Shown piece by piece: positions 1-64,000 of a stretch of DNA of 64,000 nt; position 1 is the stretch's first letter, and each line of letters begins with the position of its first letter. Position numbers and translations under genes: made by a program. The notes beneath the pieces are model-generated. The model made no database searches. It was not told the DNA's origin and saw only the letters and a list, made by a program, of their open reading frames with translations. The DNA is from Candidatus Planktophila sp. (GTDB lineage Bacteria; Actinomycetota; Actinomycetes; Nanopelagicales; Nanopelagicaceae): contig JAUXRP010000040.1 in assembly GCA_030681675.1 (NCBI GenBank), positions 342,557-406,556 on the forward strand, read 5' to 3'.

Positions 1-789
1 GGAGCAGTACCGTTTCATGCCTGGTCACCCGATGTCTATCAAGGTGCACCAACTCCAGTAACTGGTTTCATGGCCGCAGCGACGAAGGTAGCAGCCTTTG
101 GCGCAATGCTGCGTATTTACTACACGGTTTTCGCCAATGCGGAATGGTCATGGTCGCCTCTGCTCTCCGCAATTGCAATCATTACAATGTTATTTGGTTC
201 ATTGGTAGCGATAGCCCAACGCGATGTTAAACGTATGTTGGCTTACTCTTCAATAGCACATGCCGGTTTTCTTCTTGCAGGTGTAATTGCTTTGAACAAA
301 GCTGGACTTGAAGCTTCAATCTTCTACCTATTTACATACGGAGTTGCAACCGTTGGCGCATTTGCAGTTGTAACTTTGGTGCGAGATTCAGGTGGAGAAG
401 TAACTGATTTGAATCGTTGGAAGGGTTTAGGCAAACGTTCACCTTGGGTAGCTGCAACCTTTGCTGGGTTCCTATTGGCATTTGCCGGAATTCCTTTGAC
501 AAGCGGCTTCATAGGAAAGTTTTCTATCTTTTCTGCGGCCTATGAAAATGGTGCTAAAGGCGTTGTAATCGCTGGCGTTCTTTCAAGTGCAATTGCCGCC
601 TTCTTCTACATTCGCGTAATTGTCTTGATGTTTTTTACCGATCCAATTCAAGATGGTACAAGTGTAGAAATTCCATCCGTACTTACGCGTGCTGCAGTCA
701 TCTCTTCAATAGTTCTTACTATTCTGCTCGGTATTTACCCAGCACCACTTCTGACAATGATTACAAACTTCTCAACCTTTATTCGCTGA
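1..789 (+). CDS. nuoN: NADH-quinone oxidoreductase subunit N, 3' part
   Basis: The C-terminal 262 residues of the antiporter-like membrane subunit N of respiratory complex I, which couples NADH:quinone electron transfer to proton pumping. The frame is open from base 1 and begins with a PFHAWSPDVYQGAPTPV-type segment typical of NuoN, so the start lies upstream of the window. Several hydrophobic helices follow, with the conserved LAYSSIAHAGF segment around the middle. The stop overlaps the next gene's ATG, suggesting one transcript. This would be the last gene of a nuo operon, as usual. Confidence 0.95.
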   Translation, partial: GAVPFHAWSPDVYQGAPTPVTGFMAAATKVAAFGAMLRIYYTVFANAEWSWSPLLSAIAIITMLFGSLVAIAQRDVKRMLAYSSIAHAGFLLAGVIALNKAGLEASIFYLFTYGVATVGAFAVVTLVRDSGGEVTDLNRWKGLGKRSPWVAATFAGFLLAFAGIPLTSGFIGKFSIFSAAYENGAKGVVIAGVLSSAIAAFFYIRVIVLMFFTDPIQDGTSVEIPSVLTRAAVISSIVLTILLGIYPAPLLTMITNFSTFIR

Positions 790-1778
790 TGTCCTCATTT
801 GGTATTCCAAACATTGCTCCAGAACTTGAAGCGACACTGCTTGCGCAAATGGCACAAGTTGAGAGCTTACTTTTTAACCACACACAGAGCCAGTACCCAT
901 TTGTTAATGAGACTGCCCACCACTTATTGGCCGCCGGAGGTAAACGCCTTCGCCCTTTATTAACCCTATTAACAGCTCAATTTGGGGATCCAACGAAACA
1001 GGAGGTCATTGCTGCCGCGGTTGCCTGCGAAATAACCCATTTGGCAACGCTTTATCACGATGATGTTATGGATGAAGCGCCCCTGCGTCGAGGTGTAGAG
1101 AGTGCAAATATGCGTTGGGGAAACACCATAGCAATCTTGACGGGTGACTTTCTATTTGCAAAATCATCTGACTTACTTGCCGATCTTGGCCCCGAGGCGG
1201 TTCGTCTACAGGCCCGAACTTTCGAACGACTTGTGGTTGGCCAGATTATGGAGGCTCAAGGACCTGCATCAGGCCAAGACCCATTAGAACATTATTTAAA
1301 GGTCGTCGCCGATAAAACCGGATCATTAATTGCAGCAAGTGCGCGCTATGGCGGAATTGTCTCTGGTGCCCCTGCAGAAATTACTGAAACCGTCACTTTA
1401 TTTGGCGAAAAAATCGGAGTTGCTTTTCAGTTAGCGGATGATGTAATCGATATCGCAAGTGAGTCAAATCAATCGGGTAAAACACCGGGTACAGATTTAC
1501 GTGAAGGTGTTCCAACCCTTGTGACTTTAAATGTCATGAAGTCAACCGATCCTGCTGACCGAGAACTACAACGATTACTCGCAACGCCAATAGAAGATGA
1601 AACGACAGTTGCGCACGTATTAGTGGCACTGCGCAATCACAAAGCTTTGGATGATTCACGTAACCAGTTACATCAAGTTGCACGCGAAGCCAAGCTTGCA
1701 CTTGGCCCACTTCCTGTCAGTGATGCAACTGGTGCATTGGTGTCGTTATGCGAAGCCGTTATCGATCGCTCGGCTTGA
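789..1778 (+). CDS. Polyprenyl (long-chain isoprenyl) diphosphate synthase
   Basis: Class I trans-isoprenyl diphosphate synthase, 329 residues, extending FPP/GGPP with IPP to make the side chain of menaquinone. Both Asp-rich Mg-binding motifs are visible: DDVMD (first, inside LYHDDVMDEA) and DDVID (second, QLADDVIDIA), plus the GGKRLRP IPP-binding segment near residue 50. Its ATG overlaps the nuoN stop, so it is probably co-transcribed with complex I; quinone tail synthesis beside nuo is a common actinobacterial arrangement. Exact chain length (hepta-, octa- or nonaprenyl) cannot be read from the sequence. Confidence 0.93.
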   Translation: MSSFGIPNIAPELEATLLAQMAQVESLLFNHTQSQYPFVNETAHHLLAAGGKRLRPLLTLLTAQFGDPTKQEVIAAAVACEITHLATLYHDDVMDEAPLRRGVESANMRWGNTIAILTGDFLFAKSSDLLADLGPEAVRLQARTFERLVVGQIMEAQGPASGQDPLEHYLKVVADKTGSLIAASARYGGIVSGAPAEITETVTLFGEKIGVAFQLADDVIDIASESNQSGKTPGTDLREGVPTLVTLNVMKSTDPADRELQRLLATPIEDETTVAHVLVALRNHKALDDSRNQLHQVAREAKLALGPLPVSDATGALVSLCEAVIDRSA

Positions 1779-2636
1779 TTTAACTAAATCAATAGCCAGT
1801 GTTATAAGCGCAATCCAGATAATAAGAAATCCAATCCAGCGCGCAGTTGGCATCGCTTCATGCCGGACCCACACTCCGATTGAAAATTGAATCGTTGGAG
1901 TTATGTACTGCAGCAGGCCAATAACCGTAAGTGGCAAACGAGTGGTCGAACCATTAAAGAGGAGAAGAGGAATTGCAGTTATTGCTCCAGCACTAATGAG
2001 AAGAATGGTTATACCCAGACCATTACCGAACTGTCCGGTGCCCTTCTCGCCAAGGTAGATCAAGAAAAACAAGTATGGCAGGCTCGCTACTAGCGTTTCT
2101 ATCGCTAATCCCTCGAGGGCTCCAAGGCCAAGTTGTTTCTTTACAAAACCGTAACTGCCCCATGAAAAGGCAAGCGTGAGTGCAATCCACGGTAAGCGTC
2201 CATAATCAATTGTGAGCACTAAAACACCCACTGCAGCAATACCAACTGCACACCATTGAAGCGCGCGCAATTTTTCCTTCAAAATTATGGTTCCAAAACC
2301 AATCATGACTAATGGATTTATGTAGTAACCCAATGAGGCCTCTACAACGTGTCCATTATTTGTTGCCCAAATATAAACCAACCAGTTAATTGAGATAAGA
2401 ATAGAAGTTAGGAATAACTTTGCTGCCACTTTCGGGCGGCGCATAGTTTCACGAGTAGCGCGTAAAGATTTTGTGATTGCTAAGATAATGATACAAAAGA
2501 CCAGCGTCCAAACTGCACGATGTGAAACTATTTCAAGTGCTGAAGCAGGTTCCAGGAGCGGCCAATACAGCGGAAAAGCACCCCAAAGAACATAGGCGCT
2601 CACTCCAAAGAGTAGGCCCGTTTTGTGGTGGCTCAA
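1746..2636 (-). CDS. rarD: RarD-type EamA-family permease
   Basis: A 296-residue membrane protein with about ten hydrophobic segments. The YVLWGAFPLYWPLLEPASALE N-terminus, HRAVWT and NWLVYIWA are signatures of the RarD branch of the drug/metabolite transporter superfamily; substrate unknown. The start is a TTG placed directly behind the yajQ stop (TAATTG), which points to translational coupling. Its 3' end runs 33 bases into the convergent polyprenyl synthase gene, so the two mRNAs are complementary there. Confidence 0.9.
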   Translation of the reverse strand: MSHHKTGLLFGVSAYVLWGAFPLYWPLLEPASALEIVSHRAVWTLVFCIIILAITKSLRATRETMRRPKVAAKLFLTSILISINWLVYIWATNNGHVVEASLGYYINPLVMIGFGTIILKEKLRALQWCAVGIAAVGVLVLTIDYGRLPWIALTLAFSWGSYGFVKKQLGLGALEGLAIETLVASLPYLFFLIYLGEKGTGQFGNGLGITILLISAGAITAIPLLLFNGSTTRLPLTVIGLLQYITPTIQFSIGVWVRHEAMPTARWIGFLIIWIALITLAIDLVKSSRAIDNGFA

Positions 2637-3128
2637 TTATCTAAAGTTCGTAAATTGAACTGCAAAATCCCAGCCACCATCTTTAATCATCGCCATAGTT
2701 TCTTGCAAGTCATCGCGGCTCTTTGACGTTACCCGTAGTTCATCACCCTGAATTTGAGTCTTTATAGATTTAGGTCCCTCGTCGCGTAAAAACTTCGCAA
2801 TCTTTTTCGCGTTCTCAGTTGAAATTCCCTCTTTCAAAGGTGCGGCAATCTTGTAAATCTTGCCGGATAAGAAAGGTGCACCTGGATCTAAATGCTTTAA
2901 AGATACTCCGCGCTTGATCATCTTATCTTTGACCACATCAAGTGCTGCTTTAGCTCTCTCCTCAGTATCAGCCTCAATCAAAATCTTTTCACCCTCTAAC
3001 TCGATCTTTGAGCCCGTATTTTTAAAATCAAAGCGAGTATCAATCTCGCGTATCGCCTGGTTAATGGCGTTATCGAGCTCCATACGGTCAATCTTGGAGG
3101 TTACGTCAAAACTGCTATCTGCTGCCAC
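2637..3128 (-). CDS. yajQ: YajQ/UPF0234 family nucleotide-binding protein
   Basis: A 163-residue soluble protein of the YajQ family, reported to bind nucleotides or cyclic di-GMP. It opens with SSFDVTSKIDRMELDNAINQA and contains RFDFKNTGSKIELE and the closing GGWDFAVQFTNFR, all family hallmarks. The start is GTG at 3128 with a GGAG-type ribosome site a few bases upstream. It is the first gene of a two-gene unit with rarD. Physiological role in actinobacteria is not settled. Confidence 0.93.
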   Translation of the reverse strand: MAADSSFDVTSKIDRMELDNAINQAIREIDTRFDFKNTGSKIELEGEKILIEADTEERAKAALDVVKDKMIKRGVSLKHLDPGAPFLSGKIYKIAAPLKEGISTENAKKIAKFLRDEGPKSIKTQIQGDELRVTSKSRDDLQETMAMIKDGGWDFAVQFTNFR

Positions 3129-3233
3129 TTTGGGGCTCCATTCACTCGAAAAAGCGCGGTTTGTGCGCCTACTCGCCTAAGGTATCCTTTCCCTTCGCAC
3201 TATCCATAATTGCCGCATAACTTGTTCGACCTT

Positions 3234-3318
3234 GGCGGGTTGCCCGAGCGGCCAATGGGAGGGGACTGTAAATCCCCCGGCTCTGCCTTCGAAGGTTCAA
3301 ATCCTTCACCCGCCACCA
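3234..3318 (+). tRNA. tRNA-Tyr (GTA)
   Basis: Acceptor arms GGCGGGT (3234-3240) and ACCCGCC (3308-3314) pair fully. The anticodon loop reads ctGTAaa between a GGGGA/TCCCC stem. A long variable arm (class II) and a T-arm with GGTTCAAATCC follow. An encoded CCA ends at 3318. Confidence 0.96.
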
Positions 3319-3552
3319 GTAAGACATCATGAAAATGAGCGTGAGTTCCGTATTTAGTTGTATTCAAAACGCATTCTCTCACTAACCACTGACAATTTCT
3401 AGTGCGCTCAAATTGCAGGTGTAGGCAATCGTTTCATACCAAATCAATACTGAAAAATAAATAGAATTTCCTCCCCCCAAGGTTAAATTAGGTCTAGTTG
3501 ATTAATTCACCAGGGCTTACGTATAGTTGTCACAATTCTAAATAATAACAAC

Positions 3553-4638
3553 GTGCCCGTAAAAACAAACTACAAACCACGATTGGCTCTTAAAATTGGT
3601 GGTGAAATTACTCAAAATGTAGTTCAATTAAGACCCAGTGAACAGTTGGCTAAAACTTGGAGAAATTTTATCTTGAGTATAGACATAAAGTCGGAGCTAT
3701 ATTTTGGATTGAATTCGACAATTTTACAGAACGAAGTATTGAGATTGCGAATAATTCCTGATTTAGGTTGCAAAATTGTAGAGATATTCGATAAAGAAAA
3801 TCAGCATGAATGGCTCTGGTCTGATAAGTCGCGTCCAATAAAGTTAGCTGAATATGGTGATGCTTACGACAAATATGACATCAGTGGTTTCGACGAGTGT
3901 TTTCCCAATATCGGAATATCTAAATATCCTGAGAAAGATGAAATCGAATTACCAGACCATGGTGAGATTTGGTCCTTGCCGTGGAAAGTAGAAAATACCG
4001 AACTAGGTATTACCGCAACTGTAATTGGAAAAATCTTTGAGTACCGATTTTCCAGAAGAATTTCATTAATAGGTCGCAAGATATTAATTAATTATTCTGC
4101 TTCGAATATTGGGAAAATTGACATTACCTATTTGTGGTCGGCTCATCCGCTCTTCAAAATCGATGACGATATGAAAATTGAGATTTCTGGAAACCCAAAG
4201 ATGTTGAAGGAGTTTGGCTTTGGCGGACGAATTGGTGATGATGGCGAGGCTTGGCACGGCGGTCACTTATCAGAACATACCTGGCCAATAGTCTTAAGTA
4301 GAAACGGAAATCTAAGCGATATTAGTGAGGTTTCGCTTTCGAAAATTTTGACGGATAAAGTTGTTTTAGATGCGCCAACTGACGGGATAGTCAAACTTAG
4401 AAAACTCAACTCTAATCGGATTTTATCAATGAAATTTGAACCAAATAAAATTCCATATCTTGGAATTTGTTTTAACTTCGCCGCTTGGCCATTAACGGGT
4501 GAACCAGCAACTTGGGTAGCGCTGGAACCAACTACCGGAAGAACCGATCGATTAGATGAGTGTAAGAGTTTAGACAGTGCGAAAATTCTGAAAGCGAATG
4601 AAAGCAAGGACTGGCAGTTAGAACTAGAGATTAATTGA
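3553..4638 (+). CDS. Galactose-mutarotase-like sugar-binding protein
   Basis: A 361-residue protein that looks like an aldose 1-epimerase/galactose-mutarotase beta-sandwich: LRLRIIPDLGCKIVEI, the acidic FDECFPNI segment, PDHGEIWSLPW (a His in the usual substrate-binding position) and YLWSAHPLF. It may interconvert sugar anomers or act on a lactone, fitting the lactonase and importer next door. The GTG start has no clear ribosome site, so the first about 40 residues are uncertain and a downstream start is possible. It overlaps the convergent lactonase gene by 8 bases. The 230 bases between tRNA-Tyr and this gene show no further gene. Confidence 0.7.
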   Translation: MPVKTNYKPRLALKIGGEITQNVVQLRPSEQLAKTWRNFILSIDIKSELYFGLNSTILQNEVLRLRIIPDLGCKIVEIFDKENQHEWLWSDKSRPIKLAEYGDAYDKYDISGFDECFPNIGISKYPEKDEIELPDHGEIWSLPWKVENTELGITATVIGKIFEYRFSRRISLIGRKILINYSASNIGKIDITYLWSAHPLFKIDDDMKIEISGNPKMLKEFGFGGRIGDDGEAWHGGHLSEHTWPIVLSRNGNLSDISEVSLSKILTDKVVLDAPTDGIVKLRKLNSNRILSMKFEPNKIPYLGICFNFAAWPLTGEPATWVALEPTTGRTDRLDECKSLDSAKILKANESKDWQLELEIN

Positions 4639-5494
4639 AGAGAACTGTCTTATTGCCCTTAATCCCTGGATCTATCACGAAAGTCATCCCTGACTTTGGA
4701 TTTTCTGTATCGTCGGTGCTGGCTGTAGTAATTACTAACATATCTAGATTTTCGCCTGCAAATGCGCATGAAGTAATATTTTTCACGGGCATTTTTATTT
4801 CATGAGTTTTCTTGCCTCTACTGTCATATCGTCGGATGTGTGAACCTCCCCAAAAACCTACCCACATGCCGCCACCAGAATCTGAGCAACCTCCATCCGG
4901 CATGCCGTCCTTCTCCTCAAATGTCACTAATGTTCGACGATTAGTAATCCCATGATCTGAATAATCGAATCTATCTAATTGCATTGTTAACGTATCGATG
5001 TAATAGAAATATGATCCATCAGGGGACCAATCCAATCCGTTACTTATAGAAACCGAGGAGAGTAATTTAGTAATTGACTTTCCGTCCTTTGAGAATTTAT
5101 AGAGAGAACCAGCGCCTTCTTTACCATCAAATGCCATTGTTCCTGCAAATAGTTCACCATTAGGTGCAACCTTCGCATCATTCCATCGAACTGGAATTTT
5201 TAGTGGCTCAGATTCAGCCTCAAGCCAACTTGGCAATGGTGACTCAGTTCCATCGATGTCTCTAAGTGTTGCACCAGATGAATGCCCGACAACAACTCCA
5301 AAATTCTTCCTTGGAAGCGCAAAACCAACTTCTGCGGGGGTTTCAAATGATCCAAACTCTCCAGAAATAATATCTCGCCATAAAACCTTAAAAGACAAGA
5401 TATCAATCCACATCACATGGTTGTTTGTTTGGCCGCTAGAGGTAGGTCCTTCTCCCAGCACACAACGACGTTCATCAAATATTTCGATATTCAT
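4631..5494 (-). CDS. SMP-30/gluconolactonase family sugar lactonase
   Basis: A 287-residue six-bladed beta-propeller of the SMP-30/LRE family, expected to hydrolyse an aldonolactone using a divalent metal. Likely ligands are the Glu of CVLGEGP (residue about 15), Asn of RWNDAKV (about 105), Asn of SISNGLDWSPD (about 150) and Asp of GMPDGGCSD (about 200). In a non-phosphorylative sugar pathway it would act after a sugar dehydrogenase such as the SDR at 10420 and before the dehydratase at 14306. It lies 33 bases behind the permease gene on the same strand. Confidence 0.88.
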   Translation of the reverse strand: MNIEIFDERRCVLGEGPTSSGQTNNHVMWIDILSFKVLWRDIISGEFGSFETPAEVGFALPRKNFGVVVGHSSGATLRDIDGTESPLPSWLEAESEPLKIPVRWNDAKVAPNGELFAGTMAFDGKEGAGSLYKFSKDGKSITKLLSSVSISNGLDWSPDGSYFYYIDTLTMQLDRFDYSDHGITNRRTLVTFEEKDGMPDGGCSDSGGGMWVGFWGGSHIRRYDSRGKKTHEIKMPVKNITSCAFAGENLDMLVITTASTDDTENPKSGMTFVIDPGIKGNKTVLFN

Positions 5495-5527
5495 TTTATC
5501 TCAAGCATTTTTTGAAGGGTTTTATCG

Positions 5528-6493
5528 CTAATTCTTCATCTTAAGTGTAGAAATCCATACCGCAATAATCATCACCGCACCGACAACTGCCTCAAGTAAA
5601 AATGGATTCAAACCAAGCATTACCAACCCTTGAAGAATTACTTGAAGGAAAAGAATTCCAATGAATGCTCCGGTTAGCGAACCACCACCACCAGTCAATT
5701 TAATACCGCCTACAGCCGCTGCAGCGATAACACTCAATTCCCAACCAAGGCCAGTTACGGCATCAGATCTTTCAAGTTTGCTCATCAATAAAATTCCGGC
5801 AAAGGCTGACAATGCGCCACAGAGTGTAAAGAGACCAATTTTTATTTTATCAACTTTTATCCCAGATAGTTTTGCCGCCACTTGATTGCCGCCGATTAAA
5901 TAGAATTGGCGACCAAGCACACTTCGTCGAACGAATTGGTCAGCAATAATGAAGAGTATTAAGAAAATCCATACTGCAGTCGGGAAACCTAAAATCATCG
6001 GTCTTGATAAATTACCAGTACCCTTTGGCAGTGGATAGACCGGGTCGCCTCCGCTTAGTACATATGAAATTCCGCGGGCTAAGAAGAGCATTGAAAGCGT
6101 TGTGATGAAAGCCGGAATTCCAACTCTTATTGTGATAAATCCATTTAAAAATCCGACGAATGCACCTATGCCAATTCCGATTATTACTGCAACTGGTAAT
6201 GGCAAATTCCAATCGGCAAGCATTAGACCTGTTGTGATTGTGCCCAAAGATGCAACTGCACCAACTGAAAGATCAAGCTCCCCAACGATCATTAAGAGAG
6301 CTTGCCCAATTAAAACTATTCCAGTATAAATAACGGTCACCAATAGAATCTTTAAACTGGCAAGTGAAGCAAAATAGGGGTTGAAAGCTGAAAAGAGAAT
6401 TAAAGTAGCAATAAAAACTATAAATAGTCCGAGTTCGGGAATTTTTTGAAAGATTTGAACTCGCTTCTTCGAATTTAGACTCAAAGTTGTCAT
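5528..6493 (-). CDS. CUT2-type sugar ABC transporter permease (RbsC-like) A
   Basis: A 321-residue inner-membrane permease of the ribose/xylose/AI-2 (BPD_transp_2) family. It shows the GELDLSVGAVASLG segment and the GGNQVAAKLSGIKVDKIK cytoplasmic loop that contacts the ATPase. The ATG has an AGGAG ribosome site. It is transcribed divergently from the binding protein, ATPase and second permease (6742-10430). The two permeases differ clearly in sequence, so a heterodimeric channel as in LsrC/LsrD or RhaP/RhaQ is likely. Confidence 0.9.
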   Translation of the reverse strand: MTTLSLNSKKRVQIFQKIPELGLFIVFIATLILFSAFNPYFASLASLKILLVTVIYTGIVLIGQALLMIVGELDLSVGAVASLGTITTGLMLADWNLPLPVAVIIGIGIGAFVGFLNGFITIRVGIPAFITTLSMLFLARGISYVLSGGDPVYPLPKGTGNLSRPMILGFPTAVWIFLILFIIADQFVRRSVLGRQFYLIGGNQVAAKLSGIKVDKIKIGLFTLCGALSAFAGILLMSKLERSDAVTGLGWELSVIAAAAVGGIKLTGGGGSLTGAFIGILFLQVILQGLVMLGLNPFLLEAVVGAVMIIAVWISTLKMKN

Positions 6494-6587
6494 GATGCTT
6501 CAAACTCCTAACTCAATAAATAACTCTAACCTGGCGATAATTGTCGACTCATGGTTCGCGTTCTTTTCAATAAATATGACGACTTGC

Positions 6588-6634
6588 ATTCTTGAAATAC
6601 CCCCCAAGAATGCTTGAAATACCCCCCAAGAATC
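6588..6634. repeat. Tandem 22-base repeat in divergent promoter region
   Basis: Two back-to-back 22-base copies (6591-6612 and 6613-6634) differ only in the last base; each reads CTTGAAATA, six C, AAGAAT. Together with ATTCTTG at 6588-6594 the first copy forms an inverted repeat ATTCTTG/CAAGAAT (6605-6611). Located between the divergent permease and binding-protein genes, it probably is a regulator-binding site. Confidence 0.6.
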
Positions 6635-6667
6635 TATTGACTTTTAACGCCGACTACTGAAGCATAC

Positions 6668-6704
6668 TTGACAATCGTTAATTGTAAACAGTATTAGTCT
6701 GTTT
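6668..6704 (+). promoter_or_regulatory. Promoter and inverted-repeat operator of sugar importer
   Basis: TTGACA (6668-6673) and TATTAG (6692-6697) are 18 bases apart, about 45 bases before the binding-protein ATG. AAACAG (6686-6691) and CTGTTT (6699-6704) form an inverted repeat over the -10 element. The 12 bases ATTGTAAACAGT (6681-6692) occur again, inverted, at 15446-15457 before the epimerase gene, suggesting one regulator for both. Confidence 0.55.
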
Positions 6705-6741
6705 CTCTTGATGCCCACTCTAGGAGGAGGATTTACGGAAA

Positions 6742-7812
6742 ATGGTGAAAGAAAAGAAAAGTAGCAAAGCTATATTTAAAACATTGGCAATATTTTCAGT
6801 TTCAGCGCTCTTGTTATCAGCTTGCTCATCGAAAGCAGAAGAGAGTGTTGCCACTGACGATGCTGGTGGAACTGCAGCTTCAAAGGTGTACACACCCATG
6901 GCAGCAGCGCCATGCGATGTCAGCGAAAAATCAATTACATTCTTGTCAGTGCTTAAGGGACACCCAACTCTTAGACTTTGGCAACAAGGTTTCTTGGATC
7001 AAGCAAATGCACTTGGCTTCAAGAGTGCAACAATTGTTTCTCCAGATGAGCCTGATTGGACTAAGGCAGTAACACTTGGCGAAGGCGTACTTGCGACCGG
7101 AACAGATGGACTTGTACTTGGTTTCGTTGATCCGGTTGAAAAAGACTTGATCGCTAAATTTGCTGCGAAAGATATTCCGGTGGTAGTCGGACACGTTCAA
7201 GTAAAGCCAGATGAATATCCTGGCGTTATTGCATACGCAGCCTTTGATCCAAAGGCTTGGGGATCTGCCGCAGCAGATGCAATTGGCGAAAAAATTGAAG
7301 GCAAAGGAACTGTTGCAGTAACTGAAGGTGGCTTCAATCCAGTTGAAGATGCAGTTGCCGCCGCATTCACTGCTCAAATGAATGCGAAATATCCTGACGT
7401 TAAGGTTCTAAAGCCGGCTGAAGAGGGATTCGATGTACCAAAGGCGATCGCTAAGGCAGTTGCAATTGCTATTGCAAACCCAGATCTAGTTGGAGCAGTT
7501 GGAACCACTGGGGGAAGCCCTGTTACGTGGGCTGGCGCTTCAGATCAAATCGGTAAGCCAATTTGGGCTATCGGACCTGATGCAACTCGTCCAAATCTTG
7601 ACGCAGTTCGCGACGGAAAGATTCTTGGAGTGGCTGCACAACCAGGATACGAAGAACATCAAATGGCTGTCGATTTAGTTGCCAACGCAATTTGCGGCAA
7701 CCCACCCGCACAATTCGCTAATGATTTGCCAACACCTATCATCTTTGCTGACGGTTTAGCACCTTATTACGCAGTTGTAGACGCAATTGATGCTCGAGTG
7801 GAGAATGAATAG
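6742..7812 (+). CDS. Sugar ABC transporter substrate-binding lipoprotein
   Basis: A 356-residue periplasmic-binding-protein type 1 fold (RbsB/XylF class) with a lipoprotein signal: positively charged MVKEKKSSK, a hydrophobic helix and lipobox LLSAC with the lipidated Cys near residue 28. The start has a strong AGGAGGAGG ribosome site. The body shows the alternating motifs of the family, such as GLVLGFVDPVEKDLIAKF and VGAVGTTGGSPVTWAGA. It delivers the sugar to the permeases at 5528 and 9471. A strong hairpin follows the gene. Confidence 0.9.
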   Translation: MVKEKKSSKAIFKTLAIFSVSALLLSACSSKAEESVATDDAGGTAASKVYTPMAAAPCDVSEKSITFLSVLKGHPTLRLWQQGFLDQANALGFKSATIVSPDEPDWTKAVTLGEGVLATGTDGLVLGFVDPVEKDLIAKFAAKDIPVVVGHVQVKPDEYPGVIAYAAFDPKAWGSAAADAIGEKIEGKGTVAVTEGGFNPVEDAVAAAFTAQMNAKYPDVKVLKPAEEGFDVPKAIAKAVAIAIANPDLVGAVGTTGGSPVTWAGASDQIGKPIWAIGPDATRPNLDAVRDGKILGVAAQPGYEEHQMAVDLVANAICGNPPAQFANDLPTPIIFADGLAPYYAVVDAIDARVENE

Positions 7813-7832
7813 GAACGAATAAGGCGTAAGAC

Positions 7833-7883
7833 ATAATAAGTGAACCAGGCTAACGTCTATTAGTAGCTTGGTTCACTTATTAT
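7833..7883 (+). terminator. 19-bp intercistronic hairpin after binding-protein gene
   Basis: Arms 7833-7851 and 7865-7883 pair over 19 positions with a single G-U and a 13-base loop. No long T run follows, so it is likelier a partial terminator or an mRNA-stabilising structure that keeps binding-protein expression above that of the ATPase and permease. Confidence 0.6.
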
Positions 7884-7929
7884 TCGCAATTCCCCTTGTG
7901 TGACTATAAATTTAATTCAAGGAAGGTAA

Positions 7930-9474
7930 ATGAGGATGCCAAGTTCCGATAGCACCGATTACGCCCTAGAAATGACTAAAATCCATAAGAACTTTGGACC
8001 CGTGATTGCGTTAGATTATGTTTCCTTGCAAGTAATAAGCGGCACCATCCATGGATTGATTGGCCAGAACGGCGCTGGTAAATCCACTCTCATGAAAATA
8101 TTGAGTGGTATCTATCCTTATGGAACATTCGGTGGTGAAATAAAGGTTTCAGGGGAATCAGTGAAAATGAATTCACCACTTGATGCCCAATTACGAGGAA
8201 TATCAATCGTTCCGCAGGAGATCACGGTTGCAGATACGTTAACTGTGGCTGAGAATATCTTGCTCTCCGAGTTAGCAAGGCACCGATTTAGTTTCTATTT
8301 TAAAAAAAAGGGATTGCAAAAGATTGAGAAATTCTTAGAGGATAATGAAATCCCTTTAATAGCTGACCAGCTGGTATCGGAACTTAGTTTGCACAAGAAG
8401 CAAATATTGATGATAGCCAGCGCTCTTTATAAAGATCCGAAAGTGCTTGTATTAGATGAACCTACCTCAAGTTTAACTTCTGATGAAATTGAAAATCTTT
8501 TTTCTATAGTAAGAAATCTAAAGAAACGTGGATTCACAACCGTCTTTATTACACATAAACTTCCTGAAATTCTTGAATTGTGCGATGCCGTCTCAATTTT
8601 GCGTGATGGCAAGACAGTACGAACGAGTAGCAGATCAGAATTTGTCGCAAATGCACTGGTAAGTGACATGATCGGAAGAAAATTGGGCGACCTTTATCCA
8701 GAGAAGAATCCTTTACCTGTTGATGCAAAAGTTATTTTTTCAGTTCGCAATTTGATTGTAGAGAACCCCCGTAAACCAGGCGAGAAGATGGTTTCGGAGT
8801 TTTCATTTGATTTGTACGCTGGCGAAATCCTTGGTCTGGGTGGACTTGTCGGTTCTGGAAGAACCGAGATTCTTCGTGCACTGTACGGGGACAATAGAGT
8901 TTTAGCTGGGAAACTCGAGTTAGATGGCGCAGAGCTGATAGCCAAAGATATCCCCTCTGCAATTCAATCTGGGATTGGGTATGTGACTGAGGATCGAAAG
9001 ATAGAGGGCTTATTCTTTAATTTGGAGATAAAATCAAACTCAACTGCAAGTATTTTAGACAGTTTTAAAAAGTTCGGAATCTTGAATAAGCAAAAAGAAA
9101 AAGATGTTGCTACAGAAATTACCGAGTCGTTGGCAGTTAAACCTCAAGATATTTACGAGATGATCGGAAATCTCAGTGGTGGAAACCAACAAAAAGTATT
9201 AATTGGAAAAGGCTTACTTGCCAAGCCAATCATTTTTATGTTGGATGAACCAACAAAGGGTGTTGACATAGCGTCAAAAGCTGAGATTTATCGAATCATA
9301 AGTGATTTAGCAAATAGGGGAGTCGGAATTATTTTGGTATCTAGCGAATTCCCAGAACTGTTAGCGCTATCTCATCGGATTTTAGTGTTTTCAGGAGGCG
9401 CAATGCGTGGGGAAATGGTTGGAGATATCACTAAAGAGAAGGAACTTATGATGATGGCGATCGGGCAATCATGA
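7930..9474 (+). CDS. Sugar ABC transporter ATP-binding protein (two-domain)
   Basis: A 514-residue tandem ATPase of the RbsA/MglA/XylG type. Domain 1 has Walker A GQNGAGKST (residue about 42), signature SELSLHKKQ (degenerate) and Walker B VLVLDEPTSSL. Domain 2 has a changed Walker A (GLVGSGRTE, Lys replaced by Arg), signature NLSGGNQQKV and FMLDEPTKGVD. A degenerate second Walker A is normal in this family. AAGGAAGG is the ribosome site. It overlaps the permease ATG by 4 bases and energises the permeases at 5528 and 9471. Confidence 0.93.
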   Translation: MRMPSSDSTDYALEMTKIHKNFGPVIALDYVSLQVISGTIHGLIGQNGAGKSTLMKILSGIYPYGTFGGEIKVSGESVKMNSPLDAQLRGISIVPQEITVADTLTVAENILLSELARHRFSFYFKKKGLQKIEKFLEDNEIPLIADQLVSELSLHKKQILMIASALYKDPKVLVLDEPTSSLTSDEIENLFSIVRNLKKRGFTTVFITHKLPEILELCDAVSILRDGKTVRTSSRSEFVANALVSDMIGRKLGDLYPEKNPLPVDAKVIFSVRNLIVENPRKPGEKMVSEFSFDLYAGEILGLGGLVGSGRTEILRALYGDNRVLAGKLELDGAELIAKDIPSAIQSGIGYVTEDRKIEGLFFNLEIKSNSTASILDSFKKFGILNKQKEKDVATEITESLAVKPQDIYEMIGNLSGGNQQKVLIGKGLLAKPIIFMLDEPTKGVDIASKAEIYRIISDLANRGVGIILVSSEFPELLALSHRILVFSGGAMRGEMVGDITKEKELMMMAIGQS

Positions 9475-10430
9475 AATTGAATTTTAGTGCTTTCACTTCG
9501 TTATCGCCTTTTAATAAGCGATTGATCTTTGTTGCTGTAGTTTTCGGAATTTTCTCAATTCTTAATCCATCCTTTGCAAATTACGCAAGCATCCTTTCTA
9601 TAGTTCAAGGTATAACTTTCGTGGGCATAGCCTCAATCTTTTTGGTTCTCCTCATAACTTCTGGAGAGTTCGATATCTCAATTGGTGCTACTGCTGCACT
9701 CAGTGCTTTGACTTCTGCAATTCTAGTGACGCACCAGGGTTTCAGCATGCTGAGTGCTTTTTTCATCAGTTTAGGCACAGGTATTTTAGTTGGACTAATA
9801 AATGGCCTAGTTGTGATTTATGGAAAAGTCCCTTCATTTATCGCAACAATCGCAATGCTATTCATGTGTAAGAGTCTGGCGACTTTTGTATCTGAAGGCA
9901 AAGGAATTGCAGATTTTCCAGATTTATATGAAGGATTTAAAAATTCGATTCTTGGACAGTACTTCTCAATTATAATCTTTGTAGTTTTAATTTTTGTTGG
10001 CGAGTTAATATTAAATAAGAGCAATTTTGGAAAAGTAATTGCGGCGGTAGGAAGTAACCCTGAGGCGGCTCGAACCGCTGGTATTAATACAAATAGAGTT
10101 AAATTGCTACTCTTTATGGCGACAGGTTGCGGCGCAGCTTTGGCGGGGTATTTATCACTTCTGCATTTCGGTAGCGCATGGTTCACACTTGGATCCGGGT
10201 GGGAGCTTTTGGCGATTGCAGGAATGGTAATTGGAGGTACAAGTCTATTTGGTGGAAGAGGAACGGTAACTGGGCTATTTCTTGGGATGCTACTTATGCA
10301 AGTTGTTGCGAGCGGCATGGTAGCTTCACATATCGATCCCTGGTGGCAAACCGTCATAACTGGAGTTATCGTATTGGTCTCGCTTAGCGTTGATATGAAG
10401 CGAAAGAAGGTAAAATTCGATGCCAAATGA
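9471..10430 (+). CDS. CUT2-type sugar ABC transporter permease (RbsC-like) B
   Basis: A 319-residue membrane permease of the same family as the gene at 5528, with SGEFDISIGATAALSAL, the GSNPEAARTAGINTNRVK coupling loop and GGTSLFGGRGTVTG near the end. It begins inside the ATPase stop (ATGA) and overlaps the next SDR by 11 bases, so the operon is binding protein, ATPase, permease, dehydrogenase. It is probably the second half of a heterodimeric channel. Confidence 0.91.
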   Translation: MKLNFSAFTSLSPFNKRLIFVAVVFGIFSILNPSFANYASILSIVQGITFVGIASIFLVLLITSGEFDISIGATAALSALTSAILVTHQGFSMLSAFFISLGTGILVGLINGLVVIYGKVPSFIATIAMLFMCKSLATFVSEGKGIADFPDLYEGFKNSILGQYFSIIIFVVLIFVGELILNKSNFGKVIAAVGSNPEAARTAGINTNRVKLLLFMATGCGAALAGYLSLLHFGSAWFTLGSGWELLAIAGMVIGGTSLFGGRGTVTGLFLGMLLMQVVASGMVASHIDPWWQTVITGVIVLVSLSVDMKRKKVKFDAK

Positions 10431-11211
10431 GGCTTCGTTTATTCCCAATAGATTTGTTAACAAAGTTGTAATTGTTACAGGAGCTGAGTCAGGTATCGGC
10501 AAAGCTACCGCAACTAGATTTGCCCAAGAAGGTGCGATTGTTTATGGACTAGGTTTGCGCGCTGAAATTGGCGAAGCTTGGGTTAAAGATATGGCGAGTT
10601 CAGGATTGAACGTAAATTTTAAAGTTTGCGACTTAAGGATTTCCGCAGCTATTGCGGCAGCCGTAACTGGAATTGGTGAAGCAAATAATGGTATTGATAT
10701 AGTTGTAAATAATGCAGGAACTTTTCTGTTTAGGTCTGTAGATGAAACGTCTGAGGATGAATGGGATAACGTTCTAGATACAAATTTAAAAGGAGTTTTT
10801 TTAGTTTCTAAATATGCAATTCCTTTTCTTCGTAAAAGAGGCGGTGGATCAATCATAAATATCGCTTCAGTGCACGCATATGCAACGATGGAGAAAGTGG
10901 CTGCTTATGCAGCAAGTAAAGGTGCAATTGTTTCCCTGAGTAGGCAAATGGCAATTGATTACACAAAAGAAAGAATTCGAGTTAATTCTGTAGTTGTAGG
11001 GGGAGTAGACACCGATATGTCTAAGACGCACGCGTTGGCGCTCGGGAGACCTCTTGATGACCTTGGCTTTAATTCTGATGTAACCAAACTTGGTCGAGCT
11101 GCCCAGCCTCATGAAATTGCTGCTGGAATCATCTTCCTGGCTTCTCCGGAAGCTTCATTTGTGATTGGTGCACCATTTATTATTGATGGCGGACTCTTAA
11201 CCGACCTTTAG
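10420..11211 (+). CDS. SDR-family NAD(P)-dependent sugar dehydrogenase (likely)
   Basis: A 263-residue classical short-chain dehydrogenase: nucleotide-binding TGAESGIGKATA (residue about 20), NNAGTF, catalytic Ser in NIASVH and YAASKGA (Tyr-x3-Lys), with a C-terminal FVIGAPFIIDGG. As the last gene of the importer operon and with a lactonase and a sugar-acid dehydratase nearby, it probably oxidises the imported sugar at C1 to the lactone. That substrate is an inference; SDRs are too diverse to assign from motifs. Confidence 0.85.
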   Translation: MPNEASFIPNRFVNKVVIVTGAESGIGKATATRFAQEGAIVYGLGLRAEIGEAWVKDMASSGLNVNFKVCDLRISAAIAAAVTGIGEANNGIDIVVNNAGTFLFRSVDETSEDEWDNVLDTNLKGVFLVSKYAIPFLRKRGGGSIINIASVHAYATMEKVAAYAASKGAIVSLSRQMAIDYTKERIRVNSVVVGGVDTDMSKTHALALGRPLDDLGFNSDVTKLGRAAQPHEIAAGIIFLASPEASFVIGAPFIIDGGLLTDL

Positions 11212-11448
11212 TTTAATTGTTCAGCCATCACTGAATCGAATTTAATACCTAAATTCAATTTGCTCACCGCGTTGCAGCAATGCAGCGAGCGATGCAAACC
11301 CCACTTGGAGCAAGACCATGCAGTTGGCGTTTGAGAGTTGCTCGCTCGAGTCAACGGGTAGGTTGCTTGAATCTGTAAGTAATTACAGATCTAGATGGAT
11401 GGTGAACCGTTCACAAGAACGACAGGATCCGGCTTATAGGGCGGTTCT
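11212..11448. other. Gene-free stretch with an 8-bp palindrome
   Basis: No credible gene in either direction. ATCTGTAA (11371-11378) and TTACAGAT (11383-11390) form a perfect inverted repeat with a 4-base loop, possibly a regulator site. The end of the stretch becomes GC-richer, like the gene that follows it. Confidence 0.4.
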
Positions 11449-11826
11449 TTATGAGTGTTCCCCCACATGCTCGGGGTGCTGGTCCGTCGTTGGTTTTGCA
11501 TCGCCCGTGCCACTTAGCTTTGGGCCAATGACGAAGGTTGAGAGCGAAAATAGCAGTGTAAAAATGAGTAGTCCGATAGCTGGGGCTCGCCAAGTTCCGA
11601 ATCGTCGGTGCAGGCGCACTAACATCGGAATCGAAAAGAGAAAGCCCAGCGCACCAAAGAGGGCTGTTCCTCCCGATCCAGCAACGAGCGCAGTACCAGC
11701 CAGGAACCCGACGTGATGGAGAATGTGTGGAAGCAGACCCATTACCAAACCCATGGCTCCGACAAGTGAACCCCAAGTGGAGCGTACCCGATCTCGCCAA
11801 GTAAATTCCCTCTTAGTTTGCGCCAT
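11449..11826 (-). CDS. Small four-helix membrane protein, function unknown
   Basis: A 125-residue protein with about three to four hydrophobic segments. An HHVGFLAGTALVAGSGGTALFG stretch carries a His pair at the start of a Gly/Ala-rich helix, and the C-terminus is His/Glu-rich. The start was set at the ATG at 11826, which has a GGAGGT ribosome site 4 bases upstream, not at an upstream in-frame TTG. I do not recognise a function. Hand-counted 60-base lines inside it are about 57-62% GC, well above the neighbours, so it may have been acquired. Confidence 0.65.
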   Translation of the reverse strand: MAQTKREFTWRDRVRSTWGSLVGAMGLVMGLLPHILHHVGFLAGTALVAGSGGTALFGALGFLFSIPMLVRLHRRFGTWRAPAIGLLIFTLLFSLSTFVIGPKLSGTGDAKPTTDQHPEHVGEHS

Positions 11827-12017
11827 GGTGACCTCCAAGGTCTGTTCATATTGCCATTGATGTCTTAACTGATAATAGCTGAACTGTGATGTGAATATTG
11901 GGTAGCTCTGCTTTAATTTTATTGAAGAGTATATTGGTCTCTATTCAAAACCCGATCTTGCAATAACTTTGAATGACCAAGTCTGTACTTCAAATGTTGA
12001 AATTGGTCATTCACTAC

Positions 12018-13295
12018 TCACATGGGCTTAAAAGGGTTCGAAAACTCAGTAACTTCAGTTGCTTCAAGCTCCAGCAGGCGATTCCATTTTGCGGTGCGCT
12101 CAGACCCATGTGTTGATCCGACTTTAATTTGACCTGCTCGCCATCCAGTTGCACAATCTGCTAACCACGCATCCTCAGTTTCTCCAGATCTAGCCGAGAC
12201 GACAGCATTGAAACCCGCGGCCTGTGCTTCCTTCAATACCGAGTAGGTTGAGGTAATTAAACCATTTTGATTGGCTTTAATGAGAATTGCATTTGATGAA
12301 TTCTCAACTATGGCTCGCTCTAGTCTTGCCGAATTGGTAGTTAAGAGATCATCGCCGACAATCTGTAATGATTTTGGTGCAGTTTGTGTGAACTCATGCC
12401 AGGCTTCCCAATCATCCTCTGCAAATGGATCTTCTATTGAAGTAATTGGAAATTCAGTGACAAGATTATGCACATACTTTACAAATTGCTCAGATTGATA
12501 GCTCTTTTGTGAGGTCCGTAAAAAGTATTGTCGGCCATTAAAGAACTGTGTGGCCGCAATATCGAGTGCGAGTCGAACTTGAGAATCAATAGAGAGTCCC
12601 ACCATTTCAATCGCCTCAATGACAAAGTCGCAAGCCATTTCAATGGATTCAAAAGGAATTCCAAGCCCGCCCTCTGCGGCTACTAAGTGCGTTACTACTC
12701 CAGTCTCTGCTCCAAGTCTCGCTGCCATTTCGCGAACAGCCACAATCCAAGAGATTGCTTCTGTAAATGATTTCGCGCCGACTGGAATGATCAAGATATC
12801 TTGAATGTCTAAACTATGATTTGCGTGGGCTCCTCCTGAAAGAATATTTACCATCGGCATTGGAATCAATAATTTGCCTTCGGGCTGGAAATATCGGGCC
12901 AATGAAAGCTTTTCTGCATGTGCAGATGCAAGTGCTCCAGCTAAAGATACTGCCAGCGTTGCATTAGCCCCCAAAGTTGAATGATTTGGCGATGGATCTA
13001 TGTCTTTAAGTGCACCATCGACGAAATCTAGGTTGATTTCGTTCCCGACAAGTTTTGGTGCAATGTGGTCATTAATGTTGTCAACTGCAGTGTAAACCGA
13101 ATACGAACCATAAAATTTATTGGAGAGCGGAGAATCTCCATCACGTAATTCAATCGCCTCATGTTTTCCAGTGGATGCACCTGAGGGAACTCGAGCGGTA
13201 TGAGTAGAACCATCTTCTAGTGAAATTGCTGCCGCTACAGTTGGCTTTCCGTGAGAGTCAAGCACTTGATAACTCTGTAACTTTGTAATCTTCAT
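12018..13295 (-). CDS. Enolase paralogue with altered active site
   Basis: 425 residues, clearly enolase-fold end to end: PSGASTG loop, MPMVNILSGGAHA, SIEDPF, VGDDL, LIKANQNG, RSGETED and GQIK. In yeast numbering it keeps Ser39, His159, Glu211, Asp246, Glu295, Asp320, Lys345 and Lys396. His373 of the normal SHRSGETED is Ala (SARSGETED) and Glu168 of the QEFMI segment is Asp (IQDILI); SRGNPT has become SHGKPT. It overlaps a kinase gene by 4 bases and sits in a sugar-acid operon, so a changed substrate (another phosphorylated hydroxy acid) is more likely than housekeeping glycolysis. The normal eno should be elsewhere in the genome. Confidence 0.85.
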   Translation of the reverse strand: MKITKLQSYQVLDSHGKPTVAAAISLEDGSTHTARVPSGASTGKHEAIELRDGDSPLSNKFYGSYSVYTAVDNINDHIAPKLVGNEINLDFVDGALKDIDPSPNHSTLGANATLAVSLAGALASAHAEKLSLARYFQPEGKLLIPMPMVNILSGGAHANHSLDIQDILIIPVGAKSFTEAISWIVAVREMAARLGAETGVVTHLVAAEGGLGIPFESIEMACDFVIEAIEMVGLSIDSQVRLALDIAATQFFNGRQYFLRTSQKSYQSEQFVKYVHNLVTEFPITSIEDPFAEDDWEAWHEFTQTAPKSLQIVGDDLLTTNSARLERAIVENSSNAILIKANQNGLITSTYSVLKEAQAAGFNAVVSARSGETEDAWLADCATGWRAGQIKVGSTHGSERTAKWNRLLELEATEVTEFSNPFKPM

Positions 13296-14275
13296 CTGGC
13301 ACTCAATTCAAAGAGTTTTCTCGCATCGACCACATCTCTATTACGAAGAATATTTTTTGTAAACTTTTGCAACTTAACTTGAGCTGATTTATTTAGATAA
13401 TCAACTGGTGATTTTCCTTCAACTCGCGCAAGTGCTATGAGCGCGGTATGGAGTGGAAGGCTTGAACTAATTGAATGGGAGGCCTCGTATTTACTTAAGA
13501 ATTTGTCAGCAAGACTTGCAAGCTGTAAAGCCATCTGATCATTCTCTGCCCTGAAGAATTTGCAAAGTAAGTGTGAAACCAAGAATGCAAGATCAAAAAT
13601 TGGATTTCCAACATGCATAACTTCAAAATCCAAGACATAAACTTGCTCGCCCGGCGTGACCATAATATTTTTGGGTGAAAAATCTCCATGAACAATTGTG
13701 CTGTTGTCTGACTTGAGTTCGTCAATCAAAGCGAAAATCGACTTTTGAAGATACGGATTTTTATCCCCGACAAATCTATAAAATGGGTCAACACGTAACT
13801 GTTCAAAAAGCGTATCCTCTTTAAATTTAGATTGGTACTTTGGATGCTCTGCACCAAAGTGATGCCATTCGGCAAGGGTTTTACCTAGAACTTCTGGCAC
13901 CATTGGATTAAAAATGCCAGTTAATAAGTCAGATTTCCAAACACTACTTCCCAAAGGAAGACGCTCCATAATCAAGACAAATTCAATTGGATCAATGAAT
14001 ACTAGTTTTGGAACAACTGTTGGACTTATCTCATGAAAGAGTCGCAAAGCGTCGGCCTCAACAATTGCGCGACGTGGGTCGGCCTCCCACTTCTGAGCCA
14101 CTTTTAACTCAGGCAAAGCCTGCTTTAACACTAAATCTTGGTACTTTGTGGTAATCGACAAGACAGTATTCGAAACTCCACCTGTCAAGATTTCCACGCG
14201 GGGATCCTCAGTAGAAGTAACTACGCCATGATCGATTAAGTAGTCGATTACGGTTGATTCATTCAGTAACTCCAA
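13292..14275 (-). CDS. APH-fold small-molecule kinase, methylthioribose-kinase-like
   Basis: 327 residues with the aminoglycoside/choline kinase fold: LTGGVSNTVL (Gly-rich loop), the ATP-binding Lys in DLVLKQALPEL, catalytic loop IVHGDFSPKNIM, and the metal Asp in VLDFEVMHVGNPIFDLAFL. The FEVMHVGNPIFD run recalls 5-methylthioribose kinase (MtnK), but no other methionine-salvage gene is near. Between a sugar-acid dehydratase and an enolase paralogue, it more likely phosphorylates a sugar-acid intermediate. It overlaps the enolase start by 4 bases. Confidence 0.8.
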   Translation of the reverse strand: MELLNESTVIDYLIDHGVVTSTEDPRVEILTGGVSNTVLSITTKYQDLVLKQALPELKVAQKWEADPRRAIVEADALRLFHEISPTVVPKLVFIDPIEFVLIMERLPLGSSVWKSDLLTGIFNPMVPEVLGKTLAEWHHFGAEHPKYQSKFKEDTLFEQLRVDPFYRFVGDKNPYLQKSIFALIDELKSDNSTIVHGDFSPKNIMVTPGEQVYVLDFEVMHVGNPIFDLAFLVSHLLCKFFRAENDQMALQLASLADKFLSKYEASHSISSSLPLHTALIALARVEGKSPVDYLNKSAQVKLQKFTKNILRNRDVVDARKLFELSAR

Positions 14276-14305
14276 GGTCCTTCTTCTTCCTATTGAGTTT
14301 GATTC

Positions 14306-15409
14306 TTAGGATGAGTAACGCTCAATTGCTTGCCAATCCCATTGGATTCCAAAGCCCGGCTCTGTATTAAGGATAGCTTTCCCATTTCTAATTTCTATCG
14401 GATTAAGTAAAAGATGATGGAATAAATCGATTTCGTATCGGGGATCTAGGTACTCCAGTCCTCCAGGATAGAGATTTGGGGTGGCTGCGGCTAATTGGGA
14501 GTGAATTTCAGTGTGGATATGAGTAGCAAAAGTTTTACCCTTGCTATTGGCATACTCAACTGCTTTAAGAAATTCACTAACGCCGCCAATGACGAGTGCG
14601 TCTATGCGCAATACATCAACGTGATTATAGTAAAGCGCTTGCTCTGCCATCTTTGACGAAGCCAAAGACTCTCCAAAAGAGACCGGGACTCCAGTGGCTT
14701 CGCGTAAAGCGATGGCTGCCACACCCTCGGATTCAAGAAATGGGTCCTCTACAAATGAAATCCCAAACTCTTTTATAAGGTTCACTCGTGTAATTGCATT
14801 TTCTAAATTGCTGAGCGTCCTAAATGCATCAACTGCTATTAGAACAGAGTCCCCAACTTTTTCTCTTAGTACTTTTAAACGTTTCACATCGCGCTCTGGC
14901 GTCTCAGCACCGAAAACGATCTTAAATGAATTTATTCCGCGGCTAAGTGCGAAATCAATCTCTTCTTCAAGCCCGGCTTCGTCTTTGCCATAGTGATAGC
15001 CCACAACAGAATAAATTGGAAGTTCACTCAGTTGAGCCCCGAGCATGCTGGCGATACTTTTACCCAGCCGCTTTCCACCGATATCGTTAAGCGCAATATC
15101 TATCGCGCTCAGACCAGCTGTCAAGGTTCCATGTTCTGCAGATTGCCAATTGAAACCGAGCACTAATCTTCGGATTTCATGGGGGGATTCAGAAGTCTTC
15201 CCAATGATAACCGGCGTCATGACATCGTCGATGATTTTTGTGATTGGTAGACCTCGGCTATAGCAATAGCCAACTCCAGTGATCCCGTCTTCTGTCGTAA
15301 TTCTTACAACCGAATAACTTCGATGGGTTATGAGAGCCGATCCAACTGATAGTGGTTGCGGAAGAGGGACTCGGGTTTCAAAAGTTTCTATTGAGTTGAT
15401 TCTGTCCAC
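14306..15409 (-). CDS. Mandelate racemase/muconate lactonizing family dehydratase
   Basis: 367 residues of the enolase superfamily. Metal ligands are Asp in LIAVDAFRT, Glu in FVEDPF and Glu in SFGESLAS. The His-Asp dyad is present (His in FATHIHTEIH, Asp in LRIDALVIGG), as is the Glu in GGLEYLD. The usual second Lys of the KxK motif (base on the other face) is Val (FKIVFG), which suggests a single-base acid-sugar dehydratase, not a racemase. Likely product: a 2-keto-3-deoxy sugar acid. It is the first gene of the three-gene minus-strand operon. Confidence 0.85.
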   Translation of the reverse strand: MDRINSIETFETRVPLPQPLSVGSALITHRSYSVVRITTEDGITGVGYCYSRGLPITKIIDDVMTPVIIGKTSESPHEIRRLVLGFNWQSAEHGTLTAGLSAIDIALNDIGGKRLGKSIASMLGAQLSELPIYSVVGYHYGKDEAGLEEEIDFALSRGINSFKIVFGAETPERDVKRLKVLREKVGDSVLIAVDAFRTLSNLENAITRVNLIKEFGISFVEDPFLESEGVAAIALREATGVPVSFGESLASSKMAEQALYYNHVDVLRIDALVIGGVSEFLKAVEYANSKGKTFATHIHTEIHSQLAAATPNLYPGGLEYLDPRYEIDLFHHLLLNPIEIRNGKAILNTEPGFGIQWDWQAIERYSS

Positions 15410-15445
15410 AGTTGAAGATGCTATATGCTTGATTCTTTTTGGTCA

Positions 15446-15457
15446 ACTGTTTACAAT
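15446..15457. promoter_or_regulatory. ACTGTTTACAAT motif shared with 6681-6692
   Basis: A 12-base exact inverted copy of the element that overlaps the promoter of the sugar importer at 6681-6692. It lies in the 87-base divergent region between the dehydratase and epimerase genes, where a shared repressor site would control both. Confidence 0.5.
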
Positions 15458-15496
15458 GGAAACTCGCGCAAGCATAATCAATGAAAAGGAAATCAA

Positions 15497-16462
15497 ATGA
15501 GAGTGCTCCTCTTTGGCGGAACTAGATTTATGGGGCGTTATGTATTGAAAGCGCTGCTGGAAAATGGTGTGGATGTAACGATCGCTAATCGCGGCACACG
15601 TGAGGAAAATCTTGGAGCTACAAATGTAAAGTGTGACCGCTCGGAACCAGGCTCACTCAATCAATTTACAGATTCACACTTCGATGCAGTTATCGATTTT
15701 TCAGCTTATGCATCAGCCTGGGTTGAAGAGGCTGGAGAATTTTTCGCCAATAAAATTTCGAAATATATCTTTATTTCAACCGGTGCTGTTTATACCGCTA
15801 GTAATATTTTTCCAATTACCGAAGATTTCCCAAAAGGGCCACCACATCTTTTTGCAGATTATGCGCGAGAAAAGATTCGTTCCGAGTCTCTACTTATTGA
15901 ATTTAGTAAGAAAGGGTATTTTCAGACGACTTCTTGTCGATTGCCATTTGTATTGGGACCGGATAATTATGAAGATCGCGAATCATTTGTATTCAGTCGA
16001 TTATTGAACGGGGATCCAATTTATTTGGCAAACGGCGGGAAATCAATACACTCATTTATATTTGCAGGTGATGTCGCCGCAGCAATAGTCTCGATTTTGA
16101 AGGCCGACGAAAGTGTGGATGGTGAAGCTTTCAATATTGCGATTCCACAGACGATTACAAGTCGAGGATTTGTAGACATTGCCGGCAAAATTTCCGGCAA
16201 AACGCCGAATGTCATTTCATACGTTCCTGAAGATTTTAGAATTGATACCTCAAATTTTGATTTGCGAAATGTTGCTTTTCCATTTCCCGAAAACAACGCA
16301 TTTCTTAGTTCTGAAAAGATTAAATCAGTACTTGGATTTATTCCGAAGCTCTCGCTAGAGGAGATGCTATCCACGTACCATAAGTGGTGGTTGGATAAAT
16401 CGGATCTTAACCCAAAAGAGTACCCACTTGAGAATCGAATTAAAGAAGAACTTAATGGTTAG
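15497..16462 (+). CDS. NAD-dependent epimerase/dehydratase family protein
   Basis: A 321-residue extended SDR: N-terminal Rossmann motif LLFGGTRFMGRYV, catalytic Ser/Thr region FISTGAVY and Tyr-x3-Lys in DYAREKIRSE, followed by the HSFIFAGDVAAAI segment. AAGGAAA precedes the ATG. It is divergent from the dehydratase operon, with a shared motif, and probably works on the same sugar, either as epimerase or as dehydrogenase. The closest named relatives are nucleotide-sugar epimerases, but the context suggests a free sugar. Confidence 0.82.
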   Translation: MRVLLFGGTRFMGRYVLKALLENGVDVTIANRGTREENLGATNVKCDRSEPGSLNQFTDSHFDAVIDFSAYASAWVEEAGEFFANKISKYIFISTGAVYTASNIFPITEDFPKGPPHLFADYAREKIRSESLLIEFSKKGYFQTTSCRLPFVLGPDNYEDRESFVFSRLLNGDPIYLANGGKSIHSFIFAGDVAAAIVSILKADESVDGEAFNIAIPQTITSRGFVDIAGKISGKTPNVISYVPEDFRIDTSNFDLRNVAFPFPENNAFLSSEKIKSVLGFIPKLSLEEMLSTYHKWWLDKSDLNPKEYPLENRIKEELNG

Positions 16463-16522
16463 TCAATAAGTTGCAAAATTAGTGGGGCTAACCACCCAGA
16501 AGCAGATCTACAATGTTATTTT

Positions 16523-16905
16523 CTAAAGCGATTTCAACGATAAATTGGATTTAGAATCTGACTTTGAATCGGGTTTTCCATTGACCTTTACATCGGACTT
16601 CACATTCTTCTTTTCATTGCCACTGTTTTCTGGCTTTTTTATCTGTGAATCAGTTTTGGCGTACTTGGCTTAGCTTCGTTACTTGGCTTAGCTTCAGCCG
16701 ATTTGCTCTCTGTTGGTTTGGATGCTGGAACAGGTTTAATCTCCGCAGGAGTAGTGTTGGCAGGCTCCTCCTTTTTAGGATTCTCACTACTCGTAGGAGG
16801 GGTAGGTTTGTCTGAAGCACCCGAAGCAAAACTTGGTGCTATTAATCCAAGGGATGGGCAACACAGACTTACTAAAAGCCTGAGAACTACCTTTTTCCTG
16901 ATCAA
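16523..16905 (-). pseudogene. Secreted Lys/Ser/Pro-rich protein, interrupted by a frameshift
   Basis: A TTG start at 16905 has a GGGGAG ribosome site and opens a signal peptide (IRKKVVLRLLVSLCC, then IAPSFASGA). A Pro/Lys/Glu-rich low-complexity tail follows and stops at 16639. Another frame continues the same composition (KKPENSGNEKKNVKSD...) to a TAG at 16523. Adding one A to the AAAA run (T run at 16654-16657 on the plus strand) joins the halves into one reading frame. The run is homopolymeric, so this may be a sequencing slip or a real mutation. Two tandem EAKPS units lie just before the break. Function unknown; possibly a cell-surface linker. Confidence 0.6.
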
Positions 16906-17047
16906 CTCGAACTCCCCTTTGCAGGGCTTAGCCACTAACTTGTCATAGACGTGGAGCTCTATAAAACTCAAGAAATAAACATCAAATTCTCTTTAAAATT
17001 TCCTCTCATAAGGCTCAATCTTTTGAAATTTAAAGGTCTTTATGGGC

Positions 17048-18055
17048 TTATGGATTAAGAATAATTCGAATCGGATTATCAGTCTTATTTTCCAATTGTT
17101 TCAGAGCTAATCCTGCCTCTTCTAGAGAGAAAATTGAAGAAATGGAGGCGGAGAGATCGAGTTTGCCCTCCTTCAAAAGTGCGACTAACTCTGCGGTGTG
17201 ATGTGGCTCAGAGCCGTAGTGTCCTAAAATTTGATTTCGCTTATACACAAATGCCATGTCATTCGGAATCACTACCGCCTCATTGGCGATTCCAATTATG
17301 ACTAAACGTCCCCCTTCGGCTAATAGTGGCAACGCTTGAATTCGAACTGCACCCACACCGGCGAAATCAAAAGCGGCATTGACCCCTCGACCATTAGTTG
17401 CCGCACGGATTTGCTTAGAAAATTCGCCATCACTTGGATCTAAAGCAAGATCTGCACCGATCAGTAATGCGCGCTCACGTGCAAGTGGCAGTGGATCAAC
17501 CGCGATTATTGGAGTTGAGCCAATTATTTTTAAGAGTTGAACCGCGTGAATCCCAAGTCCGCCGAGACCGAACACCATGCTTGATTCACCTGATTCAACT
17601 TTAGCCGTCTGAGTGATTGCAGCCCATGGTGTTGATACTGCATCGGGAATTATGCAGGCCTGTTCAAAACTTAACTCATCATGTATAGCAACTAACGTAA
17701 TCACATCCGCGATCATGAATTCAGCAAAACCGCCATCAAAATCAAATCCTTGAGTTCGGACGCGACCTTTTGCATCTCTAATGCCTGCACAAACAATTAC
17801 TCGATTCCCAATCTTCCAGTCCGAAACATCTGAGCCTAAAGATTCAATTACGCCGGCAACTTCATGTCCCATAGTTACTTCGTCGCCCTCTAAATACCCT
17901 GGCGAGAGTGTCGAATCAAGCAAGTGAACATCGGAAAGACATACACCAGCTGCCTCAACTTTAATTCGAACCTGTTGTGGACCAGGCAGCGGAATTGGAA
18001 AATCGACGATTTGGAACTCTCTGGTACTTATTTTTATTCGTCCGGCGCGCATCAA
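17048..18055 (-). CDS. Zinc-type medium-chain alcohol dehydrogenase
   Basis: 335 residues of the MDR superfamily: GroES-like half with catalytic-zinc Cys in AGVCLSDVH and His-Glu in MGHEVAG, then Rossmann GLGGLGIHAVQLL. The four-Cys structural zinc lobe of classical ADHs is not evident. Last gene of a three-gene operon in which every pair overlaps by 4 bases (acyl-CoA dehydrogenase, kinase, ADH), so it likely oxidises a hydroxy intermediate in the same acyl-CoA or alcohol pathway. Substrate unknown. Confidence 0.85.
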   Translation of the reverse strand: MMRAGRIKISTREFQIVDFPIPLPGPQQVRIKVEAAGVCLSDVHLLDSTLSPGYLEGDEVTMGHEVAGVIESLGSDVSDWKIGNRVIVCAGIRDAKGRVRTQGFDFDGGFAEFMIADVITLVAIHDELSFEQACIIPDAVSTPWAAITQTAKVESGESSMVFGLGGLGIHAVQLLKIIGSTPIIAVDPLPLARERALLIGADLALDPSDGEFSKQIRAATNGRGVNAAFDFAGVGAVRIQALPLLAEGGRLVIIGIANEAVVIPNDMAFVYKRNQILGHYGSEPHHTAELVALLKEGKLDLSASISSIFSLEEAGLALKQLENKTDNPIRIILNP

Positions 18056-19089
18056 ATCATCCTCATCGTTCGATTAATCATAATGTTCACCGCATCACCA
18101 AAGCCCGCGAAGGCCGGATTAGATGTCTGACCTGCAAAATATCGCGCCCAGATCTGTTGCAAAATCACGGTTAACCTGAAAATTCCAAAGACTTCGTAAA
18201 AAGTAAAGTCATCACATCTCCACTGCGTCTTTTTAAGATATCTGGAAATGAACTCTTGTCGTGTTGGCATTCCGGGCAGATGAGTTGGTTGTCTGCGCAG
18301 TGCTACAAATTCAGGCTCATCATTGCGATCGATCCAGTAAGCCATGGATGAACCTAAATCCATTAGAGGGTCGCCAACCGTTGCTAACTCCCAATCGAGG
18401 GCACCAACTAGTTGTGGTCTATTGTCTAGATTCAGAACTAAATTATCTAATCTCCAATCGCCATGAATAACACAGGATGCAACGTCGTCGGGTTGATTCT
18501 CATCCAGCCACCTCATGAGAACTTCAGCATCTGCAACATCAGGAGTTCGCGCAGCTCTATATCTTCTAGACCAGCCCTCCACTTGGCGTCCAACATAACC
18601 AGGACCTCTACTCAATTGTGCAAGCGGGGCAGAATCTACATTGTGAAGTGAAACTAAGCCATCTATAACTAAATCTCCGATATGAGTTATATTGTCAAGA
18701 GTTAGAGATAAATCTTTGGGCAGATCTCGTCTCAAGATTACCCCTTCAATCTTTTTCATTACATAAAAGTCGGATCCGATAATTGAAAGATCTTGACAAA
18801 GGGCGACAACTTTTGGAACTAGTGGAAAATCCGGAAGTAAAGCCTTTTGAATTGTGAATTCACGTTTCATATCATGAGCTGAAGCGGCCTTAGTTCCTAC
18901 CGGGGGACGCCGCAGAATAAGTTCTTGATCCCTATATGTAAGAAGATACGTTAAATTGGATGCACCTGCACCAAATTGTTGAACTCGTGGAATCTCTGAT
19001 GGCACGTCAGCGCTTTTCTGTAACCATTCATGAACTGCAGCGACATCAAAGGCATCTTCGCTGCGCACTTCTCCAAGTTCAAAACTCAT
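18052..19089 (-). CDS. APH-family phosphotransferase linked to acyl-CoA dehydrogenase
   Basis: 345 residues, aminoglycoside-phosphotransferase fold: GGASNLTYLL-like loop (FGAGASNLTYLL), ELILRRPP, catalytic CVIHGDWRLDNLV and ALDWELATVGDPLMDLG. This type is fused to, or sits beside, acyl-CoA dehydrogenases (ACAD10/ACAD11). In those proteins the kinase phosphorylates a 4-hydroxyacyl-CoA and the dehydrogenase partner completes the conversion. The adjacent, overlapping dehydrogenase gene makes that reaction a good hypothesis here. The substrate range is not visible. Confidence 0.86.
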   Translation of the reverse strand: MSFELGEVRSEDAFDVAAVHEWLQKSADVPSEIPRVQQFGAGASNLTYLLTYRDQELILRRPPVGTKAASAHDMKREFTIQKALLPDFPLVPKVVALCQDLSIIGSDFYVMKKIEGVILRRDLPKDLSLTLDNITHIGDLVIDGLVSLHNVDSAPLAQLSRGPGYVGRQVEGWSRRYRAARTPDVADAEVLMRWLDENQPDDVASCVIHGDWRLDNLVLNLDNRPQLVGALDWELATVGDPLMDLGSSMAYWIDRNDEPEFVALRRQPTHLPGMPTRQEFISRYLKKTQWRCDDFTFYEVFGIFRLTVILQQIWARYFAGQTSNPAFAGFGDAVNIMINRTMRMI

Positions 19090-20339
19090 TTTCTAGAGCT
19101 GGGCTGGCTTTTCAGTTCAATTCGCGCAATATCTCGAAGGTGCACTTCATCTGGCCCATCGACTATTCGAAGGGTGCGAATTCCGGCAAACATCGCAGCC
19201 AGAGGCGTATCTTGGCTGACACCGGCAGCCCCATGAGTTTGAATCGCATGATCGATTATTCGTTCAGCCATTCTTGGTACGACAACCTTGATAGCGGCAA
19301 TTTCTCTTCGTGCAGCTTTTGCTCCAACAGTATCGATTAGCCACGCCGTCTTTAGTACAAGTAGTCGCGCCTGTTCAATATCGATTCGTGCATTGGCAAT
19401 CCACTCTTGAATAACGCCTTGCTGATTCAATCCCTTTCCAAAAGCTGTTCTCTCAGCTGAGCGGCTAACCATTAGAGATAAAGCCCTTTCGGCCATTCCA
19501 ATGGCACGCATGCAGTGGTGTACCCGACCCGGACCTAAACGGGCTTGTGCGATTTCAAAGCCAGATCCCGCTTCACCTATTAAATTAGCAACTGGAACTT
19601 TTACATTTTCAAAGAGAATTTCGGCATGACCATGTTGATCCTCATAACCAAAGACTGTCAAATTTCTTACGATACTTAATCCAGGTGTATCCATCGGCAC
19701 TAGCACCATTGATTGGCGTCGGTAACTTTCAGCATCTGGATTAGTGATACCCATAACTATTAACACTTGACAACGTGGATCCATTGCACCTGTTGTCCAC
19801 CATTTGCGACCGTTGATAACGAACTCGTCGCCGATACGATTGATTGAAGTAGAAATATTGCTAGCATCACTTGATGCAACATCGGGCTCGGTCATTGCAA
19901 AACCAGAACGGATTTCACCCCGCAATAGCGGCTCCAGCCATTGATGTTTTTGTTCTTCGTTACCGAAGAGGTGCAAGACCTCCATATTTCCAGTATCAGG
20001 GGCGGCGCAGTTAAGCGCTTCAGGTGCGATCTCCGGAGACCAGCCAGTAATTTCGGCTAACGCCGCATAATCGGTAACGGTTAGACCGTGCGCAGGTTCA
20101 TGTGAATCTGGCAGAAATAAATTCCATAGCCCTTTTGCTCTGGCATATTCCTTCAACTCCTCAATTACTGCAGGTAAGACATGAGGGTGACCAGATATTT
20201 TTAGCACTTCGCGTTGCCGGTGATAAATCGGTTCAGATGGCAGAACTTTTTGTTCCATGAAAGTGCGTAGGCGCTCAAGGTATTCCTCAGCCTTTAAACT
20301 GTTACTAAACTCCATGGTAGTACCGTACGCATAGTGCAC
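19086..20339 (-). CDS. Acyl-CoA dehydrogenase, ACAD10/11-like
   Basis: 417 residues with the FAD-dependent acyl-CoA dehydrogenase layout: FAMTEPDVASSDA, the WWTTGAMDPRC segment, GPGRVHHCMR and QTHGAAGVSQDTPLA near the end. Two in-frame ATGs exist (20339 and 20315). The first leaves only 18 bases to the divergent SDR, so a leaderless mRNA or the second start is possible. The region between contains GTACCGTAC, a possible operator. With the downstream kinase it forms the ACAD10/11-type pair for hydroxyacyl-CoA breakdown. Confidence 0.9.
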   Translation of the reverse strand: MHYAYGTTMEFSNSLKAEEYLERLRTFMEQKVLPSEPIYHRQREVLKISGHPHVLPAVIEELKEYARAKGLWNLFLPDSHEPAHGLTVTDYAALAEITGWSPEIAPEALNCAAPDTGNMEVLHLFGNEEQKHQWLEPLLRGEIRSGFAMTEPDVASSDASNISTSINRIGDEFVINGRKWWTTGAMDPRCQVLIVMGITNPDAESYRRQSMVLVPMDTPGLSIVRNLTVFGYEDQHGHAEILFENVKVPVANLIGEAGSGFEIAQARLGPGRVHHCMRAIGMAERALSLMVSRSAERTAFGKGLNQQGVIQEWIANARIDIEQARLLVLKTAWLIDTVGAKAARREIAAIKVVVPRMAERIIDHAIQTHGAAGVSQDTPLAAMFAGIRTLRIVDGPDEVHLRDIARIELKSQPSSRK

Positions 20340-20357
20340 TAAAAAGGGGAGAGCCTC

Positions 20358-21119
20358 ATGAATGTTTTAGATACTTTTCGACTTGACGGCAAAGTGGCCG
20401 TTGTCACAGGTGCCTCTTCGGGATTAGGCGTTGCATTTGCGCAAGCTTTAGCCCAAGCTGGAGCAGATCTTGTGTTAGGTGCACGTAGAGTCGAACGGTT
20501 GCCAGAAACAGGTGCACTCGTTGAAGCTGAAAATAGAAATTTCGTTGCGCTAAAAACAGATGTAACAATGCCGGATAATTGCACAGCACTCATTGCACTA
20601 GCAATCGAACGTTTTGGCAGAGTGGATATATTGGTTAATAACGCTGGAGTAGGAACTGCTGTCCCTGCAACTTCTGAAACTCCCGAACAGTTTCGAAATG
20701 TCATCGATGTAAATTTGATGGGTTCATATTGGATGGCACAAGCCTTTGCACGCGCAGCAAAAAGCGGTGGGGCAATAGTTAATATCTCGAGCATTCTTGG
20801 AATGCGCCCTGGAGGTTTGCCCCAAGCCGCCTATGCATCCAGTAAAGCGGGAGTAATTGGATTGACTCGTGATCTAGCGGCGCAGTGGACGGCCAGAAAA
20901 GGAATTCGAGTCAATGCACTGGCGCCTGGATTTTTCCCATCTGAGATGACTGATCAGGTGCCAGAAGTATCGATTGAAATGGTACGAACACTGACGGCGG
21001 CCCAACGAATTGGGCGGGTCGAAGAGTTAGCCTCCACCCTTATTTGGCTAGTAAGTGATGCCTCCTCGTATGTTTCAGGTGTGACGGTGCCGGTTGATGG
21101 CGGCTTTGTGATGCCTTAA
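20358..21119 (+). CDS. SDR-family oxidoreductase (3-oxoacyl reductase-like)
   Basis: A 253-residue classical SDR: VTGASSGLGVAFA, NNAGVG, NISSIL and YASSKAG (Tyr-x3-Lys), ending in SGVTVPVDGG. GGGGAG precedes the ATG. Divergent from the acyl-CoA dehydrogenase operon with an 18-base spacer, so co-regulation from one site is very likely and a 3-hydroxyacyl/3-ketoacyl step is plausible. The motifs alone do not separate this from sugar or steroid dehydrogenases. Confidence 0.85.
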   Translation: MNVLDTFRLDGKVAVVTGASSGLGVAFAQALAQAGADLVLGARRVERLPETGALVEAENRNFVALKTDVTMPDNCTALIALAIERFGRVDILVNNAGVGTAVPATSETPEQFRNVIDVNLMGSYWMAQAFARAAKSGGAIVNISSILGMRPGGLPQAAYASSKAGVIGLTRDLAAQWTARKGIRVNALAPGFFPSEMTDQVPEVSIEMVRTLTAAQRIGRVEELASTLIWLVSDASSYVSGVTVPVDGGFVMP

Positions 21120-21168
21120 CCTTTACCTTTATCCTTTTATCCTGATGGCTACGAAAATTGGAGATACC

Positions 21169-22017
21169 GTGAAAAAACGTTTTGGATTGTTATCAGTTGC
21201 AGTTATTTCAACAGCATTAATTCTTTCAGGCTGCGCCACGAGTGATTCAGCAACATCGGAAGAGGCGGCATCGTGTGCCAAGGCAGATCTTGCGACTATT
21301 GAGCCAGGCAAGTTAACAATAGCTACAGGTGAACCTGCTTACTACCCATGGATTATTGACGATGCACCAGAGACTGGAAATGGTTTTGAAGGCGCAGTGG
21401 CGTATGCAGTTGCAAAACAACTCGGATTTACTAATGATGAAGTTGTCTGGGTCCGTACTACATTTGATAGTGCAGTAACACCAGGGGAAAAGAATTTTGA
21501 CTTCAATCTACAACAGTTCTCTATCACCGCTGAACGGTCAGCAGCAGTTGATTTTTCATCACCGTACTACACAGCTCCACAGGCAATCGTCTCTTTCAAA
21601 GGTAGTAAAATTGAAGGTAAAACTTCTATAGCTGAGTTGAAGGATGCAAAGCTTGGTGCAGCCGTAGGCACAACATCTCTAGATGCAATTCAAAACCAAA
21701 TCGGGATTAAGCCAGAGGTATTTAATGACAATGCAGCCGGCGTATCAGCACTTAAAAATGGGCAGATTGATGGTTTAGTCGTGGATCTTCCAACGGCTTT
21801 CTACCTATCCGGAGTTGAAGTAACAAATGGACTAATTGTTGGACAGCTGCCTTCATCAGGTGCCGGCGATCAATTTGGTCTCTTGATGTCAAAGGGAAGT
21901 GCGTTGACAGCATGTGTCTCTGCCGCCGTTGATGCGATTACAGCCGATGGAACTTTGGCTGCGATCACGGATAAATGGCTCGCAACTGATGCTGGTGCGC
22001 CAGTACTAAAGCCTTAA
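21169..22017 (+). CDS. Polar amino-acid ABC transporter binding lipoprotein
   Basis: A 282-residue family 3 (GlnH/FliY-type) solute-binding protein. I set the start at GTG 21169, which has GGAG five bases upstream and gives a clean lipoprotein signal (MKKRFGLLSVAVIS, lipobox LILSGC), and not at the ATG eight codons earlier. The body has PAYYPWII, FEGAVAYAVAKQLG, DFNLQQFSIT and AAVDFSSPYY. First gene of a binding protein, permease, ATPase operon; a strong hairpin separates it from the permease. Confidence 0.9.
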   Translation: MKKRFGLLSVAVISTALILSGCATSDSATSEEAASCAKADLATIEPGKLTIATGEPAYYPWIIDDAPETGNGFEGAVAYAVAKQLGFTNDEVVWVRTTFDSAVTPGEKNFDFNLQQFSITAERSAAVDFSSPYYTAPQAIVSFKGSKIEGKTSIAELKDAKLGAAVGTTSLDAIQNQIGIKPEVFNDNAAGVSALKNGQIDGLVVDLPTAFYLSGVEVTNGLIVGQLPSSGAGDQFGLLMSKGSALTACVSAAVDAITADGTLAAITDKWLATDAGAPVLKP

Positions 22018-22041
22018 TAGAAAGAATGAAGTAGACGCGGT

Positions 22042-22090
22042 AGCTTGGCGACCATGAGCGAGCGAGTTAACTCGGCGTGGTCGCCAAGCT
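22042..22090 (+). other. 12-bp hairpin holding the permease start codon
   Basis: AGCTTGGCGACC (22042-22053) and GGTCGCCAAGCT (22079-22090) are perfectly complementary. The 25-base loop starts with the ATG of the permease at 22054. It could limit permease translation relative to the binding protein, or stabilise the upstream mRNA. Confidence 0.6.
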
Positions 22091-22920
22091 CACGTGAGAC
22101 AGAACGTGCAATTGCCCGGAAGCGAATTGCCCGCAAACAGCGTTTAATTGCCGCGATTTCCTCGATTTTCGTAATCGGAACACTCATTGCAATCGTGGTT
22201 TCTTCACCGGGCTGGAAAGTAGTTAAAAAAACTTTTTTTGATATCGAATATGGGCGCGAAGTTCTTCCAACTGTCATCGCCGGTCTTTGGATTAACCTGC
22301 AGTTAACTTTTATCGGTGGCGCTTGTATCGGTGTAATAGCCCTAGGCCTAGCACTAATGCGAACAACGAAATCCCCAGCACTTACACCTTTTAGATTTCT
22401 TGCCACGGCATATGTAGATATCTTCCGCGGAGCCCCGCTCATTTTGATCATTTTGCTCGTTGGATTTGGGGTACCGGCGCTACGACTAACGGGTATATCA
22501 AGCAACGTAATTTTCCTGGGCACCGTAGCAGTTGTACTTACTTATTCTGCCTATGTTGCTGAAGTTATTCGTAGTGGAATTCTCTCAATTCACCCAAGCC
22601 AAAGAGCTGCAGCCAGGTCACTAGGCCTGACATCGGGACAGACCATGCGATACGTGGTTTTACCGCAAGCGATTCGCAGAGTTGTGCCACCCTTACTCAA
22701 TGACTTCGTTTCATTATTGAAAGATACAGGTCTAGTGTCAATCTTAGGAGTTACCGATGCAGTACGCGCTGCACAAATTAATTCAAGTCGAACATTTAAC
22801 TACACACCTTATGTAGTTGCCGCAATTCTTTTTCTCCTAATTACAATTCCTATGACGCGCTATACCGATCGCGCGATTCGCCAGCGAACTAATGCACAGA
22901 ATTCAGAAGGTGCAATCTGA
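22054..22920 (+). CDS. Polar amino-acid ABC transporter permease
   Basis: 288 residues of the HisM/GlnP family: an N-terminal cytoplasmic Arg-rich stretch, several hydrophobic helices, and the EAA-type coupling loop QRAAARSLGLTSGQTMRYVVLPQAIR. The ATG at 22054 is preferred over a TTG at 22045 but lacks a good ribosome site and sits in a hairpin loop. The stop overlaps the ATPase ATG by one base. Confidence 0.9.
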   Translation: MSERVNSAWSPSSRETERAIARKRIARKQRLIAAISSIFVIGTLIAIVVSSPGWKVVKKTFFDIEYGREVLPTVIAGLWINLQLTFIGGACIGVIALGLALMRTTKSPALTPFRFLATAYVDIFRGAPLILIILLVGFGVPALRLTGISSNVIFLGTVAVVLTYSAYVAEVIRSGILSIHPSQRAAARSLGLTSGQTMRYVVLPQAIRRVVPPLLNDFVSLLKDTGLVSILGVTDAVRAAQINSSRTFNYTPYVVAAILFLLITIPMTRYTDRAIRQRTNAQNSEGAI

Positions 22921-23666
22921 TGAGTAACGTTTTAGAACTGATTGATATTCGCAAATCTTTCGGAGAGGAATTAGTTCTCAACCACCTTTCTCTTTCAGTG
23001 CCAGAACACACTGCGACAGTTTTAATAGGTGCCTCGGGATCAGGTAAATCAACGCTTCTTCGCTGTATAAATCTCCTTGAATCCATTGATGATGGACGGA
23101 TTCTCTTAGATGGCGATGAAATATCTGACCCACTAATAAATGTAGATGCCGTGCGTCGCAAACTTGGAATGGTCTTTCAATCTTTTAATTTATTTCCACA
23201 TAAAACAGTCTTAGAAAATATTACGTTGGCACCGATTAAAGTTCAGGGTAAGAAAAAAGAAGAGGCGATTGAAGCTGCACAAAAGCTTCTCAAACGCTTT
23301 GATTTAGCTGACAAGGCCGATCAATACCCAGATCGTTTGAGCGGGGGACAGCAGCAACGTGTTGCAATCATTCGTTCTTTGGCTTGCAATCCACGTCTAC
23401 TTTTGTTGGATGAGATTACTTCGGCCCTGGACCCAGTCTTGGTGAATGAAGTTTTAAGCATAGTCCGTGATTTAAAGAGCGACGGAATGACAATGGTCTT
23501 AGCAACACATGAGATGGGATTTGCTACCCAAGTTGCCGATGAAGTTTGCTTCCTAGAATCTGGAGACATTCTCGAACGTGGCAGTGCCCAAGAGGTTTTG
23601 CACGATCCTAAAAATCTTAAAACTAAGGAGTTTTTAAAGCGAGTTCACGAAGCTGGCCGCCTTTAA
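22920..23666 (+). CDS. Polar amino-acid ABC transporter ATP-binding protein
   Basis: 248-residue GlnQ/HisP-type ATPase: Walker A GASGSGKST (residue about 36), Q-loop VFQSFNLFPH, signature LSGGQQQR, Walker B LLLLDEITSALDP and switch His in LATHEMGF. It completes the importer of 21169-23666. A substrate cannot be named; polar or charged amino acids are typical. Its end overlaps the convergent P450 gene by 4 bases. Confidence 0.94.
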   Translation: MSNVLELIDIRKSFGEELVLNHLSLSVPEHTATVLIGASGSGKSTLLRCINLLESIDDGRILLDGDEISDPLINVDAVRRKLGMVFQSFNLFPHKTVLENITLAPIKVQGKKKEEAIEAAQKLLKRFDLADKADQYPDRLSGGQQQRVAIIRSLACNPRLLLLDEITSALDPVLVNEVLSIVRDLKSDGMTMVLATHEMGFATQVADEVCFLESGDILERGSAQEVLHDPKNLKTKEFLKRVHEAGRL

Positions 23667-24910
23667 AGTTTTACAGGCAGTGAGATTAATCCCCGCAATG
23701 CGACATCTTTTCGCCAAGATAATTCAATCGTCGGATCTTTCAATGCAATATTAGGAAACCTAAGCAGAATCTCTTTTATTATCTCTTGACCTTCAATACG
23801 AGCAAGAGGTGCTCCTAAACAAACGTGGACTCCTCGTCCAAAAGCTAAGTGTTTTCTGGTGTCGCGTCGTATATCAAATCGATCTGGATTTTCAAATACG
23901 CTCTCATCTCGATTGGCCGATGAAAGCATTGGAAGTACCAATTCACCTTGAGGAATCGTTATGCCTCCAACATCCATGTGCCGCTTTGTAATCCTCCATG
24001 AGCGAGGTACCGAACCGTCAAACCTAGCCATCTCATCAATAGCCGCAGGAATTAAACTAGGTTCAAGCTGAAGCAAGTTGAGTGATTCAGGTTGATTTAG
24101 AAGCGCTAACATCCCATTTCCAAGTAGGTGAGTTGTAGTTTCATGGCCGGCAACAAAGAGAGTAACAACAGTTGAAACTAATTCTGATTCACTCAATGAG
24201 TCGCTGTGAACCTCAGCATTGACTAAGCCCGACAAGACATCAACTGTTGGATCCAGATCCCCACTTTTACTCAGCAATCTACGCTCACCCGCGAGCTTGA
24301 TCACGAACTCTCGTATTTCGTGAAGCATTTCTTCGGCAAAAATCGCTTTCTGCGGGTCAATATTGCCCCCTTTTTCATACAAGCCATTAATTGCCCCTGC
24401 CCAACGAATCAAGTGTGGGATATCGCTCTCACTTGATCCGAGCAAACGGCCTACCACTAATGCAGGAACTGGAGTAAATAAATCGGAAATTAAATCAACG
24501 TCGCCTCTCAATTCTTTGAGAATTCTGGTTACAACTTCGTGCGTAATTGGTCGCATATTTTCTGAGATTTTGGGAGTGAAGGCTTGAGCCAAAATTCCCC
24601 GTAAACGCTTATGTTCTGGGGCATCAGTATGGGCGAGACCGGTGGCAAAATGAGAGTGGAGCATAGGCAGACGCTCTTGAACAGCGGGTTCTAGTTTACT
24701 CAAAAGGTGAAGAACGCGTCCTTTACTTGAGTAATCTTCGTGGTTGTGCAAAATCTCTGAGACATGTGCGTATCGAGTGATTATCCATCCACCAAGAGTT
24801 GGGCTATAAAAAACTGGCGCTGATTTACGAAGTTCACCAAAGAGAGGATATGGATTTGAAAAATATGAACCGTCAGTAATAGCGTTTTTTAGTAAATCTT
24901 CGCCCACCAT
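23663..24910 (-). CDS. Cytochrome P450
   Basis: 415 residues, soluble bacterial class I P450. The I-helix oxygen-activation motif is AGHETTT, the K-helix is a variant of ExxR (EMARFDG), and the heme-binding loop FGRGVHVCLG places the proximal Cys at residue 364. No ferredoxin or reductase gene lies beside it. Transcription is divergent from the M24-like gene with a 54-base gap. The neighbouring acyl-CoA and alcohol dehydrogenases leave room for hydroxylation of a lipid or terpenoid, but that is speculation. Confidence 0.93.
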   Translation of the reverse strand: MVGEDLLKNAITDGSYFSNPYPLFGELRKSAPVFYSPTLGGWIITRYAHVSEILHNHEDYSSKGRVLHLLSKLEPAVQERLPMLHSHFATGLAHTDAPEHKRLRGILAQAFTPKISENMRPITHEVVTRILKELRGDVDLISDLFTPVPALVVGRLLGSSESDIPHLIRWAGAINGLYEKGGNIDPQKAIFAEEMLHEIREFVIKLAGERRLLSKSGDLDPTVDVLSGLVNAEVHSDSLSESELVSTVVTLFVAGHETTTHLLGNGMLALLNQPESLNLLQLEPSLIPAAIDEMARFDGSVPRSWRITKRHMDVGGITIPQGELVLPMLSSANRDESVFENPDRFDIRRDTRKHLAFGRGVHVCLGAPLARIEGQEIIKEILLRFPNIALKDPTIELSWRKDVALRGLISLPVKL

Positions 24911-24964
24911 GTTTTGGCTCCTTCATGAACGCTCCATTGGCAATTCTTAAGTAAGATTGTAACC

Positions 24965-26029
24965 ATGAACGCAATTAATGAACGCATTCAGCCAATCCGC
25001 GAGTTGATGAAGAAAAAGGGGCTAGACGCTTTTGTTGTACGCCGAAATCCAAATCTAGCATGGGCGATTGCAGGTCGTGCTCATGTCCCATCCACAATTG
25101 ATGCAGCATGTTTTGATCTCATTGTGACTTTGGATTCAGTTATAGCGGTCACTAATTCAATCGAAGCGCCGCGTTTAGTGGCAGAAGAGTTTCCGGCTGG
25201 GCTGGAAGTAAAGATTATTAACTGGTGGGAAGGTCGAGACTCTCTTCTACCAAGAGGCGACATGGTTGGTTCTGATCAAGCAGGTGCCGGACGTATTGAT
25301 TTGAGTTTGGAAGTTGAAGTAATACGTTCCTCGCTGATTGAATCTGATGTTGCACGTTTTAAAGAGATCTGCGTTGATGCAGCTTCGGCATTGGGAGCTG
25401 CAATGAAGGAAGTTAAAAGTTCAGATCGCGAAATTGATGTAGCAGGATTGATTTCTAAATCATTATGGGAGTCTGATTTAGAGATTGCTTTTCTAGGTGT
25501 CGCAGGTGAGTCACGAGTGAAGAGATTTAGACACCCACTCCCGACTAGTGAATTAGTCGGCTCGCGTGTGGTGGCATCAATTTGTGCCAAACGAAAAGGG
25601 TTAATTGCATCGCTTACTCGGATAGTCACTTTTGGTGAATTATCTGAACCTGAAATCAACTCATATTTCTCACTTTTACAGGTTGAAGCCGCGCTTTTTG
25701 ATGCAACAAACGTTGGGAGTGCATTTAGCGAGCCAGTAAAGGCAGCCGTTACCGCCTATCCTGCCAATGGATTTGATGCCGATGAGTGGACTCACCACCA
25801 TCAAGGAGGACCTACGGGATATCTACCCAGAGATTGGCCGGCCACCACAACGACAACTCGATTGATCGCCGAACACCAACCAATTGCCTGGAATCCAACG
25901 GGTCAGGGGTGGAAAGTAGAAGATACGCTTCTAACAACAACATCTGGAGTCAAAATCCTCTCAATCGATCCCAATTGGCCCATGCGAATGGTCCAGGGTA
26001 GAAATCGTCCGAACCTGCTTCGTAAATAG
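24965..26029 (+). CDS. M24-peptidase-like protein lacking metal ligands
   Basis: 354 residues. The N-terminal about 125 residues resemble the creatinase/prolidase N-domain (RELMKKKGLDAFVVRRNPN). The second half has the pita-bread outline, with HHHQGGPTGYLPRDWP and a GQGWKVEDT-type segment. The Asp-Asp and Glu-Glu pairs that bind two metals in active M24 enzymes are not recognisable. A conserved group of such non-canonical homologues exists in bacteria, with unknown function. Catalysis as a dipeptidase is doubtful. Confidence 0.72.
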   Translation: MNAINERIQPIRELMKKKGLDAFVVRRNPNLAWAIAGRAHVPSTIDAACFDLIVTLDSVIAVTNSIEAPRLVAEEFPAGLEVKIINWWEGRDSLLPRGDMVGSDQAGAGRIDLSLEVEVIRSSLIESDVARFKEICVDAASALGAAMKEVKSSDREIDVAGLISKSLWESDLEIAFLGVAGESRVKRFRHPLPTSELVGSRVVASICAKRKGLIASLTRIVTFGELSEPEINSYFSLLQVEAALFDATNVGSAFSEPVKAAVTAYPANGFDADEWTHHHQGGPTGYLPRDWPATTTTTRLIAEHQPIAWNPTGQGWKVEDTLLTTTSGVKILSIDPNWPMRMVQGRNRPNLLRK

Positions 26030-26037
26030 CCTGTCTT

Positions 26038-27162
26038 TTATTTAACTTGAACGCCTTTAATTAAAACTGCTTCAATCTCATGATTAAAATTAACTACAAC
26101 AATATTAGCAAGTTTTCCAGTTGCTAAAACTCCGACTTCTGGCAAATGATATTTCACTGCCGCATTGCCTGCGAAGAACTTAGCAGCTTCCACGTAACTA
26201 ACGTCAAAGTTTTGCATGAGAAACTTAAATGCCCTATCCATAGTCAATGTACTTCCGGCTAAGAGTTCACTGTTCTTAATTTTAGCTACTCCATTTTTTA
26301 CAATCACCGCGATATTTCCAAGTTGAATTTCCCCGTCGACAGACCCAGCAGCTGAAATTGCATCAGTGACAGCGATTAATTTTTTCCGAGCAGTATCTAA
26401 TAGGAGTTGGATTGCCTCTGGAATAATATGCGTCCCATCTAAGATAAATTCAAGGAAAACATCTTTGTCATATAGAGCTTCTAGAGCCAGACTTGAAACA
26501 CGGTGGCTTAATGGGCGCATTGCACTATAAAAGTGAGTGATAATTGAAGCACCACAATCAATGGCTTCACGTGTTATTTTTGCATCTGCATCAGTATGAC
26601 CCAATGCAACGACAACCCCAAGGGATTTTAGCAATTTTATTGCATCGAGAGCCCCTTCAATCTCAGGCGCAATGGTCACAGAAATAATTGTGTTATTTGA
26701 ATTAAAAATTAGTTCTTCAATCTCACTTTTATCTGGTTTCCGCAAAGCCGATATATCGTGTGCACCACAAAATTTTTCAGATAGCCAAGGGCCTTCCAAA
26801 TGTATGCCTGCTACCGTCAAAAAAGGAATGATTGAACCAAGCCGACCAACTTGCTCTAAGAGAATCGACGGTTCCTGTGTGACGAGGGAGGCAAAGAGTG
26901 TAGTAGTGCCTTTTTGCAAGTGAAACTCGGCAATAGATTCAAGGTTTATAACGTCGGTATCAGAGAAGAAGAACCCATTACCTCCATGGCAGTGAGTATC
27001 TATAAACCCAGGAAGCGCAACACCATCAATGACCAGATCACGAGTACTTGGCTCCACAGCGCATTGAATCTCAGTTATCTTGCCCTCATCCACAACAACA
27101 CGAACGCTCTTTTCGAGATTTTCTCCTATGACTGCCGTTGGAAACCAATATTTAGTTAACAT
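26038..27162 (-). CDS. nagA: N-acetylglucosamine-6-phosphate deacetylase
   Basis: 374 residues of the amidohydrolase superfamily: GFIDTHCHGGNG, HLEGPWLSEKFCGAHD (metal-binding Glu), GHTDADA, THFYSAM and the catalytic Asp in VTDAISAAG. It removes acetate from GlcNAc-6-P in amino-sugar catabolism. The start overlaps the nagB-like stop by 11 bases, so nagB-nagA form one unit. HFYSAM replaces the common HLYNAM, a mild divergence that might reflect a related substrate. Confidence 0.88.
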   Translation of the reverse strand: MLTKYWFPTAVIGENLEKSVRVVVDEGKITEIQCAVEPSTRDLVIDGVALPGFIDTHCHGGNGFFFSDTDVINLESIAEFHLQKGTTTLFASLVTQEPSILLEQVGRLGSIIPFLTVAGIHLEGPWLSEKFCGAHDISALRKPDKSEIEELIFNSNNTIISVTIAPEIEGALDAIKLLKSLGVVVALGHTDADAKITREAIDCGASIITHFYSAMRPLSHRVSSLALEALYDKDVFLEFILDGTHIIPEAIQLLLDTARKKLIAVTDAISAAGSVDGEIQLGNIAVIVKNGVAKIKNSELLAGSTLTMDRAFKFLMQNFDVSYVEAAKFFAGNAAVKYHLPEVGVLATGKLANIVVVNFNHEIEAVLIKGVQVK

Positions 27163-27955
27163 TCAGAGCCTTAGCTGCACTTAATTCATCAGCAAGCACA
27201 ATGGTATCTGGATGCGATTGAAGTAAAGTGATCGGATAACTCACACTCAAAGGCCCTTTAACAAATTGATAAATTGCTTCATTTTGGCGAATACCACCAT
27301 CGCAATATAAGCGAACTTTTTTTGAAGAGAGAATTAAATCCATCCCAATCGTTACTGCTAATGTAGGAAAATCTGAGAAATTTCCTCCGGCAGATCGCAG
27401 AGCATTTATCACAAAAGTTTCTGGAGTAAGTGATACAACTCTTGTTTTGGAGTTAGCAAACTCTTCAATAGAAATCGCGCCATATTTTGAAACGGGGGGT
27501 TCATTAAATGCAATGTGTCCATTTACGCCGACTCCTCCATAACAGACATCAACTCCACCTAAATTATTAAAAAAACGTTCCGTCCGATCGATATCGAATG
27601 GGTCGGGAACCACCCATTGTGCCTCACTAGGCCGTAATTCAATATCTAACGAGTTTAGAAATACTTCAAACGAGCCTTTAAAACTTAACGAGTGGCTTGT
27701 CGGAAGTGGTCGACCTTGCCAGTCCAAGTACTCATCCATGAGGGAGATAAAAACTCCTTGAAACGAAATCCTTTCGCTGTTGCATATTGCTGCTAAGAGT
27801 GGGTAGTGAGCAACTGGCCCAACTGGGAATATCAGCTTTAGCTCCCGCCCATCTCGATGTGCTTGTTTGATTTCATCGGCTATTTCTCGGGCAAAACTGG
27901 CATAAACATCCTGTGGTTCAGGAACAACTACTAACCGTGCCTTCACACATTTCAC
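27152..27955 (-). CDS. Glucosamine-6-phosphate deaminase-like protein
   Basis: 267 residues with the NagB fold: LMDEYLDW near residue 95 (proton-transfer Asp), GGVGVNGHIAFNEP near residue 145 and LTPETF. In E. coli NagB the sequence is NDGHIAFNEP and the Asp (141) helps sugar-ring opening with His143; here it is Asn. The protein may be a slower deaminase or an isomerase for another phosphosugar. Linked to nagA by overlap. AAAGGTG precedes the ATG. Confidence 0.8.
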   Translation of the reverse strand: MKCVKARLVVVPEPQDVYASFAREIADEIKQAHRDGRELKLIFPVGPVAHYPLLAAICNSERISFQGVFISLMDEYLDWQGRPLPTSHSLSFKGSFEVFLNSLDIELRPSEAQWVVPDPFDIDRTERFFNNLGGVDVCYGGVGVNGHIAFNEPPVSKYGAISIEEFANSKTRVVSLTPETFVINALRSAGGNFSDFPTLAVTIGMDLILSSKKVRLYCDGGIRQNEAIYQFVKGPLSVSYPITLLQSHPDTIVLADELSAAKALNVN

Positions 27956-28072
27956 CTTTCATGGCCATTAACGAGCAGGAGCGTGGCTAGCCCCGGGCTT
28001 AAGTAACAGTTTGATAAAGGTACCCAAATACAATTGACTTGGATAGGCTAAAGGTGGCACCCTCCTCCAAGA

Positions 28073-28081
28073 GGTCTTACC
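28073..28081. promoter_or_regulatory. FadR-type operator before isomerase operon
   Basis: GGTCTTACC, in the longer context AAGAGGTC-N2-ACCACT, lies just upstream of the GGAGG ribosome site of the isomerase gene. It matches the site at 36421-36429 at 16 of 18 positions, indicating one GntR/FadR-family regulator, most simply the product of 32752-33468. Confidence 0.6.
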
Positions 28082-28093
28082 ACTGGAGGTTAA

Positions 28094-29494
28094 ATGAGCA
28101 CCGTTGCTCTCGTTGCATTAGCGCGACCTACCTTTGATCTCACGTGCGCACAGGCTAATTTCGATAGCGCGAGGTCATTACTTCTCGAACTCGGTGCGCA
28201 AGTGGTCGGACCAGCAGAGCTCGTAATGACCCCTGAGGATGTTGCTGCAGTCACACTTCCTCCAGCCGATCTACATATTCTATTTATGGCCTCATTTTCA
28301 GATGCATCACCAGCCGTTGAACTTCTCGGAAAAGTTAAAGGCCCGATTCTTGGCTGGTCAATGCGAGAGCCTGGAGCCGTGGGAGAGCGGCTGAAACTCA
28401 ATTCAATGTGCGGAGTCAATCTTGCCGCACACGCTTTGATGAATGTTGGTCAATCGATGCGACATATTCATGGAAATGCAGATGAGCCTGACGTGCGCAG
28501 CGCGATCAAAGCAGCGCTCGCAGGAGAGCTACCAACTGCAGATGCTCCAAAGATTGTCTCTGGAGAATTTGCAACAGATGCCGTAGTTGATGCTGCATTT
28601 GCATGGCTTAAAGGAAAAAAGATTGGAGCGGTAGGTGAGGCTCCCAATGGCTTCACGCCATGCGTTTTTGATGGTCCACAACTGCAGAAACTCTTCGGTC
28701 TTGATGTTCGACAGATAACAATTGATGATGCTTTTGGAAGAATTTCTGAGGTAAGTGAAGATGCACGCGAACTTGCATACGCAAATGCAGTCTCCGCACA
28801 ACCATCACTTTCATCTGTCAATGTGATAGAGGCAAAGAAAGTTTATGGAGTCGAAGTTGCGTTAGATAACTGGCGAGTTGCAGAGTCATTAGATGCAATT
28901 GCAATTAGATGCTGGCCAGAGTTTCCTACAGATTTAGGTGCTTGCATTTGCTCATCCCTCGGTCGATTATCTGATCGCGGCACTGTTACAACGTGCGAAC
29001 GCGATGTGCTTGGAGCCGTCACGATGATGGTCTGCGAATCTCTGGGTTCGGATGAAAATTATTTAGTTGACATAGTGGACCTTGATGCCTCTCAAAATTT
29101 AGTACGTTTGTGGCACTGTGGATCCGCAGCCACAAAACTCGCAGCTGACCCAATGAATGCAACACAAACAACCCACTGCAACCGCAAACTAGGCGTTGCA
29201 GGTAACTTTCCGCTCAAGACCGGACCAGTAACACTGTTTCGAATTGATCGGGATGTAGATCCGAGCAACCGCACGGGTTTACGAATGGTTGTGAGCCGAG
29301 GGGAATCAATCCCTGCTCCCAATCACTTCCAAGGCAATACAGCCACGGTCGTCACTCAACCCGACGCCGCAGCTTTAGTAAATGGAATAGTCACTGGTGG
29401 ATACCCACATCACTTGGTAATCTCGTGGATCGATGTGCGTCCGGGTATTCGGCAGATGGCAAAGAAGTTAGGGATCCCCCTCACAGAATGGTAA
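28094..29494 (+). CDS. Sulfosugar (sulfoquinovose) isomerase candidate, L-fucose/arabinose isomerase fold
   Basis: 466 residues of the L-fucose/L-arabinose isomerase superfamily, with metal-binding Glu in the IRCWPEFP and CERDVLGA segments and His residues near the end (PNHFQGN, GGYPHHLVISW). By fold it is an aldose-ketose isomerase. It heads an operon of importer, FadR regulator, PfkB kinase and YihT/LacD-like aldolase, followed by suyAB. An SqvD-type isomerase converting sulfoquinovose to 6-deoxy-6-sulfofructose, as I recall for the actinobacterial sulfo-EMP2 route, fits best. An ordinary pentose or fucose isomerase is less likely. Confidence 0.75.
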   Translation: MSTVALVALARPTFDLTCAQANFDSARSLLLELGAQVVGPAELVMTPEDVAAVTLPPADLHILFMASFSDASPAVELLGKVKGPILGWSMREPGAVGERLKLNSMCGVNLAAHALMNVGQSMRHIHGNADEPDVRSAIKAALAGELPTADAPKIVSGEFATDAVVDAAFAWLKGKKIGAVGEAPNGFTPCVFDGPQLQKLFGLDVRQITIDDAFGRISEVSEDARELAYANAVSAQPSLSSVNVIEAKKVYGVEVALDNWRVAESLDAIAIRCWPEFPTDLGACICSSLGRLSDRGTVTTCERDVLGAVTMMVCESLGSDENYLVDIVDLDASQNLVRLWHCGSAATKLAADPMNATQTTHCNRKLGVAGNFPLKTGPVTLFRIDRDVDPSNRTGLRMVVSRGESIPAPNHFQGNTATVVTQPDAAALVNGIVTGGYPHHLVISWIDVRPGIRQMAKKLGIPLTEW

Positions 29495-29528
29495 ATCAAC
29501 CCACAAACCCTCGAAAGCAAGGACAACA

Positions 29529-30971
29529 ATGAAAACTAAAGGAACTAAAACCTTCAGCATGAGTCGCCTTGGAGCAGTAGCTGCAGTTGCATTTGCACTT
29601 GTCGCTACCACAGTTCCATCCGCGTTTTCAGCTGGAGAAGTATTCGGAAAAAAATGTTCGACGGAAGGAATCAGCACTGGAACCAGTTCTACTTCTCTTG
29701 TTTGTAAAGAAAATGCAGCGGGCAAGTTAACTTGGCAGCGAGTCCGACTCGCCAGTGGCAATGGTGCCCCTGTTGCAGCTCTTAGAGCTCTACCGGGAAC
29801 AATTGAGTTCCACCACTGGCGCGGTGCTGAAGATGGCAAAATCTTTGACGAGATAATTGCTCTCTTTGAGGCAAGAAATCCTGGCGCAAAAGTCAAGCAG
29901 GTCACTATGCCATCCGGCGACTACACGAACCTTGCATTTTCGAGGATTCGTTCAAATCCAAAGGCTGCCGTCTTCGCAACTTTCCGCGGCTCCCAATTCG
30001 CACAGTTCGCTAAAGGCGACTTGATGACGGATTTGAAAAATGAACGCTTTACTAGACAAAATGTAATTGCTACTGGTCTGACTGCAGGTCAGTATGAGGG
30101 TAAGCAACTAGGCATTCCATTGCATTACCTCTTTAATAATCCTGTCTACAACACAGAGATTTTTGCTAAGGAAAAATGGACACCCCCAACTAACTTCACA
30201 GGACTTCTTGCTTGGTGTAAGGCCGCCAAAACTGCAGGGTATACACCTTTAGCGTGGTCAGGTGGATTCCGTCCAAATGCTGGACAGATGCTCAACTCAA
30301 TGTTGATGAACTCAGCGCCAGATTATGCAACGCTTTTGCAGCGCATTGAAGATATCGATACTGGTAAAGCAGATTTACAAACTGCTTGGTTTAAAGACAT
30401 GGCTAATCGCTATAAGAAGATGGCTGATGCCAATTGCTTCCCTGACAATGCAACTGGAGTAACAGATGCCGCTGCATTAAACCTCTTTGCAACTGGAAAA
30501 TCTCCAGTTCTTCCAACAGGATCTTTTTCGATGGGATCAATTAAAGTCCTTAACCCTTCAATGGCTGGCAAGATGCAGCTTTTTTCACTCATAACAACGG
30601 ATGAGAAGCCTCAGTACGTTGGAATCCAAAACAACACATTCATTTTGAGTGTCAATAAGAACTCAAATGCAAGAGATCAAAAGATAGCAAGGGCATTTAT
30701 TTCATTCTTAATGACTGGTGAAATAGCATCTATTTATGCAAATGGAACCTCACAGCATGTAAATGTTTTAAATGTTACATATACGAATCAAGATTTGATT
30801 AATACTTCTATATGGCAGTCGAAGAAGACGCTTTTGGCACCACGCTTCAACTGGCTAAATCAGGGAGTGCGCGATCTAATGGAGGATGCCCTCATTGCTA
30901 TTGTGGGTGGTAAACCAATCGATGCTACTTTAGAAGATTACTCGAAACAGATTAAGCAAAAGCTAGGCTAA
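29529..30971 (+). CDS. CUT1-type sugar-binding protein with extra N-terminal Cys module
   Basis: A 480-residue family 1 solute-binding protein. A cleavable signal peptide (hydrophobic helix, then PSAFSA) is followed by a small two-Cys module of about 35 residues (GKKCSTEG ... SLVCKENAAGKLTW) before the binding-protein body begins near residue 95. The body contains IPLHYLFNNPVYNTEIF and FATGKSPVLPTGSF. There is no lipobox, so anchoring may involve the Cys module. It probably binds sulfoquinovose or its glycerol glycoside. The permeases follow; no ATPase is encoded nearby. Confidence 0.85.
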   Translation: MKTKGTKTFSMSRLGAVAAVAFALVATTVPSAFSAGEVFGKKCSTEGISTGTSSTSLVCKENAAGKLTWQRVRLASGNGAPVAALRALPGTIEFHHWRGAEDGKIFDEIIALFEARNPGAKVKQVTMPSGDYTNLAFSRIRSNPKAAVFATFRGSQFAQFAKGDLMTDLKNERFTRQNVIATGLTAGQYEGKQLGIPLHYLFNNPVYNTEIFAKEKWTPPTNFTGLLAWCKAAKTAGYTPLAWSGGFRPNAGQMLNSMLMNSAPDYATLLQRIEDIDTGKADLQTAWFKDMANRYKKMADANCFPDNATGVTDAAALNLFATGKSPVLPTGSFSMGSIKVLNPSMAGKMQLFSLITTDEKPQYVGIQNNTFILSVNKNSNARDQKIARAFISFLMTGEIASIYANGTSQHVNVLNVTYTNQDLINTSIWQSKKTLLAPRFNWLNQGVRDLMEDALIAIVGGKPIDATLEDYSKQIKQKLG

Positions 30972-30984
30972 CCCAATCTCAACT

Positions 30985-31923
30985 ATGAAGACGCTGAGTA
31001 GCCCCCTCAATAAAATGAGTGGGGCTACTCGTCGTTCCTCCAAAAATCGTCGTGCGGTCCAAGGATCAAAAACTGCTCTATATTGGATGTCAGCACCTGC
31101 ACTTGCTCTTTATGCGTTTCTATTTTTATTTCCAGTTTTGAGCAACTTCAGATATGCGCTCATGAAGTGGGATGGAATAGATGAGGGAGAATTTGTCGGT
31201 CTAGCGAACTTTAAAAAACTCGCGACGGATGATGATTTGGCAACTAAAGTTTTAGGTAACAACATTGAGTTCATGTTTTGGGTTGTCATTTTTCAGACTT
31301 TACTAGCCCTTCTCTTTGCAACTTATTTAGTTAAAAATACTCGAGCTAGCTTATTTTTTAGAACGCTATTCTTTTTCCCCACAATTCTCTCCTCAGTCTC
31401 TGTGGCCATGATTTGGCTCTTCCTTTATGACCCTAACTACGGCGCAATCAACTCAACTCTGGTACGTCTTGGGCTCGATTCCTTTGCGCTGAATTGGTTA
31501 GGTAGCGAAACATCCGCTTTATATGCGATTATCTTTGTTCAAGTTTGGTTTCACACTGGCCAAATGATGGTGATCTATATTGCAGGGCTCCAGCAGATCC
31601 CCGCTGAGCTCTATGAGGCAGCAAACGTTGATGGTGCAAGTCGATGGCAACAATTCAAATCAGTTACTTGGCCGATGGCACTTCCCACAAGCGCCGTGGT
31701 AGTTGCCTATACGACAATTCAATCTTTTAGAGCCTTTGATCTCGTTTATGCAACGACTCAAGGTGGTCCAAATAATTCAACATCAATTCTCACAACGATG
31801 ATTTTTCAGACAGCTTTTAATGAATTTAGATTTGGATATGCGGCGTCTCAGTCAATAATAATGATCATCATGATCTTCCTCATCACTGGTCTGCAACGTC
31901 GTATTTTACGGACTAGGTATTAG
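30985..31923 (+). CDS. CUT1 sugar ABC transporter permease (MalF/UgpA-like)
   Basis: 312 residues, about six transmembrane helices. The EAA loop reads LYEAANVDGASRWQQFKSVTWP, the contact site for the ATPase, and the pattern ends in DLVYATTQGGP. The N-terminal 30 residues are basic. It pairs with the permease that begins 9 bases after it. Probably imports the sulfosugar. Confidence 0.92.
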   Translation: MKTLSSPLNKMSGATRRSSKNRRAVQGSKTALYWMSAPALALYAFLFLFPVLSNFRYALMKWDGIDEGEFVGLANFKKLATDDDLATKVLGNNIEFMFWVVIFQTLLALLFATYLVKNTRASLFFRTLFFFPTILSSVSVAMIWLFLYDPNYGAINSTLVRLGLDSFALNWLGSETSALYAIIFVQVWFHTGQMMVIYIAGLQQIPAELYEAANVDGASRWQQFKSVTWPMALPTSAVVVAYTTIQSFRAFDLVYATTQGGPNNSTSILTTMIFQTAFNEFRFGYAASQSIIMIIMIFLITGLQRRILRTRY

Positions 31924-31932
31924 GGAGGGGAA

Positions 31933-32748
31933 ATGATGTATAAAATAACGCGTTGGATTGCCCTCTCATTTTTCTCTCTCTTGATATTGATTCCCAGCAC
32001 TATGGTCTTCTTGGGCTCCTTTAAGAGTGATTTAGAGATTTATGACTCTCCTATGGCATTACCGGTAAAGTGGACTCTAAATAATTACCAACGTCTTTTG
32101 GATGACGGTGACATCCTGATCAATTTCAAAAATAGCATAATTGTTACGTTTTTCTCAGTCGTAATTACTTTACTATTGGCGAGTATGGTTTCATTTGCGA
32201 TCGCTAGATTGATGAATGTTACGGGGAAAGTGCTTTTTGTTCTATTTTCACTCGGATTAGCAATTCCAGGCCAAGTAAATATAATTCCAATCTATTTACT
32301 TTTCAGCGACTTAGGTCTTACAAACACATATCATGGATTAATCGCAGTAAATATTGTGGCGACCTTGCCTATTTCTGTTTTTATCCTGACTTCATTTTTC
32401 CGTGAACTTCCTAATGAAATGTATGAAGTTGCATCTATTGACGGAGCATCACACTTTAGGGTTTTTAGATCTATAGCGGTACCTCTTTCAAGACCGGCTT
32501 TAGGAGCAACTTCTATTTTCCTCTTTGTTATTTGTTGGAATGATCTTCTATTCCCATTACTTCTAATTACTGAAAGTGCAAAGAAGACTTTGCCTCTCGC
32601 AATGCTGGATTACCGAGGAGAGTATGCTACAAGCTTTAGCATGATCTTCACGGCTGTCATGGTTGCGTCGATCCCGATGGTTGTGATGTATTTGGCGATG
32701 CAGAAGTCATTCGTTGCGGGTCTCACAGCGGGTGCCGTGAAGGGATAA
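31933..32748 (+). CDS. CUT1 sugar ABC transporter permease (MalG/UgpE-like)
   Basis: 271 residues, six helices, with EAA loop MYEVASIDGASHFRVFRSIAVPLSRPAL and the C-terminal FVAGLTAGAVKG typical of MalG-like subunits. AGGGAGGGG precedes two consecutive ATGs (31933, 31936). The regulator gene follows directly. As the operon has no ATP-binding subunit, a shared MsmK/UgpC-type ATPase from elsewhere must serve it. Confidence 0.92.
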   Translation: MMYKITRWIALSFFSLLILIPSTMVFLGSFKSDLEIYDSPMALPVKWTLNNYQRLLDDGDILINFKNSIIVTFFSVVITLLLASMVSFAIARLMNVTGKVLFVLFSLGLAIPGQVNIIPIYLLFSDLGLTNTYHGLIAVNIVATLPISVFILTSFFRELPNEMYEVASIDGASHFRVFRSIAVPLSRPALGATSIFLFVICWNDLLFPLLLITESAKKTLPLAMLDYRGEYATSFSMIFTAVMVASIPMVVMYLAMQKSFVAGLTAGAVKG

Positions 32749-32751
32749 TTG

Positions 32752-33468
32752 GTGAACAAGCGAGCAACAGAACTTCTTCCTCAACGAGCTGCAAAGATTG
32801 CACAGCAGCTTCTAGATATAATTGAAATTCAAAAATTAGAACCAGGTCACAAGTTGCCACCAGAACGCCAACTTGCGGAGATGCTAGAAGTAAGCCGCCC
32901 AAGTTTACGTGAAGCGTTACACATTTTGCAGGCACAAGGACGAGTACAGATTAAGCATGGCCAGGGGACGTTTGTACAAGAACCGGTAATTGCACAAGAG
33001 CTTCGGGCCTCGGTTATGTCAAAAACGCATGGTCTGAATGAATTATTTAATGCTCGAGAAGTTTTGGAAGTCCCAGCTTCAAAATGGGCCGCCGAGAAAG
33101 CAACAAAGGAGAACATCAGGCTACTTCGTGCAACCTTAAATCAAATTGACACTGTTACAGCATCCGAACCAATTGATTACGAGCAACTACAGACCTTAGA
33201 TGCCAAATTTCACTTAACAATTGTTGAAATTGCAGGAAATAGATTTATAAACCAAACTTTAAATGTGTTACAGGACGTGATGAAAATGTCTATGGAAACA
33301 ACTCTCCGATTGCCGGGACGCATGAAAATTTCTCGAAATGAGCATAGTGCAATTTTGGCGGCAATTGAATCTGGAGATGGCGACCTTGCATTAAAACTAA
33401 CATTGCAACACATAACTGGTGCTCGAGCCGTAGCTTTGGCGAATGCTCACGAAAAGAATCAACATTGA
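32752..33468 (+). CDS. GntR/FadR-family transcriptional regulator
   Basis: 238 residues. The N-terminal winged helix has LEPGHKLPPERQLAEMLEVSRPSLREALHIL, with the family's hallmark Arg and the RV-IKHGQGTFV wing. An all-helical FadR (FCD) ligand domain follows with Asp/His metal residues (DAKFHLTIVEIAGN, RNEHSAILAAIESGD). I chose GTG 32752 (AAGGGA 6 bases upstream) over TTG 32749. It probably represses or activates the sulfosugar locus through the GGTC-N-GACC sites at 28073, 36421 and 45403, with a pathway intermediate as ligand. Confidence 0.9.
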   Translation: MNKRATELLPQRAAKIAQQLLDIIEIQKLEPGHKLPPERQLAEMLEVSRPSLREALHILQAQGRVQIKHGQGTFVQEPVIAQELRASVMSKTHGLNELFNAREVLEVPASKWAAEKATKENIRLLRATLNQIDTVTASEPIDYEQLQTLDAKFHLTIVEIAGNRFINQTLNVLQDVMKMSMETTLRLPGRMKISRNEHSAILAAIESGDGDLALKLTLQHITGARAVALANAHEKNQH

Positions 33469-34358
33469 GCCAAATTGAAGTTGTTTGCGTCGGGGTAATA
33501 ACCATCGACACAATCGCACTTGTTGATGCCTACCCCGCTGAAGATGAGCGAGTTTTAGCTAAAGAAATTGTACGTGCCGGTGGGGGACCAGCTGCGGTAG
33601 CGGCGGTAGCACTTAGTCGCCAAGGTATTCGCACCGCAATTGCTGGAACTATTGGTGCTGATGCTGATGGCCTCGAAGTTATGAACATTTTTTCTCGTGA
33701 GAATATAGACACAACGGGAATTTCATTTGGTGAAAATGCAACTGCAGGTAGTGTCATCATTGCATCACGTGAGCACAACACTCGTGCAATAAGTACTCGC
33801 CAACCAATGAACCAGCAAGAGTTAAACCTGGAAGCGAAGAATTTAATTAGGCAAGCACGTTGGGTGCATGTGGATCATGTGGGTGTGGGGCAATTATTCG
33901 GTGCCGGTCTTACAAGGGGCATGGGACCACTAATTTCATTTGATGCTGGCTACGGAGCAGAAGAGTTTGACTCATCAATGGTCGACCTCTTCGTACCGAC
34001 AGATCGTCAAATTGCAGCTCGATATCCACATCTAGATTTTGCTACGGCTTTGGAAGATGACGCCACAAATGCTGGGAATATCGTTGTTGCGACTCGAGGT
34101 TCGGAAGGTAGTACTGCATTTTCGTCAGAAACTGGGCTAATTTCAACACCAGGATTTAAAGTCGATGTCAAAAGCACATTAGGTGCAGGCGATGTATTTC
34201 ATGGCGCTTTAGTTGCACAGCTGATTCATGGTCACCCTTTACAAGAGGCGATGCGTAGAGCAAATGCTGTCGCCGCACTTTCTTGCCGAGGTCTAGATGG
34301 TCAATCAATGATTCCAACAACAATCGAACTCAATGAATACCTGGAGGCGCAAATATGA
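33465..34358 (+). CDS. PfkB-family sugar kinase, sulfofructose kinase candidate
   Basis: 297 residues of the ribokinase/PfkB family. It has the N-terminal GGGPAAVAAVALSRQG and the C-terminal signature STLGAGDVFHGAL with catalytic Asp243. It starts with a TTG that overlaps the regulator's TGA and ends overlapping the aldolase. By position it would phosphorylate 6-deoxy-6-sulfofructose at C1 (YihV/SqiK role). The family alone would also allow other ketohexose or ribokinase substrates. Confidence 0.8.
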   Translation: MSQIEVVCVGVITIDTIALVDAYPAEDERVLAKEIVRAGGGPAAVAAVALSRQGIRTAIAGTIGADADGLEVMNIFSRENIDTTGISFGENATAGSVIIASREHNTRAISTRQPMNQQELNLEAKNLIRQARWVHVDHVGVGQLFGAGLTRGMGPLISFDAGYGAEEFDSSMVDLFVPTDRQIAARYPHLDFATALEDDATNAGNIVVATRGSEGSTAFSSETGLISTPGFKVDVKSTLGAGDVFHGALVAQLIHGHPLQEAMRRANAVAALSCRGLDGQSMIPTTIELNEYLEAQI

Positions 34359-35236
34359 GAGCACCACTTACCCATTTAGCTAGACCATCGGGTGCGCTCG
34401 CGATGGTTGCCGTAGATCAACGGGAGGCTTTGCGTGGAATGTTTGCGGCTCATCAATCTGCTCCAGTTACAGATGCACAGCTAACTCAGTTCAAAGTTGA
34501 TGTTGCGCGAGAACTTTCACCATTTGCATCGGCGCTTCTTGTCGATCAAGAGTTTGGCATTGATGCAATTATCGGCCAGAAAGCGCTCGCTGATACTTGC
34601 GGATTGATTGCAGCAGCGGATTTATTGGTAGGACCTCCAGGGGGAGCAGCTACAGAAACTGCAATTGATCCAGATGTAGACCCTCTTCGAATGCGAGATA
34701 TTGGGAGTGTGGGACTTAAGTTCCTAGTTTTGTGGCGCAACGATGAGTCGCCAGAGATTCGAGCGAAATTAGTGGAGGAATTTAATAACTTATGTGAAGT
34801 TTCAGAGTTGCCATCAATTATAGAAATCATTGTAAAGCCACCAATAGATTCATCAAGGAGTTTCAATCGTGAGGAGGAATTGATAATTGCTGCACGTGAA
34901 GCTGCAACATGGAAGCCAGATCTTTATAAGGCGGAGGTTCCATTCCACGGTGAAGGTAATCTAAACCTAATAACAAAGAATGCCGAAAGAATTTCAGAAG
35001 CCATCGGTTCGCCGTGGGTCGTACTCTCAAATGGCGTAAAGCAGCCATTTTTCAATGATGCTGTTAAGGCATGTGCAATGGGTGGAGCAAGCGGATTCCT
35101 TGCCGGTCGTGCAGTTTGGGCCGACATTGTGGGGGCGGCAGATATCCCTAAGTCGTTACGTGAAACCTCTATTCCCCGTTTACAACGGCTCGCTGAAATT
35201 GTTGACACCCATGCAAAACCTTGGAGCAATTGGTAA
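34355..35236 (+). CDS. Class I aldolase, YihT/LacD-like, sulfofructose-1-phosphate aldolase candidate
   Basis: 293 residues of the class I (Schiff-base) LacD/YihT-like TIM-barrel family. It contains VDQEFGIDAI, the conserved RMRDIGSVGLKFLVLWR and DLYKAEVPFHGEG, in which Lys192 lies where YihT has its Schiff-base lysine. It should cleave the phosphorylated sulfo-ketose to DHAP and 3-sulfolactaldehyde. It overlaps the kinase gene by 4 bases and abuts the convergent Gfo/Idh gene with no gap. Tagatose-1,6-bisphosphate aldolase is the main alternative, made unlikely by the suy genes. Confidence 0.8.
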   Translation: MRAPLTHLARPSGALAMVAVDQREALRGMFAAHQSAPVTDAQLTQFKVDVARELSPFASALLVDQEFGIDAIIGQKALADTCGLIAAADLLVGPPGGAATETAIDPDVDPLRMRDIGSVGLKFLVLWRNDESPEIRAKLVEEFNNLCEVSELPSIIEIIVKPPIDSSRSFNREEELIIAAREAATWKPDLYKAEVPFHGEGNLNLITKNAERISEAIGSPWVVLSNGVKQPFFNDAVKACAMGGASGFLAGRAVWADIVGAADIPKSLRETSIPRLQRLAEIVDTHAKPWSNW

Positions 35237-36340
35237 TTAGTTCCAGAGTTCTTTGATTTCAACTACTCGGCCTTCATTAATACTTTTGTGAGCAGCAAGA
35301 CCTGTAACTACGCTGGTCACCCCATCTTTTAAAGTAACTTCTGGACCAGTTGAATTCAAGATCGCGTCGCGAAACTTAGTATGTTCGATATATGAAGCAC
35401 CATAGTGGTGACCCATGTATTTAACATCGTAGTTGTGAACTATCTTCTGTTCATTTCCACGTGATCGGCTTGCACCACGTGACCAACCAGAAAGCTTGCC
35501 TATTGATTCACGACGAGAAGCACGCACAACTTGTGAAGGCAAGAAAGATTCAATCTTTCCTTCATCTCCGACAATAGTCAGAATCTCTTTATCAAAAGAT
35601 CCCTCACCAAACATGCATAGATCTAACATTCCGCGAGCACCATTTGCATACTCCAAAACAACATAGGCGTTATCTAACATGTTCGCTTGTTTGCCATCAT
35701 ACTTTTCATCTAGGTGGTTAACACTTTGTCCACCTGATGCAAAGACACGGATTGGTTGTTCGCCAATGACGATGTCCATCAAGTTGAAATAGTGGCAGCA
35801 CTTTTCAACCAATGTTCCGCCTGTGCGATCTGCAAAGCGATTCCAGTTATCAACTTTTGGGTAAAAAGGTTCGCGGTGTTCGCGAATTGACACCATATGT
35901 ATTTTTCCAGCATCGCCTTCTTTTGCTCGGGCAATAGCCTCAGCAACAGGTGGCATAAATCGGTATTCAAGCCCCATCCACGTCATGGCGTTACGGTTTT
36001 CATCCCAGCTAAGTATTGATTTCAAATCTTCGATAGTTGTTGCGAGTGGTTTTTCGACAAAGACTGCTAAATCAGTGGAAAGAACTTCCTTCAAAATACT
36101 TGCATGAGTGTCATTTGGAGTCGCAATTACAACCGCATCGACTAACCCTGAATCTAGAAGCCCACGGTGATCGCTAAATACCTTTGCGCCAGAGGCCATG
36201 GAAAGGGCCGCTTCCTGAGATGGAATGTGAGGGTCGCTGATAGCGGTAATTGTCGCCCCATCCATGAGTTTGATGTTTTCAATGTGCTCACGCCCCATGC
36301 TGCCTACGCCAATAACGCCGTACCGAAGTTCAGTTTTCAT
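35237..36340 (-). CDS. Gfo/Idh/MocA-family protein, candidate NAD-dependent sulfoquinovosidase
   Basis: 367 residues: Rossmann half with VIGVGSMGREHI and EKPLATT, then the C-terminal alpha/beta half with GGTLVEKCCHYFNLMD. NAD-dependent glycosidases (families GH4, GH109 and the more recent GH188 sulfoquinovosidases, as I recall) share this fold, oxidising the sugar transiently at C3. Placed between the sulfosugar aldolase and suyA and sharing their operator, it may release sulfoquinovose from its glycosides. A simple sugar dehydrogenase is the alternative. Confidence 0.68.
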   Translation of the reverse strand: MKTELRYGVIGVGSMGREHIENIKLMDGATITAISDPHIPSQEAALSMASGAKVFSDHRGLLDSGLVDAVVIATPNDTHASILKEVLSTDLAVFVEKPLATTIEDLKSILSWDENRNAMTWMGLEYRFMPPVAEAIARAKEGDAGKIHMVSIREHREPFYPKVDNWNRFADRTGGTLVEKCCHYFNLMDIVIGEQPIRVFASGGQSVNHLDEKYDGKQANMLDNAYVVLEYANGARGMLDLCMFGEGSFDKEILTIVGDEGKIESFLPSQVVRASRRESIGKLSGWSRGASRSRGNEQKIVHNYDVKYMGHHYGASYIEHTKFRDAILNSTGPEVTLKDGVTSVVTGLAAHKSINEGRVVEIKELWN

Positions 36341-36347
36341 GGTTACA

Positions 36348-36429
36348 GGTTAGACCACTGGCCGAATTTTCGGCATAGGGGTAGACGAAACGCGCTCGTC
36401 TAACCTAGAATCTGTCAAGAGGTCAGACC
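36348..36429. promoter_or_regulatory. Divergent promoter with three GGTTAGACC/GGTCAGACC boxes
   Basis: GGTTAGACC (36348-36356), its partial inverse GTCTAACC (36398-36405) and the perfect palindrome GGTCAGACC (36421-36429) lie between the Gfo/Idh and suyA genes. TAGACG (36382) and TAGAAT (36406) could be -35/-10 for suyA. A FadR-type regulator is indicated. GCCGAA-TT-TTCGGC (36361-36374) is a further small palindrome. Confidence 0.6.
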
Positions 36430-36464
36430 ACTACCCAACTTAGGCGAGAAAGGCACGTGTAGTT

Positions 36465-36767
36465 ATGGCAATTACTCCACCGCAGTTCCTCCTTCACCAT
36501 GACGGCGACAACGTTGCCGTCGCGATGACGGACCTGCAACCAGGAACACTTCATGGCAGGTCAGTAAAGGAGGGAACCGAGAGTGAGGCGGTCTTAAATC
36601 ACGCTATCCCTCTTGGACATAAATTTGCACTAACAGATTTGGCCGAAGGTGATGCGATCATCAAATACGGCACCAAAGTAGGACTTGCATCCGCTGCAAT
36701 CAAAAAAGGCGATTACATTCACACACACAACATGAGGAGTTATCGATGGGAAGCAAGCCGCGCTTAA
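36465..36767 (+). CDS. suyA: (R)-sulfolactate sulfo-lyase, small subunit
   Basis: 100 residues, an SAF-domain protein like the N-terminal part of altronate dehydratase (UxaA). HHDGDNVAVAMTDLQPG near the start and IHTHNMRSYRW at the end are the characteristic ends of SuyA. With SuyB it splits sulfolactate into pyruvate and sulfite. Its end overlaps suyB by 22 bases. Annotated by many pipelines as altronate dehydratase, but the following dehydrogenase pair and exporter favour sulfolactate. Confidence 0.85.
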   Translation: MAITPPQFLLHHDGDNVAVAMTDLQPGTLHGRSVKEGTESEAVLNHAIPLGHKFALTDLAEGDAIIKYGTKVGLASAAIKKGDYIHTHNMRSYRWEASRA

Positions 36768-37912
36768 TGGGATATCGCCGTGAAAACGGCGCGATGGGTA
36801 TTCGCAATCACGTCATTATTTTGCCGCTCGATGACCTCTCAAATGCCGCGGCAGAGGCCGTTGCCAAAGTCATTCCAGGCACTCTTGCACTGCCACATGC
36901 TTTTGGCCGTTTACAGTTTGGCGATGATTTAGCTCTAACTTTCCAGACACTCATTGGAACTGGAAAGAATGCAAATGTTGCAGCTGTTGTTGTTATTGGT
37001 ATCGAACCAAAGTGGACACAGAAAGTTGCCGATGGAATCGCAGTTACTGGGAAACCGGTTGCGGCTTTTTCAATAGAAGGTAAGGGCGATCTACATGTAA
37101 TAGCTGAAGCCAGTCGCGCAGCGGCGATGTTCTTGCAGGATGCCTCGGCGTTAGAGCGAGAGGCCGCTGAAATGGGCGACATGATTATGTCAATCAAGTG
37201 CGGCGAATCAGATACAACATCTGGCCTCGGATCGTGTCCAACAACTTCACAGGCTGTTGATCGATGGGTTGCCGCAGGAGGAACAGTATTCTTCGGTGAA
37301 ACATCTGAACTTACCGGTGGCGAAAACTTAATTGCCGATCGATGTATAGATGATGCATGCCGCGATTTATTCCAACTCACGTATGACAACTACATCAAAG
37401 TTATTGAATCAACAGGTGCAAACCTTCTCGGCTCACAACCTACTCAAGGAAATATTGCTGGCGGATTAACAACTATCGAAGAGAAAGCACTTGGCAATAT
37501 TGCAAAAACTGGATCAGTTCCGGTCGTCGGTGTTCTAAGACCGGCTGAAGAACCAGATCCGAAGAAGAAAGGTCTGTATTTTATGGATTCATCTTCAGCT
37601 GCCGCAGAGTGCATAACTCTCATGGCTGCTGCAGGCGCTGTTATCCACTTGTTCCCAACAGGCCAGGGAAATGTAATTGGAAATCCAATCATCCCTGTCT
37701 TGAAGTTAACGGCAAATACTAAGACTGCAAATTCCATGAAAGAGCATATAGATCTAGATGTTTCTGGCCTCCTTCGTTATGAGTACGATTTAGTAAAAGC
37801 CGGTGACATGATGATGGATGTTATTAATAAGACTGTAAATGGTCGCTTATGTACCGCAGAAGTTATGGGACATCGTGAGTTCACTTTCACGAAACTATAT
37901 ATTTCGGCATAA
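36746..37912 (+). CDS. suyB: (R)-sulfolactate sulfo-lyase, large subunit
   Basis: 388 residues, UxaA/altronate-dehydratase C-terminal domain family and the usual SuyB length. It contains MGYRRENGAMGIRNH, MSIKCGESDTTSGLGSCPT with the metal/cluster-associated Cys, GENLIADRC, GNIAGGLTTIEEKALG and HLFPTGQGN. GAGGAG precedes the ATG inside suyA. The product is pyruvate plus sulfite. Followed with a one-base overlap by an SlcC-like dehydrogenase, as in known sulfolactate loci. Confidence 0.86.
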   Translation: MGSKPRLMGYRRENGAMGIRNHVIILPLDDLSNAAAEAVAKVIPGTLALPHAFGRLQFGDDLALTFQTLIGTGKNANVAAVVVIGIEPKWTQKVADGIAVTGKPVAAFSIEGKGDLHVIAEASRAAAMFLQDASALEREAAEMGDMIMSIKCGESDTTSGLGSCPTTSQAVDRWVAAGGTVFFGETSELTGGENLIADRCIDDACRDLFQLTYDNYIKVIESTGANLLGSQPTQGNIAGGLTTIEEKALGNIAKTGSVPVVGVLRPAEEPDPKKKGLYFMDSSSAAAECITLMAAAGAVIHLFPTGQGNVIGNPIIPVLKLTANTKTANSMKEHIDLDVSGLLRYEYDLVKAGDMMMDVINKTVNGRLCTAEVMGHREFTFTKLYISA

Positions 37913-38850
37913 TGATTCTCATCTCTGAAGATGTATGGGGAGCTCCCTTCCAAGACCTGGAGGGGAGTTTTCCTATTCATCGCGGTGATGATTTGTGGAA
38001 AAATCCAGAGGAACTTTTAGATTCAATTAAAGATGCAACTGCACTTGTAGTTCGCAACCGCACGAAAGTAACTGCGAATATTATTGCCGCAGCGCCAAAA
38101 CTGAAGGTAATCGCTCGTGCCGGGGTGGGTCTAGACAATATAGATATTAAAGCCGCCGATGCAGCGGGAGTCGTTGTCGTCGCCGGACTCGGTGCAAATG
38201 CAGTAAGTGTCGGTGAATTAACTCTTGGATTAGCTTTAGCGCTACTTCGCAATATCCCGAACCATGATGTTGCCACGCGCAATGGTGGTTGGATTCGCTC
38301 TCCAGGTCGCGAATTATCCGGACTCACATGGGGGTTGCTTGGATGTGGTGCAACGGGATTAGCAACGGCAAAACTTCTTCAAGGTTTTGGCTGCGAAATT
38401 ATTGGATACGACCCCTTCGCTAAAGATCTAGATTCGATTACGTTGACCACCTTCGAAGAGGTACTAAAGCGCAGCGATATCGTAAGTATTCATATGCCTT
38501 CGACACCGCAGACAAATGGTGCAATCAATTCCGAAACTCTCGACTTGATGAAAATAGATGCAATCATTATTAACGTCGGACGTGGAGAAGTAATTAATGA
38601 GGAAGATCTTATTGCAGCTCTAAAAAATGGGAGGATTGCTGGCGCGGCACTTGATGTTCGCGCACAAGAGCCACCAGTTACAGGTGAAATGGAGAGCATT
38701 CTTAACTTAATTCTGACTCCACATGTTGCCGGGATTACTTCAGAGAGCCAATTGCGCATTAATCAGATTTTGACCTCAAATATTGAGTTAGTTCTTAACT
38801 CAAAACCAGCAACACATGCCGTTGGTGCATTAAAAGTAAGCAGTAACTAG
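37912..38850 (+). CDS. slcC: (S)-sulfolactate dehydrogenase-like D-2-hydroxyacid dehydrogenase
   Basis: 312 residues of the phosphoglycerate-dehydrogenase-like family: VVRNRTKV, ARAGVGLDNID, NAD-binding GLLGCGATGLATAKLL, catalytic Arg in NVGRGEVI, Glu in DVRAQEPPV and His in LTPHVAG. In sulfolactate degraders SlcC oxidises (S)-sulfolactate to sulfopyruvate, and ComC reduces this to the (R)-form for SuyAB. Sulfoglycolysis yields the (S)-form, so both enzymes are needed. Position between suyB and comC supports the role; plain PGDH is the alternative. Confidence 0.82.
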   Translation: MILISEDVWGAPFQDLEGSFPIHRGDDLWKNPEELLDSIKDATALVVRNRTKVTANIIAAAPKLKVIARAGVGLDNIDIKAADAAGVVVVAGLGANAVSVGELTLGLALALLRNIPNHDVATRNGGWIRSPGRELSGLTWGLLGCGATGLATAKLLQGFGCEIIGYDPFAKDLDSITLTTFEEVLKRSDIVSIHMPSTPQTNGAINSETLDLMKIDAIIINVGRGEVINEEDLIAALKNGRIAGAALDVRAQEPPVTGEMESILNLILTPHVAGITSESQLRINQILTSNIELVLNSKPATHAVGALKVSSN

Positions 38851-39857
38851 TGGCGAAATTACAAGTAGGTGCAGCAATTGCACAGGCGCAAGCTTTATTA
38901 GAGGCGGTCGGTGTACCTACTTCTGAGGCTAAAACAACGGCCCGATTAATTGTCGCTAGTGATCGGTGGGGTATCGGAAGTCACGGTTTAATGCGCTTAC
39001 CTTTCTATTTGGCTCGCCTGCAGGCCGGTGGGATTAATCCAAAAGCAGAGTTGAAAAGAGTGACAGATCTTCCCAGCCTTGTCATATTTGATGGTGACGG
39101 TGGACTTGGTCATTGGCAATTACAAAAAGCTGCTGAAGTTGCATCAGAGCGCGCAAAAATAAATGGGATTGCAGCGGTTGGAGTTGGTCGCTCGAACCAT
39201 TGTGGAGCATTAGGAATTTACGTATGGCCAATGATTAATCGGGGATTAGTTGGTATTGCATTTAGTACTGGACCAGCAGTGATGCCTCCATGGGGCGGCA
39301 AAAAAGCGCTGCTTTCGACATCTCCGATGGCTGCAGGGATTCCAACGAATCCGCCAACGGTTATCGATCTTGCGACAAGCGCCGTTGCGCGAGGCAAGAT
39401 TCAAGCAAAGGCACAGGCCGGCGACGAGCTCGAACCTGGTTGGGCTTTTACTAAAGATGGTGCACCAACGACCGATGCTAAAGAGGCATTGGCTGGAATG
39501 CTTGCCCCACTTGGGGGAGCAAAGGGGTATGCAATTGCCGTTCTAGTTGAGTCATTAACTGGAATGCTCATTGGTCCGACATTAGCTAAAAATATTCCAG
39601 ATATGTTCGCATCCGATCAAGATGCGATACCACAAGAGATTTCACATTTTGTCATTGCAATCGATGCAGCAAAACTATCTGTAGATGGAAAAAATTCACG
39701 CACTCTAGAGTTTGCAGAAGAGGTGAAAATCGCTGGCGGTCGCCTTCCCGGTTCTACCCGTATAAATCCCGAAGAATTGAACAACAGTGATGAAATCACA
39801 ATTACTGATCTTGTAAATGATCAATTAGCACTCTGGTCAGCCAAGCTAGAGATTTAG
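38850..39857 (+). CDS. comC: (R)-sulfolactate dehydrogenase (malate/lactate dehydrogenase-2 family)
   Basis: 335 residues of the Ldh2/MDH2/ComC family, NAD(P)-dependent with a unique non-Rossmann fold. It has GSHGLMRLPFYLARLQAG, VGVGRSNHCGALGIY (catalytic His) and STSPMAAGIPT. GTG start overlapping the slcC stop by one base. It reduces sulfopyruvate to (R)-sulfolactate, the SuyAB substrate. A ureidoglycolate or malate dehydrogenase would have the same family motifs, but the operon makes ComC the best call. Confidence 0.84.
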   Translation: MAKLQVGAAIAQAQALLEAVGVPTSEAKTTARLIVASDRWGIGSHGLMRLPFYLARLQAGGINPKAELKRVTDLPSLVIFDGDGGLGHWQLQKAAEVASERAKINGIAAVGVGRSNHCGALGIYVWPMINRGLVGIAFSTGPAVMPPWGGKKALLSTSPMAAGIPTNPPTVIDLATSAVARGKIQAKAQAGDELEPGWAFTKDGAPTTDAKEALAGMLAPLGGAKGYAIAVLVESLTGMLIGPTLAKNIPDMFASDQDAIPQEISHFVIAIDAAKLSVDGKNSRTLEFAEEVKIAGGRLPGSTRINPEELNNSDEITITDLVNDQLALWSAKLEI

Positions 39858-40847
39858 ATGGTCAAAACTCTCCCAGGCATAGGTTTCATTGCCGCAATTG
39901 TTACCGTCGCCTTTCAAATACATAATTTTCAACCTGCGATTAGCCCGCTGGCTCTCTGCGTCGCCTTCGGGTTTTTGATTGCCAATCTTGGTTCCTGGCC
40001 AGCATTTGCAAATGAAGGCACATCGTTAGCTAGTAAAAGATTGATGCGCATCGGTGTTGCACTTTTAGGTGCACAAGTTAGCGTCGTTTCACTCCAAGCA
40101 ATCGGCATTAAAGGTGTCATCACTGTCATTCTCGTTGTGAGTTTTACGATATTTGGAATCCTTGCACTATCTAGATTATTCAATATGACAGGAGAGTTAG
40201 GTCTGCTCATCGGTGTTGGCTTCGGAGTTTGTGGCGCAACTGCAGTTGCCGCAATACGACCACAAACACGTGCAACTCAAGAAGAGACCTCATATGCAAT
40301 TGCATTGATCTCTTTGTGTGGAACCCTTTCAATATTCGTGCTTCCATTTCTTGGTCACTTAATGGGATTAAGTGATCAGACTTTCGGAGCTTGGGCCGGA
40401 GCTGCCGTTCACGATGTGGGTCAGGTAATTGCAACGGCCTCAGTCTGGAGTGACGATGCGGTGAAGTCAGCAATTGTTATCAAATTAGCCCGCGTCTGTT
40501 TGTTAGCACCTATAGTTTTGATTCTCTCGCTTCGCCATAGACGATATTTAAAAGCTCAGGGAGAGAGCGCGCAAACTTCAGCAAAAGTACCGTTGATACC
40601 TTTTTTTGTTCTAGGTTTCATCGCTGTAGCAACAGTTCAGAACACCGTGGATATTCCTATTGCTTTGCATGATTACATTGTTTTAGCTAGCAAAGTTCTA
40701 TTGGGAGCTGGATTAGTAGCTCTCGGTTCTAGTGTGCGATGGAAAGCTATCCGTGCGATAGGTCCACGACCAATGCTTATGGGGCTGATTGCTTGGATAA
40801 TTGTCGGTGGTGTCGCATTAGCTGCAGTCCGCATTACCGGGATTTGA
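39858..40847 (+). CDS. YeiH/UPF0324 family putative sulfite/sulfate exporter
   Basis: 329 residues, about ten transmembrane segments, with GVALLGAQVSV, GFGVCGATAVAAIRP and AGAAVHDVGQVIATAS, hallmarks of the YeiH (putative sulfate exporter) family. The ATG follows the comC stop with no gap. It would expel the sulfite released by SuyAB or the sulfate formed from it. Members of this family are found in sulfonate degradation loci. Last gene of the suy operon, ending just before a CsoR-type operator. Confidence 0.88.
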   Translation: MVKTLPGIGFIAAIVTVAFQIHNFQPAISPLALCVAFGFLIANLGSWPAFANEGTSLASKRLMRIGVALLGAQVSVVSLQAIGIKGVITVILVVSFTIFGILALSRLFNMTGELGLLIGVGFGVCGATAVAAIRPQTRATQEETSYAIALISLCGTLSIFVLPFLGHLMGLSDQTFGAWAGAAVHDVGQVIATASVWSDDAVKSAIVIKLARVCLLAPIVLILSLRHRRYLKAQGESAQTSAKVPLIPFFVLGFIAVATVQNTVDIPIALHDYIVLASKVLLGAGLVALGSSVRWKAIRAIGPRPMLMGLIAWIIVGGVALAAVRITGI

Positions 40848-40872
40848 CGATACCCCCGGGGGTATGCTAACT
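40844..40872 (+). promoter_or_regulatory. Promoter with perfect CsoR/CstR-type palindrome
   Basis: TTGACG (40844-40849) and CTAACT (40867-40872) are 17 bases apart. The spacer holds ATACCCCCGGGGGTAT (40850-40865), the classical CsoR-family operator. Binding of the sensor encoded at 41014 would block the promoter of its own operon. Confidence 0.8.
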
Positions 40873-40900
40873 TTCCTTCTAACCAATGAGGGAGCCAAAA

Positions 40901-41014
40901 ATGTGTTCACGCGTCACATGTCATGTCTGTAAAAAAGCGAGCTGGTCGGGCTGTGGAAATCACGTCGAGCAGGCACTTGCTGGAGTACCCGAGCAGGATC
41001 GTTGCACCTGCTAA
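40901..41014 (+). CDS. Tiny Cys-rich protein, paralogue of 43371 gene
   Basis: 37 residues, starting MCSRVTCHVC and ending QDRCTC, with seven or so cysteines/histidines likely to bind zinc or sulfane sulfur (CxxC pairs, WSGCGNHVE core). GGGAG precedes the ATG, and the stop overlaps the sensor gene (TAATG). A 56-residue paralogue lies at 43371. The function is unknown; conservation beside a CstR-type sensor suggests persulfide or metal handling. Confidence 0.85.
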   Translation: MCSRVTCHVCKKASWSGCGNHVEQALAGVPEQDRCTC

Positions 41015-41301
41015 TGGCAGCTAAAAAGATTGCCCATGTACTTTCTGATGCCGAGCAAATCGATGCCATTGCAAAACGGATTAAGCGCGCTCAGGGCCAA
41101 CTAGGCGCAGTTGCGCGCATGCTCGAAGAGGGTAGAAACTGCGATGAGATTGTTACTCAAATGTCAGCGGTTTCAAAAGCCGTGAATACAGCCGCCTTTA
41201 CTCTAATTTCTGCGAGTTTAAAAGAGTGCATAGTTGAAGGAAAGTCAAATTCGGATGCAGTGACTACACAACTGCAAAAACTATTTTTATCTCTAGCTTA
41301 A
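41014..41301 (+). CDS. CsoR/CstR-family persulfide (or copper) sensor repressor
   Basis: 95 residues, an all-helical CsoR-family DNA-binding protein. Cys43 and Cys72 are 29 residues apart as in CsoR and CstR. The His that CsoR uses for Cu(I), four residues before the second Cys, is Ser here. That Cys-Cys pattern without His is the one found in the persulfide sensor CstR. The ATG at 41014 overlaps the stop of the tiny gene; an upstream TTG is not needed. Downstream rhodanese genes support persulfide sensing. Confidence 0.88.
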   Translation: MAAKKIAHVLSDAEQIDAIAKRIKRAQGQLGAVARMLEEGRNCDEIVTQMSAVSKAVNTAAFTLISASLKECIVEGKSNSDAVTTQLQKLFLSLA

Positions 41302-41311
41302 GGGGAACATA

Positions 41312-41704
41312 ATGAAGAAAATAATCTTAATCATTTCTTTAGTAATTGCTGCGTTGTTTTTATCTAGTTGCTCGTCACCGTCATCAGCTACCAACTTGGA
41401 TGCAACTGCATTCTCCCAAAAAACCGCTGAATCTGGGGTGGTAACTTTAGATGTTCGCACGCCTGGTGAGTTCATGGTAGGCCATATCCAAGGTGCAATT
41501 AATATTAATGTTGAGAGTCCTCAGTTTGAAAGCGAGATTGCAAAATTAGATAAATCTGCAACATATGCAGTCTACTGTCAGAGCGGCCGTCGATCAGGAA
41601 TCGCTATTGAAGCAATGCAGCAAAATGGATTTAATAGTCTTTTCAACTTAACCAATGGAATTGCAGACTGGCAGGCAAATAACTTTCCAGTGGTAACGTC
41701 ATAG
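41312..41704 (+). CDS. Rhodanese-domain lipoprotein
   Basis: 130 residues: a lipoprotein signal with lipobox FLSSC (Cys20), then a single rhodanese domain with DVRTPGEF, HIQGAINI and active-site loop CQSGRRS (Cys89). It would transfer sulfane sulfur at the outer face of the membrane. AAGGGG precedes the ATG. It overlaps the next gene by one base and belongs to the CstR-type operon. Confidence 0.92.
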   Translation: MKKIILIISLVIAALFLSSCSSPSSATNLDATAFSQKTAESGVVTLDVRTPGEFMVGHIQGAININVESPQFESEIAKLDKSATYAVYCQSGRRSGIAIEAMQQNGFNSLFNLTNGIADWQANNFPVVTS

Positions 41705-43353
41705 TGCGCATTGTAATTATCGGTGGCGTGGCAGGAGGTATGTCGGCAGCAACGCGTCTACGACGACTAGATGCGAATGCCGAAATTATAGTTCTTGAGA
41801 AATCTGGCTATGTGTCATATGCCAACTGTGGTTTACCTTATTACGTGGGCGGCATAATTGAAGAAGAGAGTGCATTACTCCTACAAACACCGGCAAGTTT
41901 GCATGCACGTTTCCGCCTCGATGTTCGCGTAAATACCGAAGTTTTAGCTATCAATCCAAGCAAGAAGACTGTGGCTATAAAGAATCTTGATAACCATGAA
42001 TCGCGTGAAATCGATTATGACAAGTTAATTCTTTCACCAGGTGCATCTCCAGTTATTCCGCCGATTCCAGGAGTTGAACGTGGGTTGACGCTTCGCACAG
42101 TGGAAGATGTTGAAAGGATTGCAGATCGCGTGCGCTCAAAGCCCAAAAGCGCGGTTGTAATAGGTGGAGGTTTTATAGGCGTAGAGATTGCCGAAAATCT
42201 TGTCCATCGCGGAATCCCAACCTCACTTGTCGAGGCGACTGATCAAGTTTTGATGCCTTTGGATCCAGAGCTTGCAACTCTGGTTGCCAAAGAAATGGTG
42301 GCTCAAGGAGTGGCACTTCACTTAGGTGCAAGCGTGGTAAATATTGGATCGGAGAGCGTCGATTTATCAAATGGCGACAATCTTTCAGCGGAGTTAGTAA
42401 TTCTTGCAATAGGTGTTCGCCCTGAAATCGGTTTAGCTAAGGCGGCAGGCTTAACAATTGGTTCACGCAATGGAATTCACGTGGATGAATTTAATCGAAC
42501 AAGCAATCACGATATTTATGCAGTTGGTGATGCCGCTGAAAAAACCGATTCATTAGATGGCAGTGCAACGTTGGTTCCTTTAGCAAATCTTGCTAATCGA
42601 CATGGACGAATAGTTGCCGATCACATTGCTGGGCGGACAGTTCGCCCTGTAAAAACTATGGGCACAGCGATTGTAAAAGTCTTCGATTTAATGGTTGCAA
42701 CTACTGGTTGGAATGAAAAACGATTAATTGCTGCAGGCCGTGCCCACCAGTCGATTCATACGCATCCAAACTCGCATGCGGGTTATTATCCCGATGCTAA
42801 GCAGATGGTGCTTAAACTAATCTTTGAACCAAAGACAGGCGAAATTTTAGGTGCCCAAGGAATTGGAATTGAAGGCGTAGACAAACGAATTGATGTGATC
42901 GCCACTGCAATGCGCGGAGGTATTACGGCACCAGAGCTTGCAGATTTAGAGCTTGCATATGCGCCACCTTTTGGCTCAGCTAAAGATCCAGTAAACATGC
43001 TCGGCTATATAGCTGAAAATGTAATCTCTGGATTAGTTAAGACTGCACAGTGGAATGAAATTGAGGATTTCACCTCTCGTGATTATGAATTAATCGATGT
43101 TCGAAGCGCAGGAGAGTTTGCCCGTGGAAGCATCCCAGGTGCTATAAATATCTCCGTTGATGAAATTCGGGAGCGCTATACGGAAATAACCTCAAAGAAC
43201 CTTCTCGTACATTGCCAAGTGGGTCAACGTGGACACACTGCCGCGCTTTTACTTAAAGAACTCGGCTTTAATGCAGTAAATCTCGATGGTGGATACCTTA
43301 CGTGGAGCAACTCACCAGCAGCGATTTCTATGTCAATGGCAACCAAGAACTAA
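41704..43353 (+). CDS. CoA-disulfide reductase/rhodanese fusion flavoprotein
   Basis: 549 residues. FAD/NAD-binding oxidoreductase of the CoADR/NADH-oxidase group: GGVAGGMSAATRLRR, the single active-site Cys42 in SYANCGLPYY, second Rossmann VVIGGGFIGVEIAE, VYAVGDAAE-like DIYAVGDAAE. A C-terminal rhodanese domain begins near residue 455, with CQVGQRG (Cys504). Such CoADR-Rhd proteins reduce CoA-persulfides or polysulfide and occur in cst-type operons. GTG start overlaps the lipoprotein stop. Confidence 0.92.
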   Translation: MRIVIIGGVAGGMSAATRLRRLDANAEIIVLEKSGYVSYANCGLPYYVGGIIEEESALLLQTPASLHARFRLDVRVNTEVLAINPSKKTVAIKNLDNHESREIDYDKLILSPGASPVIPPIPGVERGLTLRTVEDVERIADRVRSKPKSAVVIGGGFIGVEIAENLVHRGIPTSLVEATDQVLMPLDPELATLVAKEMVAQGVALHLGASVVNIGSESVDLSNGDNLSAELVILAIGVRPEIGLAKAAGLTIGSRNGIHVDEFNRTSNHDIYAVGDAAEKTDSLDGSATLVPLANLANRHGRIVADHIAGRTVRPVKTMGTAIVKVFDLMVATTGWNEKRLIAAGRAHQSIHTHPNSHAGYYPDAKQMVLKLIFEPKTGEILGAQGIGIEGVDKRIDVIATAMRGGITAPELADLELAYAPPFGSAKDPVNMLGYIAENVISGLVKTAQWNEIEDFTSRDYELIDVRSAGEFARGSIPGAINISVDEIRERYTEITSKNLLVHCQVGQRGHTAALLLKELGFNAVNLDGGYLTWSNSPAAISMSMATKN

Positions 43354-43370
43354 GAAAAGGAAATAGAAAT

Positions 43371-43541
43371 ATGTGCAGCAGAACAACTTGCCGTAAGTGC
43401 GGAAAACCAACGTGGAGTGGTTGTGGTAGTCACGTTGAGATGGTGATGAAGGGTGTTCCAAAGGCTCAGCGTTGCCAAGGACATCAAAATGATCCCGTTG
43501 AGCCGGGTTTCTTCAGCAAGATATTTGGGAGAAACAAATAA
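43371..43541 (+). CDS. Small Cys-rich protein, paralogue of 40901 gene
   Basis: 56 residues. MCSRTTCRKCGKPTWSGCG and HVEMVMKGVP followed by QRCQGH align with the 37-residue protein at 40901 over its whole length; a short tail FFSKIFGRNK is extra. The Cys/His arrangement resembles a zinc ribbon. AAAAGG lies upstream of the ATG. Function unknown. The two copies flank the sensor and sulfur-transferase genes. Confidence 0.88.
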   Translation: MCSRTTCRKCGKPTWSGCGSHVEMVMKGVPKAQRCQGHQNDPVEPGFFSKIFGRNK

Positions 43542-43582
43542 TTCTCAAAGCTCGAATTTTAGTAACCTCGCAGTTTTCACTG

Positions 43583-43996
43583 TTGGGGTTGCTATTTCTT
43601 AAGCCGAAGGCCCCGCTGCTCATGGCTCCCTCCTGGGCACCGGGTCTGGCTTTTGTTATCGATGTAGTTGCTATAGCTATCCTTTTCGCCGCTTGGTATG
43701 CACTGCGCCCTTCACTACAAATATCGCCGATCCCTAAAGAGGGCGCGGCTTTGATCACATCTGGCATCTATAGATTTATTCGCCATCCTATGTATGTAGG
43801 CGTACTTCTCCTCGGCGCAGGTTTTGTACTTACAAATATCAACTGGGTATCCATTGCTATTTGGGCTGCTTTAGTTGCGACGCTTGTATGCAAAGCCCAC
43901 TTTGAAGACTCTCTCTTAGCGACTAAGCACACACATGCCGCTGCTTATCAATCTTCGACGGCGAGATTTTTCTTTAAGAGGGGCAAGGATGCCTAA
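43583..43996 (+). CDS. Isoprenylcysteine carboxyl-methyltransferase-like membrane protein
   Basis: 137 residues, three to four membrane helices, with the family's cofactor-binding end ITSGIYRFIRHPMYVGVLLLGAG. Related small proteins methylate lipids or thiols with SAM; the substrate here is unknown. The TTG at 43583 is the first canonical start, but the frame stays open upstream with 14 family-like hydrophobic residues up to an ATT at 43541 that overlaps the preceding stop. The true start may be that ATT. Confidence 0.75.
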   Translation: MGLLFLKPKAPLLMAPSWAPGLAFVIDVVAIAILFAAWYALRPSLQISPIPKEGAALITSGIYRFIRHPMYVGVLLLGAGFVLTNINWVSIAIWAALVATLVCKAHFEDSLLATKHTHAAAYQSSTARFFFKRGKDA

Positions 43997-44462
43997 TTGT
44001 TTTACAGCCTTAGTGGCTTGGCCGGCAAAACGTTGGCTGGTCGCAGTTTCTACCGCTCTTTTAACCGGGTTAATCATCTCTCTTCCTACCGCAGTTTTGA
44101 AAAATCCTATCTTTGGTCGCCAAATTGCCGCAACTGATTGGTCTACAACTGTCATTTTTGTCACTGCAGTCTTTACGGGATTGCTTGTTGCAACTTATGT
44201 GAAAATTGATGCTGATTTAGCCGAAGAACGTTCTCTAAAAATCGGCGGAGCAGGAGCATTCTTATCTTTCTTAGCCGTCGGTTGTCCTGTGTGCAATAAG
44301 TTAGCCCTCATTGCTCTTGGATACTCTGGAGCAATTAAGTATTTTGCTCCAGTTCAACCGTTTTTAGCTTTGATTGGCGTTGCTTTACTTTTGTATGCCT
44401 TGCGCAAGCGATTGAACAATGAATCATCCTGTCAATTAACTTTTACTAACACAGAAAAATAG
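43989..44462 (+). CDS. Membrane protein with CPVC motif, thioredoxin-linked
   Basis: 157 residues, four or so membrane helices, with FLAVGCPVCNKLALIALG inside the membrane-associated region. The CxxC could exchange disulfides with the thioredoxin encoded 20 bases downstream, giving a small DsbD-like or reductant-transport unit; that is an inference. Start chosen at ATG 43989, preceded by AGAGGGG, overlapping the previous gene by 8 bases. Not a family I can name. Confidence 0.75.
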   Translation: MPNCFTALVAWPAKRWLVAVSTALLTGLIISLPTAVLKNPIFGRQIAATDWSTTVIFVTAVFTGLLVATYVKIDADLAEERSLKIGGAGAFLSFLAVGCPVCNKLALIALGYSGAIKYFAPVQPFLALIGVALLLYALRKRLNNESSCQLTFTNTEK

Positions 44463-44481
44463 AAAAGGTGCGGAAAATAAA

Positions 44482-44850
44482 ATGGCTACATTGAACTTAA
44501 CAGAGACGCAGTTTGAAGAGTTAATACCTAAAGAAGGTACGGTGCTTGTTGACTTTTGGGCCGCCTGGTGTGGACCGTGCCGCTCTTTTGCACCGGTGTA
44601 TGAGGCAACTTCTGAGAAATATCCAGAGTTAACTTTTGCCAAAGTCGATACTGAGGCAGAGCGCTCATTAGCTGCGGCTGCAGGTATCACTTCAATTCCA
44701 ACTCTAATGATTTTTCGCGATGGAATTCTCTTGTTCAGTCAGCCAGGCGCACTTCCAGGTTCAGCCCTCGAAGAGATTATTAGCAAAGTCACCGAACTAG
44801 ATATGGATGAAGTCCGAAAAAAAATTACCGAGCAGGAGATTAAGAGTTAA
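44482..44850 (+). CDS. trxA: Thioredoxin
   Basis: 122 residues, canonical fold and active site FWAAWCGPCRSF (Cys30, Cys33), cis-Pro in TSIPTLMIF. The C-terminus is about 12 residues longer than usual and charged. Last gene of the plus-strand sulfur operon; it probably supplies reductant to rhodaneses and the CPVC membrane protein. Its end overlaps the convergent CBS gene by 11 bases. Confidence 0.94.
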   Translation: MATLNLTETQFEELIPKEGTVLVDFWAAWCGPCRSFAPVYEATSEKYPELTFAKVDTEAERSLAAAAGITSIPTLMIFRDGILLFSQPGALPGSALEEIISKVTELDMDEVRKKITEQEIKS

Positions 44851-45265
44851 CGTAATCGCTGAGCGCTTTTCGCTCTGCATCCAACTCATTAATGTGGGCT
44901 TTTACAACATCACCGATTGAAACTATGGAAATTAGGTTCCCAGATGCATCTACCACTGGAACGTGACGGATTCGGCGTTCGGTCATTACCGTCATGAGAT
45001 CGGCAACGGTTGTTTCAGGAGTACATGTAATGACTTCAGCGGTCATTAGATCCCGAACCCGCATGTGGGTAATTTCATCAAGTTTGCCAGGCATTGCACG
45101 CACAACGTCACGCTCTGAAACTATGCCATCGATTTTTTTCCCGTCAGGGGAGACGACCAACGCTCCCACATGATGAACATTGAGGGCATTAACCAGGTCA
45201 TGAAGCGTGGCGCTGGAAGATATAGTTTCAACACGCTTACCGGTAATTAAAGTAGAAACCTTCAT
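44840..45265 (-). CDS. Two-CBS-domain protein
   Basis: 141 residues, two CBS motifs (about 10-65 and 75-130), the type that binds AMP/ATP or NAD and senses energy status. Contains HHVGALVVSPDGKKIDGIVSERDVVRA and RRIRHVPVVDASGNLISIVSIGDVV. The ATG at 45265 has a GAGGAG ribosome site; an in-frame extension to 45382 has none and is rejected. Partner unknown. Divergent from the second CUT1 importer. Confidence 0.92.
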   Translation of the reverse strand: MKVSTLITGKRVETISSSATLHDLVNALNVHHVGALVVSPDGKKIDGIVSERDVVRAMPGKLDEITHMRVRDLMTAEVITCTPETTVADLMTVMTERRIRHVPVVDASGNLISIVSIGDVVKAHINELDAERKALSDYVNS

Positions 45266-45402
45266 CGTGATCTCCTCGCCTCGTTGGGGATGTCCTGCCA
45301 ATGGTGCACCTGCCGACGGCCGATGACAAGAGCCCCGACTTACTGCAAGAATTAAGCGTAAAAGAGACCAATTCGTTACCATATTTCCCTTTCTAAAGAG
45401 GT

Positions 45403-45411
45403 GGTCAGACC
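45403..45411. promoter_or_regulatory. GGTCAGACC operator before second CUT1 importer
   Basis: A perfect copy of the 36421-36429 palindrome, 84 bases before the binding-protein ATG and within the divergent region with the CBS gene. It suggests that this importer belongs to the same FadR-type regulon as the sulfosugar genes. Confidence 0.55.
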
Positions 45412-45494
45412 TTTAGATTTACGCTGTTACCAGGCTCATCCCCTCACTCGCCTGATGACCTATCACAACCTCCTCTCTAGAGAATAGGAAAACA

Positions 45495-46811
45495 ATGTCA
45501 GAAGTAAAAAATGGCATTTCCCGTCGTTCAGTACTTAAAGGTGCTGCAGTCGGCGGTCTTGGATTAGCAGCTGGAGGATCACTCCTTGCCGGATGCGGAT
45601 CCGACGGAACAGGTGCTCTCGCATTCGGTGCTCGCACTGTAGATGCTGGACCAACTTCGCAACTAAAAGCCTTGGTTGCTGCTTACACAGCAAAGACTGG
45701 AAATGAAGTTACATACAATGCAACAGAGTCAAATGCCTTCCAGAACAATCTTTCACAATATCTACAGGGAACACCAGACGATGCCTTCCAATGGATGGCC
45801 GGATACCGTATGCAATTCTTTGCAGAGCAGGGATTGCTTGTTGATCTGACCGATGTTTGGAATGAGATCGGCTCTCAGTATGCAGATAGTTATAAAACTG
45901 CAGCAACTGGACTAGATGGAAAGCAATATTTTGTTCCACAGTCTTGGTACCCATGGGGTATGCACTTCCGTAAGTCAATGTTTGCTGATCTTGGTCTAAG
46001 TGCCGACACAGTGACTAACTGGGATGAATTCCTTAAGATGCTAGATGGCATGAAGAAGAAGGGTCTTGTTGGATTTGCAGCTGGCGATAAGGGCGGCTGG
46101 GAAGCAATGGGAACATTCGACATTCTTAATGCACGTATCAATGGATACCAGTTCCACGTAGATCTTTTGGCCGGTCGCGAAAAGTGGACCGATGCAAAGG
46201 TTCTAGAAGTATTTAAGTACTGGGAGATGTTGATCCCTTACATGAATCCTAACGTTCTAGATCTCGAGTGGGATGGCGCTATGCAGCTGCTTCTTCAGAA
46301 GAAAGCTGGATCGATGCTCATGGGCTCATGGTTCGGTGGAAACTTCAAAGAGCAATCTGAAGCAGATTATGCCGATCTTTCAATTATCCCATTCCCAGAA
46401 ATCAATCCAGAGCATGGTCGCGACACAGTCGATGCACCTATCGATGGTTTCTGCGTGGCCGCAAACGGTGCAAATAATGCTGGTGGAGCTGACTTCTTGA
46501 AGTTTGCTGGAGACATGGAAGGCGTTCAAGCAATGCTTGATGCCAAAGATGCCGATGGCAAATCGATTCCAATGACCTCAGCCAACAAGGGTCAAGACAC
46601 ATCAACGTATGATGCCTTCCAGAAAGAGCAGTTGGCAGTTATGGATGAGGCTAAGTACATCACTCAGTTCCTTGACCGCGATACACGCCCTGACTTTGCT
46701 GGTCCAGTTGTTGGTCCTGCGATTCAGTCATGGTTTAAGAATCCAAAGGATGTTAACAAGATTGTTGACACCCTTCAAGCACAATGGGATGCACTACCAC
46801 CTCTTGCATAG
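45495..46811 (+). CDS. Twin-arginine lipoprotein sugar-binding protein (CUT1)
   Basis: 438 residues. The signal SRRSVLKGAAVGGLGLAAGG with lipobox LLAGC predicts Tat export and lipid anchoring. The body is a family 1 solute-binding protein, with FQWMAGYRMQFFAEQG, WYPWGMHFRKSMFADLG and VAANGANNAGGADFLKF. GC and codon use match the highly expressed ribosomal genes, suggesting strong expression. The shared operator points to a sulfosugar or its glycoside as ligand; an unrelated sugar cannot be excluded. Confidence 0.9.
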   Translation: MSEVKNGISRRSVLKGAAVGGLGLAAGGSLLAGCGSDGTGALAFGARTVDAGPTSQLKALVAAYTAKTGNEVTYNATESNAFQNNLSQYLQGTPDDAFQWMAGYRMQFFAEQGLLVDLTDVWNEIGSQYADSYKTAATGLDGKQYFVPQSWYPWGMHFRKSMFADLGLSADTVTNWDEFLKMLDGMKKKGLVGFAAGDKGGWEAMGTFDILNARINGYQFHVDLLAGREKWTDAKVLEVFKYWEMLIPYMNPNVLDLEWDGAMQLLLQKKAGSMLMGSWFGGNFKEQSEADYADLSIIPFPEINPEHGRDTVDAPIDGFCVAANGANNAGGADFLKFAGDMEGVQAMLDAKDADGKSIPMTSANKGQDTSTYDAFQKEQLAVMDEAKYITQFLDRDTRPDFAGPVVGPAIQSWFKNPKDVNKIVDTLQAQWDALPPLA

Positions 46812-46830
46812 TTTGTAATTTCAATTACTA

Positions 46831-46847
46831 TTCGTAAAAATTACGAA
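46831..46847 (+). other. Intercistronic hairpin after binding-protein gene
   Basis: TTCGTAA (46831-46837) and TTACGAA (46841-46847) form a 7-bp stem with a 3-base loop in the 56-base gap between binding protein and permease. The third binding-protein gene in the window followed by an inverted repeat. Confidence 0.45.
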
Positions 46848-46867
46848 CTAAGAGATAGGTCTAAAAG

Positions 46868-47782
46868 ATGAACTCGACGGCGATGGATAGTAAAAAACCC
46901 CATCGCCGTCGAGCTTTTTCTAGGGCCGATAGAACGACACTTACTGCTTTTGTCGGGGTTCCACTTTTCTTTCACTTATTACTTGTTTGGGTACCTGCCT
47001 TTCTGACAATTGTTCTCTCATTTACATATTGGTCGGGAATCTCAATATCTCGAATAAAATGGGCAGGCTTTGCCAATTACAAAAACATTTTCTTTGATAC
47101 TCCCGCTTTTTGGGAAGGGATTCAAAACAACATCATCTGGTTAGTTTGGTTTGCAGGTATTGCTACTCCAATTGGAATCCTGTTGGCCTATCAAATCGAT
47201 CGTCAGATTCGTGGACACAAATTTTATGAAACTGCTTACTACTTACCTGTTGTTCTATCCTTAGCAGTCACTGGAATTATCTGGAACTTCCTTCTTCGCC
47301 CAGATGGCTTCGTAAATGGTCTCTTTGGGCGCGATATTGATAATGCGATCTCATTTTTCGGTAACTACGACATTAATATTTACGTGATTTTGACGATTGC
47401 ATCATGGCGTCATATTGGCTACATCATGCTCTTATATTTAGCTGGGCTCAAATCCGTCGATATGGCGCTGCGTGAGGCGGCTTCATTAGATGGCGCAACT
47501 GAGTGGCAGACGTTTAAGAAGGTTATTTTCCCGGCCATGAAACCGGTAAACGTCATTGTCATTGTCATCACAATTATTGAATCGCTTCGAGCTTTCGATA
47601 TTGTTTATATTATTTATGGCTCATCCGCGGGCTTCCCAATTTTAGGTACTTTAGTCTTTCAAAATATTGCTGGCGAAGGCGCATCGATGAAAGGTGCCGC
47701 CTACGCTGTCATCCTCTTTGTTCTTTCCATTGGTCCGATAATTGCTTACTTACGCACAACTTTTAAGAGTGATGTCCAATGA
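46868..47782 (+). CDS. CUT1 sugar ABC transporter permease (MalF/UgpA-like)
   Basis: 304 residues, six helices after an Arg/Lys-rich N-terminus. The EAA loop is LREAASLDGATEWQTFKKVIFPAMKP. Clearly a different protein from the permease at 30985. The stop overlaps the next permease by 4 bases. Its ATPase is not encoded in the window. Confidence 0.92.
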   Translation: MNSTAMDSKKPHRRRAFSRADRTTLTAFVGVPLFFHLLLVWVPAFLTIVLSFTYWSGISISRIKWAGFANYKNIFFDTPAFWEGIQNNIIWLVWFAGIATPIGILLAYQIDRQIRGHKFYETAYYLPVVLSLAVTGIIWNFLLRPDGFVNGLFGRDIDNAISFFGNYDINIYVILTIASWRHIGYIMLLYLAGLKSVDMALREAASLDGATEWQTFKKVIFPAMKPVNVIVIVITIIESLRAFDIVYIIYGSSAGFPILGTLVFQNIAGEGASMKGAAYAVILFVLSIGPIIAYLRTTFKSDVQ

Positions 47783-48675
47783 GCATCGATGTAGAGCTTC
47801 AAGCTGCGGCAACGAAGTATCGTAATAAGCAGAAGGTTAAAGATCGCTTTATTTCCCTATTTATCGGTATTTTTGCCATTGTATGGATTTTTCCCATCGC
47901 TTGGACGGTCTGGTCCTCCCTTCGCCCGTATAAAGAGGTTCGAGCTAACGGTCTATTTTCAGTTCCAAAAGTATTAAATTTGTCGAACTATGCCGATGCT
48001 ATCTCGCGCATGGAACTTCCAACATACTTTTTTAATACCGCGTTAATTACAATTCCTGCGGTTTTCTTAACTTTATTCTTTGGCTCACTCATCGCTTTCG
48101 TCGTGAGCCGCTACTCATTTAAGTGGAATGTATCTCTTCTCTTGCTATTTACCGCCGGCAATTTACTACCAGCTCAACTTGTCTTTATTCCTGTCTTTAA
48201 AATGTACATCACTTTGGGTAAAGCCGTTGGAATTCCGAGACTTTTATATGATTCGCCTTGGGGTGTTGTATTAATTCACGTAGCTTTCCAAATGGGCTTT
48301 GCAACCTTCGTATTATCGAGTTACATGAAGACTGTTCCCAAAGAGATTAGCGAGTCTGCAATGGTCGATGGTGCAACCGTATTTACGCACTATACAAAGG
48401 TGATGCTTCCATTGTTGCGTCCAGCCTTGGCGTCACTTGCAGTTTTGATGACGACCTGGATTTATAACGATTTCTTTTGGGCTCTGGTCTTGATGTCTAC
48501 GGATTCTAAGCGACCGATTACTTCGGCCTTGGGTCGATTACAAGGGGAGTTCGTGACTGATTACAATTTATTAGCAGCTGGCGCGGTTATCGCAGCTTTA
48601 CCGACATTAATTGTTTTCTTCATATTACGGAAGCAGTTTGTTTCTGGCCTAACTCTCGGCTCCACTAAAGGATAG
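47779..48675 (+). CDS. CUT1 sugar ABC transporter permease (MalG/UgpE-like)
   Basis: 298 residues with EAA loop ISESAMVDGATVFTHYTKVMLPLLRPAL and the end FVSGLTLGSTKG. ATGA overlap with the upstream permease indicates translational coupling. Together with 45495 and 46868 it forms a full importer except for the ATPase. Confidence 0.92.
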   Translation: MSIDVELQAAATKYRNKQKVKDRFISLFIGIFAIVWIFPIAWTVWSSLRPYKEVRANGLFSVPKVLNLSNYADAISRMELPTYFFNTALITIPAVFLTLFFGSLIAFVVSRYSFKWNVSLLLLFTAGNLLPAQLVFIPVFKMYITLGKAVGIPRLLYDSPWGVVLIHVAFQMGFATFVLSSYMKTVPKEISESAMVDGATVFTHYTKVMLPLLRPALASLAVLMTTWIYNDFFWALVLMSTDSKRPITSALGRLQGEFVTDYNLLAAGAVIAALPTLIVFFILRKQFVSGLTLGSTKG

Positions 48676-48677
48676 AT

Positions 48678-49628
48678 ATGAAAGCTATACAAATTACCGC
48701 CTTTGGCGGTCCAGATTCCATGCAATTTGTCGATCTGCCAGATCCGATTCCAGGTCAAGGTCAAGAGGTAATTGATGTAACGTCAATCGGAATCAACTAT
48801 GCCGATACACATCAGACCGAGAACTCATATCTTTCACCTCAGCGACTTCCCTTGGTACCAGGAATCGAAGTAGTTGGTACAACCGCTTCAGGAGTTCGCG
48901 TTTTAACTCCAGTGGCCAGTGGAGGATATGCGCAAAAAGCTCTGGCATATAGCGCGGCCATGATTGAAATTCCCGATGGCGTTACTGACGAACAGGCCTT
49001 GTGCATGTTAGTTCAGGGCTCAACGGCGTGGCATATTTTGAAAACAGTCGGGCATGTCAAAGCTGGAGAAAGCGTCGTGATTCATGCGGCTGCAGGAGGA
49101 GTTGGAACAATTGCAATTCAACTAGCAAAGTTGTGGGGCGCTAAAGTTATTGCCGTTGCATCAACCCAAGCAAAGCGCGATTTAGCAAAATCTTTAGGCG
49201 CCGATGTTGTTATCGATGCCGATCAAGAGAGGCTACATGAAACAATTCTCGAGGCAAATAATGGCAAGCCAGTTGATTTAGTTTTAGAGATGGTTGGAGG
49301 CAAGACATTTGATGCCAGCCTTGAAGCACTCGCTCCATTCGGTCGCTTGATTACATATGGAATGGCATCGCGAAAAGCTCCGACTGTAATTCATCCGGGA
49401 TCACTAATGGGTGGCTCAAAAACAATTACCGGCTTTTGGCTCTCACACTGCTTCGGAAGGAAAGAGTTGTTAAATGATGTTATTGCTGAGCTATTTTCAT
49501 TAGTCGAAAGCGGAAAACTCAAACCGATAATCGGCGCAACTTTTGGTTTGAGCCAAGCAGTGGAGGCGCATAAGGCAATGTTGGCCCGAGAGACGACGGG
49601 CAAAATTACGCTAAATCCTGCGCTTTAA
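48678..49628 (+). CDS. Quinone oxidoreductase-like MDR dehydrogenase
   Basis: 316 residues of the zinc-free quinone oxidoreductase branch of the MDR superfamily: MKAIQITAFGGPD, GINYADTHQTE, LVQGSTAWHIL, HAAAGGVGTIAIQLAKLWGA (NADPH site) and GKITLNPAL at the end. No zinc ligands. Starts 2 bases after the permease stop, so part of the importer operon. The substrate is probably a quinone or enone; no direct sugar link is obvious. Confidence 0.88.
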   Translation: MKAIQITAFGGPDSMQFVDLPDPIPGQGQEVIDVTSIGINYADTHQTENSYLSPQRLPLVPGIEVVGTTASGVRVLTPVASGGYAQKALAYSAAMIEIPDGVTDEQALCMLVQGSTAWHILKTVGHVKAGESVVIHAAAGGVGTIAIQLAKLWGAKVIAVASTQAKRDLAKSLGADVVIDADQERLHETILEANNGKPVDLVLEMVGGKTFDASLEALAPFGRLITYGMASRKAPTVIHPGSLMGGSKTITGFWLSHCFGRKELLNDVIAELFSLVESGKLKPIIGATFGLSQAVEAHKAMLARETTGKITLNPAL

Positions 49629-49707
49629 GGTTCGAGTTCACCGATCCCTGAGCCAGTGATGATTCTCACGATTCAATAGTTGTTAAACTTTTGGAGAGGG
49701 AGTAAAT

Positions 49708-51096
49708 ATGTCGCTAAAGATTATAAATCTAGATACCCCAACCTTAGGCGATCGTTCATATATTGCCCACGATGGGAAAACCGCCCTCGTGGTTGATCCA
49801 CAGCGCGACATCGATCGGGTTGAGGAGATCATTGAGGCTGAAAATCTTCATATTGGAGCGGTCGTCGAAACCCACATGCATAATGATTACGTTAGTGGTG
49901 GGTTGGTACTTGCCCGCAAATATGGCGTCAAGTATGTGACTAGCGCACAAGACCCAGTAAGTTTTGATCGACAAGCAGTAAAAGATAATGAAGTCATAAA
50001 CGTAGGTGATTTTGCAATTAAAGCCATTCATACCCCAGGCCATACTTTTACGCATATGGCCTTTATTTTGTTGACGCAAGAAAATGACGCACAAAGTATC
50101 TTTACTGGTGGATCAATGTTGCATGGCTCCTCTGGCCGACCGGATCTACTTGGTTGGAATAATGCAGCTACTCTTGCCGGGTTACAACATGAATCTATTC
50201 GTCGAATTGTTAAACTGCTAGAGGATAAAATTACCATTCACCCCACTCATGGTTTTGGGTCATTTTGTGCAGCTACACCAACTAGTGGAGATTCATCCAC
50301 CATTGCCGATGAAAAACGTAATAACCCCGCCCTGTTATTGGATAGTGAGAGTTTCATCTCCCAGACGCTTGCTGGTCTTGATACTTTCCCCACATATTTC
50401 AAGCTGATGGGTGCGATTAATTGCTCAGGCGCAGGACCCATTGATATCTCCGCACTAAAAGCATCCTCAACTGAGGAAGTGTTAAAAGCGATAGGTGCTG
50501 GCGTGTGGACTTTAGACTTACGATCTAGAAACTCATATATTCAGGGACATATTCCAGGAACACTCTCATTTGGATTAGATGGATCTTTTGCCAGTTACTT
50601 TGGATGGATATTTCCTTATGAGGATACTTTGATATTACTCTCAGACAGGAATGAAGATATCGCCACTGCACAACGAGAATTAGTACGGATTGGAATTGAT
50701 CGGCCTATTGGCGCCTTTGTTGATAACTTAAAAAGCATCACTGGGCTTAAAAAGAATAGAGAAATTACATTCAAAGATGTTGCGGCAGGCCTAAAGAATC
50801 CCGACTTTCTCATCCTTGATACGCGTAGCAAAGGCGAATGGCGCACCTCTCATATCCAAGGAACGATAAATATTCCGTTTTATGAATTAGCCGCTCGAAC
50901 CACTGAGTTACGACGTGAAAAAGAGATTTGGGTGCACTGTGCTAGTGGTTATCGTGCTTCAGTTGCGTTGGGTATTTTGGAAACCGCGGGCTATAGAGCA
51001 GTTCTGGTAAATGATGATTATGAGAACAGTGCACATGTTGCTGGATTAAAAATCATTACGGGAACTGCTGACGCAGGAAAACCTAGAGAACCTTAA
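49708..51096 (+). CDS. Metallo-beta-lactamase fold/rhodanese fusion, CstB-like
   Basis: 462 residues: an MBL domain (1 to about 250) followed by two rhodanese domains. Metal-binding residues His56, His58, Asp60 (ETHMHNDY) and His112 (HTPGHT) are present. The Fe-ligand Asp of persulfide dioxygenases (FTGD) is Gly135 here (FTGGSM). The first rhodanese domain has no catalytic Cys, and the second does (VHCASGYRAS). The domain order matches S. aureus CstB. Whether it is a dioxygenase without that Asp is open. GAGAGGGAG precedes the ATG. Confidence 0.85.
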   Translation: MSLKIINLDTPTLGDRSYIAHDGKTALVVDPQRDIDRVEEIIEAENLHIGAVVETHMHNDYVSGGLVLARKYGVKYVTSAQDPVSFDRQAVKDNEVINVGDFAIKAIHTPGHTFTHMAFILLTQENDAQSIFTGGSMLHGSSGRPDLLGWNNAATLAGLQHESIRRIVKLLEDKITIHPTHGFGSFCAATPTSGDSSTIADEKRNNPALLLDSESFISQTLAGLDTFPTYFKLMGAINCSGAGPIDISALKASSTEEVLKAIGAGVWTLDLRSRNSYIQGHIPGTLSFGLDGSFASYFGWIFPYEDTLILLSDRNEDIATAQRELVRIGIDRPIGAFVDNLKSITGLKKNREITFKDVAAGLKNPDFLILDTRSKGEWRTSHIQGTINIPFYELAARTTELRREKEIWVHCASGYRASVALGILETAGYRAVLVNDDYENSAHVAGLKIITGTADAGKPREP

Positions 51097-51108
51097 GTGT
51101 TGATTCGT

Positions 51109-52080
51109 TTACTCAGTGAATTTGACTGCGATTTTCTGTTCGGGGCGACGCTTTTCAACGGCGGCGGTTTCAATCAGAAATTCTTTGTCAGCTGAGGTCA
51201 AGGGCGGCTGGGTAATGCTGCGCGGCCACAGGTGATGAGCGCGGACTACGTCGGCTTCAATGGCATAAACGGTGACGGTGGCTTGCAAGCCGAACCAGGC
51301 AAGTAATCCGAGGACGACACCGAAGAATCCGGCGAGCGCCTGGGCATGTTTGAGATTGTGGCTAATAATGATCCCCGCCAGGCTGAGCAGAATCTGCCAA
51401 GCGATACTGGACAAGATGGCACCAAGAAGTAGGTCGCGGGTGGCGATGATTGTGGCGGTGGCAATCCGGAAAGCGGCGAGGAAGAGGCCGATACCAATTG
51501 CAGTTGAGAGGGCGAAGGCCAGGGTCTTACTGGGTACCCCGCTAATCCCCAAAGTTTCACCTGCCCCGACTAGCGATGCAGTGGCCGTGTTGACGATGGT
51601 TCCGACGCCTAGCAATCCAAGTAGGCCGAAGGTGCGCAGGTAGTTGGAGGGGAATCCAGGTCGGGCCACTTTGGGGACGTTCCAGAGAGTATTGAGCGTA
51701 TTTTGTAAGGCGTTGCCCAACCCTCGTCCGCCCAGAATTGCGCCAACGGTGCCGATAATAAAGGCGGGGGTGGAGTGCCCGAGTGAGGCGAGCCCGATTT
51801 GAGAACCTAACTGGGTACCGATGATAGGGAACTGGGCCAGTGCCGAAGTTTGGATGTTGGCCTGTAACAAAGGATTTCCTTTGAGTACCATTCCGAGTAT
51901 GCCCGATAATGCCAGCAGCAATGGGAAGGTCGCCAGGAAGGCGAAGTAGGTCAGAAGTGCGACAAGATTGCCGGCTTGGTCGTCGCCAAATTTCTTAAAG
52001 ACGGCAAAGACGAAGGCGGGGAACCGGTGCCGTTGCTGCCAAGCATCTAGGGTACGGACGCGCCTTTCAATGTAGTTCAT
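51109..52080 (-). CDS. YihY/BrkB family membrane protein
   Basis: 323 residues, six or so membrane helices, with LVALLTYFAFLATFPLLLALSGILG, GGRGLGNALQNTLNTLWNVPKV and ARPGFPSNYLRTFGLLGLLG of the YihY/BrkB family; function unsettled. The ATG at 52080 has a GAGGGAAG site; an in-frame extension to 52143 is rejected. Hand-counted lines reach about 57-62% GC, far above the neighbours (about 47%), with GC-ending codons. Likely acquired from a GC-rich actinobacterium. Confidence 0.88.
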   Translation of the reverse strand: MNYIERRVRTLDAWQQRHRFPAFVFAVFKKFGDDQAGNLVALLTYFAFLATFPLLLALSGILGMVLKGNPLLQANIQTSALAQFPIIGTQLGSQIGLASLGHSTPAFIIGTVGAILGGRGLGNALQNTLNTLWNVPKVARPGFPSNYLRTFGLLGLLGVGTIVNTATASLVGAGETLGISGVPSKTLAFALSTAIGIGLFLAAFRIATATIIATRDLLLGAILSSIAWQILLSLAGIIISHNLKHAQALAGFFGVVLGLLAWFGLQATVTVYAIEADVVRAHHLWPRSITQPPLTSADKEFLIETAAVEKRRPEQKIAVKFTE

Positions 52081-52249
52081 GAAAAACTTCCCTCTTTTGA
52101 ACAGGATTGTAGTTGACCAAGCTCCACGTGTGGCCTCTGCCACGGCGTCGGTTGCCAGTGCAAATGCGGCACATGCTTAAATGAAGGTTTAAATGAGCGT
52201 GAGATGAAGATACATCGGGCGTGTTAAACTCACGCGTTCTCAGATCAGC

Positions 52250-52322
52250 GCCCCCCTAGCTCAGTTGGTAGAGCGTTTCCATGGTAAGGAAGAGGTCACC
52301 GGTCCGATTCCGGTGGGGGGCT
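52250..52322 (+). tRNA. tRNA-Thr (GGT)
   Basis: Acceptor GCCCCCC (52250-52256) pairs with GGGGGGC (52315-52321). The anticodon loop is atGGTaa between TTTCC and GGAAG. The T-arm contains GGTCCGATTCC. CCA is not encoded. Confidence 0.96.
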
Positions 52323-52370
52323 CGAAGAGAATCCCTCCATCAGGAGTGGTTCATTTCAAAGCACACCCTT

Positions 52371-52444
52371 GGCGGGGTAGCTCAGCTTGGTAGAGCAAGC
52401 GGCTCATAATCGCTGTGTCGTGGGTTCAAATCCCGCTCCCGCTA
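52371..52444 (+). tRNA. tRNA-Met (CAT), elongator type
   Basis: Acceptor GGCGGGG pairs with TCCCGCT (G-U at the ends); anticodon loop ctCATaa. The anticodon stem lacks the three G-C pairs of initiator tRNA. Position between tRNA-Thr and rpmG is the usual place of an elongator Met tRNA in actinobacteria. tRNA-Ile2 with lysidine cannot be excluded formally. Confidence 0.92.
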
Positions 52445-52540
52445 CGAGTATTTCCTGTGCGAATTTCGCGCATTGAGTGGCCTCAGGTAACCTAAGCCAC
52501 CTCAATAGTCCGTTCAGAAATCGATAGAAGGAGTAAGACC

Positions 52541-52711
52541 ATGGCAAGTAAGAGCACGGACGTACGTCCGAAAATCACCATGGCCTGCGTCGATTGCAAA
52601 GAGCGTAATTACATTACTAAGAAGAACCGTCGCAACGATCCCGACCGCATGGAGCTAAAGAAGTTCTGTCCACGTTGCAAGCTTTCAACGCTTCACCGCG
52701 AAACCCGCTAA
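52541..52711 (+). CDS. rpmG: 50S ribosomal protein L33
   Basis: 56 residues, starting [19 protein letters not shown] and ending STLHRETR. Two CxxC pairs (CVDC and CPRC) mark the zinc-binding form of L33. GAAGGAG precedes the ATG. Too short for many ORF screens. The stop overlaps the next ATG (TAATG). Component of the large ribosomal subunit near the E site. Confidence 0.97.
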
Positions 52712-53100
52712 TGATCAATCCCGATTCGGTCGGGCGCACTTTTAAGGGTGCAGATCAAGTCACTGTTACACAGTCTGAGATTGATGCTTTTGCTGCCGTA
52801 ATTGGCGAAAGCGATACGAGCGTTGCGCCTCCAACTTTTTCTATTCGAATCTCACTCTCACAATATGAATCTATTTTGACTCAACCTGAAATTGGTGTTG
52901 ATTGGTCGCGCTTAGTGCACGGAGATCAAAAGTTTGAAATTTATCGTCCAGTTGTCGCTGGAGATGTTTTCACTTGCTCGGCGACAATTGAAACTTTGCG
53001 AACCGTCGCCGGGAATGAAATTATTTCGGTCCGATCCGACCTGCACAATGGCGCCGAGTTAGTTGTCTCATCTTGGTCAACTTTGGTGGTACGCGGATGA
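52711..53100 (+). CDS. MaoC-type dehydratase, HadA-like N-terminal hot-dog
   Basis: 129 residues of the hot-dog MaoC/FAS1-dehydratase type, without the catalytic Asp-His pair. In mycobacteria the corresponding position next to rpmG, tRNA-Trp and secE carries hadA-hadB-hadC, the dehydratase of mycolate elongation. Here the non-catalytic (HadA-like) partner precedes a catalytic one. The ATG at 52711 overlaps the rpmG stop; an upstream TTG is not needed. Role is presumably acyl-ACP/CoA dehydration. Confidence 0.83.
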   Translation: MINPDSVGRTFKGADQVTVTQSEIDAFAAVIGESDTSVAPPTFSIRISLSQYESILTQPEIGVDWSRLVHGDQKFEIYRPVVAGDVFTCSATIETLRTVAGNEIISVRSDLHNGAELVVSSWSTLVVRG

Positions 53101-53492
53101 TTAATGTTGGCGATGCGGTTCCTACAAAGGTTTTCTATCTAGATCGCGCCTTACTTAAATCGTATGCAGATGCTAGTGGAGACCAAAACCCAATTCATCA
53201 GAACGAAGAAATAGCGATTTCAGTCGGGCTCCCTAATGTAATTGCCCATGGAATGTTGACCATGGCGCTGGCGGGGAAATTCGTATCCGATTGGGCAGGT
53301 GGCAGCGCCAATGTTAAAGAGTTTTCTGTGCGCTTTATTAAGCCCGTAATTGTGCCAGTCGACGAAAAAGTTGATTTAACTCTTAGCGCAACGGTTGTAG
53401 AAGTAGATGGGGATCGAATTAAGTTAGAGCTAGTGGCTACCTCGGCCGGGGTTAAAGTGCTTGGAATGGCTAAAGCTGTAGTCATCACATGA
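53097..53492 (+). CDS. MaoC-type dehydratase, HadB-like catalytic subunit
   Basis: 131 residues, hot-dog fold with the hydratase 2 signature YADASGDQNPIHQNEE (catalytic Asp and His) and VIAHGMLTMALAG. The ATG at 53097 overlaps the previous stop (ATGA). With the upstream gene it forms a HadAB-like (R)-3-hydroxyacyl dehydratase heterodimer. Streamlined freshwater actinobacteria make no mycolic acids, so ordinary fatty-acid use is more likely. Confidence 0.87.
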   Translation: MINVGDAVPTKVFYLDRALLKSYADASGDQNPIHQNEEIAISVGLPNVIAHGMLTMALAGKFVSDWAGGSANVKEFSVRFIKPVIVPVDEKVDLTLSATVVEVDGDRIKLELVATSAGVKVLGMAKAVVIT

Positions 53493-53586
53493 GCGCGCCA
53501 GATTCAGTCGTAGATGTTGAGAACGGTTTTGGAACTCATAGAAAAAGCAGCATTTATTACTCTGGCTTATGCCCGCGTTAGCTCGA

Positions 53587-53612
53587 GCGCTTTAATGGTA
53601 AAAGCGCAATTT
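53587..53612 (+). terminator. Possible weak terminator before murB
   Basis: GCGCTTT (53587-53593) and AAAGCGC (53601-53607) form a 7-bp stem with a 7-base loop, followed by AATTTC. The T tract is short, so termination is uncertain. Confidence 0.35.
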
Positions 53613-53638
53613 CATCTCCACGCCGCTAATCTTTAGCC

Positions 53639-54655
53639 ATGGAGCAGTTATCTCAATACACCAGCCTTCGTGTGGGTGGTCCAGCTACAAAAATTGTCCA
53701 TGTATCAACAGAGTCAGAAATCATTGATGCGATCACCGCTGCGGGGGATTCTCCAATCTTAATTATGGGTGGTGGGACTAACGTTTTAGTTGCAGACAGT
53801 GGCTTTGACGGAACAGTAATTCATATTGCAAATAACAGCGTGGAAGCTGAAGTTGATGCATGCAGTGGTGCAACCTTGACTATTGGAGCCGGCGAAAATT
53901 GGGATAGTTTTGTTTCAACAACCATTACCCGAGGATTTGCAGGTCTTGAAACTTTGAGCGGAATTCCAGGAACAGTTGGAGCAGCTCCAATTCAAAACAT
54001 TGGTGCGTATGGCCACGAAGTGAGTGAGTTTATAACGCGGGTACGAACCTATGATCGCCTGAAAAAGGAAGTAAAAACATTCACAAACGCCGAATGTGAA
54101 TTTTCATATCGAAACTCTTACTTTAAGGCTCACCCTGGTCGATACGTAGTTCTAGATGTGGCTTTTCAACTGAGGATTGGTGAAAAAACAACACCGATTA
54201 CCTATCTTGAGCTTGCTAAAAAACTTGGAATTGAAATGGGTGATAAAGCCTTAGTCATTGATTGTCGAAAGGCCGTACTAGAGTTGAGAGCCAATAAAGG
54301 AATGCTTCTCTCGGCCGAAGACCACGACTCATGGTCGGCTGGATCGTTTTTTACAAATCCAATTGTTTCCCAGCAAGTAGCGGACGCACTTCCTAATGCT
54401 GCGCCAAAGTGGCCGCTCAATGATGGAAATGTAAAGATTTCAGCGGCTTGGTTAATCGAACACTCGGGAATCCAAAAAGGTGATGAAATTGGCGGAGCAC
54501 GAATTTCGATGAAGCATGTTTTAGCGCTTACAAACTCTGGGACAGCTACAGCGTCAGATATTGCAGCGTTAGCTAAGCACGCGAGAGATCAGGTGCAAAC
54601 TAGTTTTGGGATCACATTAGTAGCTGAGGTAAACCTCATTGGTATTGAGATTTAG
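53639..54655 (+). CDS. murB: UDP-N-acetylmuramate dehydrogenase
   Basis: 338 residues, FAD-dependent enzyme reducing UDP-GlcNAc-enolpyruvate to UDP-MurNAc in peptidoglycan synthesis. Shows [19 protein letters not shown] (FAD-binding), [20 protein letters not shown] and the catalytic Ser/Glu region [10 protein letters not shown]. The ATG is the first codon that fits the family start; no strong ribosome site. 3' end overlaps the convergent aminotransferase by 4 bases. Confidence 0.95.
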
Positions 54656-55851
54656 CCTTCGGTTAAGAGTTTTTTAATACGTCCTATACCTTCGACAATA
54701 TCGGCATCGCTCGTTGCATATGAAAAACGTAGGTATCCAGATGGGCCAAAAGCTTCTCCTGGCACAGCGGCAACCTCAACTTCTTCTAGTAAAATCGTTG
54801 CTAATTCGGCTGAAGTTTGTGGAACCTTACCGCGAATAGTTGTGCCAAGCACTCCTTTAACCGATGGATATACATAGAAGGCACCTGTTGGTGTTGGACA
54901 GACAAATCCAGGAATCTCATTGAGCAGACCCACAATTAGAGTTCTGCGACGATTGAAAGCCTCACCCATTGCTTTAACTGCAGTCAAGTCACCACTAACT
55001 GCAGCAATCGCGGCCCGTTGTGAAACATTTGAAACATTTGAAGTCAAGTGAGATTGCAGATTGGTTGCTGCTTTAATGACATCTTTTGGTCCGATCATCC
55101 AACCAACACGCCAGCCAGTCATTGCATAAGTTTTTGCAACACCGTTCACGATGATGCATGTGTCGGCAAGCCCAGGGACTAAGACCGGCATGCTCGGTGC
55201 AGTGGCACCGTCATAAAGCAAGTGCTCGTAAATCTCGTCTGAGATTACCCAAATGTTATTTTTTAGCGCCCACTCACCAATCGCCTTAACCTGCGTCGGT
55301 GAATATATCGATCCAGTTGGATTAGATGGTGAACAAAACAAAATCGCTTTTGTCTTTGGAGTTCGTGCAGCTTCTAACTGTTCAACGCTCACTAAATAGT
55401 TTTGAGTTTCGTCGGCAAATACTTCAACTGCAACTCCACCGGCCAATTTGATGCACTCTGGATACGTTGTCCAAAATGGCGAGGGTAACAAGACCTCGTC
55501 ACCATCATTAATAATTGTTGCGAAGGCTTGATATACGGCCTGCTTTCCGCCATTGGTAACTAAAACCTGATCAGGTGTTATCTCGTAATGAGAGTCACGC
55601 ATTGTCTTTGCGACAATTGCTGCACGAAGCTCGGGCAGTCCAGGTGTCGGTGTGTATCGATGATTAGAGGGAATATGAGCTGCAGCAGCCGCGGCTTCGA
55701 CGATGTAATTAGGAGTTGGAAAATCAGGCTCGCCGGCGCCAAAGCCGATAACTGGACGGCCTTGGGCTTTAAGCGCTTTGGCCTTGGCATCGACGGCCAA
55801 TGTGGCAGATTCAGCGATCGCGGCGATTCGGGATGAAATTCGTGAGCTCAT
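54652..55851 (-). CDS. aspC: Pyridoxal-phosphate aminotransferase, aspartate type
   Basis: 399 residues, class I aminotransferase: [27 protein letters not shown], the Asp-Tyr pair of the cofactor site ([12 protein letters not shown]), Schiff-base Lys in [15 protein letters not shown] and Arg in FRFSYA-type LRFSYATS. Typical of the Ib aspartate aminotransferase subgroup. Actinobacteria usually carry one near murB/secE. A prephenate-aspartate role is also known in this subgroup. Confidence 0.9.
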
Positions 55852-55967
55852 GGCCCTAAGTCTGCCGTATCTGCGAAGCGAGTTAGACCGGAACCCCTCC
55901 TAGCCTCTACACTTCAACGCTCACGAGGGTTTGCTTTTCCCTATGGTTTTGCCATGCCTTCGTGCGA

Positions 55968-56041
55968 AGGGCAGTAGCTCAATTGGCTAGAGTTGCCGTC
56001 TCCAAAGCGGCCGGTTGGGGGTTCGAGTCCCTCCTGCCCTG
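55968..56041 (+). tRNA. tRNA-Trp (CCA)
   Basis: Acceptor AGGGCAG (55968-55974) pairs with CTGCCCT (56034-56040). The anticodon loop is tCCAaa with stem CCGTC/GCGG, and the T-arm contains GGTTCGAGTCC. The CCA end is not encoded. Classical position before secE. Confidence 0.96.
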
Positions 56042-56100
56042 CAAGATGTACATGTTCAGAGTTGTAATAGGTAAGTACTTGAAGAGAAAAGGAAATGACG

Positions 56101-56325
56101 ATGACAGAGTCACCTGATCACGTAGCCGAGAAGCTAGGGCTATTTGCGCGCGTCGGCCTTTTCTACCGCCAAGTTACAAGTGAGTTGACCAAGGTAGTTT
56201 GGCCAACTCGTAAGCAGCTAACGACTTATACCGCCGTTGTTTTGGTCTTCGTATCTTTCATCATTGCAGTTGTCTCACTTCTCGATCTCGTATTAACCAA
56301 GATCGTCTTCTGGGTATTTGGATAA
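56101..56325 (+). CDS. secE: Preprotein translocase subunit SecE
   Basis: 74 residues with one C-terminal transmembrane helix, preceded by the family motif VTSELTKVVWPTRKQLTTYT. Of two neighbouring ATGs (56095, 56101) the second lies at the right distance from AAAAGGA. Holds SecY in the translocon. Ten-base gap to nusG. Confidence 0.95.
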   Translation: MTESPDHVAEKLGLFARVGLFYRQVTSELTKVVWPTRKQLTTYTAVVLVFVSFIIAVVSLLDLVLTKIVFWVFG

Positions 56326-56334
56326 GGAAGAGAA

Positions 56335-57087
56335 ATGACTGAAGAACTCAACATCGAAATACAGAAGCCAGATGCCTTCGAAGCAGCTCTTGCCGCCTCT
56401 GCAACTCAAATCGCAGCACCAGAAGTTGAAGTCACTGAGGATGTAGTTGTAACTGCAGATCCCGAACTCGCGCTCGCTTCAGATGAAGATGGCGATATCG
56501 AATCCGATGAAAACGATCCAAACGCTGAATTTCGTCGCACACTGCGCACGGCACTTGGAGATTGGTATGTAGTTCACTCGTATGCCGGTTATGAGAAAAA
56601 AGTTAAAGGCAACCTTCAGACTCGTATTCAATCTTTAAATATGGAGGATTATATTTTCCAGATTGAAGTTCCCGAAGAAGAGGTTAAAGAGCTCAAAAAC
56701 GGCGCTTTCAAAATGGTTAAGCGCAATATCTATCCTGGTTATGTTTTAGTTCGCATGGATCTCACTGATGAATCTTGGTCGGCAGTTCGTAACACTCCTG
56801 GTGTTACTGGATTTGTTGGTAACGCCCATCACCCAAGTCCATTGAATATGGATGAAGTCGAAAAGATATTGGCACCACGACCAGTTAAGAAATCAGACAA
56901 AGTTGATATTCGCTTAATTGATTTCCAGATTGGCGAATCGGTAACTGTAATGGATGGTCCATTTGCAACGCTCCCAGCTTCGATTTCAGAGATCATGCCA
57001 GAGCAGGCTAAGTTGAAGGTTCTCGTCTCTATCTTCGGTCGCGAAACACCAGTAGAGCTTTCATTTGCGCAAGTACAAAAGATTTAA
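56335..57087 (+). CDS. nusG: Transcription termination/antitermination protein NusG
   Basis: 250 residues. An acidic N-terminal extension of about 70 residues is common in actinobacteria. The NGN domain follows ([44 protein letters not shown]), then a KOW domain ([18 protein letters not shown]). Binds RNA polymerase and ribosomal protein S10. Confidence 0.97.
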
Positions 57088-57124
57088 TTACCCTAGTAAA
57101 CGATAAGAAAAAAGAGGACAAGAA

Positions 57125-57556
57125 ATGGCACCAAAGAAGAAGGCAACCGGCTTTATCAAGTTGCAGATCCAAGCTGGCTCGGCAACACCTGCTCCACCAG
57201 TGGGTCCTGCCCTTGGCCAGCATGGTGTCAACATTATGGAGTTCGTTAAGGCATACAACGCTGCAACTGAAGCTCAAAAGGGTCAGATCATTCCAGTAGA
57301 GATCACTGTCTACGAAGATCGCTCATTCACTTTCGTCCTTAAGACACCTCCAGCATCACGTCTTATTTTGAAGGCCGCTGGCGTTGAAAAGGGCTCTGCA
57401 GTTCCACACAAGACCAAGGTCGCTAACATCACCATGGCTCAAGTTGCTGAAATCGCAAAGGTAAAGATGGATGACTTAAATGCAAATGACATCGATGCCG
57501 CATCACGCATAATCGCTGGCACTGCACGTTCAATGGGAATAACAACGAACGGATAA
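57125..57556 (+). CDS. rplK: 50S ribosomal protein L11
   Basis: 143 residues: [29 protein letters not shown], and GTARSMGI at the end, all conserved in L11. Binds the GTPase-associated 23S region. AAGAGGACAAG before the ATG. Confidence 0.98.
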
Positions 57557-57645
57557 ATAAAGAATTCTCCTTCTCATCGTGAGAAAGAGATGTGGGAGAA
57601 CCGCGCTGGTTCGCCAACCACAACCTAGGAAAGAATGAGGATGAA

Positions 57646-58350
57646 ATGAAGCGTTCAAAGAAATACAACGAGGCTGCGGCTAAGGTAATTAAAGATCACC
57701 TTTACACCCCACTCGAAGCTGTAACACTTGCAAAGGAAACAACAACGGTTAAGTACAATGCATCTATTGAAGTTGCGTTGGTTCTTGGCGTTGACCCAAA
57801 GAAGGCCGATCAAGCGATTCGCTCAACGGTTAACTTGCCACATGGCACAGGAAAGACTGCACGCGTTTTAGTTTTTGCTAATGGCGATAAGGCCGATGCT
57901 GCTCGCGCAGCAGGTGCTGACATTGTTGGCGGCGACGAATTAATCGAAGAGGTCGCAAAGGGTCGCCTTGATTACGATGCAGTAGTTGCAACACCAGATC
58001 TCATGGGAAAGGTCGGTCGCCTTGGAAAGGTGCTTGGACCACGTGGCTTGATGCCAAACCCAAAGACCGGAACAGTTACAACCGATGTTGCAAAAGCAGT
58101 TACAGATATCAAGGGCGGAAAGATTGAGTTCCGCGTTGATAAAAACTCAAACCTTCACTTCCTTATTGGTAAGGCATCATTTACCGCCGAGCAGCTTGCA
58201 GAAAACTACGCAGCTGCTATGGAAGAAGTTCTGCGAGCAAAGCCAAACTCTTCAAAGGGTCGCTATATTCAAAAGGCAGTTATCTCAACAACGATGGGAC
58301 CTGGAATCGCAGTGGACCCAAACCTCGTTCGCGAGCCTGCATCTAATTAA
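57646..58350 (+). CDS. rplA: 50S ribosomal protein L1
   Basis: 234 residues, the normal L1 length, starting [27 protein letters not shown] [30 protein letters not shown] and [14 protein letters not shown] are hallmarks. A GTG 18 codons earlier would add residues unlike L1 and is rejected. Part of the rplK-rplA unit, closed by a strong terminator. Confidence 0.97.
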
Positions 58351-58366
58351 GCAGAATTAATAAGAA

Positions 58367-58396
58367 GGGCCTCGGCATTGCGCCGGGGCCCTTTTT
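58367..58396 (+). terminator. Intrinsic terminator after rplA
   Basis: GGGCCTCGGC (58367-58376) pairs with GCCGGGGCCC (58382-58391), one G-U, 5-base loop, directly followed by five T. It ends the secE-nusG-rplK-rplA transcript. Confidence 0.9.
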
Positions 58397-58433
58397 ATTC
58401 CCTGGAATGTATGCAATTACCTAGACTTACGTT

Positions 58434-59573
58434 ATGGCATCAATTGTTGAAACCGCACCTCTAGTACTCGATGTTGGTGTTGTCTTAACTGTCGCAGCGA
58501 CCATGGGTTTCCTCGCCCGAAAAATTGGCTTGCCATCGGTAATGGGTTACCTACTTACAGGTTTAGTTGTTTCCCCTTTCACACCAGGATTTGTTGCTGA
58601 TAACAATCAACTCGCACTACTTGCAGATATCGGTGTCGTCTTACTGTTGTTTGAAGTTGGAATCGAAATTGATCTTCGCCGAATTAGTAGAGAACAGAAA
58701 GCTCTACTCTGGGGGGTGCCTGCACAGGTTGCGATTGGTTTATTAATCGGTACACCAGTATTCCTCTGGTTGGGGATTCCTGCACTTGGCGCTCTACTCT
58801 TAGCTCTCTCTGTTGCAATGTCATCAAGTGTTGTCATCGTAAATATAACTAGGAGTCCTCGACGTACAACGGATACCCCAACTGAAGATGCATTATTAGG
58901 GTGGTCCGTTGTCCAAGATGTTGTAGGTGTTACTTCTGCAGCGGTGATCCTGGCTCTATTTGGTGCCGGCGATAAACCCTTGCCCGTAGCAATTGGTGGG
59001 TTATTTGGTTTTGCCTTTATTGCAATGGTTGCTTCAAAAATGCTCCCAAAGCTTTTACGAATTGTGCGCTGGGAGAGAGATTTATTTCTCATTTATTCAG
59101 TCTCAATTGGATTGGTGCTTGCAGCAATGGGAACTGTTGTGTTTGGAATCCCAATGGCACTTGCAGGATTCGTTGCAGGTCTTGCAATTAACCAAAGCAG
59201 AGATACAGATGAGGTAAGAAAGGCAATCTTGCCTTTCCGCGATTTATTTGCAGTTTTATTTTTTGTAGTTATTGGTTCTTTAATTGAACCAGGACAAATT
59301 AGTAAAGCTTGGCCATTTGCGTTGCTGCTTCTTGTAATGATGGTGGTTCTTAAATCTCTACCAACTGCTTTGCTCTCAAAGTTGGGCAAGATGAATGTAA
59401 GGCGCCTGCAATTTGCGATTGGCATTAGCCAGATTGGGGAGTTCTCATTTGTGTTGGGCTCATTGGCGTATTCCCAGGAGGCTCTTACTCAATCTCAATA
59501 CACCGGCGTCCTATTGGCGGTCGTGTTATCCATTATGGGATCAACCCTGTTGGCACGCAGGGTCCCCGCATAA
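58434..59573 (+). CDS. Kef/CPA2-type cation:proton antiporter
   Basis: 379 residues, about twelve hydrophobic helices, with GYLLTGLVVSPFTPGFV, LLLFEVGIEIDLRR, SSSVVIVNITRSP and VQDVVGV (membrane Asp). No cytoplasmic TrkA-N (RCK) domain, so shorter than KefB/C. K or Na exchange for protons is typical. TAGACT 7 bases before the ATG could be a -10 element of a leaderless mRNA. Splitting rplKA from rplJL is unusual. Confidence 0.9.
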   Translation: MASIVETAPLVLDVGVVLTVAATMGFLARKIGLPSVMGYLLTGLVVSPFTPGFVADNNQLALLADIGVVLLLFEVGIEIDLRRISREQKALLWGVPAQVAIGLLIGTPVFLWLGIPALGALLLALSVAMSSSVVIVNITRSPRRTTDTPTEDALLGWSVVQDVVGVTSAAVILALFGAGDKPLPVAIGGLFGFAFIAMVASKMLPKLLRIVRWERDLFLIYSVSIGLVLAAMGTVVFGIPMALAGFVAGLAINQSRDTDEVRKAILPFRDLFAVLFFVVIGSLIEPGQISKAWPFALLLLVMMVVLKSLPTALLSKLGKMNVRRLQFAIGISQIGEFSFVLGSLAYSQEALTQSQYTGVLLAVVLSIMGSTLLARRVPA

Positions 59574-59599
59574 ATTAGCCAATTTGACCCTGAAGACTG

Positions 59600-59740
59600 C
59601 CGACCCTTAGCCTTACCCCATAACCAAAGACCGCAGGTCTGGATTAACCGCAAGGTTGGTTCATTAAATGAGGAAATCTCAACCCGCGTAGGTGTACACA
59701 TTAATCCGTGCACGCTTACGCGTCACGGATTTTTTATTGC
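59600..59740 (+). ncRNA. L10 (rplJ) mRNA leader with attenuator hairpin
   Basis: Between the antiporter and rplJ. AAGACCGCAGGTCT and AACCGCAAGGTT are paired stems, the kind that mimic the L10-L7/L12 site on rRNA. A terminator-like hairpin AATCCGTG (59703-59710)/CACGGATT (59724-59731) runs into six T. Excess L10-L12 complex would bind and repress its own mRNA. Confidence 0.75.
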
Positions 59741-59775
59741 CCTGAAGTCGCTAAGTACCAGGAAAGGTGAACCGA

Positions 59776-60429
59776 ATGGCTCGCCCAGATAAAGAAGCAG
59801 CAGTTGCAGAACTGACGGAAGATTTCCGCACAGCTACAGCAACAATCCTCACCGAGTATCGCGGACTTTCTGTGACCTCGATGAAACAACTACGTCGTGC
59901 ACTCGGTGATAAAACCAAGTATTCAGTAGTGAAGAACACTCTTACAAAGATTGCAGCAAAGAATGCCGGCGTTGATCTCTCACCAGATCTACTCGTTGGT
60001 CCTTCTGCAGTTGCATTCGTTAATGGCGATGCAATCGACGCGGCTAAGAGCCTGCGCGATTTCGCTAAAGAGAATCCATTTCTTGTGATCAAGGGTGGAA
60101 TCTACGAAGGCAAAGCAGTTACTAAAGAAGAGATCATGCAACTTGCAAATCTTGAATCTCGCGAGGTTCTACTTGCAAAGCTTGCTGGCGCTATGAAGGG
60201 ATCGCTTGCTAAGGCAGCACGTGTATTCGATGCTCTCCGTATCAAGATGGTGTCCGAACAATCAGAGAACGGTACTGAGTCCGAGGTGTCCGAAGCAATA
60301 GCTAACGAAGCTGTGGCAGAAGTGTCCGAACCAGCAGCAATCGATGCCGTGTCCGAGGTTCCAGCTGAAGCTGTGACTGCAGATGTAGTGTCTGAAGAAT
60401 TAATAACATCAACAGAAGAGAAGGAATAA
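59776..60429 (+). CDS. rplJ: 50S ribosomal protein L10 with acidic C-terminal tail
   Basis: 217 residues. Residues 1 to about 165 are normal L10 ([50 protein letters not shown]). A 45-residue Glu/Val/Ser/Ala tail with several VSE units replaces the usual end. ATG 59776 fits AGGAAAGG; a GTG three codons earlier is rejected. Stalk base protein binding four to six L7/L12 copies. Five bases to rplL. Confidence 0.95.
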
Positions 60430-60434
60430 CGAAT

Positions 60435-60815
60435 ATGGCAAAGCTCAATACAGAAGACCTATTGGCACAGTTCAAGGAAATGACATTGGTCGAGCTCTCA
60501 GAGTTCGTTAAGTCATTTGAAACTGAGTTCGACGTTACTGCCGCTGCTCCAGTAGCAGTTGCAGCAGCAGGTGGCGCAGCCGCTGGTGCAGAAGCAGCAC
60601 AAGATGAGTTCTCAGTTGTTCTTGAATCAGCTGGCTCAGCAAAGATTGCAGTTATCAAGGAAGTTCGCGGACTCAACTCAAGCCTTGGCTTGAAAGAGGC
60701 CAAGGATCTAGTTGATGCCTGCCCAACTGTTCTCCTTGATAAGGTAAACAAGGAGACAGCTGATAAGGCAAAGGCGGCCCTTGAGGCTGCTGGCGCAACT
60801 GTCACAATCAAGTAA
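60435..60815 (+). CDS. rplL: 50S ribosomal protein L7/L12
   Basis: 126 residues: N-terminal dimer domain ([26 protein letters not shown]), Ala-rich hinge and C-terminal [33 protein letters not shown] [14 protein letters not shown]. Recruits translation factors to the ribosome. Ends just before a strong terminator. Confidence 0.98.
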
Positions 60816-60824
60816 TTTCGCTCG

Positions 60825-60898
60825 AAAACCCCTCTGCTGGTTGGACCGGGGACTTGTTCCGTTAAAGTCCCCTCGGCCCTCCCGTCAGAGGGGTTTTT
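60825..60898 (+). terminator. Intrinsic terminator after rplL
   Basis: Outer arms ACCCCTCTG (60828-60836) and CAGAGGGGT (60886-60894), five T at 60894-60898. An inner stem GGGGACTT/AAGTCCCC makes a branched structure. It separates rplJL from the AbiE pair and rpoB. Confidence 0.88.
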
Positions 60899-60995
60899 CT
60901 ATGTTTGATATGTTGAAATGCACACAATCAACCAATTTAGAGTTAAAGTATTATAGAAGTTGGCAATTACCCAACCTTTATATTACTATTTGACA

Positions 60996-61622
60996 ATGGT
61001 AGCGCCTATTGCCTCGTTACAACGGGGAGTTCTACGCCCAAGAGATGCCTCACGGCTTTATGTCCAGCCCCGCTCCGAATTTTTACGTTTAGAAAAAACT
61101 GGGGTGCTACTTAAAGTTGCTCACGGCTATTACGCGGTTATTCCCGAGGCCAATAGAGGTAGAGAGTGGCGACCCGATATGGAAGCGATTGCTCTTGGGA
61201 TTGGGCAAGCTGATTATGGCAAAGAGGCAGTCTCTTTGATGCATATCTCTGCAGCAAGAATTCATGGTGCGATACCGCGCGCAATCGGAGTCGCAGTTCT
61301 TGCGGTTCCTAAGCAAAGACCCACTTTAGAAACGAAATTTGGGCGAATTTTTTTTGTAAAGAGGAATGTTGGGCAGTTGAGACGGATTCGAATTGCCACA
61401 GAACTCGGATCAGGTTGGACTACTAATCTTGAACAAACAGCTTTAGATCTAGCAAAGAGAGAGAATCTGATTTCAGATTTCTCAGATGTTGCTCGAGAGG
61501 CCGCTATTGCACTTGTTTTGCGCATCGATAAAGAGAAGCTGCAAAATTTTGCAAAAGAGAGACATATGGGTTCCAGTCTGGAAAAAGTAGAAACTTGGGT
61601 GGCCAATGCTAGATCCGCATGA
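60996..61622 (+). CDS. AbiEi-type antitoxin/transcription regulator
   Basis: 208 residues with an N-terminal winged-helix-like region (SLQRGVLRPRDASRLY, LRLEKTGVLLKVAHGYYAVIP) and a C-terminal AbiEi-type domain (MHISAARIHGAIPRAIG, TNLEQTALDLAKRE). Such proteins repress the abiE promoter and antagonise AbiEii. ATG 60996 is chosen; no ribosome site, so leaderless or a TTG at 60960. GTTGG (60959-60963)/CCAAC (60971-60975) is a possible operator. Overlaps the toxin gene by 17 bases. Confidence 0.8.
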   Translation: MVAPIASLQRGVLRPRDASRLYVQPRSEFLRLEKTGVLLKVAHGYYAVIPEANRGREWRPDMEAIALGIGQADYGKEAVSLMHISAARIHGAIPRAIGVAVLAVPKQRPTLETKFGRIFFVKRNVGQLRRIRIATELGSGWTTNLEQTALDLAKRENLISDFSDVAREAAIALVLRIDKEKLQNFAKERHMGSSLEKVETWVANARSA

Positions 61623-62337
61623 AGCGTTAACTATCCAACAACTCTTCAGCACTTCTTTTTCACAGGTGCAAAAAGATCACGCGATTAGTCATGTGCTCTC
61701 TGTCTTGCGCAATTTCACAACAGATCTAGTTTTCTATGGTGGAACAGGTCTAGCCCGAACATTTTTGGAGCGTGGGCGGCTTTCAGAAGATATCGATATC
61801 TTTACTTCCAATCGAATTGATCTAATTCGCGAACTTGACTCACTCCCAGAGTTAATTCTTCAAGAATTTCCAGAGGCATATTGGAGTGTTAAGCCATCAC
61901 AGATATCTGAACCAGGTAAGGCACTACTAGTTTGTCAATCAGGCGTTCAAATCGAAGTCCAAGCAATTTCAGTTCAGATGAGAGGATGGAAGGAAATCCC
62001 GGTAGCTCCAAGAGAAATACACCAGCGTTACTCAGATGTGCCCAAGATCGTGCTCAAAACTCCAACATTAGATGGGTTTTCGGCGATGAAATTGGCGGCT
62101 TGGTTCGATAGGGGAACATCAAGAGATCTTTTTGATTTGGAGGGTCTGACTCATTTGGGTCCGGTTTCGTCCCGTACCCGAAATTTGATGGTAGAGCTCT
62201 TAGGCGTAAATCTGACTTTTGCGATGTTGGATCGAAGGGTTGTGGGCTACTGGCGAGATGATCTCGCTCATCAAACGAGGCTAGAAATCACTGAGGAGCA
62301 GGCTTTATCCCGGGTTTTGGAGTGGTGGGGCCGCTGA
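61606..62337 (+). CDS. AbiEii-type nucleotidyltransferase toxin
   Basis: 243 residues. Nucleotidyltransferase fold: FYGGTGLARTFLERGRLSEDIDIF holds the Gly-Gly-Thr and Asp-x-Asp motifs (residues about 38-62), later KLAAWFDRGTSRDLFDL. Family members inhibit growth by transferring nucleotides to an RNA target, tRNA in MenA-type relatives. The gene overlaps the antitoxin frame. Together they form a type IV toxin-antitoxin pair. No obvious inactivating change. Confidence 0.82.
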   Translation: MLDPHEALTIQQLFSTSFSQVQKDHAISHVLSVLRNFTTDLVFYGGTGLARTFLERGRLSEDIDIFTSNRIDLIRELDSLPELILQEFPEAYWSVKPSQISEPGKALLVCQSGVQIEVQAISVQMRGWKEIPVAPREIHQRYSDVPKIVLKTPTLDGFSAMKLAAWFDRGTSRDLFDLEGLTHLGPVSSRTRNLMVELLGVNLTFAMLDRRVVGYWRDDLAHQTRLEITEEQALSRVLEWWGR

Positions 62338-62537
62338 TGCTGTCTGGGATTTTCTTTCCCCATTGAGAGCCAATCCGCTGGCAAACTGACCCCTTTAGAT
62401 GTATAAGTGCCCGGTTGGACAGGTTCGGGGTCAGGGCGGTACCCTACACCTTCGCACAAAAAACTTTTGGTCAGGGCATATAGCGGCTGAGACCTAATAG
62501 TTGTGTGTTCCCGCATTATTGTCTGGAAGGACATCTC
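62338..62537 (+). promoter_or_regulatory. rpoB upstream region
   Basis: No gene. TTGGAC (62415-62420) and TACCCT (62440-62445) could be a promoter with a long 19-base spacer. GGAAGG (62525-62530) is the ribosome site for rpoB. rpoB thus probably has its own promoter and does not depend on the AbiE transcript. Confidence 0.45.
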
Positions 62538-64000
62538 TTGGCCGCGTCTAAAAAATCATCAGTAGCACCACGCCGAATCTCTTTCGCAAAAATCCGTGAA
62601 CCTCTCGAAGTTCCAAACTTATTAGCGTTGCAAGTTGAAAGCGTTGATTGGTTATTGGGCAACGATGCATGGCGCTCGCGTATCGCAGCAACCGATTCTA
62701 TGAATCGTGGAGAGATCCCTACTACTTCAGGTTTGGAAGAAATCTTTGAAGAGATTTCACCGATTGAAGATTTCCAAGGAACTATGAGTCTTACATTCCG
62801 TGATCACCGCTTTGAGCCGCCTAAGTACTCAATCGATGATTGCAAAGAGCGCGACATGACTTATTCGCAACCTCTATTCGTAACTGCTGAGTTCACAAAT
62901 AACATCACAGGCGAAATTAAATCTCAGACGGTATTTATGGGCGACTTCCCAGTGATGACAGCTCGTGGAACTTTTGTTATTAACGGTACTGAGCGCGTTG
63001 TAGTTTCTCAGATTGTTCGCTCACCTGGTGTTTATTTCGAGCGTACAATCGAAAAAACTTCTGATAAAGATGTATTTACTGCAAAGGTGATTCCAAGTCG
63101 TGGTGCTTGGCTTGAATTTGAAGTCGATAAGAAAGATCTCGTTGGTGTTCGCATCGACCGCAAGCGCAAGCAGTCAGTAACTGTTTTCTTAAAGGCACTT
63201 GGCTGGAGCGAAGAGCAGATTCTTGAAGAGTTCGGTGATTTCGAATCCATCCGTGCAACACTTGAAAAAGATACTGTTAAAACTCAGGACGAGGCGCTTC
63301 TAGATATTTATCGCAAGCTCCGTCCCGGTGAGCCTCCAACTAAGGAAGCTGCACAGAATTTAATTGAAAACCTTTACTTCAATCCAAAGCGTTATGACTT
63401 GGCCAAAGTCGGTCGCTTCAAGGTTAATAAGAAGCTGGGCTTAGATCTTGAGCTCAAGGCTTCACTCCTTACAATCTCCGACATTGTTGCGACATTGCGC
63501 TACTTAGTAGCTCTTCACCGTGGCGACCTTTTGATGGAGTACGGCCGCGAAGTACGTGTAGAAAAAGACGATATCGATCACTTCGGTAACCGTCGTTTGC
63601 GCACAGTTGGCGAGCTCATTCAGAATCAAGTTCGCATCGGCCTCTCACGTATGGAGCGCGTAGTTCGCGAGCGTATGACTACACAAGATGTAGAAGCAAT
63701 CACGCCGCAGACTCTGATTAACATTCGTCCAGTAGTCGCTTCGATTAAGGAGTTCTTCGGAACTTCTCAGTTGTCGCAGTTCATGGATCAAACGAACCCA
63801 CTTTCGGGTCTTACTCACAAGCGCCGTCTTTCAGCGCTTGGACCTGGTGGTTTATCACGTGATCGTGCGGGCTTTGAAGTCCGTGACGTTCACCCTTCTC
63901 ACTATGGTCGAATGTGTCCAATTGAAACTCCTGAAGGTCCAAACATTGGACTTATCGGTTCACTTGCAACATATGGTCGAGTAACGGCATTTGGATTTAT
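62538..64000 (+). CDS. rpoB: DNA-directed RNA polymerase beta subunit, 5' part
   Basis: The first 487 codons; the gene runs past the window. TTG start with GGAAGG 7 bases upstream, opening [18 protein letters not shown] as in actinobacterial RpoB. Includes [23 protein letters not shown], and the rifampicin-pocket region: [32 protein letters not shown], with the Ser, Asp, His and Ser at the usual sensitive positions. No resistance-type substitution is visible there. Confidence 0.97.

Follow-up and report, generated by a model that had tools for sequence, protein, structure and literature searches.

A predicted route from sulfoquinovose to pyruvate and sulfite encoded by adjoining genes in Nanopelagicaceae

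Plant and algal sulfolipid carries the sugar sulfoquinovose (SQ), one of the most abundant organosulfur compounds. Its breakdown by sulfoglycolytic bacteria usually stops at an excreted C3 sulfonate, which other species finish. The presence of both halves of the degradation in one bacterium was termed "unusual" in 2025 (PMC12421959). Precedents, besides the oxygenase routes, are a Klebsiella strain, Paracoccus wurundjeri with sulfofucose and, as a prediction, Ensifer (PMC12421959, PMC10599462). The sulfo-SMO and sulfo-SDO pathways likewise release sulfite from SQ in one organism, but an oxygenase cuts the C-S bond of SQ first (PMC12890257), whereas in the route proposed here the carbon chain would be cut first. 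According to a 2026 study, about 15% of freshwater genomes have SQ pathways, and oxygenase clusters occur in Actinomycetota (PMC13372026). The term "Nanopelagic" is absent from the main text of that study, and our literature search found no paper tying Nanopelagicaceae to sulfoquinovose.

Several described systems resemble parts of the locus reported here. The Arthrobacter sulfo-EMP cluster, described for AK01 and AK04 (PMC8873060) and compared here in sp. ISL-30 and SO3, has a PfkB kinase, a YihT-type aldolase and a CUT1 importer in common with it; ISL-30 likewise has a GH188 SqgA, and both ISL-30 and SO3 have an SqvD-type isomerase and an M24-like protein. The Arthrobacter cluster differs by including a sulfolactaldehyde dehydrogenase, and the stretches compared (L216 and L220) lack suyAB; in AK01 and AK04, sulfolactate is excreted and the isomerase is given as YihS (PMC8873060). 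P. wurundjeri by itself both cleaves a sulfosugar and carries out sulfolactate sulfo-lysis, with an SlcC/ComC racemizing pair and, in the accessible text of its description, no gene assigned as sulfolactaldehyde dehydrogenase (PMC12421959). It differs in being an alphaproteobacterium that degrades sulfofucose with ED upstream enzymes, and that text does not mention a shared operator. A plasmid-borne suyAB cluster of Rhodococcus koreensis (L244) has a FadR-type regulator, SuyA, SuyB (72% identity), an SlcC-like protein (52%) and a ComC-like protein (53%), but it encodes an MFS transporter and an aldehyde dehydrogenase of its own, and no SQ enzymes in the stretch. The sulfo-EMP2 pathway of Bacillus urumqiensis has an SqvD-type isomerase in common with our locus and differs by its PfkA-type kinase (SqiK) and class II aldolase (SqiA) (PMC9594981).

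The window, a stretch of 64,000 nucleotides from a Candidatus Planktophila sp., contains 13 genes with open frames at positions 28094-40847, from sqvD through the YeiH exporter gene. Except for sqgA, all genes and sites given window coordinates here are on the plus strand. Neighboring genes abut or overlap, with two exceptions: the transporter part has spacings of 9-34 bases, and sqgA and suyA, which diverge, lie 124 bases apart. Because 18 of 28 relatives' loci have all 13 genes in identical order (with suyB read as two pieces in one of the 18), the arrangement is not due to chance; of the other ten loci, eight are cut by contig ends, one is without the importer and one is split by an insertion. 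All genes named in a preliminary description of the locus were found in place with open frames, and its attribution to a small-genome actinobacterium is upheld.

We consider it highly probable that these adjoining genes take up SQ and its glycosides and degrade SQ within one cell to dihydroxyacetone phosphate (DHAP), pyruvate and sulfite. SQ or SQ-glycerol would enter through the CUT1 importer, SqgA would free SQ from the glycoside, SqvD would isomerize it to sulfofructose, and the PfkB kinase would form sulfofructose-1-phosphate, which the YihT-type aldolase may split into DHAP and (S)-sulfolactaldehyde. After oxidation to (S)-sulfolactate, most likely by a GabD-like aldehyde dehydrogenase encoded outside the cluster, SlcC and ComC would convert this intermediate through sulfopyruvate to (R)-sulfolactate, from which SuyAB would release pyruvate and sulfite, the latter to be exported by YeiH. 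All of these substrates are predicted. The preliminary description had likewise inferred that one cell proceeds to pyruvate and sulfite; that inference is supported, except that the step from sulfolactaldehyde to sulfolactate has no gene in the cluster.

By family assignment, the SQ half is a hybrid in which an SqvD-type isomerase stands beside a PfkB/YihV-type kinase and a YihT-type aldolase. The putative sulfoquinovose isomerase (28094..29494) has the L-fucose/L-arabinose isomerase fold: its predicted structure (pLDDT 94) is closest to L-arabinose and L-fucose isomerases. A search of PDB sequences returned nothing useful. It matches the sulfoquinovose isomerase model NF048012 with 262 bits over residues 3-463, below the cut-off of 700, and is thus a distant full-length relative rather than an SftI equivalog. 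E302, D326 and H440 do not vary among 21 sequences and are presumably the Glu, Asp and His metal ligands of the fucose isomerase fold, with ligand identity and spacing taken from FucI. For the predicted 6-deoxy-6-sulfofructose 1-kinase (33465..34358; PF00294), YihV is the closest solved relative at 87.9 bits, by a small margin over ribokinase at 68.9; identity is 42.5% to the Arthrobacter SQ-cluster kinase and 28% to E. coli YihV. The predicted sulfofructose-1-phosphate aldolase (34355..35236; PF01791) is a class I enzyme, 44-46% identical to E. coli YihT, with YihT as its closest solved relatives (249 and 237 bits, vs 76 for tagatose aldolases). Its Lys192, correctly numbered in the preliminary description, aligns with the Schiff-base lysine of YihT. 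The sulfo-EMP2 label previously given to this set does not hold, because in sulfo-EMP2 the kinase is of the PfkA type and the aldolase belongs to class II (PMC9594981).

The desulfonating half begins with the predicted small (SuyA, 36465..36767; SAF domain) and large (SuyB, 36746..37912) subunits of sulfolactate sulfo-lyase. SuyA is 47% identical to the SuyA-type protein of Rhodococcus and 37% to that of Cupriavidus. SuyB is 72-73% identical to SuyAB-type proteins of Rhodococcus, 59% to that of Cupriavidus pinatubonensis (beside hpsN/hpsO) and 55% to that of Paracoccus, with the next matches at 39%; within Nanopelagicaceae, identity to the cluster type is 79-98%, vs 31-36% for altronate-type proteins. 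SuyA and SuyB are encoded as separate subunits and, judged by these identities, group with SuyAB sulfolactate sulfo-lyases, not with UxaA/GarD or altronate dehydratases. Of the outcomes that the preliminary description had named as refuting, those tested did not occur: the aldolase is nearer YihT than tagatose aldolases, and SuyB stands apart from altronate dehydratases. The SlcC-like 2-hydroxyacid dehydrogenase (37912..38850; PF00389, PF02826), a predicted (S)-sulfolactate dehydrogenase, is 52% identical to the protein of the Rhodococcus suyAB cluster; in NCBIfam it matches only generic models, with scores under their cut-offs. The ComC-like protein (38850..39857), a predicted (R)-sulfolactate dehydrogenase, has sulfolactate dehydrogenase as its top NCBIfam model (195 bits, below the cut-off of 500), and L-sulfolactate dehydrogenase ranks third among its solved relatives, with malate/lactate dehydrogenase slightly nearer. 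The predicted sulfite exporter of the YeiH family (39858..40847; PF03601, TIGR00698 below cut-off) is 28% identical to the exporter beside Paracoccus suyAB. The earlier assignment of SlcC, ComC and SuyAB as a desulfonating module is thereby supported as a prediction.

A FadR/GntR regulator with an FCD domain (32749..33468; PF00392, PF07729) shares 44.5% identity with its FadR-type counterpart next to suyAB in R. koreensis, and FadR-type genes also stand beside suyAB in the three other suyAB loci examined (L281, L290 and L291). The pattern TnGTnnnACnA, tried first, gave no match; the motif AGGTYNNACCAC was then seen in an alignment. Operator-like sites lie 9 bases before the sqvD start (AGGTCTTACCACT, 28072..28084), 6 bases before the sqgA start (AGGTTAGACCACT, 36347..36359) and 32 bases before suyA (AGGTCAGACCACT, 36420..36432). 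The window holds four such sites, three of them in the cluster, vs 0.03 expected, and 1.83 Mb hold five, of which three are in the cluster. Among named loci of the aldolase-bearing type, the motif precedes sqvD in 36/36, and it occurs twice in the sqgA-suyA intergenic region in 19/19 named loci. Since such a site precedes both, the SQ half and the desulfonating half look like one regulon. Motif type and gene company suggest that the FadR-type protein binds the three sites, which is likely; it would probably use the shared site to repress each of the three promoters, and we therefore propose that both halves are switched on together.

No sulfolactaldehyde dehydrogenase is encoded in the window's cluster, and an aldehyde dehydrogenase is absent from 97 of the 99 Nanopelagicaceae loci searched. 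In the other two (L089 and L095), a GabD-like aldehyde dehydrogenase adjoins the cluster's M24-like gene and is 64-72% identical to a GabD-like group that had been chosen as candidate, by an arginine pair and similarity, before this position was found. The arginine pair equals that proposed for RlGabD (PMC10599462). In the window's genome, the candidate lies outside the cluster (contig C40, 201792-203165) and is 35% identical to the Arthrobacter enzyme (up to 42% in relatives). Three genomes without the SQ genes that were included for comparison (G016, G097 and G115) have it too, and no operator-like site was found in the stretches scanned. No dehydrogenase tracked the cluster, in that no group at 55% identity was present in all six cluster-bearing and none of three cluster-free genomes (the search covered 40/47 matches in eight relatives and 13/14 in the window's genome). 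A GabD-like enzyme encoded elsewhere in the genome would most likely oxidize sulfolactaldehyde, and this group is our candidate. An additional gene between the aldolase gene and sqgA in some relatives, tried as the missing enzyme, encodes a nucleoside hydrolase (PF01156) and does not occur in the window.

The scarcity of dehydrogenase genes in the family's loci would also fit two pathways lying side by side, with the SQ half ending in an excreted C3 sulfonate and SuyAB, SlcC and ComC serving imported sulfolactate. Excretion of sulfolactate by Arthrobacter with a related cluster (PMC8873060) points the same way, as does an insertion that parts the halves in one genome (L042, L096). This arrangement seems unlikely, however, given the shared operator-like site before both halves in 19/19 loci, a single importer and a single exporter for both, and the GabD-like enzyme adjoining the cluster in two genomes. 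Moreover, the cluster's suyB is present in 28 of 29 aldolase-bearing genomes and lacking only from a draft that is 88% complete and has a cut contig, and a YihU-like reductase was found in none of five of the six genomes searched, with one partial 26-bit match in the window's own.

The CUT1 importer comprises a solute-binding protein (29529..30971; PF01547) and two permeases (30985..31923 and 31933..32748; both PF00528). Its ligand, SQ or SQ-glycerol, is a prediction, since the nearest solved relatives of the binding protein take other sugars. The protein previously described simply as Gfo/Idh, whose gene is indeed present (35237..36340, minus strand), has a more specific match that had been missed: it is very probably a GH188 NAD-dependent sulfoquinovosidase, SqgA, judging from solved relatives and conserved residues. 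Its closest solved relatives are 8qc2 (342 bits), 8qc3 (340) and 8zn9 ("oxidoreductase, putative"; 294), followed by the next at 104; 8qc2 is FlSqgA and 8qc3 is ArSqgA (PMC10755693). The sulfonate-binding Arg166 and Lys172, as well as Lys107, Tyr136, Glu189, His193 and His321 (PMC10755693), correspond by alignment with the solved relatives to Arg156, Lys162, Lys97, Tyr126, Glu179, His183 and His312, which are invariant in 12 sequences. The placement of a counterpart to Glu163 (PMC10755693) is uncertain, with an invariant Glu one position off. SQ as the substrate, proposed previously, is supported as a prediction: the nearest solved relatives of SqgA and of the aldolase are SQ enzymes by large margins, and that of the kinase is one by a small margin. 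The L-fucose isomerase fold of the isomerase, and a known sulfofucose degrader with SlcC/ComC/SuyAB (PMC12421959), would accord with sulfofucose or sulforhamnose as the substrate instead. We nevertheless regard this as very improbable: SqgA groups with solved SQ-cleaving enzymes and retains the sulfonate residues, the known sulfofucose route runs through enzymes of the ED type in place of an isomerase, a kinase and an aldolase (PMC12421959), and outside Actinomycetota 16 of 20 loci of the isomerase family have a GH31 or GH188 relative nearby (at least 41% to YihQ and at least 43%, respectively, thresholds set after the table was seen). That the genes serve a common pathway for sugar acids or deoxysugars, such as tagatose or altronate, and have been misread here is scarcely credible: generic family models and the automatic annotation of relatives ("UxaA family hydrolase", "L-fucose isomerase-like protein") would allow it, but the aldolase is far nearer YihT than tagatose aldolases, SqgA matches GH188, SuyB is split from altronate-type proteins, and one cluster holds two sulfonate-specific modules.

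The preliminary description did not mention the three operator-like sites, the lack of a sulfolactaldehyde dehydrogenase or an M24-like gene at 24965..26029. The latter encodes a conserved cluster member with no match in Pfam or NCBIfam; its predicted structure (pLDDT 92.5) is nearest to prolidases, and in an alignment with 1wy2 four of the five positions that we take to be the usual M24 metal ligands are replaced. In most relatives the gene lies directly upstream of sqvD or sqgA, and it occurs in 48/201 family genomes, 43 of which have the cluster's suyB. It is also found in Arthrobacter SQ clusters; because these encode it together with a dehydrogenase, a role as dehydrogenase substitute was rejected.

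Taken together, we give slightly better than even chances to a broader proposal: that members of Nanopelagicales, the dominant actinobacterial order of fresh waters, are self-sufficient mineralizers of the sulfolipid sugar, in which one FadR-type regulon, recognizable by three promoters with an invariant operator, links the opening of the glycoside to hybrid sulfo-EMP and sulfolactate sulfo-lysis, a GabD-type enzyme shared with core metabolism oxidizes sulfolactaldehyde, and the metal-free M24-like protein is a new enzyme of actinobacterial SQ use. If true, very common lake bacteria release sulfite from the sulfolipid sugar unaided.

The cluster's suyB is present in 47 of 201 Nanopelagicaceae genomes (the genome counts 29, 47, 43 and 19 were tallied by hand from search tables). 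Carriers with complete genomes include the named isolates Ca. Planktophila lacus MMS-21-148, IMCC19121 and IMCC26103, so that the reading is open to testing. Of these 47 genomes, 19 gave no match for a YihT-type aldolase, and two genera have a version of the cluster without aldolase, placed in a ribosomal-protein operon. Among 18 named loci of that type, only 4 show the operator-like site ahead of sqgA. No intact replacement class II aldolase was found in five genomes of the aldolase-less genus. Each of the five encodes one DeoC-type protein and a transaldolase, the latter likewise found in three other genomes searched, and weak class I aldolase matches were obtained in four of the five, in a search that gave no match in any of its 14 controls.

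The cluster joins known kinds of enzymes in a new combination, and its host group is both new for it and abundant, a reading that is well supported. A full-text search of openly accessible papers returned no paper pairing "Nanopelagic" with "sulfoquinov"; neither of the two papers that combine Planktophila with sulfonate has a title on sulfoquinovose (SQ), and none of the matches listed for acI included sulfoquinovose. All 13 genes, from 28094 to 40847, have open frames and are arranged in three groups: sqvD to the aldolase gene on the plus strand, sqgA on the minus strand with its end against the aldolase gene, and suyA to yeiH on the plus strand. The assembly comprises 1.83 Mb at 98% completeness. 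A tRNA-Ile prediction on the minus strand (39762-39856), which overlaps the end of comC, is probably false. One relative (L057 and L190, the same contig) lacks the importer genes between sqvD and fadR and keeps the rest of the cluster.

Among solved structures, the Gfo/Idh protein scored highest with 8qc2 (342 bits), 8qc3 (340 bits) and 8zn9 (294 bits), the next protein reaching 104 bits. PMC10755693 names 8qc2 and 8qc3 as FlSqgA and ArSqgA and specifies a sulfonate-binding Arg and Lys together with five further active-site residues of SqgA; all of these, as named there, are kept in the Gfo/Idh protein and are invariant across 12 relatives. The aldolase scored 249 bits with YihT and 76 bits with tagatose aldolases, and YihV was the top solved relative of the kinase by a small margin. 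The isomerase matched the NCBIfam sulfoquinovose isomerase model over its whole length at 262 bits, below the cut-off of 700. Its predicted structure (pLDDT 94) has the L-arabinose/L-fucose isomerase fold, and the residues presumed to bind its metal do not vary across 21 sequences. The preliminary description had labeled this route sulfo-EMP2, a name that does not hold: by the definition in PMC9594981, sulfo-EMP2 pairs a PfkA-type kinase with a class II aldolase, and the route encoded here is therefore a hybrid. Further hybrid routes are reported from Proteobacteria in PMC9594981, PMC12890257 and PMC13372026.

For the lower half of the pathway, SuyB shares 72-73% identity with two Rhodococcus proteins, 59% with a Cupriavidus pinatubonensis protein and 55% with a Paracoccus protein. 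The C. pinatubonensis relative, in a record of strain HN-2, adjoins hpsN and hpsO, and SuyAB is cited as identified in C. pinatubonensis JMP134 in PMC12890257. The alternative that suyAB groups with altronate dehydratases is not borne out by the similarity ranking: among the best 15 of 314 records, 13 had at least 54.7% identity and the next had 39.3%, with altronate and galactarate dehydratases ranking further down. On a Rhodococcus plasmid, suyA and suyB lie together with a FadR-type gene, slcC-like and comC-like genes, and genes for an aldehyde dehydrogenase and an MFS transporter. The racemization by SlcC and ComC is taken from PMC12421959.

A suyB gene encoding a protein of at least 79% identity is present in 47 of 201 Nanopelagicaceae genomes, and 43 others have only a paralogue of 31-36% identity. 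The aldolase, at 73% identity or more, is found in 29 of the 201, of which 28 have suyB. No such aldolase was found in another 19 genomes that bear suyB, 18 belonging to genus g17 and one to g9. The seven g17 loci containing most of the cluster (L080-L086) share one order: M24-like gene, sqgA, sqvD, importer, fadR, pfkB, suyA, suyB, slcC and comC, with yeiH next wherever the contig extends that far. By gene names taken from Pfam, this aldolase-less version sits in the ribosomal-protein operon: in the four loci reaching both sides it is flanked by secY, adk and map at one end and by the S13, S11 and S4 genes at the other, and in the remaining 12 of 16 whichever side is present carries one or more of these genes. 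In the phylum, 48 of 396 genomes, including the genome under study, encode an isomerase relative (E value of 1e-40 or better). Three of 13 loci read around such relatives also carry suyAB, and the pairing of isomerase and suyAB is therefore wider than Nanopelagicaceae.

The M24-like protein encoded upstream of the cluster (24965-26029, plus strand) has a prolidase fold without most metal ligands; an HHQGG stretch and other residues are invariant in 16 sequences. It occurs in 48 of 201 family genomes, 43 of which have the suyB of the cluster, the other five being drafts of 68-87% completeness, and in 30 of the 99 family genomes that are at least 90% complete. All four Arthrobacter-type clusters read (L216, L220, L284 and L285) also have it. 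Related M24 proteins are encoded near sugar genes on unrelated plasmids as well, and the M24 fold alone is thus no marker of SQ use. The M24-like gene and sqvD lie about 55-165 bases apart in most of the other aldolase-bearing loci; here, as in the close relatives L167 and L168, nagA and nagB are inserted between them on the other strand (26038-27955).

The two halves of the cluster share an explicit, predicted operator and probably form one regulon, and one step has a candidate enzyme. In all 36 named aldolase-bearing loci the sequence AGGTYNNACCAC precedes sqvD, and in each of the 19 among them that contain both sqgA and suyA it occurs twice between those genes. Altogether, these 36 loci contain 75 sites in 542,908 bases, none of them read on the minus strand. 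The 75th site, in L170, precedes sqgA at a contig end, so that all 75 lie before sqvD, sqgA or suyA. The site contains GGT-N3-ACC, an inverted repeat of the type known for FadR-type regulators. The pattern AGGTYNNACCACT occurs four times in the window, three of them inside the cluster, against 0.03 expected from shuffles, and five times genome-wide, again with three in the cluster; a reversed control pattern gave two matches. For the aldolase-less type, the site was present before sqgA in four of 18 named loci. A second CUT1 sugar importer (45495-48675), 4.6 kb downstream of the cluster, may belong to the same regulon: a near-match of the operator, AGGTCTGACCACC, is on the minus strand about 80 bases upstream (45401-45412), and a full site occurs at a comparable distance in relative G109 (position 13161 of its locus L040).

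The step with a candidate enzyme is the oxidation of sulfolactaldehyde. An aldehyde dehydrogenase is present in Arthrobacter SQ clusters and in the Rhodococcus suyAB cluster, the enzymes being 57% identical to each other, and none is encoded in the cluster described here. Likewise, Paracoccus wurundjeri has no recognized SlaB according to PMC12421959. One GabD-like group was present in all nine genomes compared, six with and three without the cluster, and is the closest there to the Arthrobacter enzymes (35% identity in the genome under study, where the gene lies on contig C40 at 201792-203165, and up to 42% in relatives). It keeps both arginines proposed, in PMC10599462, to bind sulfonate in RlGabD. 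Of the 99 family loci searched, two contain an aldehyde dehydrogenase gene: L089 (3591-5048) and L095, which come from genus g9. In both, the gene adjoins the M24-like gene on the opposite strand; the enzyme belongs to the GabD-like group (64-72% identity) and has the same arginine pair. This placement independently supports the GabD-like enzyme as the candidate. Counting against it, the group is also found in genomes without the cluster, and the stretches scanned at the GabD-like gene copy of the genome under study showed no operator-like site. The assignment is supported but unproven.

Near this sulfite-producing cluster (41002-43353 and 49708-51096) are genes for a CsoR-family regulator, a rhodanese, a CoA-disulfide reductase-rhodanese fusion and a metallo-beta-lactamase-rhodanese protein, which might act on sulfite or persulfide; in some loci, relatives of the first genes of this set again lie beside the cluster. 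Elsewhere, Zymomonas mobilis plasmid pZZM402 (L246) has what looks like an SQ cluster, encoding a class II aldolase, an aldose epimerase, an SqvD-type isomerase (29%), an SqgA-like protein (43%) and a succinate-semialdehyde-type dehydrogenase. A plasmid of Ca. Chlorohelix allophototropha (L247) encodes an SqvD-type isomerase, a PPi-type phosphofructokinase, a dehydrogenase, an importer and a nitrite/sulfite reductase with siroheme genes, and SQ use is possibly linked there to sulfite reduction.
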